Shown in pieces: positions 1 to 26,435 of a DNA stretch of 26,435 bases. The notes beneath the pieces are model-generated. The model had not been told where the DNA came from, searched no databases, and was given only the letters and a program-made list of their open reading frames with translations. Positions within the stretch are counted from its first letter, which is position 1, and each line of letters opens with the position of its first letter. A program made the position numbers and the translations under genes. Source of the stretch: a virus. The stretch is from positions 1 through 26,435 of IMG/VR virus record IMGVR_UViG_3300009408_000028. One strand, 5' to 3'.

Positions 1-2
1 GC

Positions 3-428
3 ATTGGTGCTCAAGTCGGCAGCTACACTCATAACGTTGGGTCGCTTCACGTCTATAACAAACACCGAAAACGCTGCAAACGTGCACTCAGCGACCAAAC
101 GCCAAGCATCTACGTTGAGCCTTTGACGTGGCTCGCTGAACCCTATGAGCCAGCAGGTCAGCTACCTTCGTCAGTGGCCGCGCCGGCGATCGCGCTTGAG
201 AATGCGGTGCGGCGCGGAATGTCCTATCCCCAGCAAGAATCAGACTCTGTTCCGCGAACATGGTTTGACGAAGCAAGAGACAACATTCATGCTTGGGGTG
301 GGACCATGCTTGGGGACATGCTGGCTTGCGCTTTGTCGAAGTGGACACCTAAGCCGCTTGTCGACTCTGTCGCTCACAGGCCACTCAGACTCGCACTTGA
401 AGCGGAGTACACCAATGGCAAAGCGTAG
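3..428 (+). CDS. Thymidylate synthase-family protein, C-terminal part (5' truncated)
   Basis: The frame is open from the window edge and ends at TAG 426-428, leaving about 141 residues of a longer protein. Near its start it reads VGSYTHNVGSLHVYNKH. This matches the conserved C-terminal segment of the thymidylate synthase/dCMP hydroxymethylase fold, where a Tyr and a His in the GS/GD-x-H-x-Y-x-x-H context contact the nucleotide sugar. Thymidylate synthase makes dTMP from dUMP using methylene-tetrahydrofolate, producing dihydrofolate. The DHFR gene at 885 recycles that product and the kinase-like gene at 1967 could phosphorylate dTMP, so the neighbourhood supports the call. The catalytic Cys region lies outside the window, so dUMP synthase and dCMP hydroxymethylase cannot be separated. 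The 100-residue tail after the motif is long and shows no feature I recognise. The internal ATG at 123 is not the true start, because homology begins upstream of it. Confidence 0.75.
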   Translation: MGAQVGSYTHNVGSLHVYNKHRKRCKRALSDQTPSIYVEPLTWLAEPYEPAGQLPSSVAAPAIALENAVRRGMSYPQQESDSVPRTWFDEARDNIHAWGGTMLGDMLACALSKWTPKPLVDSVAHRPLRLALEAEYTNGKA

Positions 429-894
429 GCGGCGTAGAAAACCGCCAGCTCGCGGGACGACGAAGTTTCTGCAGAGCGACACCATTCGAGTACGGCTCCA
501 GAAGAGGGGTAGCACGGCATGGCAAGCTATCGTGGACGCTCGGGAAGACGATACAAGGCCGTGGGGCGTTGTGGCTAAGACGGGTACCTGCATCTCTAAG
601 GGTTCAGCTCTCAAACAGGGCGAACGTCTTGCTTGCAAGCTCACGGCACAAGTTGAAGCCGCAATCGCTGCAATGAGTGAAGATCAGCGAAAAGCTCTTG
701 CTGTCGAAATGACGACCACAAGCGGCTTGGGCTCAGTGATCGATGCAATTCACCGGCCACTAACATCCGTGGATTTGAGTATACTGACTCCTGGAGACGA
801 TGACGTAGCTTTGCAAGTGCGTCTGTCCCCAATCCAGCGCATTCTGCAGTTCGTAAGGGACTGGATAGTAGGAAGGCAAGACAAGTGCAGCTAA
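415..894 (+). CDS. Hypothetical protein with Arg-rich N-terminus (159 aa)
   Basis: I do not recognise this protein. The start is ATG 415, which overlaps the thymidylate synthase stop by 14 nt and has GGAG seven bases upstream. The frame is open back to 145, but that extension would sit inside the preceding gene. The first residues, MAKRRRRRKPPARG, are strongly basic, as in a nucleic-acid-binding tail. Residues about 15-60 (SDTIRVRLQKRGSTAWQAIV) look beta-rich, and the rest is mixed helix with an amphipathic C-terminus. It overlaps the next gene (DHFR) by 10 nt, so it is translated as part of the same nucleotide-metabolism operon. A role there is inference from position only. Confidence 0.65.
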   Translation: MAKRRRRRKPPARGTTKFLQSDTIRVRLQKRGSTAWQAIVDAREDDTRPWGVVAKTGTCISKGSALKQGERLACKLTAQVEAAIAAMSEDQRKALAVEMTTTSGLGSVIDAIHRPLTSVDLSILTPGDDDVALQVRLSPIQRILQFVRDWIVGRQDKCS

Positions 895-1469
895 GCGCTA
901 TCACGGCAGTGATTGGAGCTGTCGATAATTCAAACGCAATCGGCATAGATGGCCGGCTTCCATGGCGCTTGAAGTCAGACTTGAAACATTTCAAGCGTAT
1001 TACGGCCGACGCATCGCTGATAATGGGCCGCAAGACCTTTGAGTCACTTCCGCTCAATAGGAAGACAGGTCTACGGCTTCCAGGAAGACACCTTTATGTT
1101 GCTTCGCGCGGATCAGCGCCGAAGCTAGAAGGGAACTTGTGCGGCTGGGGAAGTGACTTAGTCGCGCTTCATCACGTAGCTGCAGAGCGTGCAATTCAAA
1201 CGTCAGCAGAACCAAAAGTGTTCGTAATTGGCGGCTCTAGCTTGTGGGACTTCTACTTGCGTGTAGGCTTAGCGCAGACAGTCTACCTGTCTGCAGTTCT
1301 GGGCTGGACAAGCGGGGACTGCCGAATTGTTCGCTGGAGTCCGCAGCAGCTACTTGCATGGCAAACGGTCAGTACCTGTTTGATCGACTCGGCGGGCGAT
1401 GAGTGCAGCTACATTCGTATGATTTTGCAGCGTCCGCATACACAAGACAATCCGTGGGAGCGAGAATGA
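885..1469 (+). CDS. folA: Dihydrofolate reductase
   Basis: The 194-aa product reduces dihydrofolate to tetrahydrofolate with NADPH and so regenerates the cofactor used by thymidylate synthase. Family signatures are visible in order: IGIDGRLPWRL at residues 19-29 (substrate/Met20-loop region with the LPW motif), the active-site acidic residue D32 in KSDLKHFK, IMGRKTFESL at 46-55 (NADPH-binding helix start) and VFVIGGSSLW at 112-121 (the conserved GG dinucleotide-binding turn). Length is somewhat above the usual 160-190 aa, through a C-terminal extension of about 15 polar residues. The start is GTG 885 with an AGGAAGG-like site just upstream, overlapping the previous gene. The stop overlaps the next start as ATGA. 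Phage-encoded DHFR beside thymidylate synthase is a classic arrangement, as in T4 frd-td. Confidence 0.93.
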   Translation: MQLSAITAVIGAVDNSNAIGIDGRLPWRLKSDLKHFKRITADASLIMGRKTFESLPLNRKTGLRLPGRHLYVASRGSAPKLEGNLCGWGSDLVALHHVAAERAIQTSAEPKVFVIGGSSLWDFYLRVGLAQTVYLSAVLGWTSGDCRIVRWSPQQLLAWQTVSTCLIDSAGDECSYIRMILQRPHTQDNPWERE

Positions 1470-1657
1470 GCGAGAATGAGAGCCGCTACAGATACGTCGA
1501 CAACTCAACGCTAGTTCAGATCGTCTTAAACGAAGCACAAGGGCTTACGCATGATGAGCGTGTTTTTGCGCTATGCCGCATAGGTGTGCACGATCTTAGC
1601 CAGGAAGAGCGCTCGAAGCTCTTACAGCTCGCGGATGAAAAGGTGGTGCTGCGATGA
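1466..1657 (+). CDS. Small hypothetical protein (63 aa)
   Basis: The ATG at 1466 overlaps the DHFR stop (ATGA) and has GGGAG five bases upstream. The 63-aa product is acidic and mostly helical, with a segment from LVQIVLNEAQGLTHDERVFA to the C-terminus that resembles a small helical bundle. No motif is recognised. Its translational coupling on both sides (ATGA with DHFR, ATGA with 1654) shows that it belongs to the thymidylate operon. The upstream in-frame ATG at 1403 is inside DHFR and is not used here. Confidence 0.65.
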   Translation: MSENESRYRYVDNSTLVQIVLNEAQGLTHDERVFALCRIGVHDLSQEERSKLLQLADEKVVLR

Positions 1658-1980
1658 GCACTGACTCGCCGTTATTCAGTCCAGCAGAAGCACTTTCGGA
1701 CTTGCATGACCAGGTGAAGAACTTGCCGCGCTTGGCTGATGGCCGTTTTCCGTTTCCAGGAATGATAGTGTGGAATGTGTCGACAGCTCCGGCTACTGGT
1801 GTGCTCAGAATCGGTGAAGTTCAGTCAGTGATTCGTGATGGGCTGGCTGTTCGTCAGAAAGCTCGTGGACCAAGTATGACGTGGATTCTGTCCGAGACCT
1901 ATGGCTCGCTGGAAGCAGCAAGTGCCAAGCTTATGCCCTGGATCCAAGGGCTGAAAGCGCTAGACTATGCTCGTGATTGA
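1654..1980 (+). CDS. Hypothetical protein (108 aa)
   Basis: The start is ATG 1654 inside the previous stop (ATGA overlap), with an AAGGTGG-like ribosome site about seven bases upstream. The 108-aa product contains a central beta-rich stretch (FPGMIVWNVSTAPATGVLRI) that might be an SH3-like or OB-like barrel, then a helical C-terminus (SLEAASAKLMPWIQGLKAL). No family is recognised. It overlaps the kinase-like gene at 1967 by 14 nt, an overlap length that recurs in this genome. Its function is unknown; only co-transcription with dTMP-synthesis genes can be inferred. Confidence 0.65.
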   Translation: MSTDSPLFSPAEALSDLHDQVKNLPRLADGRFPFPGMIVWNVSTAPATGVLRIGEVQSVIRDGLAVRQKARGPSMTWILSETYGSLEAASAKLMPWIQGLKALDYARD

Positions 1981-2587
1981 AGGGCCAGACAGAGTCGGTA
2001 AAAGTATGCTCGCCGAGGCTTTGTCGATTCGGCTTGGGCAGCTACGGCCGGGAAAAGGTAAACCGCTAATTAGACATGCTGGGCTTGAGCTCAAGAACGC
2101 ATGCGCGTCGACCTACTTGCCGTTTGCGACTCCATGGACTATTCAAGACCGGTTTCACTTAAGCGACTTGTGCTATAGGCGTGTGGATGCTGGTTTGGTT
2201 CGCAGCCCAATGGAGTCGCATGCGGCTTCAAGCTTGGTTGAGTATGCAATTGGCGCAAACGCAGGTTTCATAGTGCTAGTCGCCGCCGCTTGGCGCACCT
2301 ACTTAGACTTGCTCGCAGAACATTGGACTGAAGAAGAACTGTACTCGCCTGCTTTGTGCGCTCGGCAGAACCAAGAATTCTGGCGGGTGAAGGACAAGCT
2401 ACCTGATTTGGCTTGCTTAGCTGGTGCGTATATCATAAGCCGGCCAGGCGAGGCAGATAGTAACAGCGCAGAGCTCGAATGGCCATTCGCAGTTAGCCGC
2501 AAGTGGCCAGCTGAAAACCACGTATTCGTCGAGTGCATAGCGCAAGCGTATGCTCGGCTACAAGACTTGCTTGAGGAGCTGAAATGA
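1967..2587 (+). CDS. P-loop nucleotide kinase, thymidylate kinase-like
   Basis: The 206-aa product starts almost directly with a Walker A motif, MLVIEGPDRVGKS (GPDRVGKS at residues 6-13), the N-terminal phosphate-binding loop typical of dTMP kinases and other deoxynucleoside monophosphate kinases (usual form GxDGxGKS/T). QDRFHLSDLCYRRV at residues 60-73 corresponds to the DR(Y/F)xxS segment that places the catalytic Asp-Arg next to the nucleotide. A hydrophobic strand (AGFIVLVAAAW, about 99-109) fits the core sheet. The likely role is phosphorylation of dTMP to dTDP, following the thymidylate synthase and DHFR genes upstream. The lid region and base specificity cannot be read from sequence alone, and deoxynucleoside kinase is the alternative. 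It overlaps its neighbours by 14 and 4 nt. Confidence 0.8.
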   Translation: MLVIEGPDRVGKSMLAEALSIRLGQLRPGKGKPLIRHAGLELKNACASTYLPFATPWTIQDRFHLSDLCYRRVDAGLVRSPMESHAASSLVEYAIGANAGFIVLVAAAWRTYLDLLAEHWTEEELYSPALCARQNQEFWRVKDKLPDLACLAGAYIISRPGEADSNSAELEWPFAVSRKWPAENHVFVECIAQAYARLQDLLEELK

Positions 2588-3216
2588 CCGGAAAACTGAG
2601 TCCAAGCAGAGCTACGAAATTGCTTTGCACTCTCGTTGGCAATGAGCTACGCGCTGCAGTTCCTGATCTGCAAGGTCGGTCTGAACAGCCGTTAACGGTT
2701 TTTGCTGCTGAACGCGGCAATTCTCCTGGCGGCGAATTCGTTGATTGGCGATTTGTGATGCACCTCCGCGCTGGGCCAGAAGGTTCGAACCAAATCCGTG
2801 TTTCCTACTGGGTCCGCCACGTCAAAGGTACGCTACTTATTACCTACGCAGAGCACGGAAACGAGCACCAGCATAGGACTCAGTCGATCGCGTCGTCCAT
2901 GACGACCGAGACCGTTCAGCAACATGCTCGACTTGTTGCCGCAAAGCTGCTTTCCGACCTCGTTGCTCTCCAGGAAGTAGAACTCGCTCGCTCGCGCTGC
3001 AAAGGTAAGAATGGTGTCGGCCAGTGCCATAACCGTGACGGCCACAAAGGCTCATGCTTGTTCTACAAGCAGCCTCCTCTTGCTAAGGAGGGTATGTGTC
3101 AGGGTCGGATCGGCAAAATCGGCCAACCTTGGAAGATCTGTACTCGATCAATGGTGAAGATACCGAACGGCTGGGAAGATCATCTCGGCCCTTGTCTATG
3201 GAAGGACGTTGTCTAG
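2584..3216 (+). CDS. Hypothetical protein with two C-terminal Cys/His motifs (210 aa)
   Basis: The ATG at 2584 overlaps the kinase stop (ATGA) and follows GAGGAG. Residues 1-130 are a mixed alpha/beta domain that I cannot name, with strands around FVDWRFVMHLRA and IRVSYWVRHVKGTLLITY. The C-terminal 75 residues carry two related small motifs. The first is C-x(8)-C then HNRDGHKGSC; the second has Cys spaced through CQGRIGKIGQPWKIC and ends WEDHLGPC. Both finish with a (D)H-x-G-x-C pattern, so I read them as a duplicated Cys/His metal-binding knuckle. The same DGHKGSC-like theme is echoed in the small late protein at 17281 (VGHKTAHTAKGC). Function is unknown. Confidence 0.7.
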   Translation: MTGKLSPSRATKLLCTLVGNELRAAVPDLQGRSEQPLTVFAAERGNSPGGEFVDWRFVMHLRAGPEGSNQIRVSYWVRHVKGTLLITYAEHGNEHQHRTQSIASSMTTETVQQHARLVAAKLLSDLVALQEVELARSRCKGKNGVGQCHNRDGHKGSCLFYKQPPLAKEGMCQGRIGKIGQPWKICTRSMVKIPNGWEDHLGPCLWKDVV

Positions 3217-3551
3217 TGAGCGAATCAACAGAAGGCCGCTACTTTTGTCAAGTATGCGGTGACGAGTATGCTAAGTCGGCTAGCGCTGCGCAGCTAGGCT
3301 TTTGCTCGAACAATGACTGCAGCGGGCGCGTTACTGAGCAGAGCCGTGTAGCGCATCCGGCTCACTACGCTGGCAACGATGGAAAGTGTGAGGCTATCGA
3401 GGTTATTGAAGCACACAACCTTAACTTCGCATTAGGTTCAGCTGTGAAGTATATTCTTCGTGCCGGCCGTAAACCTGGAGCTGCATTGAGTGAGGATCTG
3501 CGCAAAGCTGTTTGGTTTATCGAGCGCGAGATCGAGCGCGCAGACGATTGA
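3216..3551 (+). CDS. DUF3310 domain protein (T7 gp1.7-like) with N-terminal zinc ribbon
   Basis: I choose GTG 3216 because it overlaps the previous TAG by one base and has AAGGA nine bases upstream. An in-frame ATG exists at 3096, inside the preceding gene. The 111-aa product begins with a CxxC...CxxxxC zinc ribbon (C11, C14, C30, C35). Residues 47-106 then match the DUF3310 pattern: HPAHYAG, IEVIEAHNLNFALGSAVKYI, LRAGRK and DLRKAVWFIERE. DUF3310 is the domain of phage T7 gp1.7, reported as a nucleotide kinase acting on dTMP/dGMP and linked to dideoxythymidine sensitivity. Its place at the end of a thymidylate synthase-DHFR-dNMP kinase operon agrees with a nucleotide role. The zinc ribbon fusion is noteworthy. 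Activity of this copy is inference. Confidence 0.82.
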   Translation: MSESTEGRYFCQVCGDEYAKSASAAQLGFCSNNDCSGRVTEQSRVAHPAHYAGNDGKCEAIEVIEAHNLNFALGSAVKYILRAGRKPGAALSEDLRKAVWFIEREIERADD

Positions 3552-3580
3552 GTCTAGGCACAAAACCGAAAGGAAGCCCA

Positions 3581-4075
3581 GTGGCTAAGAGCAGACAGAA
3601 GCCTGCGTTTCGAGTAGTCAAAGAGCGCGGTCGTTTGCTCACTCGTAGGCCAGGCAGATCGCGTGCGGCCACAGAAGAGGAGGCTTGGCTATGGAACGAC
3701 CGCCGCGCGCTGCTCGACAGGCTCGAGGAGCTCGAGGAGGAGTTAGCAGGCCGTGAAGCGGCTGATGCCATAGCCGAGACGGCACGAGAAGGCAGAGCGC
3801 TCTGCTACAAGGCACTTGCTACTCGAGCTAAGTTGGTTAAGCAGGCAACAAAGTGTGCGGATTCTCTTCGCGTCCTCTCTAGCGAAGTCAGTGACTTGAT
3901 GAAGGAAGGAAAGAGGGCTAAGCTGAGCACTTTCCGGCTTACTCAAGCTAGAAGCAAGCGCGATGTGGCACGCGATGTTGCTGCGGCAACGACAAGAGAG
4001 GCTAACAACCATATTGCCGCGTGCCGCGAAGTTTGGCGAGTCCTACGAACGGGTCGTGATCCTGACGAGGCCTAA
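3581..4075 (+). CDS. Basic coiled-coil hypothetical protein (164 aa)
   Basis: The start is GTG 3581 with AAAGGAAG about six bases upstream; the longer in-frame ATG at 3512 lies within the DUF3310 gene. The product has a very basic first 35 residues (MAKSRQKPAFRVVKERGRLL), then long charged heptad-like helices (RALLDRLEELEEELAGREAA and later stretches), consistent with a coiled coil. No domain is recognised. It is the last gene of the nucleotide operon and is followed 33 nt later by a strong hairpin, so it may not be tied functionally to thymidylate synthesis. Confidence 0.65.
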   Translation: MAKSRQKPAFRVVKERGRLLTRRPGRSRAATEEEAWLWNDRRALLDRLEELEEELAGREAADAIAETAREGRALCYKALATRAKLVKQATKCADSLRVLSSEVSDLMKEGKRAKLSTFRLTQARSKRDVARDVAAATTREANNHIAACREVWRVLRTGRDPDEA

Positions 4076-4108
4076 CTAAATCGCGGACACGTGGCTTCAT
4101 AAAGCGAT

Positions 4109-4178
4109 AAAACTCGATGACGGAGCTGTGAGAGCTTCTTCCAGGAATGGAGTCCTCACAGCTCCATCATCGAGTTTT
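4109..4178 (+). terminator. 24-bp stem hairpin ending TTTT, likely operon terminator
   Basis: Arms 4109-4132 and 4155-4178 are complementary at 23 of 24 positions, with a 22-nt loop. The left arm starts AAAA and the right arm ends TTTT, as in a bidirectional intrinsic terminator. It lies 33 bases after the last gene of the nucleotide operon. The right arm also takes part in the larger palindrome 4154-4658, so the two structures are mutually exclusive. That could be regulatory (inference). Confidence 0.6.
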
Positions 4179-4658
4179 AGTCGCTCCGCTTGCTTTAGCA
4201 AAGGCTTTAGCGCTAAAAGCGGATGACGGAGTCGATAGATACTCCAACGGAGATTCTTAGTCTAGTGTTAGGTCTCACTATTTAGCCTTTTAGCGCTTAA
4301 GACAAAACTCGATAGAGGAGCAAACACTAGTTCGGTCGAAAAGTACAGCGCAAACTTTCTTTTCTTTTTATAGCGTACTTTTCGATCGAGATAGCGTTCG
4401 CTCCTCTATCGGGTTTCACACTTTGAGCGAGAAGTAAAGCGCAAACTTTCTTTTCTTTTTATAGCGTACTTTTAGACAGAACTAGTGTTCGCTCCTCTAT
4501 CGAGTTTTGTCTTAAGCGCTAAAAGGCTAAATAGTGAGACCTAACACTAGACTAAGAACTCTCACCAACAAAGCTCAGAAGCTCGTCATCAGCTTTTAGC
4601 GCTGAAGCCTTTGCTAAAGCAAGCGGAGCGACTAAAACTCGATGATGGAGTTGTGAGG
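4154..4658. repeat. Nested 505-bp imperfect palindrome with iterated 18-bp motifs
   Basis: Arms 4154-4346 and 4466-4658 are 193 nt each. Outer parts (4154-4228 / 4584-4658) match at 72 of 75 positions and inner parts (4254-4321 / 4491-4558) are perfect over 68 bp. The innermost 25 bp match at 22. The arms are interrupted by two unrelated 25-nt segments at symmetric positions. A motif close to AAAACTCGATnnnGGAGC occurs at 4109 (+), 4161 (-), 4304 (+), 4400 (-), 4491 (-), 4634 (+) and, diverged, at 5894 (+). AGCGCT palindromes recur within the arms. No ORF I believe lies here. Candidate roles are a replication origin with iterons, a structured RNA or a protein-binding partition or packaging site. 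No transposase is near, so I do not call an insertion sequence. Confidence 0.9.
4347..4473 (+). repeat. Two identical 36-bp direct repeats with a pyrimidine tract
   Basis: Positions 4347-4382 and 4438-4473 are identical over 36 bp, 91 bp apart. Each contains the tract CTTTCTTTTCTTTTT and ends TAGCGTACTTTT. The duplication extends, less perfectly, to about 4410 and 4501, each copy ending GCTCCTCTATC. The first copy can fold back on 4311-4346 (31 of 36 positions), so the palindrome centre looks like a duplicated half-hairpin. Confidence 0.85.
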
Positions 4659-4669
4659 ACTTTCAGAAA

Positions 4670-4768
4670 AGAATCTTCGAAAAGTTCGATTTTGCCGTTT
4701 ACTTCTTCGAAGATCTTGGTATAATAGAAGTAGAACAAAGAACATCAACCACAACAACGGAGACAACA
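4670..4768 (+). promoter_or_regulatory. Promoter cassette P1 with inverted repeat and leader
   Basis: A perfect TATAAT lies at 4720-4725 in extended form (TTGGTATAAT). The -35 candidate, TTTACT or GTTTAC, is 16-17 bp upstream. An inverted repeat with a 9-bp core, ATCTTCGAA / TTCGAAGAT, flanks the -35; the right arm fills the -35/-10 spacer, the expected place for an operator. The leader ends ACAACAACGGAGACAACA before the ATG, with CGGAG as ribosome site. The same cassette recurs at about 5035, 5925, 6455 and 6885. Confidence 0.85.
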
Positions 4769-5020
4769 ATGAACGCCAAAACACAAACCGCTTTGATGAA
4801 GCAGCTTGACTATAAAGCACAGCGATCGCACGAGACAGCACTTGAGCTGATCGCGACTTTGCAGCGTAAGCTGACAGCACTTGACGCTGAGTTGCGTAAT
4901 GGTTCAACTATCCATTCAGTCGCGGCTGAAGTCATCCCAAGCCGTTTGGTCGGTGAGCTCAACATGCACTTGGTTGCACGCCGCGATGCCAAGCTTATGC
5001 TCGCGGTTATCAGCGACTGA
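4769..5020 (+). CDS. Small helical hypothetical protein (83 aa)
   Basis: The ATG at 4769 follows the conserved CGGAGACAACA leader of cassette P1. The product is almost entirely helical (KAQRSHETALELIATLQRKL) with a charged coiled-coil-like first half and a C-terminal SRLVGELNMHLVARRDAKLM helix. No domain is recognised. It is a single-gene transcription unit: its stop (TGA 5018-5020) is followed immediately by the next promoter cassette. A small, strongly expressed helical protein in this setting would fit an early host-interaction or regulatory peptide, which is inference only. Confidence 0.7.
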   Translation: MNAKTQTALMKQLDYKAQRSHETALELIATLQRKLTALDAELRNGSTIHSVAAEVIPSRLVGELNMHLVARRDAKLMLAVISD

Positions 5021-5124
5021 AAAGTATGCGGAAAGAATCTTCGGAAAGTTGTTTATTTCTCCGAAGATTCTAGTATAATAGAAGTAGAACAAAGAACATC
5101 AACCACAACAACGGAGACTGAAAG
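5021..5124 (+). promoter_or_regulatory. Promoter cassette P2 with perfect 11-bp inverted repeat
   Basis: TATAAT lies at 5074-5079. The inverted repeat is perfect here: GAATCTTCGGA (5035-5045) and TCCGAAGATTC (5060-5070), 14 nt apart, with the -35 candidate between the arms and the right arm in the spacer. The cassette begins AAAAGTATGCGG straight after the upstream stop. The leader resembles P1 (AACAACGGAGACTGAAAG before the ATG). This is the cleanest copy for defining the putative operator. Confidence 0.85.
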
Positions 5125-5444
5125 ATGAACAACCTTCTCTGGAAACGCAAGATGAAGCACAAAGCTTTCCGCGCTGACCTTGTCAGCCGCTTTGGAGACC
5201 GGCTTTCATATCGCCGCTACCGCGAAGACTATGCGCCGCAAGGCGAGGCGCCTGCAGTTTGTCACTTGTACTATGTTGATGATACTCATATTGGCACGTG
5301 GGTCAAAGGTAGCGGTTGGATTCTTAAGTCCGCCGCTGACATCTACGATCTGCAACCAGCTTCCTCAACGCCGACGAGTCCGCTATCACAGCACTGGAAG
5401 TCTTGCTCAAAGAGCTCAAGGAGCGGTCTCGTGGCCGAAGCTAA
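5125..5444 (+). CDS. Hypothetical protein, apparent -1 frameshift near 5353
   Basis: The ATG at 5125 follows promoter P2. The first about 76 residues (from MNNLLWKRKMKHKAFRADL to KSAADIYDLQ) are in the starting frame. After about 5353 that frame becomes Ser/Pro/Thr-rich and unlike the rest. The -1 frame instead reads TSFLNADESAITALEVLL followed by KELKERSRGRS and TAA at 5442-5444, a convincing amphipathic helix. The stop then overlaps the next gene's start by 14 nt, the same overlap seen at 415-428. I infer a product of about 106 aa with one base missing near CAACC (5353-5357), by sequence error, mutation or recoding. No function is recognised. Confidence 0.5.
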
Positions 5445-5754
5445 GGGCAACTGCTACGAAGCCGCATTCAGCTTCCTGCGCTGTTACGGCCGCTCAGATC
5501 CAAGGTTGCGCCTTGTGCATGCTGTCGTAGTTGGCCAAGGACAGATTGCGGGCCTAGAACACGGCCATGCATGGCTTGAGTCAACTGGCTTGGCGCTCGA
5601 CGTTGCAAACGGTCGTCGTATCGTACTGCCAGCTTCCTACTACCGTGAGCTTGGACAAGCCACACAAGTTCACGTGTATACGCTCAGCGAAGCTCGTGAA
5701 CTTGCGCTCGAGCATGAGCACTACGGGCATTGGGAGCTCGACGTAGAGCTCTAG
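5431..5754 (+). CDS. Predicted Cys-His-Asp hydrolase/transferase-like protein (107 aa)
   Basis: The start is GTG 5431 with AAGGAG seven bases upstream. The frame is open further back to 5125, but that part seems to belong to another gene read in a different frame. The product shows GNCYEAAF (C8), GHAWLE (H46) and LALDVANG (D57), then PASYYRELG and EHYGHWEL. An early Cys on a helix, a His on a strand and a following Asp/Asn is the order of transglutaminase-like and papain-like folds. Small phage proteins with NCYEAA...GHAW...YY are, to my recollection, a recurring unknown group. Substrate is unknown. It is translationally coupled to 5125 and followed by a hairpin at 5794. Confidence 0.65.
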   Translation: MAEAKGNCYEAAFSFLRCYGRSDPRLRLVHAVVVGQGQIAGLEHGHAWLESTGLALDVANGRRIVLPASYYRELGQATQVHVYTLSEARELALEHEHYGHWELDVEL

Positions 5755-5793
5755 CGCCTTACAATACAATCCTGTTGTTGGTTTGTGTTTTCT

Positions 5794-5850
5794 CAGAGCC
5801 TCGTCGCGCCGCCTCTGTTCAAGGCTGGTCGCTTGACGAGGCTCTGCCTT
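5794..5850 (+). terminator. Hairpin with 12-bp perfect stem, possible terminator
   Basis: CAGAGCCTCGTC (5794-5805) and GACGAGGCTCTG (5835-5846) are perfectly complementary, with a 29-nt loop, followed by CCTTTT. It sits 40 bases after the stop at 5754 and before the next promoter cassette, so it probably ends that transcript. The short T run makes an efficient intrinsic terminator uncertain. Confidence 0.5.
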
Positions 5851-5893
5851 TTCCAGGAAACCGAGCGGTGGGCACGTGTCTACTAGCACGACT

Positions 5894-6018
5894 AAAACTC
5901 GCTCACGGAGCTGTGGCGACTCCTGGAAAAGAATTCTCGAAAAGTTCGGTTTTGCCGTTTACAAGTGTGAAGATCCTGGTATAATGAACTCTCACAAGCA
6001 ACACCAACGGAGACAACA
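5894..6018 (+). promoter_or_regulatory. Promoter cassette P3
   Basis: TATAAT at 5981-5986 sits in CCTGGTATAAT (extended -10), with TTGCCGTTTACA upstream containing the -35 candidate. The left arm is GAATTCTCGAA and the right arm GTGTGAAGATC, so the inverted repeat is degraded relative to P2. The leader reads CTCTCACAAGCA then CGGAGACAACA before the ATG. The cassette is preceded at 5894 by a diverged copy of the AAAACTCG...GGAGC motif of the palindrome, followed by GGCGACTCCTGGAAAAG, a segment shared with P1 and P5. Confidence 0.8.
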
Positions 6019-6498
6019 ATGACAACTTTCATGACGCAAACTGAACTCGACGCTTGGAGCAAGCTGAATGACGTGTTTGATGTTGTCAGCAGCATCTGCA
6101 GTGACGGTGACATCCTTAATGAGAGCGAAGAGCTTTCTGACGGCTTTCCGCGAACTGTCGAGTATATGGTTGAGCTTGAAGACAGCGGCGACAAGACCTT
6201 CTACGCCCACTACGAGTACGATTGCGACGCTGGTATTACTTACGCAGACGCGATTATCGTCGAGCGCATGCGTGCTATCGTGTGTGGCTTGACTGACGAC
6301 AATTGGACTGTCGAGCACAAGACAACTCCTAAAGGTCGTTTGGTTAAGACCTTCCGTTGCGACCACGGCGACTCAAGCATCAGATCAGTTTACCGCTCAC
6401 TGAAGCAAGCGCGTGACGCTCACGAGAATGGTCATCCAGAAAAGTATGCGGAAAGAATCTTCGAAAAGTCGTTTATTTCTCCGAAGATTCTGGTATAA
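6019..6498 (+). CDS. Acidic hypothetical protein ending inside the next promoter (159 aa)
   Basis: The ATG at 6019 follows the P3 leader. The product is acidic and mixed alpha/beta, with FPRTVEYMVELEDSGDKTFY as a probable strand pair. Residues about 95-135 (WTVEHKTTPKGRLVKTF, then RSVYRSLKQARDA) resemble the C-terminal domain of the protein at 6966 (WTLTVKVTPKGRAVKTW, then FRSLKTAQAA), so the two share a small domain. The last about 19 residues are encoded by the next promoter cassette, and the stop TAA at 6496-6498 is part of its TATAAT. The same cassette after gene 4769 follows a normal stop, so this gene seems to have lost its original end. Confidence 0.7.
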   Translation: MTTFMTQTELDAWSKLNDVFDVVSSICSDGDILNESEELSDGFPRTVEYMVELEDSGDKTFYAHYEYDCDAGITYADAIIVERMRAIVCGLTDDNWTVEHKTTPKGRLVKTFRCDHGDSSIRSVYRSLKQARDAHENGHPEKYAERIFEKSFISPKILV

Positions 6499-6541
6499 TG
6501 AACTCTCACAAGCAACGTCAACCACAACAACGGAGACAGCC
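6441..6541 (+). promoter_or_regulatory. Promoter cassette P4, embedded in the 3' end of a gene
   Basis: TATAAT lies at 6494-6499 in TCTGGTATAAT. The inverted repeat GAATCTTCGAA (6455-6465) / TCCGAAGATTC (6480-6490) matches at 10 of 11 positions. The cassette starts AAAAGTATGCGG as P2 does. The leader CTCTCACAAGCAA then ACAACAACGGAGACAGCC precedes ATG 6542. The upstream coding frame runs through the cassette and ends in its -10 box. Confidence 0.85.
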
Positions 6542-6832
6542 ATGAACAACAACTTCGACCTTCAAGTTTGGAGCTACAAGCATGAGCTTGCTGATCCAGC
6601 TGGCATGACGCTCAAAGAGCGGCGGAAGAACGTAGTCGCGGCTGGCTGGGGAATCGGTTGCAACCGCTCAGGGGATTGGCTGATTGAAGACGGTTACGCT
6701 ACAGAGCGTGACGCGGAAGAGGGTTTGGCCCGCGTCATGAGCGGAGAGCGTAGCCTCGATGATGAAGCCATTTGGGTCTACTACAACTGGAACGCTGGTT
6801 CTTGTCCTTGCTATGAGTGCAACGGTAAGTGA
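6542..6832 (+). CDS. Hypothetical protein with C-terminal CPCYECNGK (96 aa)
   Basis: The ATG at 6542 follows the P4 leader; the frame's earlier ATG at 6413 is inside the upstream gene. The 96-aa product contains KHELADPAGMTLKERRKNVV, then VAAGWGIGCNRSGDWLIEDG, and ends with C-x-C-x2-C (SCPCYECNGK), possibly half of a metal site or a dimeric zinc clasp. The DWLIEDGYATERDAEEGLA stretch suggests a small alpha/beta fold. No family is recognised. It forms its own transcription unit between P4 and the hairpin at 6845. Confidence 0.7.
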   Translation: MNNNFDLQVWSYKHELADPAGMTLKERRKNVVAAGWGIGCNRSGDWLIEDGYATERDAEEGLARVMSGERSLDDEAIWVYYNWNAGSCPCYECNGK

Positions 6833-6844
6833 GAAAAGTTTTGG

Positions 6845-6873
6845 CGCAAGCGCTTGTTGTTTAAGCGCTTGCG
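6845..6873 (+). terminator. Perfect 11-bp stem hairpin after gene 6542
   Basis: CGCAAGCGCTT (6845-6855) and AAGCGCTTGCG (6863-6873) pair perfectly around a 7-nt GTTGTTT loop. It starts 12 bases after the stop at 6832 and precedes the next promoter cassette. No T tract follows, so it is either a weak terminator, an RNA-stabilising end or a protein site. The AGCGCTT palindromes echo those in the 4154-4658 palindrome. Confidence 0.5.
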
Positions 6874-6877
6874 TCGA

Positions 6878-6965
6878 CTCCAGGAAAGAATTCTCGAAAA
6901 GCCGTTTATTTCTCCGAAGATTCTGGTATAATGAACTCTCACAAGCAGCAACAACGGAGACAACA
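6878..6965 (+). promoter_or_regulatory. Promoter cassette P5
   Basis: TATAAT lies at 6927-6932 in TCTGGTATAAT. The right arm TCCGAAGATTC is intact (6913-6923) and the left arm is GAATTCTCGAA (6888-6898), as in P3. The segment between the arms is shorter than in P2/P4. The leader CTCTCACAAGCA, then ACAACGGAGACAACA, precedes ATG 6966. The upstream GACTCCAGGAAAG is shared with P3. Confidence 0.82.
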
Positions 6966-8357
6966 ATGAACACTTTTACCCGCCAGCTGAACACCGCCGA
7001 TTATGCTGCGCTCATTAGCATGACCAACAGAGTCAACAAGCGGATCGACAGAGTCAACAAGGCGCACACGCTGTTCGACAATGTCGCGCTTGTCCACAAT
7101 TCAGCAGAAGCGGTCATGGGCATCGACGGCAAGCGCGAAGTCATTCACACTGTGACCGTAACCGTCCCCACGACCGAAGCGATCTGCCGTCCCGGTTACG
7201 CACTGCTTGCTATCATTACTAATGCAGACGAGACAAGCCTTAAAGACGGTGACAAAAACCGCCTTGTGTCCCGCGTCAATAGCACGGACGTCAACCTTTC
7301 CTGGACGCGGACTTGCAAGCCAACTTGCTATGAGTGCGGTCGCGCAGTTCACCGCAAACGCTTGTTTGCCGTTGCCACGCCGAGTGGCATGGTTGAGCTC
7401 TTTGGGGGCAAGTGCGTCGAAGCGTTCATTCCGAAAGGCAACACGAGCTACTTGAATATCCTCGAAGAGGTGTGCGCCTTCGAGAATCTTCCAGCTGGTT
7501 TTGGTGGCAATGATCCTTGGCACTACAGCGTTAAAGATGTTCTGCAAGTTACGGCACAGTGGCTGACCATTGCGCCGTTTGTTCGGTCGGGTGAAGACAA
7601 TTCGACGCGTGACTGCGTTCAGCACGTGCTTGACTTTGGTGGCATGTGCAAGAGCACTAACTGCTACATCTGTCAAGAGTGGCCTAAGCACGGCTTGACT
7701 GAAGAAGCGGCCGCTAAGATCGCGGACGATGCAAGCGGCTACGCCACAAGTGATAGCTTTGGCAACAGCGACTATGCTGGCAACTTGCGGGCTGTTATTA
7801 ACTGTGGGATCGTGACACCACGCAAAATGGGCTTGGCCGTCTCGGCCGTCTCCGTTTGGAACCGTGAAGTTGAGCGCAAGATCATGGAGCAAGCAGAAGT
7901 CAACGGCGGCTACATTGACGAGAATGTTGGAGACAAAATCAGCGTTGACGCGACCCTCGTATCTGTGAGAGACGGCGGCGGTATCTACGGCGGCTCGATC
8001 GTCAAGCTGTTGACCGCCAATGGAAAAGTTCTTTGCTGGTTTGCTAGCCGCACGCCTTCCTTTCCGATCGGAGCCAAAGTGCACGTCCTTGCTACCGTCA
8101 AGCGCAAAGACGAGTTCAGAGGCCAGCCGAGTAACCTAATCACTCGTGCAAAGCTGACTACGGCAGCGCCTGAGACGGTCAAGCCTGCTAAACCAGCCGC
8201 CGTGAAAGTGCCTGCGGCGTCCGTGACTGATCTTCCCGAAGGTTGGACCCTTACCGTCAAGGTCACGCCGAAAGGTCGCGCTGTCAAGACGTGGCGTAGT
8301 CCTGAAGGCAAGGCTTTCCGTTCACTCAAAACCGCTCAAGCCGCTTGGGAAGCTTGA
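6966..8357 (+). CDS. Zinc-binding/OB-fold-like protein with MBD-like C-terminus (463 aa)
   Basis: The start is ATG 6966 after the P5 leader; an in-frame ATG at 6759 is inside the previous gene. Residues 117-150 hold a Cys cluster (CKPTCYECG ... FGGKC) typical of a zinc ribbon, and C228-C236 (CKSTNCYIC) may be a second site. Residues about 320-400 (VGDKISVDATLVSVRDGGG, then KVHVLATVKRKDEFRGQP) look like an OB-fold barrel, as in many phage nucleic-acid-binding proteins. After a Pro/Ala/Lys linker, residues 423-463 (LPEGWTLTVKV, then WRSPEGKAFRSLKTAQAAW) resemble the methyl-CpG-binding-domain consensus GW...SPxGKxFRS. The overall family is unrecognised; nucleic-acid binding is inference. It is by far the largest early-region protein. 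Confidence 0.75.
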   Translation: MNTFTRQLNTADYAALISMTNRVNKRIDRVNKAHTLFDNVALVHNSAEAVMGIDGKREVIHTVTVTVPTTEAICRPGYALLAIITNADETSLKDGDKNRLVSRVNSTDVNLSWTRTCKPTCYECGRAVHRKRLFAVATPSGMVELFGGKCVEAFIPKGNTSYLNILEEVCAFENLPAGFGGNDPWHYSVKDVLQVTAQWLTIAPFVRSGEDNSTRDCVQHVLDFGGMCKSTNCYICQEWPKHGLTEEAAAKIADDASGYATSDSFGNSDYAGNLRAVINCGIVTPRKMGLAVSAVSVWNREVERKIMEQAEVNGGYIDENVGDKISVDATLVSVRDGGGIYGGSIVKLLTANGKVLCWFASRTPSFPIGAKVHVLATVKRKDEFRGQPSNLITRAKLTTAAPETVKPAKPAAVKVPAASVTDLPEGWTLTVKVTPKGRAVKTWRSPEGKAFRSLKTAQAAWEA

Positions 8358-8379
8358 GCAAAAGAGTCTTTGAATAGCG

Positions 8380-8438
8380 GCGTTTTTGTGCATGGCTTTT
8401 AGTATAATGGATCCGTGCAGCAAACTGAGGAAACAGCT
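8380..8438 (+). promoter_or_regulatory. Promoter P6 and leader of the small-gene operon
   Basis: A perfect TATAAT lies at 8403-8408, with a poor T-rich -35 (GCGTTT or CGTTTT at 8380-8386). The inverted repeat and leader of cassettes P1-P5 are absent, so it is probably controlled differently. The ribosome site GAGGAAA (8427-8433) precedes ATG 8439. The next twelve genes have no other obvious promoter. Confidence 0.65.
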
Positions 8439-8567
8439 ATGACACCCAAGACTATGCAATGCGAGGCCTGCGCACTCAAGTGGGAGTGCGTTTACTTTGA
8501 GCGGCATGGCGCTATGCTTGACGCGTGGTGCTTCAAGCGCATGTCATTACGTTCATTGGAGGTTTGA
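8439..8567 (+). CDS. Very small Cys-rich protein (42 aa)
   Basis: ATG 8439 lies 30 bases after the P6 -10 box, with GAGGAAA as ribosome site. The 42-aa product has a C-x2-C pair (QCEACALKWEC) and a later WCFKRM, giving four Cys suitable for one zinc or iron-sulfur site. It ends LEV-TGA, two bases before the next ATG, so it is the first gene of the 8439-11980 operon. No family is recognised. Confidence 0.6.
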   Translation: MTPKTMQCEACALKWECVYFERHGAMLDAWCFKRMSLRSLEV

Positions 8568-8569
8568 CA

Positions 8570-8746
8570 ATGTCAGGCGTTTCACCGCTTGCTGCTGCGG
8601 TCATGTGTGGCCAGAAAGACCACCAGCTTCTTGAGCTGATTGATCGCATGGAAGCACTGAACGATCCGCGCAACGGTGGACTTTCCGTTGGAGAGCTTCA
8701 TACGCTCTATGTTCTGTACTGTCGACTGGACTTTTTGACGAGGTGA
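8570..8746 (+). CDS. Small hypothetical protein (58 aa)
   Basis: The ATG at 8570 follows TTGGAGGTTTGACA, with GGAGG seven bases upstream. That site decides this start over the longer frame from 8525, which overlaps the 42-aa gene. The 58-aa product is helical (HQLLELIDRMEALNDPRN, then VGELHTLYVLYCRLDFL). Nothing specific is recognised. It lies two bases after gene 8439 and seven bases before 8754, in a compact operon. Confidence 0.65.
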   Translation: MSGVSPLAAAVMCGQKDHQLLELIDRMEALNDPRNGGLSVGELHTLYVLYCRLDFLTR

Positions 8747-8753
8747 CAAGACA

Positions 8754-9596
8754 ATGACCGACAACGCTTCAGCTCCGCACTACGGCTCGCTGATTGAGCT
8801 GGCTGTGAAGCTCCAGACTGAATCCAAACATGGTTTTGCGATTGAGCTCAGCTTGGATTGCGGACACATTCAGCTCATGAACTACATTCCCATCTGGTGG
8901 GACCGCAAGAGCCCAGCAACGCAAGTCAGTAAGCCGCGCTATATTGACGGGCAGCGAGTTCGAGCCCGCTGTTCAGCCTGCCGCACTTCGTGCACTTCTT
9001 GCAAGTCCTGCTTGCCAGCGGGCTCGAAGCCAGGTCTCTGCACGAAGTGCGCCGAGCCGGGTTGGTATGAGGTGACCAAAGACTTCACGCTTGCGGACCT
9101 TGCAGACTATTCTGCGCAGGAAGTTGCGATCGCTGGTAGCGGTATCACAGCGTCGAAGATGGGCTGTGTTAAGTGCGGCAAGCCGACAGAACCCGCTGCC
9201 GGCTATGAACATTGCCCCGATTGCGCAGCACAGCTTACCGCAGCAATGGCTGCGATTACCCTTCCAAGCGCTGACGGCTACGACGCCAAGGCTGATATGG
9301 ACAACGTGCTTGAGGGCGGTCCGTGTCCTGGATGTGGACGGCGAATTGATCGCGCTGCTGGGTTTCCTGAAATGGAGAACTTCAACTGGTGCGACGACTG
9401 CGACGGTCTCGGGCTTGAGTGGCGAGAAGGTCGCTGGTTTCGACAGCCGCTCACTTCCAGGAAAGCGCCTCGTATGCCTGTTGACGTCGAGACGTTGCAG
9501 CGAAGTTTGCGCGGTCTTCGGAGTGGCTTTGCGGCATGTGTCAGCAAAGCTGGAAGTGGCTCGACTTGCTCAGAAGCTCAAGGAGCTCGGTTATGA
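8754..9596 (+). CDS. Multi-zinc-ribbon protein, possible frameshift near the C-terminus
   Basis: The 280-aa frame starts at ATG 8754 and holds repeated zinc-ribbon pairs: C36-G-H with C73/C76, a Cys-dense stretch C80-C99 (CTSCKSC, CTKC), then C138-C141 with C154-C157 (CVKCG ... HCPDC), and C191-C194 with C213-C216 (CPGCG ... WCDDCDG). This suggests three or more tandem zinc ribbons, probably for nucleic-acid or protein contacts. The last about 17 residues (AGSGSTCSEAQGARL) look non-native. The +1 frame at the same place reads AKLEVARLAQKLKELGYEAD and stops at 9606, overlapping the next start by 14 nt. Either ending overlaps gene 9593, so I give the uninterrupted frame and flag the alternative. 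Confidence 0.65.
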   Translation: MTDNASAPHYGSLIELAVKLQTESKHGFAIELSLDCGHIQLMNYIPIWWDRKSPATQVSKPRYIDGQRVRARCSACRTSCTSCKSCLPAGSKPGLCTKCAEPGWYEVTKDFTLADLADYSAQEVAIAGSGITASKMGCVKCGKPTEPAAGYEHCPDCAAQLTAAMAAITLPSADGYDAKADMDNVLEGGPCPGCGRRIDRAAGFPEMENFNWCDDCDGLGLEWREGRWFRQPLTSRKAPRMPVDVETLQRSLRGLRSGFAACVSKAGSGSTCSEAQGARL

Positions 9597-9763
9597 GGCT
9601 GACTGACTTGCAGGCTGCGGCTAGCTTCCTTCGCGGCGCCGCAAGCGACACAGAGCGTATGGCACGACGACAGAAGCTCATGGAGCTGGACTATACGATC
9701 ATGCGGGTCAAAGCCGCGCTTGTGCGGCTGGAGGAGGTTCGTGATGCGCGTTATAAAGGGTGA
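9593..9763 (+). CDS. Small helical protein (56 aa)
   Basis: ATG 9593 overlaps the upstream stop (ATGA) and has AAGGAG about eight bases upstream, which decides against the longer frame from 9536. The product is a single charged helical hairpin (LTDLQAAASFLRGAASDTER, then RQKLMELDYTIMRVKAALVR). It overlaps the macro-domain gene by 20 nt. No family is recognised. Confidence 0.6.
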   Translation: MRLTDLQAAASFLRGAASDTERMARRQKLMELDYTIMRVKAALVRLEEVRDARYKG

Positions 9764-10241
9764 CTTGATCGCATTGGCTCAGGCTGGTGAGTTTGACTTG
9801 ATCGTGCATGGCTGCAACTGTTTCTGCTCGTTTGGCGCTGGAATCGCGTTACAGATCCGCAAGACCTTTCCAGAAGCGTGGGAATCGGACAAAGCCAGCG
9901 TCAAAGGGGCTGAAGGGAAGCTTGGGACCGTTGATTTTGTGCCTTGCATGCCGCCGAGTGGGTCGTTTGTTGTGGTAGGGAACGCATACACGCAATTCCG
10001 CTATTGGGGCAAAAGGCCCAAGACGGACTACGGTGCTTTGCGAGCATGTTTCCGTGAAGTGAAGCAGCTTTGCGATGACCACCGAAAGACCTATGGCGCT
10101 GCGGTTCCACTGCGAATTGGGTATCCGAGGATCGGTGCTGGGCTTGGCGGTGGTGACTGGGCCTACATTGCTCGAATCATTGACGAAGAGTTGGACCACG
10201 AAAACCATACGCTAGTGGAGTACGAGAAGGAGCGACAATGA
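9744..10241 (+). CDS. Macro-domain protein (ADP-ribose hydrolase-like)
   Basis: The start is ATG 9744 with GGAGGAGG nine bases upstream; the frame also opens at 9720, inside the previous gene. The 165-aa product is one macro domain: MRVIKGDLIALA at the start, HGCNCFCSFGAGIALQIRKT (residues 22-41, the ADP-ribose-binding loop with GAGIA), a VVVGNAYTQ strand, and YPRIGAGLGGGDWAYI (127-142, second ligand loop). The RIGxGLxGxDW form is closest to the TARG1/OARD1, DarG and Poa1p-like branch. These enzymes remove ADP-ribose from proteins or DNA or hydrolyse ADP-ribose-1''-phosphate. In a phage, reversal of host ADP-ribosylation defences or NAD metabolism is plausible, but that is inference. It is coupled to genes on both sides. 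Confidence 0.9.
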   Translation: MRVIKGDLIALAQAGEFDLIVHGCNCFCSFGAGIALQIRKTFPEAWESDKASVKGAEGKLGTVDFVPCMPPSGSFVVVGNAYTQFRYWGKRPKTDYGALRACFREVKQLCDDHRKTYGAAVPLRIGYPRIGAGLGGGDWAYIARIIDEELDHENHTLVEYEKERQ

Positions 10242-10507
10242 GGACAGACGCACTGGAAGATATTGAGCTGTTGAGAATTCGAAAACGGCGTAAGAAAAGC
10301 AAACAGCCGCCGAGCAAAGCCGTCGAGCGCGAGATAGCTAGCCGAGGCCTTGAAGTGTTTGATTGTAAGAACTGTGGTCCGCGAGTGCCTTGCTTTGCCT
10401 ATGCGCTGGCAAACGGCTACGTTCGGCGCTTCTGCAGAGCCTGTATGGTCACCAGGAATGCGAGTTATAGAGCTCGTAAGAGAGGCAAGAAAGATGGAAC
10501 TACGTGA
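10238..10507 (+). CDS. Small treble-clef/zinc-finger-like protein (89 aa)
   Basis: ATG 10238 overlaps the macro-domain stop (ATGA). Residues 1-35 are very basic (RIRKRRKKSKQPPSKAVER). Then come CKNCG and FCRACMVTRNASYRARKRG, two C-x2-C pairs about 22 residues apart followed by a basic helix. That layout is like the treble-clef knuckle found at the front of many phage HNH and endonuclease VII proteins (C-x2-C ... C-x2-C ... N-x2-Y-R). No catalytic HNH residues follow, so nucleic-acid binding is more likely than nuclease activity. Confidence 0.65.
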   Translation: MRTDALEDIELLRIRKRRKKSKQPPSKAVEREIASRGLEVFDCKNCGPRVPCFAYALANGYVRRFCRACMVTRNASYRARKRGKKDGTT

Positions 10508-10697
10508 AAAGCGAGCGCTTAAGTTCGCGCTAGTGCGGTTGAAGCTGCACGCTGAACAAAGCGACCGGTTGGTCGTAATGAATGCTTACACTGGTTGTCG
10601 GTGCGGCGGGAAATGTCCGCGGTGTGCACCTGTCGTCAAGGCTGCAAAATTCGTGACGTTGGAACGTCTCCTGAGGTTGGTCGATGAGTCGATGTGA
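10494..10697 (+). CDS. Small Cys-cluster protein (67 aa)
   Basis: ATG 10494 overlaps the previous gene by 14 nt and has AGAGG eight bases upstream; the upstream ATG in this frame (10350) is inside that gene. The product has a basic helix (ELREKRALKFALVRLKLHA) and then a tight cluster, GCRCGGKCPRCAP, with C-x-C-x3-C-x2-C, probably one metal site, and a C-terminal helix. Its stop is overlapped by the next gene. No family is recognised. Confidence 0.6.
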   Translation: MELREKRALKFALVRLKLHAEQSDRLVVMNAYTGCRCGGKCPRCAPVVKAAKFVTLERLLRLVDESM

Positions 10698-11007
10698 GAA
10701 GTGCAAAGGATCTGGACTAGTTCACTGGGCCGATGAGACCAGTCGCAGTTGCTACATCCAGAAATGCGATTGTCGCGAGCCGCTTCGTTTGTTCGAGCCT
10801 GCAGGAGAGGAGGAGTACGGGCGAACGGATGCGCTTGGCTTCCAGGAGGTGGCCAGCGAATATGGGTCCGTGCGCGCTCTTGTCGCTAGCATTATTTGGC
10901 AGGAGGCATGCGACAAGCTGCGTAAGCGGCTTTTCATTTCTGACGAAGAGGCTGGTGCGCTCCTGATGACGATTGGCGCTTGGCTCGAGGAGGCTGATGG
11001 TGATTGA
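10684..11007 (+). CDS. DnaJ-type zinc-motif protein (107 aa)
   Basis: ATG 10684 overlaps the previous stop by 14 nt. The first 30 residues contain CEKCKGSGLVHW, then CYIQKCDC. The CxxCxGxG form is the zinc repeat of DnaJ central domains and of many small phage proteins. The rest is helical (VRALVASIIWQEACDKLRKR and GALLMTIGAWLEEADGD). With only one full CxxCxGxG repeat it is not a complete DnaJ zinc domain. A role in protein or nucleic-acid binding is inference. Confidence 0.65.
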   Translation: MSRCEKCKGSGLVHWADETSRSCYIQKCDCREPLRLFEPAGEEEYGRTDALGFQEVASEYGSVRALVASIIWQEACDKLRKRLFISDEEAGALLMTIGAWLEEADGD

Positions 11008-11449
11008 AAGCGCCATAAAGCAAGCGGCAGCATGGGTTAAGACTGAACGGTGCTTCCCACGAAGTAGGTGGGTAAGCGTTGAAGGAAAGGGCGCTGTTTA
11101 CCTCCGCTGGATGCCGTTTCGGGGGATCGACAGGATCGACGTTGCAACGATCAGCATAGAGGAACGCTTTCGTGGCCGCGGATGGCTCACAGAGCTGTTA
11201 CGAGGCCTGAGTGCTATTCCAGGAGTGAACTGTGTACGACTCGAGAACATTCAGAACCCGCGGCTACTTCGATTTGCGAAATCCTTTGATCTCACTGGAC
11301 GAAGAAGGGTTATCCCAAGCGGGTATTGTGGATCCACCGTTGACTGGGTTGCAGTGGGATCTGGACCAGGAGCGCGAGCCGCTGAATTGCAGGTGGTGCA
11401 AGCGCTACGAACCGATTCCGTGGGGCTGGTTGTTTTATCTCGACAATAA
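10997..11449 (+). CDS. GNAT-like acetyltransferase-fold protein
   Basis: The start is either ATG 10997 (only three bases from GAGGAGG) or GTG 11000 (six bases, better spaced); both overlap the previous gene. The core shows WMPFRGIDRIDVATISIEE, then RFRGRGWLTELLRGL (R-x2-G-x-G/W pyrophosphate-loop-like motif A), then VRLENIQNPRLLRF, matching strand 5 and the helix of GNAT N-acetyltransferases, where N-x2-L/N-P-R follows strand 5. The substrate is unknown. After about residue 115 (DWVAVGSGPGARAAEL) the sequence looks less native, and the overlapping frame 11232-11477 becomes more convincing, so the true C-terminus is uncertain. Confidence 0.65.
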   Translation: MVIESAIKQAAAWVKTERCFPRSRWVSVEGKGAVYLRWMPFRGIDRIDVATISIEERFRGRGWLTELLRGLSAIPGVNCVRLENIQNPRLLRFAKSFDLTGRRRVIPSGYCGSTVDWVAVGSGPGARAAELQVVQALRTDSVGLVVLSRQ

Positions 11450-11477
11450 CGAAAGGGTTTGCAATGGACGACTTTGA
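11232..11477 (+). CDS. Overlapping small Cys protein, start uncertain
   Basis: This frame overlaps the 3' half of the GNAT-like gene by 218 nt. GTG 11232 has AGGAG six bases upstream; a second possible start is GTG 11328. The C-terminal 45 residues look genuinely coding: LQWDLDQEREPLNCRWC, then EPIPWGWLFYL, NNERVCNGRL, giving C-x2-C and a later C like other small zinc proteins nearby. The stop overlaps the next ATG (11464) by 14 nt, the same overlap as several confident gene pairs here, whereas the GNAT frame ends 14 nt before it. It is either a real overlapping gene or the continuation of 10997 after a frameshift. Confidence 0.45.
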   Translation: MYDSRTFRTRGYFDLRNPLISLDEEGLSQAGIVDPPLTGLQWDLDQEREPLNCRWCKRYEPIPWGWLFYLDNNERVCNGRL

Positions 11478-11682
11478 CGTAGTGGTGCACAGAGCGCCGA
11501 AACAAGGTGAGCTGTTTCCAGGATGTGCAGTGCGCTCTTGGGTTATCATGCGGAACGACTTTCCTGTTGGAATCTTCAAAGGCATAGAGTGTGAAGCTAT
11601 CGCGGCGGCTAAGTCGCAGGTTGGAGGACCCAACCTTTGGCTGTGCTGTGTTAGGGAGTTTGAGAATGAGCAGGACGTTTAG
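11464..11682 (+). CDS. Small hypothetical protein (72 aa)
   Basis: ATG 11464 follows GAAAGGG about six bases upstream and overlaps the stop of frame 11232-11477. The 72-aa product has strands DFDVVVHRAP, SWVIMRNDFPVGIF and LWLCCVREF around a helix (CEAIAAAKSQV), a compact alpha/beta fold. No family is recognised. It overlaps the next gene by 17 nt and is the next-to-last gene of the operon. Confidence 0.62.
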   Translation: MDDFDVVVHRAPKQGELFPGCAVRSWVIMRNDFPVGIFKGIECEAIAAAKSQVGGPNLWLCCVREFENEQDV

Positions 11683-11980
11683 GGGTGGCTCGCAGCGTGA
11701 GCGCGACGGCCGCGATATTAGGTGGTTTCAGCCCGGGTATGAGTATTGGAGTGATCGACCCGGGAATAAGAATGGGGCCTTTCAGACAGGTCGGTGGACT
11801 AAAACTTGGACCCATCGGGCTGAGCGAAGACAAGCTAAGAAATGTGTGGAAGAAGCTGTCGTAAAACAAAATGAAATGCTGGGCTTTAGGGGCTGCGTTT
11901 CTTCGCAGCCTTTTCTACAGCGAGGGGGCCCTAAGGTGCCTTTTTTTGGAAAACTGAGGCCTGGGGCCTTTTTGGTGTAG
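11666..11980 (+). CDS. Basic protein whose frame runs through the terminators
   Basis: ATG 11666 overlaps the previous gene. Residues 1-70 are basic and aromatic (MSRTFRGGSQRERDGRDIRW, then WTKTWTHRAERRQAKKC), as in a nucleic-acid-binding tail. The last about 35 residues (from GFRGCVSSQPFLQRGGP to the end) are read from three hairpin/T-tract terminators at 11891-11974, so that part is unlikely to be under protein-level selection. The native protein may originally have ended near 11880, with loss of a stop. Function is unknown. Confidence 0.5.
   Translation: MSRTFRGGSQRERDGRDIRWFQPGYEYWSDRPGNKNGAFQTGRWTKTWTHRAERRQAKKCVEEAVVKQNEMLGFRGCVSSQPFLQRGGPKVPFFGKLRPGAFLV
11891..11916 (+). terminator. 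Intrinsic terminator, first of three
   Basis: GGCTGCG (11891-11897) and CGCAGCC (11904-11910) form a perfect 7-bp GC-rich stem with a 6-nt loop, followed by TTTTCT. It is a classic rho-independent form at the end of the 8439-11980 operon. Confidence 0.8.
11924..11947 (+). terminator. Intrinsic terminator, second of three
   Basis: GGGGCCCTAAGGTGCC can fold with GGC/GCC closing pairs and an internal CC/GG pair (one bulge), followed directly by seven T residues (11941-11947). The stem is weaker but the T tract is long. Confidence 0.6.
11957..11974 (+). terminator. Intrinsic terminator, third of three
   Basis: AGGCC (11957-11961) pairs with GGCCT (11965-11969) around a 3-nt loop, followed by a T run. 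Together with the two upstream hairpins it gives a triple barrier to early transcripts entering the late region. Confidence 0.6.
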
Positions 11981-12284
11981 TAATGCTTGGAAACACTGCC
12001 TCCGGGAAGGGCTTTACTACTCATTTCTTAGGGTATATATATAGAGCCGCTTAAAAAACGCTCGCTAAGAGGTGGCGGAAAAGCGTAAAGATTGGGGTAA
12101 AGATTGGGATTGTTTTTTACTCTTTTTCGTTAATTTATTTATTGTATTTAAGTATATATATATTTTATACGCAGTCCCGCGTGCCCACGACGTGTATACT
12201 GCGACGTAGACTGTATATACCCCTAGAAATCAGTAGTAAACCTGACCACTTTATGGGGTATACTCGCTAGCAAAGGAGGCCACT
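11981..12284. other. AT-rich intergenic region before the late genes
   Basis: No believable ORF occurs in these 304 bases. Runs such as GTATATATATAG (12033-12044) and a T/A-rich stretch 12111-12170 make it clearly more AT-rich than its surroundings. It holds a tandem 12-bp repeat (12085-12108), an 8-bp inverted pair TATACCCC (12216-12223) / GGGGTATA (12255-12262), and TATACT hexamers at 12195 and 12259. None has a convincing -35, and the second lies too close to the AAAGGAGG ribosome site at 12270 to leave a leader. Late transcription probably starts here, perhaps with an activator or a phage polymerase; origin-like melting is another option. Confidence 0.6.
12085..12108 (+). repeat. Tandem 12-bp repeat
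   Basis: GTAAAGATTGGG occurs twice head-to-tail (12085-12096, 12097-12108), followed by ATTG and then T-rich DNA. It may be paired binding sites for an activator of the late promoter or an origin iteron; nothing else identifies it. Confidence 0.7.
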
Positions 12285-13460
12285 ATGGCAAGCGACAGGA
12301 CAGACGACGAGAAACGCCTAGCTAGAAATAAGCGAGCTCGTGAGAGTAGAGCACGTAGAAAGGCTAAAGAGCAAGCAAAACTCGAAAAGGCATTAGCGAA
12401 AGAGAAAGCGCTTGCTGAGAAACGCGAAGAGCAAGACGCACTTGCTGCGGCTCGCAGAAAGACCACAGCAAAGCGAAATGCCGCACAGCGCAAGACACGA
12501 ACTGCGAATGCTAAAGCGAAAACTAGCGACCACGCAAAGCGAATGGCTTGGCGTAAGAAGAAGCCTACCCGCCTCGCTACTCGCATCAAAACTAAGCTAG
12601 GCGAGCTACAGCTTGCAGGCGACGATATTCTTTATGCCGAGGCTTGCTCGCTTATTGATGACGGAAAGCTCGCCTACGTTCCTGCAAAGGTGCGCAAAGC
12701 AAGTGGAAGACAAGGCAAGTGGGAGCCAGACAAAGACATGCCCCTCTGGCTGGCCTACTTGGTCGCGAATGGTCGCATGTGCGGCGCAAGACACCGACGC
12801 TCGCTACTTGCTGATGGCCGTGTCCTGTACACGCGAATTCACGAGCTACAAAGTGACCCAAAGCTCGCACACTTGGCCGACGGTGCTATTCAATTGCATT
12901 GTCGCCATCGTCCGCCTGAGCTGCTGCTTGCTACCAATCCCATCGGTTGCAGACCTATTCGCTGCTATGCCCATGCTGGGCAGTTCACACTCGCGGCTAC
13001 TGAAGAGCGAATCATGGAGCAGGGCAGCTTTTACGCCGCGTGTTTTGATCCTGAAGAAGCAGAAATGCTCTTGTCCATGATTGAAGACCCGGTTGATTCG
13101 CTCAATGCCGAAATCTCGATGATGAAGATCAGGCTGCGGCGTAAGGTCAAGAAGGAAGCCCGCCAAGCGTTCTATCTCACTCGCAAGAATCGCGACGAGG
13201 TGCTTGAGCTCAAGAGCCTCCAGACCGTTGACGGCTATGGGCCTGAAGGGAACTATGGTTCTGTCACAGCTACGAAGGAAGTTCGCGACTACAGCAAAGA
13301 AGTTGCTTCTATCGTGGCTCAGCTGTGCCGCCTGATCGCGACTCGACACGAAATCAACGGCAACAAAACACTCGACGAAGCCGGTGTCGCTGCTAGGATT
13401 CGCGGATTCGTCAACAAAGCATGGGACGCACAGATCGAGGCGAAGAATGAGCTGGCTTAA
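12285..13460 (+). CDS. Lys/Arg-rich coiled-coil protein, first late gene (391 aa)
   Basis: ATG 12285 has a near-perfect AAAGGAGG ribosome site. Residues 1-105 are an extremely charged coiled coil (RRKAKEQAKLEKALAKEKAL), like DNA-binding tails. Residues 105-250 form a mixed domain with several Cys/His (GAIQLHCRHRPPELLLATN), and residues 255-391 are helical (DSLNAEISMMKIRLRRKVKK, then EVASIVAQLCRLIATRHEIN). In many phages a protein with such a paired-helix C-terminal region lies just before the terminase genes, so a role in DNA packaging or as small terminase is possible. The HTH protein at 13705 competes for that role. I do not recognise a named domain. Confidence 0.7.
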   Translation: MASDRTDDEKRLARNKRARESRARRKAKEQAKLEKALAKEKALAEKREEQDALAAARRKTTAKRNAAQRKTRTANAKAKTSDHAKRMAWRKKKPTRLATRIKTKLGELQLAGDDILYAEACSLIDDGKLAYVPAKVRKASGRQGKWEPDKDMPLWLAYLVANGRMCGARHRRSLLADGRVLYTRIHELQSDPKLAHLADGAIQLHCRHRPPELLLATNPIGCRPIRCYAHAGQFTLAATEERIMEQGSFYAACFDPEEAEMLLSMIEDPVDSLNAEISMMKIRLRRKVKKEARQAFYLTRKNRDEVLELKSLQTVDGYGPEGNYGSVTATKEVRDYSKEVASIVAQLCRLIATRHEINGNKTLDEAGVAARIRGFVNKAWDAQIEAKNELA

Positions 13461-13638
13461 CGTATGTACTTGCTGTCTTAACCCGCTGTTTGGCATCGAC
13501 AGCCGATGCACGAATCCGCATTGCGCGAATGGAGCCAGCTACCTTCGCTGGCTTGTCGCTGCCAGGAAAGCCTGTCAAGATCCAGGCGCTTCTGTGCTTG
13601 CCTACAAGCTCCACAAGTCTGCACCGCTGAACTTTTAG
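13447..13638 (+). CDS. Small zinc-ribbon protein (63 aa)
   Basis: ATG 13447 overlaps the previous gene by 14 nt, with GAGGCGAAG upstream. The 63-aa product begins with Cys pairs (NVCTCC, then SRCTNPHC), one likely zinc site, followed by a short helix (YLRWLVAARKACQD). No family is recognised. It lies between the Lys-rich protein and the terminase genes. Confidence 0.6.
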   Translation: MSWLNVCTCCLNPLFGIDSRCTNPHCANGASYLRWLVAARKACQDPGASVLAYKLHKSAPLNF

Positions 13639-13704
13639 CTGCGTTTACTTGAGCTTGCTACACGCATAAGGCTGCAAGATGTGGCTCTGTGGAGGCACGA
13701 GTTG

Positions 13705-14031
13705 ATGAGCTTTACGCTGAGCACCTTGTCGAAGGATGCCATTTCTGAGCAAAGCGAGCAAGAGCTGCGCGACTCTGTTGTGCGACTTACCGCTTGTCTG
13801 GAGAAGCGGAAGAAGTCCAAAGCCAGGCCTGGACCAGCGAGCTACTTGACAACCTTCGGCGAGCGTGACCTTCGGGTACGCGAAGTCAGAGCTTTGCTGA
13901 CCACTGTTCGCAGGCAACTCGCTGCAATCATGTTCGCTAGTGGAGCCGGTGAGCTTGAAGTTGCCGCAGCCTGTCAGGTCCAGTCTTCCACCGCCAGGAA
14001 CTACCGCCACAAAATCTGGCGCTATCGGTGA
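13705..14031 (+). CDS. Helix-turn-helix protein, candidate small terminase subunit
   Basis: I choose ATG 13705, with GGAGG nine bases upstream, over GTG 13681 in the same frame. The product has about 108 residues: a charged helix (SEQELRDSVVRLTACLEKRK), a second helical block (RDLRVREVRALLTTVRRQLA) and a C-terminal helix-turn-helix-like segment (GELEVAAACQVQSSTARNYR) followed by basic residues. A DNA-binding HTH protein overlapping the start of the large terminase (GTGA overlap) is the usual setting of TerS, which recognises the packaging site and regulates TerL. The HTH being C-terminal is less common, so the call rests mainly on position. Confidence 0.55.
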   Translation: MSFTLSTLSKDAISEQSEQELRDSVVRLTACLEKRKKSKARPGPASYLTTFGERDLRVREVRALLTTVRRQLAAIMFASGAGELEVAAACQVQSSTARNYRHKIWRYR

Positions 14032-15416
14032 GTGACGAAGACGCTTTTGCTCTTCCGCCTCGCTGGCACCCTGCGCGACTCTCACCGCCTCAGCTTGGCT
14101 ATGTTCGGTCTACTGCCCGTGTCAACCTAGTTATCGCTGGTCGTCGCTCATTCAAGACCGAAGGCGCTAAACGTCGGCTCATCCGTGCCGCCATCGGATT
14201 TACCGAATTCTCCGATGGACGCTTCTATGCCACAGCTCCAACGCATCGCCAGTCCAAGGACATCTTTTGGACTGACTTGAAGGCAATGGTCCCCGATTGG
14301 GCGATCCAAGGTGGCAGGCGGCGCGGTATTAGCGACAGCGAACTCACGATCAGCCTGGTGAACGGGGCGAAGATTAAGGTCGCAGGCTTAGACAAGCCGG
14401 AACGAATTGAGGGCAAAGATTGGGACGGCGGTGTAATCTCGGAATTCGGGAACTGCAAGGCCAACGTGTTCAGCGAAGTGATCCGCCCAATGATGACGCG
14501 TGGTGGTTGGATTGACATCGAGGGCGTACCGGAAGGTCGCAACCACTACTACGATCTTGCGACTCGGGTGCTTGACGGTAAACTTCCAGGCGGAGTGCAC
14601 CATCATTGGACGACTGAAGACGTGTTGCACTTGTGGCTTGGCGAAAAGCGCGCAGCTGCAGAAATTGCAGAAGCGAAAGAGTCGCTGGACACACTTACCT
14701 ACGATCAGGAATATCGTGCTCGTTTCATCAGCTTCGAGGGGCTTGCTTATCATGCGTTTTCACCAGCTAATGTTGCCGCCAATGGCGATCGTGTCGTTTA
14801 TCAACCAGACCTTCCGCTTATCCTGGCGTTTGACTTCAACCGCGAACCAGGTGTCTGCGCTTATATCCAAGAGATCCCCGCGAATCGAATCGGATGGCTG
14901 AAGAACCCTAACATCAGTCGCCAAGGCTGCATTACTTCGGTCATTGGCGAGGTGTTCATCCGGCGTCGCTCAAACACAAAGCTAGTTTGCGAGCGGATTC
15001 TTGCAGACTGGGCAGACCTGCACCGCGGCGATGTCGTGCTCTATGGTGACCCTGCTGGCGGCGCGAAAGGCAGCTCTGCGATCGAGGGCTCTGACTGGGA
15101 CTTGATTGACGCGCATCTGCGCCCTGCTTTTGGGCGACGACTCATCGACCGTGTCGCTACATCCGCTCCCAGGATACGAGTGCGATTGAACAGTGTAAAT
15201 TCGCGACTTGAGGCAGCCGACGGCCGCATCGGCCTGGTTGTTGATGCCAAGGCTGCTCCACATGTCATCCGTGACTTTGAGGGCGTCCAGGCGGACTCTC
15301 AGGGTAGCATCATCAAGACAGCCGGAGACCCGCTAACTCACATCTCTGACGGTATCGGCTACTATATCTGCGAAGCTCACCCGCTGGGTGGTCCTGTCAC
15401 GACTGTGCGACGGTAG
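14028..15416 (+). CDS. terL: Terminase large subunit
   Basis: GTG 14028 overlaps the previous stop. The 462-aa product is the packaging motor, an N-terminal ATPase followed by a C-terminal RNase H-like nuclease. Visible motifs are a degenerate Walker A (AGRRSFKT, residues 37-44, with Phe where Gly is usual), Walker B/catalytic Glu (DGGVISEFG, 133-141), a coupling-type motif (VPEGRNHYYDL, 167-177) and the three nuclease acidic sites (ILAFDFN around D269, LYGDPAGG around D341, HISDGIGYY around D441). Length is normal for the family (400-600 aa). It drives DNA into the prohead through the portal, whose gene starts at 25526. The separation of the two genes is unusual. Confidence 0.93.
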   Translation: MSDEDAFALPPRWHPARLSPPQLGYVRSTARVNLVIAGRRSFKTEGAKRRLIRAAIGFTEFSDGRFYATAPTHRQSKDIFWTDLKAMVPDWAIQGGRRRGISDSELTISLVNGAKIKVAGLDKPERIEGKDWDGGVISEFGNCKANVFSEVIRPMMTRGGWIDIEGVPEGRNHYYDLATRVLDGKLPGGVHHHWTTEDVLHLWLGEKRAAAEIAEAKESLDTLTYDQEYRARFISFEGLAYHAFSPANVAANGDRVVYQPDLPLILAFDFNREPGVCAYIQEIPANRIGWLKNPNISRQGCITSVIGEVFIRRRSNTKLVCERILADWADLHRGDVVLYGDPAGGAKGSSAIEGSDWDLIDAHLRPAFGRRLIDRVATSAPRIRVRLNSVNSRLEAADGRIGLVVDAKAAPHVIRDFEGVQADSQGSIIKTAGDPLTHISDGIGYYICEAHPLGGPVTTVRR

Positions 15417-15475
15417 CGACCAGCCCAGTGCCTCAAGCTAAAGCCTACTCTCCCACGCTTTGAAAGTCGCCTCAA

Positions 15476-16099
15476 ATGTCGTTCCTCGCAATGGCTGTTT
15501 CGGATGCTGGTTGGCTTAGCTCTGGTGCGGGCGCAATCTTGCTGACATTCTTAACAACCAAGTTCTGGCCAGAAATCGTTGAGTACTTCAAGCGCTCAGA
15601 AAAGCGCGAAGTCGCTGCCGAACAAGCAGCTGCTTCGGCGCCAGAAAAGGCTCTCGCTCGTGCCAAGACTGCGCAAGAGCAGGCCTTAGAGCTCGCTGCA
15701 AGCATCTCCAAGAGTGAGGAAGCTAAGCGAATCGCATGGCAGGGCGAAATTCGGCAAAGCTATATTCCGGTCATCGCTGAAATCAAGCGCGATAAGGCTT
15801 CTGACATAGAGCAGCTCCGAACCACATTCGAGGCTGCCATTGCAGAACTTCGCCAAGATCGGGACTATTGGCGACAGCAAACACACGAGCTTAAAGATGA
15901 GCTACTTGCCGCACTGGTTGACAGCACAGAAACACTTGACGCGCTCAAGGAAACGGTCGCTGAACTCGGTGAGACTTTCGCCGACAAGCTAGCTACAAGC
16001 GATGCGCTAATGGCTCTCACTTACAAAACGCTGAAAGGAAGTTCCAATGGCAGCGACTCCTCCTCCTCCTCCTCCTCCGGCATATTCGGAGGCAGCTGA
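15476..16099 (+). CDS. Membrane-anchored coiled-coil protein (207 aa)
   Basis: The ATG at 15476 has only a weak ribosome site; ATG 15491 is an alternative. Residues about 12-32 (GWLSSGAGAILLTFLTTKFW) are a single hydrophobic segment, followed by a basic stretch and a long coiled coil (about 35-170) rich in Ala/Glu/Gln. It ends with a Ser-rich tail of seven Ser encoded by a TCC microsatellite. A membrane anchor plus long coiled coil resembles an inner-membrane spanin or another lysis-associated protein, but the position after the terminase is the only support. Its 3' end overlaps the next gene by 53 nt. Confidence 0.65.
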   Translation: MSFLAMAVSDAGWLSSGAGAILLTFLTTKFWPEIVEYFKRSEKREVAAEQAAASAPEKALARAKTAQEQALELAASISKSEEAKRIAWQGEIRQSYIPVIAEIKRDKASDIEQLRTTFEAAIAELRQDRDYWRQQTHELKDELLAALVDSTETLDALKETVAELGETFADKLATSDALMALTYKTLKGSSNGSDSSSSSSSGIFGGS

Positions 16100-16289
16100 T
16101 GCTCGCCTTAAGGAGGAAACCGCAATCATCATGATGGAGTTAGCGTCACAAAGAGGCGCCGTAAACGACACGACGAAGTTGGCCAGGGCTAAGACTCGTC
16201 TACAAAGTGTGCGCCTTTCCAGCCCTTGTCGCGGTTTGCCTCGCCTCTCTGCCCAGGAAATCAAGCGCTTGCTACGCGAAGCAAGCTGA
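16047..16289 (+). CDS. Proline-tract small protein (80 aa)
   Basis: ATG 16047 is preceded by AAAGGAAG, a strong ribosome site, which supports translation despite the 53-nt overlap with the upstream gene. It begins MAATPPPPPPPAYSEAADAR, with seven Pro read from the same TCC repeat that gives seven Ser in the other frame. The rest is a charged helix (LKEETAIIMMELASQRGAVN) and a basic C-terminus (SAQEIKRLLREAS). No family is recognised. Confidence 0.6.
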   Translation: MAATPPPPPPPAYSEAADARLKEETAIIMMELASQRGAVNDTTKLARAKTRLQSVRLSSPCRGLPRLSAQEIKRLLREAS

Positions 16290-16301
16290 AAGCGAGAAAC
16301 A

Positions 16302-16682
16302 ATGGAACCAGACGACATTGCCCCAGGCGTGAAGCTGAACAGCTGGTGGGAAATCGAAGTAGCTTTGAGTCAATCGATGGAGTCGCTCATCATCCTGGTG
16401 CAGGGCAAGTGGAAAGCCCTAGCCTACAGCCATGACTTGCTGTGCCGAACGAGCAAGGAGTACGCTGACGATGCTATCCTCGCTGCGGCACCTCTTGGTC
16501 CTGTCGAGATTGAGGGATTCCTTGCGACACCGCTTATCGTTCCTGCTGTCTTGATGGTTCGGCCCGACGACGTAGTGGGGGTGTTGATCCGGCGAGCGCC
16601 GCACAATGTCTTTCATTTACAAGATGACGAGGCGCCGGAAGTGCCTGACGCCAAGCGCTTGACGACTGTACCAGGAGGCTGA
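16302..16682 (+). CDS. Hypothetical protein (126 aa)
   Basis: The ATG at 16302 follows GAAAGCGAGAAACA. The product is moderately acidic and beta-rich, with hydrophobic strands (MESLIILVQGKWKALAYSH, then FLATPLIVPAVLMVRPDD, VVGVLIRRA). There is no signal peptide or clear membrane helix. It overlaps the holin-like gene by one base. I cannot assign a function; minor structural or lysis-accessory roles are both possible from position. Confidence 0.62.
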   Translation: MEPDDIAPGVKLNSWWEIEVALSQSMESLIILVQGKWKALAYSHDLLCRTSKEYADDAILAAAPLGPVEIEGFLATPLIVPAVLMVRPDDVVGVLIRRAPHNVFHLQDDEAPEVPDAKRLTTVPGG

Positions 16683-16921
16683 TGAGCATGAACAAGAAAT
16701 CGACGAAAACTACGTTTGCGGGAATCGCTGCCGCTCTTGCCTTGATTTTGGCGGGCTTGGCTGCGATGTTCGATGCTGACCCGAGCACCACGGCCAACAT
16801 GGCGAAGATGCTCCAGGGCGTGCTGTTTATCGCTGCTGCACTTGGCATCGGCTTTGGTGGCGTGTCGGCTCGCGACGACGATGTCACATCGGAAGGCCGT
16901 AAGGCTCCGAAGGCGAAATAA
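16682..16921 (+). CDS. Small two-helix membrane protein, holin-like (79 aa)
   Basis: The start is ATG 16682 or ATG 16688, both after CCAGGAGG; a dual start is reminiscent of holins. A basic N-terminus (MSMNKKSTKTT) is followed by two hydrophobic segments, about 12-31 (FAGIAAALALILAGLAAMFD) and 41-60 (AKMLQGVLFIAAALGIGFGG), then the charged tail SARDDDVTSEGRK. Small phage proteins with two such helices and an ARDxxVTSE tail occur repeatedly near lysis genes. Function as a membrane pore former is inference from topology. Confidence 0.65.
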   Translation: MSMNKKSTKTTFAGIAAALALILAGLAAMFDADPSTTANMAKMLQGVLFIAAALGIGFGGVSARDDDVTSEGRKAPKAK

Positions 16922-17284
16922 GTGGCCACGCTCCCTGGCACCTACAACTTGCGCATCAGCCAGGGAGCGACGTGGCTCCAAAGCTTTCGTTGGCTTGACA
17001 GTTTGAACGTACCTATCAATCTTGCGGGCTACGTGGCCAGGCTACAAGTTCGTAAGTCGTACAACTCGCCTGACCCTGTGATTAGCCTAGCGAGCGGTGG
17101 TCAAGGCCTTGTGCTTGAAGCGAGCGGACAGCTTGGCAGAATTGACGCTGAGTTGTCCGCCACGCAGACCACACTACTCGAAGCACCTTGGGCTGGAGTG
17201 TGGGATTTAGAGCTAGAACTCGCAGGTGTTGTTACTCGGCTTCTTCAGGGCCGGGCTCGTGTCTCTCCAGAGGTGACCAAATGA
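16922..17284 (+). CDS. Adhesion-module protein A1, BppU-like beta-rich (120 aa)
   Basis: GTG 16922 directly follows the previous stop. The product shows the pattern QGATWLQSFRWLDSLNVPIN, NLAGYVARLQVRKS, ELSATQTTL, GVWDLELELAG, RLLQGRARVSPEVTK. This is a common small tail-associated family, in which a one-domain beta sandwich precedes collagen-like fibre genes. It has a clear paralogue in this window at 21105 (QGATFQKLFRW, TGYLARMQVR, GVYDLELV, VQGRARIKPEVTR). Both copies are followed by a collagen-like gene, so they mark a duplicated module. A baseplate or fibre-connector role is inference. Confidence 0.75.
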   Translation: MATLPGTYNLRISQGATWLQSFRWLDSLNVPINLAGYVARLQVRKSYNSPDPVISLASGGQGLVLEASGQLGRIDAELSATQTTLLEAPWAGVWDLELELAGVVTRLLQGRARVSPEVTK

Positions 17285-17538
17285 GCTACGACTCAGCATG
17301 CGAGGCGACGCATCCAGGACTGCTGCCGCGTCTGGTCTGTGAGCTCCCGGTCGGCCACAAGACAGCTCATACGGCTAAGGGCTGCAGCTGGGCACAGCCA
17401 CAAGGCACCTTTCGCGTGTTGTTGCTTAGATCCACTGGTTCGTGGGCTATCACGAATGCAGCATCCGGAAAGATCGTAGAGGAAAACTTCGCAACCTGGA
17501 CGCTGGCGAATAAACGGCGACTCGAGCTTACCTCCTGA
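17281..17538 (+). CDS. Small Cys/His protein (85 aa)
   Basis: ATG 17281 overlaps the previous stop (ATGA). The product contains CEATHPGLLPRLVCELPVGH, then KTAHTAKGCSW, an array of Cys and His that could hold one zinc ion and recalls the DGHKGSC motif of protein 2584. The C-terminal half is beta-rich (FRVLLLRSTGSWAITNAASG). It sits between two fibre genes, so it may be a structural accessory. No family is recognised. Confidence 0.6.
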   Translation: MSYDSACEATHPGLLPRLVCELPVGHKTAHTAKGCSWAQPQGTFRVLLLRSTGSWAITNAASGKIVEENFATWTLANKRRLELTS

Positions 17539-17837
17539 TGGGCTGCGTATCGTCAGACACAGTCACACGTGTCGTTGAAGTTATTGACAGCGGTCCGCAA
17601 GGCCCGCAAGGTCTACCCGGTCCGCAAGGTCTACCCGGTCCGCAAGGTCCGCAAGGTCCGCAAGGTCCAGCTGGCACCTTCGCTTTTCTGGTCCAACCAG
17701 CACCCCCAACACCGATTCAGGTGCCTGACGGGGTAGTCGTCGTTTGGGTGGACTCGTCCGTCGTTCCTGAGAGTGTGCGCTTCGCTGTTGGTAGAGCTGG
17801 CCGGGTCTACGTCGTAGAAGCTCGGAGGCTCACCTAA
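17538..17837 (+). CDS. Collagen-like tail fibre protein (99 aa)
   Basis: ATG 17538 overlaps the previous TGA by one base. After 18 residues (MGCVSSDTVTRVVEVIDS) comes an unbroken Gly-X-Y run, residues 19-47 (GPQGPQGLPGPQGLPGPQGP and on), the collagen-like triple-helix repeat used by phages to trimerise fibres. A beta-rich C-terminal cap follows (TFAFLVQPAPPTPIQVPDGV). The DNA of the repeat is itself nearly perfect, so repeat number can change by recombination. The paralogous arrangement at 21465 supports a tail-fibre role. Confidence 0.85.
   Translation: MGCVSSDTVTRVVEVIDSGPQGPQGLPGPQGLPGPQGPQGPQGPAGTFAFLVQPAPPTPIQVPDGVVVVWVDSSVVPESVRFAVGRAGRVYVVEARRLT
17591..17670 (+). repeat. Coding repeat, 9/18-bp units GGTCCGCAA(GGTCTACCC)
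   Basis: GGTCCGCAAGGTCTACCC is present twice in tandem and GGTCCGCAA several further times. The uniform codons, despite degeneracy, indicate recent expansion by slippage or recombination. Confidence 0.85.
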
Positions 17838-18262
17838 TGGCTACATCGCCAGGCTCGCATGAGGACTGGGGACCGCTTTATGGCGAGCCAAACGGTATCG
17901 CCCCGCTGGACGCAAGCTCCAAAGTCCCTGTGGCGAATCTTCCGGCATCGATAGGTGGCGAACCCGTTCCGTCAGTCCCTGCACCGCTCACAGCAGCAGG
18001 CGTACTCGCCGTAGACACACTCAACCGAGTGAACTCCGCTGGAGCAGGCGGGCTTACCTTTCAGCTTCCGAGTGCGCCTCTCTCGCCAGGAAAGCGAGTG
18101 CTAGTTTGGGACTATCTTGGCGAGAGCAGAGGTGCGAATAAAGTCGTGATTATCGGCATGGCTGGTCAGACTATTAGCCGTCTAGCTAGCTATCAGTTAG
18201 GCCGTGACGAGTTTAGGGTGTTTAGGAGCGACGGCGTGAACTGGGGAGCGCAAGGGATATGA
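17837..18262 (+). CDS. Tail fibre-associated protein (141 aa)
   Basis: ATG 17837 overlaps the previous stop by one base. Residues 19-38 (NGIAPLDASSKVPVANLPAS) match the hinge often seen in phage fibre proteins, G-(I/V)-APLDxxxKVPxxxLP. The rest is beta-rich (VLAVDTLNRVNSAGAGGLTF, then GKRVLVWDYLGES, KVVIIGMAGQTI), consistent with a trimeric tip domain. It follows the collagen-like gene directly and its stop is overlapped by 18259. Receptor binding is inference. Confidence 0.7.
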   Translation: MATSPGSHEDWGPLYGEPNGIAPLDASSKVPVANLPASIGGEPVPSVPAPLTAAGVLAVDTLNRVNSAGAGGLTFQLPSAPLSPGKRVLVWDYLGESRGANKVVIIGMAGQTISRLASYQLGRDEFRVFRSDGVNWGAQGI

Positions 18263-18567
18263 ACCGCAGCCGACTCATTAACACTTGGGACGTGCCTCTT
18301 GCCGTACCTGCCATCGGCGATGTGCTGGTCACAGTCCGCTTCACTAAGCTCGTTGGTGACCTAGATCTACGCTTGGTCACTGTTGGTTTGGCCGGCAGTA
18401 TCGGGATACGTTTGGATGGTGACACGGTAGACAGAGCAGTGTTAACTGGAAGTGAGTTGGACATCGACATCTTTGCCGATGCGACTGGAGTTAGAACGCT
18501 CACGCTAATAGCGCGTGCAGCGCCAACTTCATTCACGTATGGCGAGCTCATCATGCTGCACAAGTAG
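18259..18567 (+). CDS. Beta-rich hypothetical structural protein (102 aa)
   Basis: ATG 18259 overlaps the previous stop (ATGA). The product is almost entirely alternating hydrophobic strands (IGDVLVTVRFTKLVGDLDLR, LVTVGLAGSIGIRL, TLTLIARAAPTSFTYGEL), a small beta-sandwich or fibre-tip profile. There are no Cys and no membrane segment. It belongs to the fibre block by position and overlap. No family is recognised. Confidence 0.62.
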   Translation: MNRSRLINTWDVPLAVPAIGDVLVTVRFTKLVGDLDLRLVTVGLAGSIGIRLDGDTVDRAVLTGSELDIDIFADATGVRTLTLIARAAPTSFTYGELIMLHK

Positions 18568-18576
18568 GGGACAATC

Positions 18577-19062
18577 ATGGCTGCTTACAATCCGAAATCG
18601 GGCATTCCACCAGCTGCGTCAATTCCTGCATCCAGCATGGCACCTGGCGTGCTTGGCCGCTCGCTTGAGGGTGTCAACAACAATTTCATCCAGACGGGTG
18701 CAGTCACACCGAAACGAATCATTGAGTTCGATTACGTCAAGGATGCAGCCCACGATCGCGACTTCAAAAAGCTGCAGGTATATCCCACTCTGCAAATCAG
18801 CAACGCATTGGCGACCGCAAAGTTCACCGTCTGGATTGACAAGAGCGCGAGCTTCGATGTCAATGGCGACTTCGTTAGCGGTACTCCTGACGGCTCAGTG
18901 CTCCACACTGGCGACACCATCATGACTGCGAAGTTTGTCGAAGTTGATTTGAAGGCGCTCAACCTCGCCGATGGTAAGCACACAATCACTTTCGCCATCG
19001 AAACAAGCGACGCCGCTGAAATCGTCATGAGCGATGTGCAAGACTACGAAGTCAAGGACTAA
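18577..19062 (+). CDS. Structural/tail-associated protein (161 aa)
   Basis: ATG 18577 follows AGTAGGGGACAATC, with AGGGG upstream. The N-terminus, NPKSGIPPAASIPASSMAPG, is a Pro/Ser/Ala-rich low-complexity linker resembling fibre-hinge sequences. The C-terminal 100 residues are a beta-sandwich-like domain (LATAKFTVWIDKSASFDVNG, then AKFVEVDLKALNLADGKHTI, TFAIETSDAAEIVMSDVQDY). It may be a fibre-tip or decoration protein; the specific role is unknown. Confidence 0.62.
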   Translation: MAAYNPKSGIPPAASIPASSMAPGVLGRSLEGVNNNFIQTGAVTPKRIIEFDYVKDAAHDRDFKKLQVYPTLQISNALATAKFTVWIDKSASFDVNGDFVSGTPDGSVLHTGDTIMTAKFVEVDLKALNLADGKHTITFAIETSDAAEIVMSDVQDYEVKD

Positions 19063-19068
19063 GCGCAT

Positions 19069-19740
19069 ATGGCTAGCGTAAATCCAAACAGAGGTGCACC
19101 CGCTGTCGTAACTTTGCGTGAAGAAGAGCCAGGTGAAGAGACAGGCGGGCACTTTTCGGCCTTCACCTTGCCGTTTGATGCTGCGCCAGGCGTAATTACT
19201 GCTGTAACTTTCACTTCGCCAATTCTGATTAGCACGTTGCAGACGAGTATGCAAACAACGCTGGTAAGCGCAGGTGACCGCGTAAAACTAGAAGTAGGCC
19301 CTGACTCACCTATTGGTGGACTCGAGAGCCCGGTAGCAGCAGGTGTTACCGTGCTGCCAATGTCTGTGGCTATGCAGATGCTTGCCGCTGTCGGCAAGAT
19401 CTTCAAGGGAATGTGTCTTGCTTTTGACGATGGTACTAATCGCGATGGGCTTGGGTTAATCTCAAGCATAGACCTAAACGCGAGCACGATTACTGTTACC
19501 AAAGCGACAACGCGTAGCTGGCCGACTGCGACCCTTTTCCTGGCGACAGTTGTCATGACGCTCAACCCGTTTACCGAAGCAAACTGGATCGAGCTAGACA
19601 ACGGGGCTATAGAGCAGGCGGTTGGCAACTCAAAATTCGGTGCTTCACCACTTCCAGCTGGCACCGCGATTCGCATAAGCTATGACAACAAGAGTGCTTC
19701 AGTTGTTCGAGTTAGGCCGCGATTCGACATCCTTTACTAG
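19069..19740 (+). CDS. Beta-rich structural protein (223 aa)
   Basis: ATG 19069 lies seven bases after the previous stop. The product starts MASVNPNRGAPAVVTLREEE and contains many short strands (VTAVTFTSPILIS, GVTVLPMSVAMQM, DLNASTITVTKAT, SVVRVRPRFDILY). GVTVLPMS and the segment around TLFLATVVMTLNP are beta-hairpin-like, as in fibre or baseplate wedge proteins. No catalytic motif is visible. Its membership of the adhesion block is based on position. A 112-nt gap follows (19741-19852) in which I see no clear hairpin or promoter. Confidence 0.62.
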   Translation: MASVNPNRGAPAVVTLREEEPGEETGGHFSAFTLPFDAAPGVITAVTFTSPILISTLQTSMQTTLVSAGDRVKLEVGPDSPIGGLESPVAAGVTVLPMSVAMQMLAAVGKIFKGMCLAFDDGTNRDGLGLISSIDLNASTITVTKATTRSWPTATLFLATVVMTLNPFTEANWIELDNGAIEQAVGNSKFGASPLPAGTAIRISYDNKSASVVRVRPRFDILY

Positions 19741-19852
19741 CGAAGCGTTTGGGCTAAGCTAGCAAGCCGCTCAACAGTCCATTATTTCACCAGCGGGATC
19801 GAGCCGGGACGCCTCTCGCAGACCAGTCAACCCTCTCTCCAGGAGGCGCCAA

Positions 19853-21100
19853 ATGGCTGCCATCACACCTGAAGTCCTTGGCTCACACGAGAAAGAGCAC
19901 GGGCACGACAACCACTTGCCCGGCACAGCGAGCACCGTTTTCGGAACGAATGGTGCCGGCTTGCTTGCTGAAATCGAGTTCAACGTTGCCGCGCTTGTGA
20001 ATCAGCTCGCGCAGCGCGATGCAGGCGGCCAAGTGGAAGTGCCGTTAAACCCGACAGCAGGGAAGCACGCAGCTTCTCGTGCTTACGTTGACGCTCAGTT
20101 TGCTGGCGGCAAAACCTGGAAGGAGCTTGTCCTAGTCGAGACACAGCTTCGCGACGGCAACGGTGTTGGAGGTGTGCGCCAAGCGCTGCTGCTGACACTC
20201 GTCCAGAACCTTCAGCCAGGCGACACCATCTCCATTGCTGACGGTGTGACGACTGAGGTCTTCACTGCGATTGCTCCGGGCGTTCCCGCTGCGAATCAAT
20301 TCGTAGTTGCCGTGTCTGGCTCCGCTGCGACCATTGCTAACCTGGCTGCCGCAATCACCGCTGACAGCCTCAAATACAACGGGCAAGCGTCTACGGCATT
20401 CGATGGCTGGTTCAGCGGTGGTCAGGTAGACCAGCTAGTGCTTTATGTGCTTGCCCAGGAGTCAGCTGGTGCTGCGAACACGAGAGTGTTTGGAACAATC
20501 GCTAACTCGCAAGCCGACGTGCAAGTGATCGACTTCAACGGCGCAAAGGAGTACGCGTCCAATGACGGCGTTCAAGGCAACCTGCTTGGTGCAGACGGCG
20601 GTGTCGGTCAGGTCGGTTTCGGACGCTTGTTCGCGCTACTCGCCTCCCAGGAAACGCACAAGATTGTTGATGGGCGCTCCGAGAAAACGTGGGCTGGCGA
20701 CTCCGATGTTTGGTTCAGCTCCGGTATCTCCGCGAACACAGCAGGCGCAGGTCTGGCGAACAACGCAGGTGTGATTGACCTTGTTGCGGCTGACAACTCC
20801 TTGATTATCGGGCCAAACGACGTGGCCGTGAAAGTTGATGGCGTCACCCTTGAAACCAATCCTGTTAACGGTGTTCAAGTCAAAGACGGAAGCCTGACGA
20901 TTGCGAAGACCAGTTACTGGAAGCCGCAGGTCACGCAAACAGGTCCACGCCCTGCGAAAGCTGATTTTACGGGCGTGATTTCTGTCCCTGGCGATGTTGC
21001 TATCTCTGTCGGAACGAACGGCAAGAAGTATTGGAATGTCGGCGCTCTCGACGGCGCATTTCTGGAAGTCTACTCTGTCCAGATGGGCAAGTTGGTCTGA
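19853..21100 (+). CDS. Large tail-fibre-like protein (415 aa)
   Basis: ATG 19853 has CCAGGAGG nine bases upstream, so it starts a new translated block after a 112-nt gap. The N-terminus (GTNGAGLLAEIEFNVAALVN) is followed by EVPLNPTAGKHAASRAYVDA, a hinge pattern (PxxxxxAAxKxYVD) seen in many phage fibre shafts. The middle is Ala/Gly/Thr-rich, with DTISIADGVTTEVFTAIAPG. The C-terminal 90 residues contain NSLIIGPNDVAVKVDGVTLE, then KKYWNVGALDGAFLEV, beta-rich and tip-like. Role: tail fibre or receptor-binding protein (inference from composition and context). Confidence 0.72.
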   Translation: MAAITPEVLGSHEKEHGHDNHLPGTASTVFGTNGAGLLAEIEFNVAALVNQLAQRDAGGQVEVPLNPTAGKHAASRAYVDAQFAGGKTWKELVLVETQLRDGNGVGGVRQALLLTLVQNLQPGDTISIADGVTTEVFTAIAPGVPAANQFVVAVSGSAATIANLAAAITADSLKYNGQASTAFDGWFSGGQVDQLVLYVLAQESAGAANTRVFGTIANSQADVQVIDFNGAKEYASNDGVQGNLLGADGGVGQVGFGRLFALLASQETHKIVDGRSEKTWAGDSDVWFSSGISANTAGAGLANNAGVIDLVAADNSLIIGPNDVAVKVDGVTLETNPVNGVQVKDGSLTIAKTSYWKPQVTQTGPRPAKADFTGVISVPGDVAISVGTNGKKYWNVGALDGAFLEVYSVQMGKLV

Positions 21101-21104
21101 TCCA

Positions 21105-21461
21105 TTGGCTCTCGCGCTTCACAACATTGCGATCGATCAAGGCGCTACTTTCCAGAAGCTGTTTCGGTGGCGTGATGGAGACGGCGCCTTGGTTGATCTC
21201 ACGGGCTACCTAGCGCGTATGCAAGTGCGCAACTCATTCGACAGCACAACGCCGCTAGTAGATGTGGACTCCGCTGCCAAAGGAGGAGTGCAGCTTCAAG
21301 TTGGTGGTTTAGGCGAGATAGCCGTCACACTCACTGCCGCGCAAACGGCTTTGCTGCCGCGCGTAGCTGGCGTTTATGACCTTGAGCTCGTCAGTCCAAC
21401 TGGCACCGTTACTCGCCTTGTTCAAGGTCGGGCACGCATTAAACCCGAAGTCACGAGGTGA
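21105..21461 (+). CDS. Adhesion-module protein A2, paralogue of 16922 (118 aa)
   Basis: The start is chosen as TTG 21105 (MALALHNIAIDQGATFQKLF) because it aligns with the GTG start of the paralogue at 16922. Longer options in this frame (20994) lie within the preceding gene. The match runs the length of both: QGAT..Q.FRW, L.GY.ARMQVR, ELSATQT/TLTAAQTALL, G.(W/Y)DLEL, VTRL(L/V)QGRAR..PEVT. It is followed four bases later by a collagen-like gene, as is 16922. The non-ATG start lacks a strong ribosome site, so start choice is moderate. A baseplate/fibre connector role is inference. Confidence 0.72.
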   Translation: MALALHNIAIDQGATFQKLFRWRDGDGALVDLTGYLARMQVRNSFDSTTPLVDVDSAAKGGVQLQVGGLGEIAVTLTAAQTALLPRVAGVYDLELVSPTGTVTRLVQGRARIKPEVTR

Positions 21462-21464
21462 CCC

Positions 21465-21971
21465 ATGGCTCTATGCAACGGCCAACCTGTTGTCGAGGTA
21501 GCACAACAAGGGCCGCAAGGAGCACAAGGTCCCGCAGGAGTCCAGGGAAACCCAGGTGCAGCTGGTCGCACAGTCCTTAACGGAACAGTCGTGCCGCCTA
21601 ACGCTCTCGGTGTAGATGGCGACTTCTATCTCAGGACTAACACAAGCGAGCTGTACGGTCCACGAGTAGCAGGTGTTTGGCCGCTTCCTCCAGTCTCGCT
21701 TATTGGACCTGTTGGACCAGCTGGTCCTCCAGGAATCGGAGCCGGAACTGCACTGACGAATGAGCCGCAAACACCGGTTAACGGCCAGACTGTATTTACG
21801 CTCAACTTCCAGCCGATCAGTGCCGAAGCGATTTGGATCGTAAGTAACCGTCTTGTTCTTCATCCAATCGTAGATTTCGCAGCGTCTGGTCCAACACTTC
21901 AAACAATCACAATCCCATCGTTCCCGGTCAAGGCTTCCGACGTCATGACCATCTACTACCAAAAGGCCTAA
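21465..21971 (+). CDS. Collagen-like tail fibre protein (168 aa)
   Basis: ATG 21465 follows GAGGTGACCC. Residues 15-34 are Gly-X-Y (QQGPQGAQGPAGVQGNPGAA), then a typical fibre module (GDFYLRTNTSELYGPRVAGV, where DFYLxTxTxxLYGP is a well-known phage fibre signature). A second collagen segment follows (GPVGPAGPPGIGAG), then a C-terminal beta domain (NGQTVFTLNFQPISAEAIWI) ending YYQKA. The second half resembles the fibre tail seen in many collagen-like phage proteins. Together with 21105 it repeats the 16922/17538 gene pair. Confidence 0.85.
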   Translation: MALCNGQPVVEVAQQGPQGAQGPAGVQGNPGAAGRTVLNGTVVPPNALGVDGDFYLRTNTSELYGPRVAGVWPLPPVSLIGPVGPAGPPGIGAGTALTNEPQTPVNGQTVFTLNFQPISAEAIWIVSNRLVLHPIVDFAASGPTLQTITIPSFPVKASDVMTIYYQKA

Positions 21972-21984
21972 GGAGGCTTGACGC

Positions 21985-23241
21985 ATGAGTGCAACTGGAT
22001 TTATGGACAACAGATACCTCCAAGATGGGGCGGTCGACACGGCCGAACTCTTGGATGGTTTGCTCGCAGCATCCGCAGCAGGTCGCGGCAAAATGGCGGC
22101 CGGTTTCTTCGATCAAGCGACTTTCGCGGCGAAAGTCGCCGCTCAAGCTGTCGGTTCCGCTCAAGTTGCGAACGGTGCTGTTCTTGCCGTTCACATGAGC
22201 ACCCCGGCGAAGCAGTCTACCTTGCAGTCGAAGCTTTTGGCGGGCTGGGTGCAGCGCGTTGTTGCAGCTGCGGGTGGCCTGAATGACGACGTAACCACGG
22301 ACATTCAAGCGGCTGCGACCGTCACAACTCCGACGCAGGATGGCGCCGTTAAAGGGATCATGTCGACTGGCGCAGCGCTTGCCGATACGCTTGGAACAGC
22401 CGTCCAGAACTACAAAGTGCAGATTCGCGACTCGGTGACCAAACAGCCACTCAACGATGGCGCTGGCGGCGAAGTCTATGGCGTTCTGTCGTTTGCCACT
22501 GCGGTCTGGACGCTCACCTACTACACAGCTGTCGGTGTTGCGATCGCGATTCCAGCTGCCTCGATCGACATCTTGTTCGCGGAAGTGTTCGATGCTGACA
22601 GCCTTCCGCTCAAAGCGATGCTGCTTGGCGCAACGTTTGGCGACATCTCGGACATCGCTGCGAGCCACACGCATCCTCTTGCCCAAATCACGGACGTGAC
22701 CGCGACTGCAGCTGAAGTCAACCAGGTCAACGGTGGCGTTTCTGCGAATGTGACGGCTGCAAATCTCGGTGCTTTGACCGGTGGTTTGGACACGGCGCTG
22801 CACACGCATGATGCTCGCTATTTTACAGAGATCGAACTCCTGGCAATTGGAACTGCGACCAATCCGAATACCACCTCCGGCGCTGCGAAGATTGGAACGG
22901 ATGCGACTGCGATCGGCGCTAACGCTGGAACGACGGACACTGTGCAGGGCGTGCTCGAAGCATTCAGCACTGCGATCGCTGCCGCAGGTGGAACGCCGGT
23001 CAGTGGCGAAGTCATCAACTTGGCTTTGGAAGCTGGCGACGTCGTTACCGACTTGGCGCTCACGGACACGATCAACAACACGCCGGTTGCTGGGTCGTTC
23101 AAGCTCTACCTCAATCAGATCCGCATGCTCGAGGGCGCGCACTTCACGCGAGCCGGTACCATCATCACTTGGCTCGGCGCGACCAGTGGTTTCTCGATCA
23201 TCAAGGCCACCGACAAAATGACCGTCGACTACACCTTCTGA
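21985..23241 (+). CDS. Tail-fibre protein with HTH(P/D) motifs (418 aa)
   Basis: ATG 21985 lies 13 nt after the previous stop, with AAGGAGG upstream. Residues 12-60 (LQDGAVDTAELLDGLLAASA, AGRGKMAAGF) form a helical repeat. The middle is Ala-rich. ASHTHPLAQITDVTATAAEV and ALHTHDARYFTEIELLA are the short HTH-containing repeats characteristic of phage tail fibres and baseplate proteins; the His residues there often bind metal ions in the trimeric shaft. The last about 70 residues (VAGSFKLYLNQIRMLEGAHF, then KATDKMTVDYTF) are the fibre C-terminal domain also seen in 21465-type proteins. Role: receptor-binding tail fibre (strong family context). Confidence 0.82.
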   Translation: MSATGFMDNRYLQDGAVDTAELLDGLLAASAAGRGKMAAGFFDQATFAAKVAAQAVGSAQVANGAVLAVHMSTPAKQSTLQSKLLAGWVQRVVAAAGGLNDDVTTDIQAAATVTTPTQDGAVKGIMSTGAALADTLGTAVQNYKVQIRDSVTKQPLNDGAGGEVYGVLSFATAVWTLTYYTAVGVAIAIPAASIDILFAEVFDADSLPLKAMLLGATFGDISDIAASHTHPLAQITDVTATAAEVNQVNGGVSANVTAANLGALTGGLDTALHTHDARYFTEIELLAIGTATNPNTTSGAAKIGTDATAIGANAGTTDTVQGVLEAFSTAIAAAGGTPVSGEVINLALEAGDVVTDLALTDTINNTPVAGSFKLYLNQIRMLEGAHFTRAGTIITWLGATSGFSIIKATDKMTVDYTF

Positions 23242-23269
23242 TCCAGGAGCTGACGGGCAATAATAGCAC

Positions 23270-23300
23270 CCTCGCCGCAGCTAGCTAGGTCGTGGCGAGG
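23270..23300 (+). promoter_or_regulatory. Intergenic 7-bp hairpin
   Basis: CCTCGCC (23270-23276) and GGCGAGG (23294-23300) form a perfect stem around a 17-nt loop within the 88-nt gap 23242-23329. No T tract follows. It may attenuate or stabilise transcript between fibre genes; I see no promoter in the gap. Confidence 0.4.
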
Positions 23301-23329
23301 TATCAAACTAAGCGCACAGAGGAGCTCAG

Positions 23330-23932
23330 ATGTCGACTCTTAAGCCAGTTCGCGTGCTAGACGGCTCTCTGGTTCTGAACAACACTTATCAGGACTTGTT
23401 CGAGCTGCTCTCGAGCGCTACCGGTAAGCGCACAAGCTTAGAGCAGGCCGACATCTTCTCAGCATACTTGCACATCAACACAGCTCGATTTGGTACTGCG
23501 GTGGCGGGTATTGAGTTTCGTATCTTGCTTAATGACGGCACAACAGACCAAGTTCTCGAGATTCTCAACTATGAGTTCCCAGCGAATGGCGGCAGCTCTT
23601 TAAGCGCCCTGAATGATCTTTTTGCAGCTGATCCAGGCGATTTATTTGGCCAAAATCCTGGTAACGATCTTCTGCGCTTCAATGTGCTTAATGGTTTACG
23701 CCTACGCCAGGCTTCAGCTTGGTGGACAAGCACTTTCGCGCAGCGCGAAGAAGCCGTTCCAACAAAGAAATACGCATCAACTGGGCCTATCGAGTTGCAC
23801 GCTCCAATCGTTCAGCCCTTGATTCTCGGGCCAGGAGAGGCTGTTCGCATTCAGGCGAAGATCACAGGACAGCTCGGTGCTACGAATGTTCGCTGGAGGT
23901 TCATGGCGAATGCGGTTGAGGAGGCTGCCTGA
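23330..23932 (+). CDS. Structural protein S1, paralogue of 24158 (200 aa)
   Basis: ATG 23330 has GAGGAG seven bases upstream. The N-terminus (VRVLDGSLVLNNTYQDLFEL) is closely echoed by the protein at 24158 (VTLLTSTYQEVLEL). Each has a following beta-rich domain of similar length: here FSAYLHINTARFGTAVAGIE, LLNDGTTDQVLEI and EAVRIQAKITGQLGA. The repeated motif (NN/TS)TYQ(D/E)(L/V)(F/L)EL suggests two copies of one structural family, perhaps subunits of a fibre base or capsid decoration. It is coupled to the next gene by a 1-nt overlap. Confidence 0.65.
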   Translation: MSTLKPVRVLDGSLVLNNTYQDLFELLSSATGKRTSLEQADIFSAYLHINTARFGTAVAGIEFRILLNDGTTDQVLEILNYEFPANGGSSLSALNDLFAADPGDLFGQNPGNDLLRFNVLNGLRLRQASAWWTSTFAQREEAVPTKKYASTGPIELHAPIVQPLILGPGEAVRIQAKITGQLGATNVRWRFMANAVEEAA

Positions 23933-24156
23933 TGGCAAACGAAGGCCCTCCGGTTCAAATCAGGATGCTGAACGCCGGCACACTTGCTAACGGCACACCA
24001 CTTGTTGCTAATGGTGCAGGCAGCGTAGTCGGCGGCGGCTCTAGCGGCATTCTCACTGACGAGCTTATAACGACGCCGCAAGCGTCCGGCTTGTTTGGGC
24101 AGCTCGGGCGTTCTTCAGCTGTAGGCAATCCACTCGCGAGTCCACTCGGAGGTTGA
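23932..24156 (+). CDS. Gly/Ala/Ser-rich linker-like protein (74 aa)
   Basis: ATG 23932 overlaps the previous TGA by one base. The 74-aa product is low in charge and rich in Gly, Ala, Ser and Pro (GSVVGGGSSGILTDELITTP), with no fold signature. It is the kind of short linker found between fibre proteins. It lies between the two paralogous genes 23330 and 24158, so it may be a joining segment. Translation is supported by position and coupling only. Confidence 0.5.
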   Translation: MANEGPPVQIRMLNAGTLANGTPLVANGAGSVVGGGSSGILTDELITTPQASGLFGQLGRSSAVGNPLASPLGG

Positions 24157-24157
24157 C

Positions 24158-24733
24158 GTGTCAGAAATTCGGATCTTTAAGCGCGATAAGGTCACACTTC
24201 TGACGAGTACCTATCAAGAAGTTCTTGAGCTGTATGCGCCAGCTGTCGGAGTCGGAAAGCTCGACCACTGGGACAACCTTGTTCTTGCTATGAGCTCTAA
24301 CTTCGCTAGCTCTACACCCGAGTATTACGCACAGCTCGTTATTGAAACTGAAGACGGCTCGCTAACTCCTGTTCACCAAGCAAAATGGACCAGTGGTTTT
24401 GGGTCAAGTGCAGGAGCCAAAACCGTGCGTACAACAAGCGCTGCAGACGGACCAATCAGAAACTTTCTGCTCCTAGACACGGTAAACAAAACAGTCGCCC
24501 TTGACAGGGTCGCAGGACTGTGGGTCGGAATAGTAAACGAGCTCCTTACAGCCATTGACGAGAACGCATTTCCATTTGACTCAACCATTCCATCGTTGCC
24601 TGAGCGCCCTGCTTTGTCTATGCCTCTAACACTTGGTGTGCAGGAGCGCCTAATCCTGAGGATGCGCGCCGTTAATACGTCTTCAACAATTGTGCATGGC
24701 ATTGCACGAGGCGCGGCTGTTGAATCCCGTTAG
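24158..24733 (+). CDS. Structural protein S2, paralogue of 23330 (191 aa)
   Basis: The start is GTG 24158 with CGGAGG upstream (CACTCGGAGGTTGACGTG). It contains VTLLTSTYQEVLELYAPAV, equivalent to NNTYQDLFELLSS in 23330, and later ALSMPLTLGVQERLILRMRA, equivalent to LILGPGEAVRIQAKI there. The remainder is beta-rich with no Cys or membrane helix. The divergence between the copies implies an old duplication. A fibre-base or adhesin subunit role is inference from location in the fibre block. Confidence 0.65.
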   Translation: MSEIRIFKRDKVTLLTSTYQEVLELYAPAVGVGKLDHWDNLVLAMSSNFASSTPEYYAQLVIETEDGSLTPVHQAKWTSGFGSSAGAKTVRTTSAADGPIRNFLLLDTVNKTVALDRVAGLWVGIVNELLTAIDENAFPFDSTIPSLPERPALSMPLTLGVQERLILRMRAVNTSSTIVHGIARGAAVESR

Positions 24734-24787
24734 TCATACTCAGTGCATCACTCGTTGCCGCATGATTGATTCCCAGGAGACGCAACT

Positions 24788-25117
24788 ATGGACTTTGAAG
24801 CGCTGTACGAAGAACTCAAACCAGCTGTTGAGCACGAGCTGAAAGCTGCAGCGAAGTCAGCGTTCAAAGGCGCAGCCGACGACCTGAAAGAATTCGCTGG
24901 CGAAATGCTGAAAGACGCGCTCGCCGCGATGCGTCTCAAAGATCCTGCACAGCGCGAGGCGGTGGTAGCTGAGCTGCGCGGCCAGGTGTCTGCGCTCGCT
25001 GAGTTGAGCCGCCTTCGCGCTGTGAACGACAATTGGGAGCGCTCGAAGCGAATTATGGGTGTCGCGCTGTCTGCATCGATTCGCATTGGTGGGACTGCAC
25101 TACTCGCCGCAGTCTAA
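24788..25117 (+). CDS. Helical protein with C-terminal hydrophobic segment (109 aa)
   Basis: ATG 24788 follows CCCAGGAGACGCAACT. The product is an Ala/Glu-rich amphipathic helix for most of its length (FEALYEELKPAVEHELKAAA, KSAFKGAADDLKEFA). It ends with a hydrophobic stretch, IMGVALSASIRIGGTALLAAV, that could insert into a membrane. Similar short Glu/Lys-helical phage proteins beginning (M)DFExLxxELKP are, to my recollection, recurring unknowns near lysis or fibre genes. Next comes the lipoprotein, so a lysis-related role is possible but unproven. Confidence 0.62.
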   Translation: MDFEALYEELKPAVEHELKAAAKSAFKGAADDLKEFAGEMLKDALAAMRLKDPAQREAVVAELRGQVSALAELSRLRAVNDNWERSKRIMGVALSASIRIGGTALLAAV

Positions 25118-25133
25118 GACCGGGAGGATCGTT

Positions 25134-25523
25134 ATGAGCATGCGTAAGTTATTGCTGATTGTGTTGCTGTGCACTGGGCTTCAAGGGTGCAGCTGGCTAT
25201 CAAAAGGCAAAATTCGTAGTGACAGTGTTCGCGTGCTTATCGCGCCTGTTACGCTGCGTCATGACCACTACCTAACCAGTGCGGCTGGTATCTCACCAGT
25301 CGATTCTGCTGCCTGGTTCGGCCAGTCGGCGAAGTGCAGGTCTTTGGTCAAGAAGCTAGGCAGCTTCGTGAAAGCCTCAGTCCTGGAGCCAGTCCTGGAG
25401 CCAGTCCTGGATCGGCATGACGCATGGGTTCAAGCTGATGCGGTTCTTCCAGACGTATCACGCCGCACGGCCCTACGGAGCTCTAAATTGCTGCGCCGAA
25501 TTCTGAAGGAAGCGAGGAAGTAA
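25134..25523 (+). CDS. Predicted lipoprotein (129 aa), possible outer-membrane spanin
   Basis: ATG 25134 follows CGGGAGGATCGTT (GGGAGG six to seven bases upstream); the in-frame ATG at 25059 is inside the previous gene. The N-terminus KLLLIVLLCTGLQGCSWLSK is a lipoprotein signal with lipobox LQGC (C19), implying lipidation and outer- or inner-membrane anchoring in a diderm host. The mature part contains a 12-bp tandem repeat (VLEPVLEPVLD) and a basic C-terminal helix (RRTALRSSKLLRRILKEARK). Small phage lipoproteins next to membrane proteins are often Rz1-type spanins, but the length and the lack of a Pro-rich body weaken that assignment. Confidence 0.6.
   Translation: MSMRKLLLIVLLCTGLQGCSWLSKGKIRSDSVRVLIAPVTLRHDHYLTSAAGISPVDSAAWFGQSAKCRSLVKKLGSFVKASVLEPVLEPVLDRHDAWVQADAVLPDVSRRTALRSSKLLRRILKEARK
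25379..25410 (+). repeat. 12-bp tandem repeat in the lipoprotein gene
   Basis: AGTCCTGGAGCC is present twice exactly (25379-25390, 25391-25402) and AGTCCTGGA a third time, coding VLEP units. Confidence 0.8.
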
Positions 25524-25525
25524 GC

Positions 25526-26435
25526 GTGGCACACGAAGAGCATCCAGTCGCTAAGCCCAATGCCGCCTGGCGTCGAATGGCGCGTAAATGGGCTCTTATC
25601 CACGACCTGCTTGGCGGCACGCAGCGTATGCGTGACCAGGCCCAGGTCTGGCTACCGAAAGAACAAGCAGAAACTGACACAAACTACAATCGGCGTCTTT
25701 CGCGCAGCGTGTTGTTTGAAGGGCTAGCGAACGCCATTGATCGCGCTGTTGCACGACCATTCACCAGGCCAGTCACCGCGAAGAACGCGCCAACCTTGCT
25801 CGACTTTCTCGAAGTCGACACTGACGATTGTGGTCAGCCGCTAAGCAAGTTCGCAAGATCGATCTTTGAAGACGCGCTGACATACGGCAAGGCGCACATC
25901 CTGATCGACTTCACTGCCGTGCCAGAAAACGTCGGAGGCGGCATCGCGTCAATTGCACAAGAGCAAGCTGTTGGAGCGAGAGCTACTTTCGTCCGAGTTT
26001 CACCTCCTGCACTAATTGGATGGCTCACGGATTCGCGGGAATCGAACACAGGTGGTGCTGGAGACCCAGAGTTGTCACAAATCCGTATTCGTGAAACACG
26101 AACCGAGCAAGTTGACGGCTCGCGCTTCGCGTCGCACCAGGTCGACTATGTTCGTGTGATCGAGCGCGACCGCTTTGAGTTATGGCGTAAGTCTGACGTA
26201 CAAGGCAGCGAGCAGTGGGATCTAGCTGATGAAGGTCCATTAACTCTTGGTCATATACCTTTAGTGACCATCTATGCGAAGAAGATCGGGGTACTAGAAG
26301 CCGATCCGCCGTTTGACGGCCTGGCCTGGTTGAACTTGGCGCACTGGCAATCAGATTCTGACCAGCGCAACATCTTGCGTGTTGCTCGCTTTGCTGTACT
26401 CTTTGCATCCGGCCTGACCAAGCGCGAAGCCGAGC
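25526..26435 (+). CDS. Portal protein, DUF4055 family (3' truncated)
   Basis: The frame starts at GTG 25526 (SD GGAAG/GAGG within the preceding stop region) and stays open to the window end, giving at least 303 residues. Motifs of DUF4055 phage portals are present: KWALIHDLLGGTQRMRDQA, then YNRRLSRSVLFEGLANAIDR, FEDALTYGKAHILIDF, GHIPLVTIYAKKIG, and LAHWQSDSDQRNILRVAR followed by AVLFASGLT. The LNLAHxQSxSDQRNIL block is the most distinctive. The portal is the dodecameric vertex that threads DNA and docks the terminase encoded at 14028. Capsid and tail-tube genes presumably lie downstream of the window. Confidence 0.87.
   Translation, partial: MAHEEHPVAKPNAAWRRMARKWALIHDLLGGTQRMRDQAQVWLPKEQAETDTNYNRRLSRSVLFEGLANAIDRAVARPFTRPVTAKNAPTLLDFLEVDTDDCGQPLSKFARSIFEDALTYGKAHILIDFTAVPENVGGGIASIAQEQAVGARATFVRVSPPALIGWLTDSRESNTGGAGDPELSQIRIRETRTEQVDGSRFASHQVDYVRVIERDRFELWRKSDVQGSEQWDLADEGPLTLGHIPLVTIYAKKIGVLEADPPFDGLAWLNLAHWQSDSDQRNILRVARFAVLFASGLTKREAE

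Follow-up and report, generated by a model that had tools for sequence, protein, structure and literature searches.

At the boundary between a nucleotide-metabolism operon and a promoter array, a tailed phage carries a 511-bp interrupted palindrome, which is a cluster of nested fold-backs, a point missed by the first-pass annotation of this DNA. We consider it most probable, at roughly 40% and judging from the sequence, that this hairpin cluster arose from the phage's own promoter-associated module by fold-back template switching and that it may serve as an operon-boundary barrier or 3'-end element.

The window, meaning the whole stretch of DNA analysed, is a 26.4-kb IMG/VR record of this phage, and its + strand holds the likely genes. 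Another contig from this phage, L009, has 99.99% identity to the window across 13.5 kb; it starts at window position 11904 and carries the sequence about 14 kb further, into portal, head, tail tape-measure and other structural genes. Position 1 of L009 falls within a hairpin (GGCTGCGTTTCTTCGCAGCC, then TTTT), and this end is either an assembly break or else a genome end. The genes on the 5' side of the palindrome encode a dihydrofolate reductase, a thymidylate-kinase-like protein and a DUF3310/nucleotide-kinase-like protein. The last ORF of this operon stops at 4075, the next ORF begins at 4769, and the palindrome lies between the operon end and the first of five related promoter cassettes. 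Apart from the overlap of one antisense ORF (4632-4907), no ORF of at least 60 aa occurs in the palindrome. The ORF map and the cassettes thus bear out the earlier description of a phage intergenic region adjoining a promoter array.

The earlier base counts for the arms were likewise exact: arms at 4154-4346 and 4466-4658 with, from the outside inwards, 72 of 75 matches, 25 unrelated positions, 68 of 68 matches and 22 of 25 matches. When 4151-4346 is set against the reverse-complemented 4466-4661, the mismatches fall at 4161, 4208 and 4221 in the outer 75 positions and at 4322, 4334 and 4338 in the inner 25, and the symmetry is seen to reach 3 nt further on each side, which gives the 511 bp from 4151 to 4661. 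The operon end and the parts of the palindrome are as follows.

3512 to 4075, plus strand: last ORF of the upstream nucleotide-metabolism operon, no family match
4151 to 4228, plus strand: outer left arm, 78 nt, pairs with 4584-4661 (96%)
4229 to 4253, plus strand: left 25-nt non-complementary segment
4254 to 4346, plus strand: inner left arm, 93 nt, including the perfect 68-nt tract 4254-4321
4347 to 4465, plus strand: asymmetric centre, 119 nt, 39% GC, T-rich tract present twice
4466 to 4558, plus strand: inner right arm
4559 to 4583, plus strand: right 25-nt non-complementary segment, at the mirror position
4584 to 4661, plus strand: outer right arm, whose end runs into the first promoter cassette

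With long, highly complementary inverted arms around a non-palindromic centre, the element is an interrupted palindrome or quasi-palindrome, and it is far beyond chance: in 1.75 Mb of this phage and its TerL relatives, the best other inverted repeat scores 31, compared with 84 and 69 for the two arm blocks. Gapped, direct, inverted and reversed comparisons of the two 25-nt blocks yielded no similarity to each other above that of shuffles, and the shuffle test thus does not support the idea that they are inverted or shifted versions of each other. Both blocks weakly resemble promoter leaders (best p about 0.002-0.004, uncorrected, in 20 tests). An assembly artefact, in the form of a fold-back read or a chimera, is very improbable. 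The window is a metagenome contig and L009, starting at 11904, does not cover the palindrome; however, one would expect a fold-back artefact to leave arms without differences, and these arms differ at six single positions and across 25 nt. Moreover, the centre lacks symmetry, and the promoter cassette at 5889 has homology to both ends.

The nesting becomes apparent from the following local hairpins, repeats and copies of a 17-nt core.

4103 to 4185, plus strand: local hairpin, right arm in common with the left end of the palindrome, about -54 kcal/mol
4109 to 4125, plus strand: exact 17-nt core AAAACTCGATnnnGGAG
4162 (minus strand), 4304 (plus), 4492 (minus) and 4634 (plus): further exact core copies
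4215 (plus strand, 3 mismatches) and 4401 (minus strand, 2 mismatches): diverged core copies
about 4581, minus strand: core copy mirroring that at 4215, more than 3 mismatches
4305 to 4416, plus strand: local hairpin with a 28-nt loop, -59.5 kcal/mol
4337 to 4416, plus strand: copy 1 of an 80-nt direct repeat
4375 to 4416, plus strand: diverged third inner-arm copy, located in the centre, pairs with 4305-4346 (86%)
4428 to 4507, plus strand: copy 2 of the direct repeat, 91 nt downstream, 89% relative to copy 1
5894 to 5910, plus strand: best core copy outside the palindrome, 1 mismatch, within the promoter cassette 5889-5985

The left end of the palindrome (4155-4179) pairs additionally with 4108-4132, and part of the 80-nt direct repeat falls in the palindrome centre. 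About eight core copies in both orientations run through the element. All five exact copies in the window lie within the 582 bases from 4080 to 4661, and at up to 3 mismatches this interval contains eight matches, one of which overlaps another on the opposite strand. The first three copies are spaced 53 nt apart in alternating orientation (4109 plus, 4162 minus, 4215 plus). Similarity between copies is mixed, with 96-97% for the arms and 86-89% for the third copy, and this difference fits homogenisation of the arms.

The promoter cassettes that follow include a likely source of the repeated module.

4669 to 4764, plus strand: first promoter cassette, with dyad, -35 TTTACT, -10 TATAAT (4720-4725) and leader
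about 5030, 5926, 6450 and 6883: sibling cassettes

TATAAT occurs in the five cassettes at about 4720, 5074, 5980, 6494 and 6927, with small unknown genes behind them. The cassettes from 4669 to 6935 share a dyad around the -35 box (for example AGAATCTTCGGA ... TCCGAAGATTCT at about 5035), which has its right arm in the -35/-10 spacer and is degenerate in the 5926 cassette; this dyad is a possible operator of a phage regulator. The left end of the palindrome matches the 5889 cassette in inverted orientation (4149-4183 versus 5889-5923, 35 nt) and the right end matches the same cassette (4629-4661 versus 5889-5921). The right-hand match crosses the palindrome boundary unbroken into the promoter (4629-4725 versus 5889-5985, 80%). 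Both boundaries match one cassette and the core recurs at 5894, 5' of another promoter, which suggests that the phage's own module, rather than a foreign insert, supplied the material of the palindrome.

This kinship also bears on the suggestion that the long inverted arms belong to a non-autonomous, MITE-like fold-back mobile element or to a telomere junction of a linear genome, which we regard as extremely improbable. A fold-back transposable element should show discrete ends and either further copies or a transposase, but the homology to the 5889 cassette runs straight across the right boundary and the window holds no second copy of the whole element. A replicated telomere junction, as at a protelomerase target, should have a symmetric centre, and the centre here is asymmetric. 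No transposase, recombinase or telomere resolvase gene was found in the two contigs of this incomplete genome, where the profile search for transposases and recombinases covered the Y1 transposase and tyrosine recombinase families. The absence of mobile genes recorded at first pass thus holds for these two families in both contigs of the incomplete genome, and neither contig of it contains a reverse transcriptase gene that would point to a retron-type inverted repeat.

Alternatively, the element might be a cluster of binding sites for a phage regulator, in which the 17-nt core would be the operator or enhancer site and the palindrome would follow from the two orientations. Clustered phage operators are exemplified by the stoperators of mycobacteriophage L5, which share with the present element a short motif repeated in non-coding DNA near promoters. 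About eight cores do lie beside the first promoter and one lies upstream of the promoter at 5958-5985. Unlike the stoperators, however, the core copies are set in long, near-identical arms and have no known regulator; the 68 perfect arm bases include sequence between cores, which operators need not match, and the core is lacking in three of the five cassettes. A regulator-binding cluster is thus unlikely.

Ordinary hairpins precede two other cassettes, at about 5794-5847 (-36 kcal/mol) and 6841-6878 (-27.5 kcal/mol), and hence the palindrome stands where an operon-boundary hairpin is expected. Folding, which had been proposed at first pass as a check on the palindrome, predicts -371 kcal/mol for the RNA 4080-4720 versus a shuffle mean of -175 (z -33, 20 shuffles) and -225 versus -82 for the same region as DNA (z -25). 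Minimum-energy folds at growing 3' ends contain the local hairpins first and then the long stem, which comprises about 170 pairs when complete. The element is probably not a canonical intrinsic terminator. A pattern scan for terminators, which considers only loops of 3-8, returned none in the palindrome, and the hairpin 4103-4185, with TTTT inside its 3' arm followed by AGTCG, is at best a weak terminator match; its stem is far longer than those of typical intrinsic terminators and only four Ts lie near its end. Rfam yielded no family at the gathering threshold; the only hits were microRNA models scoring far below theirs, which any hairpin would produce.

Phage intergenic hairpins that are processed by RNase III or act as intrinsic terminators are well known, for example in T7 early mRNA and lambda sib. 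Like them, the element has hairpins in the interval from the end of an operon to the promoter that follows; it differs in being many times longer and in its weak T-run, and any cleavage or termination at it is putative. In the operon-boundary reading, a short element (the core plus flanks, with one copy in the 5889 cassette) would have been copied repeatedly, forwards and backwards, in the interval from the operon end to the first array promoter. The copies would then have been extended, and the arms kept alike, by fold-back template switching until the present palindrome resulted. In RNA read through from the operon, the local hairpins 4103-4185 and 4305-4416 would form first, and once the right arm is made this RNA would refold into the single long stem. 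The folded RNA might end or block read-through into the promoter array and/or mark the 3' terminus of the upstream mRNA and protect it; processing would be expected to be by RNase III. We infer this template-switch origin, the transcription through the element and the barrier function from the concentration of core copies in 4080-4661, the match of the ends to the 5889 cassette, the position between the stop codon at 4075 and the -10 box at 4720-4725, the hairpins in front of two other cassettes and the switch from local to long folds.

Two further readings assign the structure itself a role. A purpose-made long double-stranded RNA, for instance a decoy for RNase III or for RNA-sensing host defence, is suggested by the predicted stem, but no promoter was found inside the palindrome, no Rfam family was matched at the gathering threshold and no relatives were found, and such a role is highly improbable. 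More broadly, it is quite unlikely that the palindrome represents a novel type of phage element, a self-homogenising hairpin cluster that grew from a promoter-associated module and acts as long double-stranded RNA or as a DNA cruciform to control the promoter array or to occupy a host nuclease or RNA sensor.

The first-pass annotation argued that selection must keep so long a palindrome. In E. coli, a 480-bp interrupted palindrome with a 20-bp spacer is lethal only in recombination-deficient cells expressing SbcCD and is viable in recombination-proficient cells (PMC4245961), and template switching can homogenise palindrome arms without selection for function (PMC8604942). Since a palindrome with a 20-bp spacer is viable and the spacer here is 119 bp, the argument from selection does not follow; nor is the likeness of the arms in itself proof of a selected function, because template switching may keep them alike. 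The E. coli constructs of 246 and 480 bp (PMC4245961) have in common with the phage element long near-perfect arms, an asymmetric centre and the possibility of single-strand hairpins. In contrast to them, the phage element is natural, has a centre of 119 bp instead of 20-24 and adds two 25-nt unpaired blocks and extra nested copies.

The main rival to the operon-boundary reading follows from these considerations. It holds that the quasi-palindrome is a functionless by-product of repeated fold-back template switching during phage replication, homogenised by more switching and tolerated because a centre of 119 bp makes cruciform extrusion difficult. Consistent with it are the nested copies in both orientations, their mixed divergence, a perfect tract flanked by mismatches and an unrelated block, and the absence of the element from everything else searched, as are published findings on how arms become homogenised (PMC8604942) and on how interrupted palindromes are tolerated (PMC4245961). 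However, a phage genome has little room to spare, and a non-coding repeat region of 580 bp placed precisely where an operon ends and a promoter array starts would be suspicious for a scar. We therefore consider a functionless by-product somewhat unlikely.

An origin of replication or another DNA-level replication signal, also proposed at first pass, is improbable. The element is AT-rich (43% GC versus 54%) and combines repeats and inverted repeats in a non-coding gap, but no DnaA-box-like TTATNCACA occurs anywhere in the window and the GC skew changes only mildly at the palindrome rather than switching; a phage-specific initiator site would escape this test. The gap at 11980-12284 is a better candidate, with AT tracts, a 27-nt inverted repeat and a skew that goes from about +0.2 to 0, and in the TerL relatives L061, L037 and L077 long inverted repeats lie about 1 kb on the upstream side of TerL. 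This AT-rich, non-coding gap lies upstream of the terminase genes, carries its inverted repeat at 12013-12039/12214-12240 and marks a sharp end of positive GC skew, a strong change; it is a candidate origin, packaging or control region. The repeats of the three relatives are 48-55 nt long (L061, 8648-8800; L037, 4983-5171; L077, 1064-1277), and MW202657.1 (L008) has a 60-nt inverted repeat (15646-15878; 83%, 113-nt loop) about 4 kb upstream of TerL.

The element is a singleton known from one assembly. Nucleotide searches, another check proposed at first pass, found no related arrangement in phage genomes, and the palindrome DNA had no homologue in phages or plasmids, nor in IMG/VR and GTDB, which were searched with two exact patterns and one exact pattern, respectively. 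The flanking genes led to no relatives in IMG/VR, in collections that may leave out very near records; ORF 145-894 had no match in phages and the 6969-8357 protein only remote phage matches. TerL relatives are about 46% identical (80 loci); the palindrome was absent from all 5 of their records tested for it, and the 6969-8357 protein from all 29 tested. A search of IMG/VR with the cassette pattern returned four contigs, which we judged to be chance matches with no likeness to the window beyond 26 nt, and a literature search on long palindromes in phage genomes gave nothing direct.

A palindrome of such quality was thus not seen in the sampled relatives; the element is real in the sequence and unusual, and an ordinary role for it is plausible. 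If functional, it would be an extreme case of a hairpin that bounds a phage operon, and would offer a natural example in which to study the tolerance of cells and phages towards long interrupted palindromes. If not functional, it would preserve a legible history of fold-back copying, because the module from which it probably arose is still present at another site in this phage genome.

Follow-up and report, generated by a model that had tools for sequence, protein, structure and literature searches.

Five promoter-like cassettes stand in tandem in an uncultured bacterial virus, and the question they raise is whether one protein, bound at an inverted repeat (dyad) that most of them share, could control them together. 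The window, i.e. the whole stretch of DNA analyzed, is the complete IMG/VR virus record IMGVR_UViG_3300009408_000028 (26,435 bp), which is part of a tailed phage. Its terminase large subunit (TerL, 14028-15416) is nearest to that of Manatee Spring phage MW202621 (45%), followed by a second Manatee Spring phage (36%) and Yua/Nipuna-like Pseudomonas phages (31-32%). The array is flanked by nucleotide-metabolism genes on one side and the terminase on the other; DHFR, a thymidylate-kinase-like gene and a DUF3310 gene are found to its left. We found a second contig of the same phage (99.99% identity over 11904-25413) that adds 14 kb rightward with apparent tail and head genes; by analogy, the full genome is likely ~55-60 kb, so roughly a quarter of it would be unseen. 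Rfam and tRNA scans gave no match, and a near-perfect palindrome of ~510 bp lies directly upstream of the array.

The five tandem cassettes proposed in the original prediction are present: GTATAAT occurs at 4719, 5073, 5979, 6493 and 6926, placing TATAAT boxes at 4720, 5074, 5980, 6494 and 6927, and five start codons lie downstream (Table 1). The -10 box is perfect in all five cassettes. An extended -10 had been assigned to every copy, and we found the TG in four of five, with P2 carrying TAGTATAAT instead of TGGTATAAT. The -35 box is TTTACA in P3, TTTACT in P1 and a weak TTTATT in P2, P4 and P5, at a spacer of about 16-17 bp. Scored against sigma-70-type boxes, P1 matches at 10/12 positions and P3 at 11/12 plus the TG, which makes P3 the strongest promoter match. 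A scan with a 28-nt core pattern (at most three mismatches) returned four copies in the window and 0 in 100 shuffles; P3 is the fifth copy, more diverged and outside these matches. Other loci with three or more promoter-like repeat copies exist; hence, repetition by itself is not unique. The anatomy of the locus gives good support to reading it as host-type promoters repeated in tandem and carrying an operator-like dyad across the -35 box.

Table 1. Coordinates of the cassettes, genes and hairpins of the array within the 26,435-bp window.
Feature	Position	Strand	Details
Upstream element common to P1 and P3	4629..4669	+	outer part is the end of a palindrome arm
P1 core	4670..4725	+	left arm 4670-4681; -35 TTTACT 4698-4703; right arm 4706-4717; TGG; -10 4720-4725; long
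P1 leader, type A	4726..4768	+	CAA-rich, unstructured, GGAG ribosome-binding site
g1	4769..5020	+	83 aa, no family
P2 core	5034..5079	+	perfect dyad 5034-5045/5060-5071; -35-like TTTATT 5052-5057; -10 5074-5079, without TG; short
P2 leader, type A	5080..5124	+	
g2 region	5125..5754	+	open as 209 aa; frame change suspected near 5360-5445, possibly two genes
Terminator-like hairpin, g2/P3	5793..5858	+	12-bp GC-rich stem, then CCUUUUCC (short U-tract)
P3 core	5930..5985	+	degenerate dyad 5930-5941/5966-5977 (7/12); -35 TTTACA 5958-5963; -10 5980-5985; long
P3 leader, type B	5986..6018	+	
g3	6019..6498	+	159 aa as open; predicted MBD-like domain at ~residues 84-140
P4 core	6454..6499	+	dyad 6454-6465/6480-6491 (11/12); -35-like TTTATT 6472-6477; -10 6494-6499; short
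P4 leader, type B	6500..6541	+	
g4	6542..6832	+	96 aa, no family
Strong hairpin, g4/P5	6841..6877	+	~16-bp stem, no U-tract
P5 core	6887..6932	+	dyad 6887-6898/6913-6924 (9/12); -35-like TTTATT 6905-6910; -10 6927-6932; short
P5 leader, type B	6933..6965	+	
g5	6966..8357	+	463 aa; PHROG 2319 (unknown function) over residues 20-398; C-terminal predicted MBD-like domain 8205-8354

The dyad has 12-bp arms and a loop of 14 or 24 bp, and its center falls on the -35 box, about -33 to -38 relative to the expected start. Its right arm lies within the -35/-10 spacer, as first proposed, and its best copy is that of P2, matching the 5035-5070 given originally. The claim that all five cassettes share the repeat is strong for P2, P4 and P1 (12, 11 and 10 of 12 pairs), whereas P5 is weak (9) and P3 has nearly lost it (7). 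Against shuffles of the same segment, the pairing is exceptional only in P2 (0/400) and P4 (3/400). Among 313 GTATAAT sites in 1.53 Mb of DNA from other phages, 2 had a dyad pairing at 10/12 or more directly ahead of the -10 box, both matches being one sequence in two contigs. In this window, the same holds at three of six GTATAAT sites. Since the five cassettes are related by duplication, they are not five independent observations, and the enrichment counts roughly as one event. The half-sites within the window are confined to the cassettes.

The arms are spaced, center to center, by 36 bp in P1 and P3 (long form) and by 26 bp in P2, P4 and P5 (short form). The long form has exactly ten extra bases between the left arm and the -35 box (TTCGATTTTG in P1), and the distance from the right arm to the -10 box is constant across the cassettes. 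This 10-bp step, which is based on two classes only, is about one helical turn and leaves the arms on the same helical face; hence, it fits one protein touching both arms. The two arms carry matched changes between P1 and P2 (CTTCGA/TCGAAG vs CTTCGG/CCGAAG), and the left arm, which lies outside the core promoter, is conserved at no fewer than 12 of 17 nt in every pairwise comparison. Judged from these sequences, the long/short difference is easier to reconcile with a site bound by protein than with an RNA element or a sequence accident.

The leaders run 33-45 nt from the -10 box to the start codon, are CAA-rich and unstructured (two were folded), and carry CGGAGAC immediately before the start codon. 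The leader end CGGAGACAACA-ATG, which had been described as common to all five, is exact in P1, P3 and P5, whereas P2 has CGGAGACTGAAAG-ATG and P4 has CGGAGACAGCC-ATG. Type A leaders belong to P1 and P2, which are identical over the first 20 nt after the -10 box, and type B leaders to P3, P4 and P5. All four combinations of arm spacing and leader type are present (P1 long-A, P2 short-A, P3 long-B, P4 short-B); hence, the cassettes have swapped parts or been converted after duplication. The similarity of P1 and P3 also extends upstream (4629-4725 vs 5889-5985, 80%). That each cassette drives a separate small gene unit, as the original prediction had it, holds only partly: g5 is 463 aa long, and P2 and P4 directly abut the previous gene without another terminator. 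The g3 frame even crosses the operator-like dyad of P4 and stops within the P4 -10 box.

Since the dyad straddles the -35 box, the best reading, which we favor with modest confidence, is that host sigma-70 uses these promoters and that the dyad is the operator of a dimeric DNA-binding protein of the phage. One ancestral operator-promoter-leader cassette would have been duplicated into a block of promoters; the dimeric protein would probably bind its 12-bp inverted half-sites, of which the left lies just upstream of the -35 box and the right between the -35 and -10 boxes, and so would cover the -35 box. Polymerase would then be excluded and all five units repressed jointly; activation seems less likely. 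The sequence itself shows the five copies, their promoter elements, the dyad positions, the 10-bp step and the mosaic exchange among cassettes; promoter activity, the bound protein, repression and its timing we infer from it. The resemblance to early host-takeover regions suggested originally is conjectural, the driven genes having no known function. Transcription from its own promoter would not include the dyad, which is therefore more probably a site in DNA than an RNA element. Counting mildly against an operator, P3 has the best promoter match and has kept its leader with the dyad nearly lost, and the P5 dyad is weak as well. MerR-type remodeling of the spacer was rejected, the spacer being 16-17 bp and not 19-20 bp, and so was a hairpin promoter of the phage N4 type, for which the arms and loop are too long and the sigma-70 boxes too plain.

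A real if minority possibility is that these are strong, unregulated early promoters copied by duplication, with the dyad a by-product of descent or a means of tuning strength and with no dedicated regulator. The perfect -10 boxes, mostly with the extended TG, and the retention of the P3 promoter without its dyad are consistent with this. So is the precedent of PAK_P1-like Pseudomonas phages, where a 41-nt sigma-70 promoter repeat recurs five to six times in a variable region presumed to be early and has been interpreted simply as a means of recruiting the host polymerase (PMC4309531). The copy number resembles that of the present array; theirs, however, are TTGACA-N17-TAgAAT promoters of myoviruses, and the passage describing them mentions no dyad or conserved leader (PMC4309531). 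Against unregulated promoters stand the dyads of 12/12 and 11/12 at a fixed place over the -35 box, which are very rare elsewhere, the conservation of the left arm in all copies although it is outside the core promoter, and the arm-to-arm step of 10 bp.

The best dyads belong to the cassettes that come straight after a gene (P2 and P4), which counts against the operator and would also fit a role in RNA, where a dyad hairpin in read-through transcripts stops or processes RNA at the ends of g1 and g3 and so insulates the units. P2 and P4 are the two cassettes without another preceding terminator and have the best-paired arms; an arm-to-arm hairpin folds in both (-18.1 and -11.8 kcal/mol, respectively), and P3 and P5, which follow strong hairpins (5793-5846 and 6841-6877), lack such a fold. 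In P1, after the palindrome, the arm-to-arm hairpin folds but is not better than expected (z -1.3). We consider this RNA role improbable: there is no U-tract after the dyad stem, stability is significant relative to shuffles only in P2 (z -3.4, compared with -1.2 in P4), a two-versus-three split like this would arise by chance one time in ten, and the P4 stem lies within the g3 frame. Highly unlikely, in our estimate, is that the cassettes serve mainly as recombination anchors, short homologies through which small genes are swapped, each with its own expression signals. The presence of all four upstream and leader combinations points that way, as do the apparent fusion of P4 with the last part of g3, the g3 frame continuing into the cassette, and the lack of relatives for g2-g4 among 50,697 phage records and of a clear PHROGs match for g1-g4. 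Anchoring leaves the dyad and its position at the -35 box unexplained, and it is compatible with an operator.

Elsewhere, blastn of 4000-8400 against the 50,697 phage records, PAK_P1-like phages included, returned no match. Of three DNA patterns run against IMG/VR, two had no match and the remaining one had 11 lone matches without dyad or leader, a number of chance order; one pattern run against 84,980 species genomes (GTDB) gave six lone matches, none in a cassette context. For the rest of the phage, the second contig ends before reaching the array and contributes no additional cassette. The nearest named phage, MW202621, is complete and has no promoter array by a repeat test. Relatives sought via g5 and g2 were not found, and those found via DHFR were too distant and were used solely as background. 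Across IMG/VR, GenBank phages and GTDB genomes, then, no sister phage carrying the cassette came to light.

The closest counterpart in the literature is the ESAS of cluster K mycobacteriophages, in which a SigA-like promoter and an inverted repeat precede a start-associated sequence (SAS) (PMC3203893, PMC11373665), where a repressor binding the inverted repeat has been proposed and the regulator is unknown (PMC11373665). In both systems, cassettes recur between genes of the non-structural genome region, with an imperfect inverted repeat over the promoter and an element at the start codon; in the present array, this combination is clear in P1, P2 and P4, weak in P5 and nearly lost in P3. However, the sequences are unrelated, the present array has its own geometry of 12-bp arms around a 14- or 24-bp loop, its copies are clustered within 2.3 kb, and the phage is not of cluster K as far as its terminase shows. 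Searching the 13-bp SAS GGGATAGGAGCCC gave four matches (up to three mismatches) vs 4.0 expected, none of them in the cassettes. By analogy, then, the array may work like ESAS and is not a member of the ESAS family.

Repeats at phage promoters are known from other systems as well. SPBRE of the Bacillus prophage SPbeta occurs in the promoter regions of about ten phage genes, and binding of the repressor MrpR has been proved (PMC10516654); it resembles the present array as a repeated element at the promoters of several phage genes and differs in being a 15-bp motif scattered over the prophage and bound by a recombinase-fold repressor. Cluster O mycobacteriophages have many-copy 17-bp dyads with a suspected role in expression (PMC4351075), which, unlike ours, have no fixed promoter and leader joined to them. 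Many-copy intergenic repeats of halovirus HF2 were shown to carry promoters (PMC8707807), HF2 being an archaeal virus. By these comparisons, the locus would be a known kind of phage switch array in a new virus; if so, arrays of promoter, dyad and leader occur not only in mycobacteriophages and Bacillus prophage SPbeta but in another phage group as well. With one dyad nearly lost, two arm spacings and two leaders among its five natural variants, simple reporter assays could put the operator to the test.

The original prediction saw no evident regulator in the window, and this may be wrong, since g3 and g5 in the array end in a predicted domain like the methyl-CpG-binding domain (MBD). The MBD fold is known mainly from eukaryotic methyl-CpG readers. 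The two C-terminal domains share 20 of 43 residues and have weak similarity to MeCP2 (E 0.02); Pfam MBD (PF01429) did not match them at E up to 10, and a search of the phage records gave no related domain. A model of the domain built from the two sequences (pLDDT 77.5; 35 for full-length g5) has the sheet-plus-helix order. With Foldseek, the first 26 PDB matches to this model were all methyl-CpG-binding domains, the best at an E no lower than 0.037, and VIA-align superposed it on AtMBD6 with Z 5.7 and rmsd 1.0 over 43 residues, a range that chance matches also reach. These model-based results suggest a possible MBD-like fold. In the MeCP2 alignment, what we take to be the second arginine finger of MeCP2 (FRS) is conserved, and threonine occupies the place of the first; hence, methyl-CpG reading is not implied.

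If the MBD-like domain were the binding protein, a feedback loop would, speculatively, result, and since both g3 and g5 lie inside the array, autoregulation is conceivable from the models. It is quite doubtful that the array is such a self-controlling module, with MBD-fold proteins made from under P3 and P5 binding the CG-containing half-sites and so regulating transcription in a bacterial virus. With their predicted MBD-like domains, two of the driven genes provide a candidate regulator for the array.

Directly 5' of P1, the first of five promoter-plus-leader cassettes (P1-P5), and separating two gene blocks, we found a large palindrome (4151-4661) whose arms match at 96-97% in two blocks, with one stretch of ~25 nt unpaired. 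Its 119-nt loop contains most of an 80-nt direct repeat, and DNA folding gave -214.6 kcal/mol for the palindrome vs -72 for shuffles. No second IMG/VR contig has the palindrome core. The palindrome may be an origin, a terminator or a fold-back element.

We also found a ~30-nt element, TAAAACTCG....GGAG.TGTG, in four copies: at 4108, inverted at 4157, upstream of P1 and upstream of P3. The copies at 4108 and 4157 pair as a 25-bp hairpin 3' of the gene at 3512-4075.

Features located in the window
Feature	Position	Remark
Inverted repeat, near-perfect	arms 4151-4346 and 4466-4661	~196 nt each
Direct repeat, 80 nt	4337-4416/4428-4507	mostly within palindrome loop
~30-nt element copies	4106-4179, 4631-4665, 5891-5925	two in the first, one inverted
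MBD-like C-terminal domain, g3	6268-6438	predicted
MBD-like C-terminal domain, g5	8205-8354	predicted
Sixth GTATAAT	8402-8445	without dyad, then AGGAAACAGCTATGAC
Macro-domain protein	9720-10241	Pfam PF01661, score above cut-off
Collagen-like GPQGPQ repeats	17590-17680 and 21500-21560	

For g2, the gene after P2 (5125-5754), the +2 frame gives FLNADESAITALEVLLKELKERSRGRS-stop, which overlaps a GTG codon where another protein (MAEAKGNCYEAAF...) would begin. Judged from the reading frames, a frameshift may lie near 5360-5445; the change of frame may reflect a sequencing error or two genes.

The sixth GTATAAT lacks the dyad (12-bp inverted half-sites around the -35), and the AGGAAACAGCTATGAC after it matches the lacZ ribosome-binding site/M13 reverse primer, a match that is probably chance or convergent. 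In another IMG/VR phage (3300042879_005260), AAAGGTATTGACCTGATATTTA occurs three times, spaced, on the minus strand (17415, 6015 and 5443), with a TATAAT-like hexamer after the copies; these repeats are possibly an independent promoter-repeat family.

The methyl-CpG-binding domain (MBD) is known mainly as a eukaryotic fold. MBD-like C-terminal domains are predicted here in two bacteriophage genes, those after P3 and P5. The macro-domain gene, also phage-borne, lies in a small-gene group 5' of the terminase large subunit gene (14028-15416), and the collagen-like repeats are in two genes, both 3' of it.
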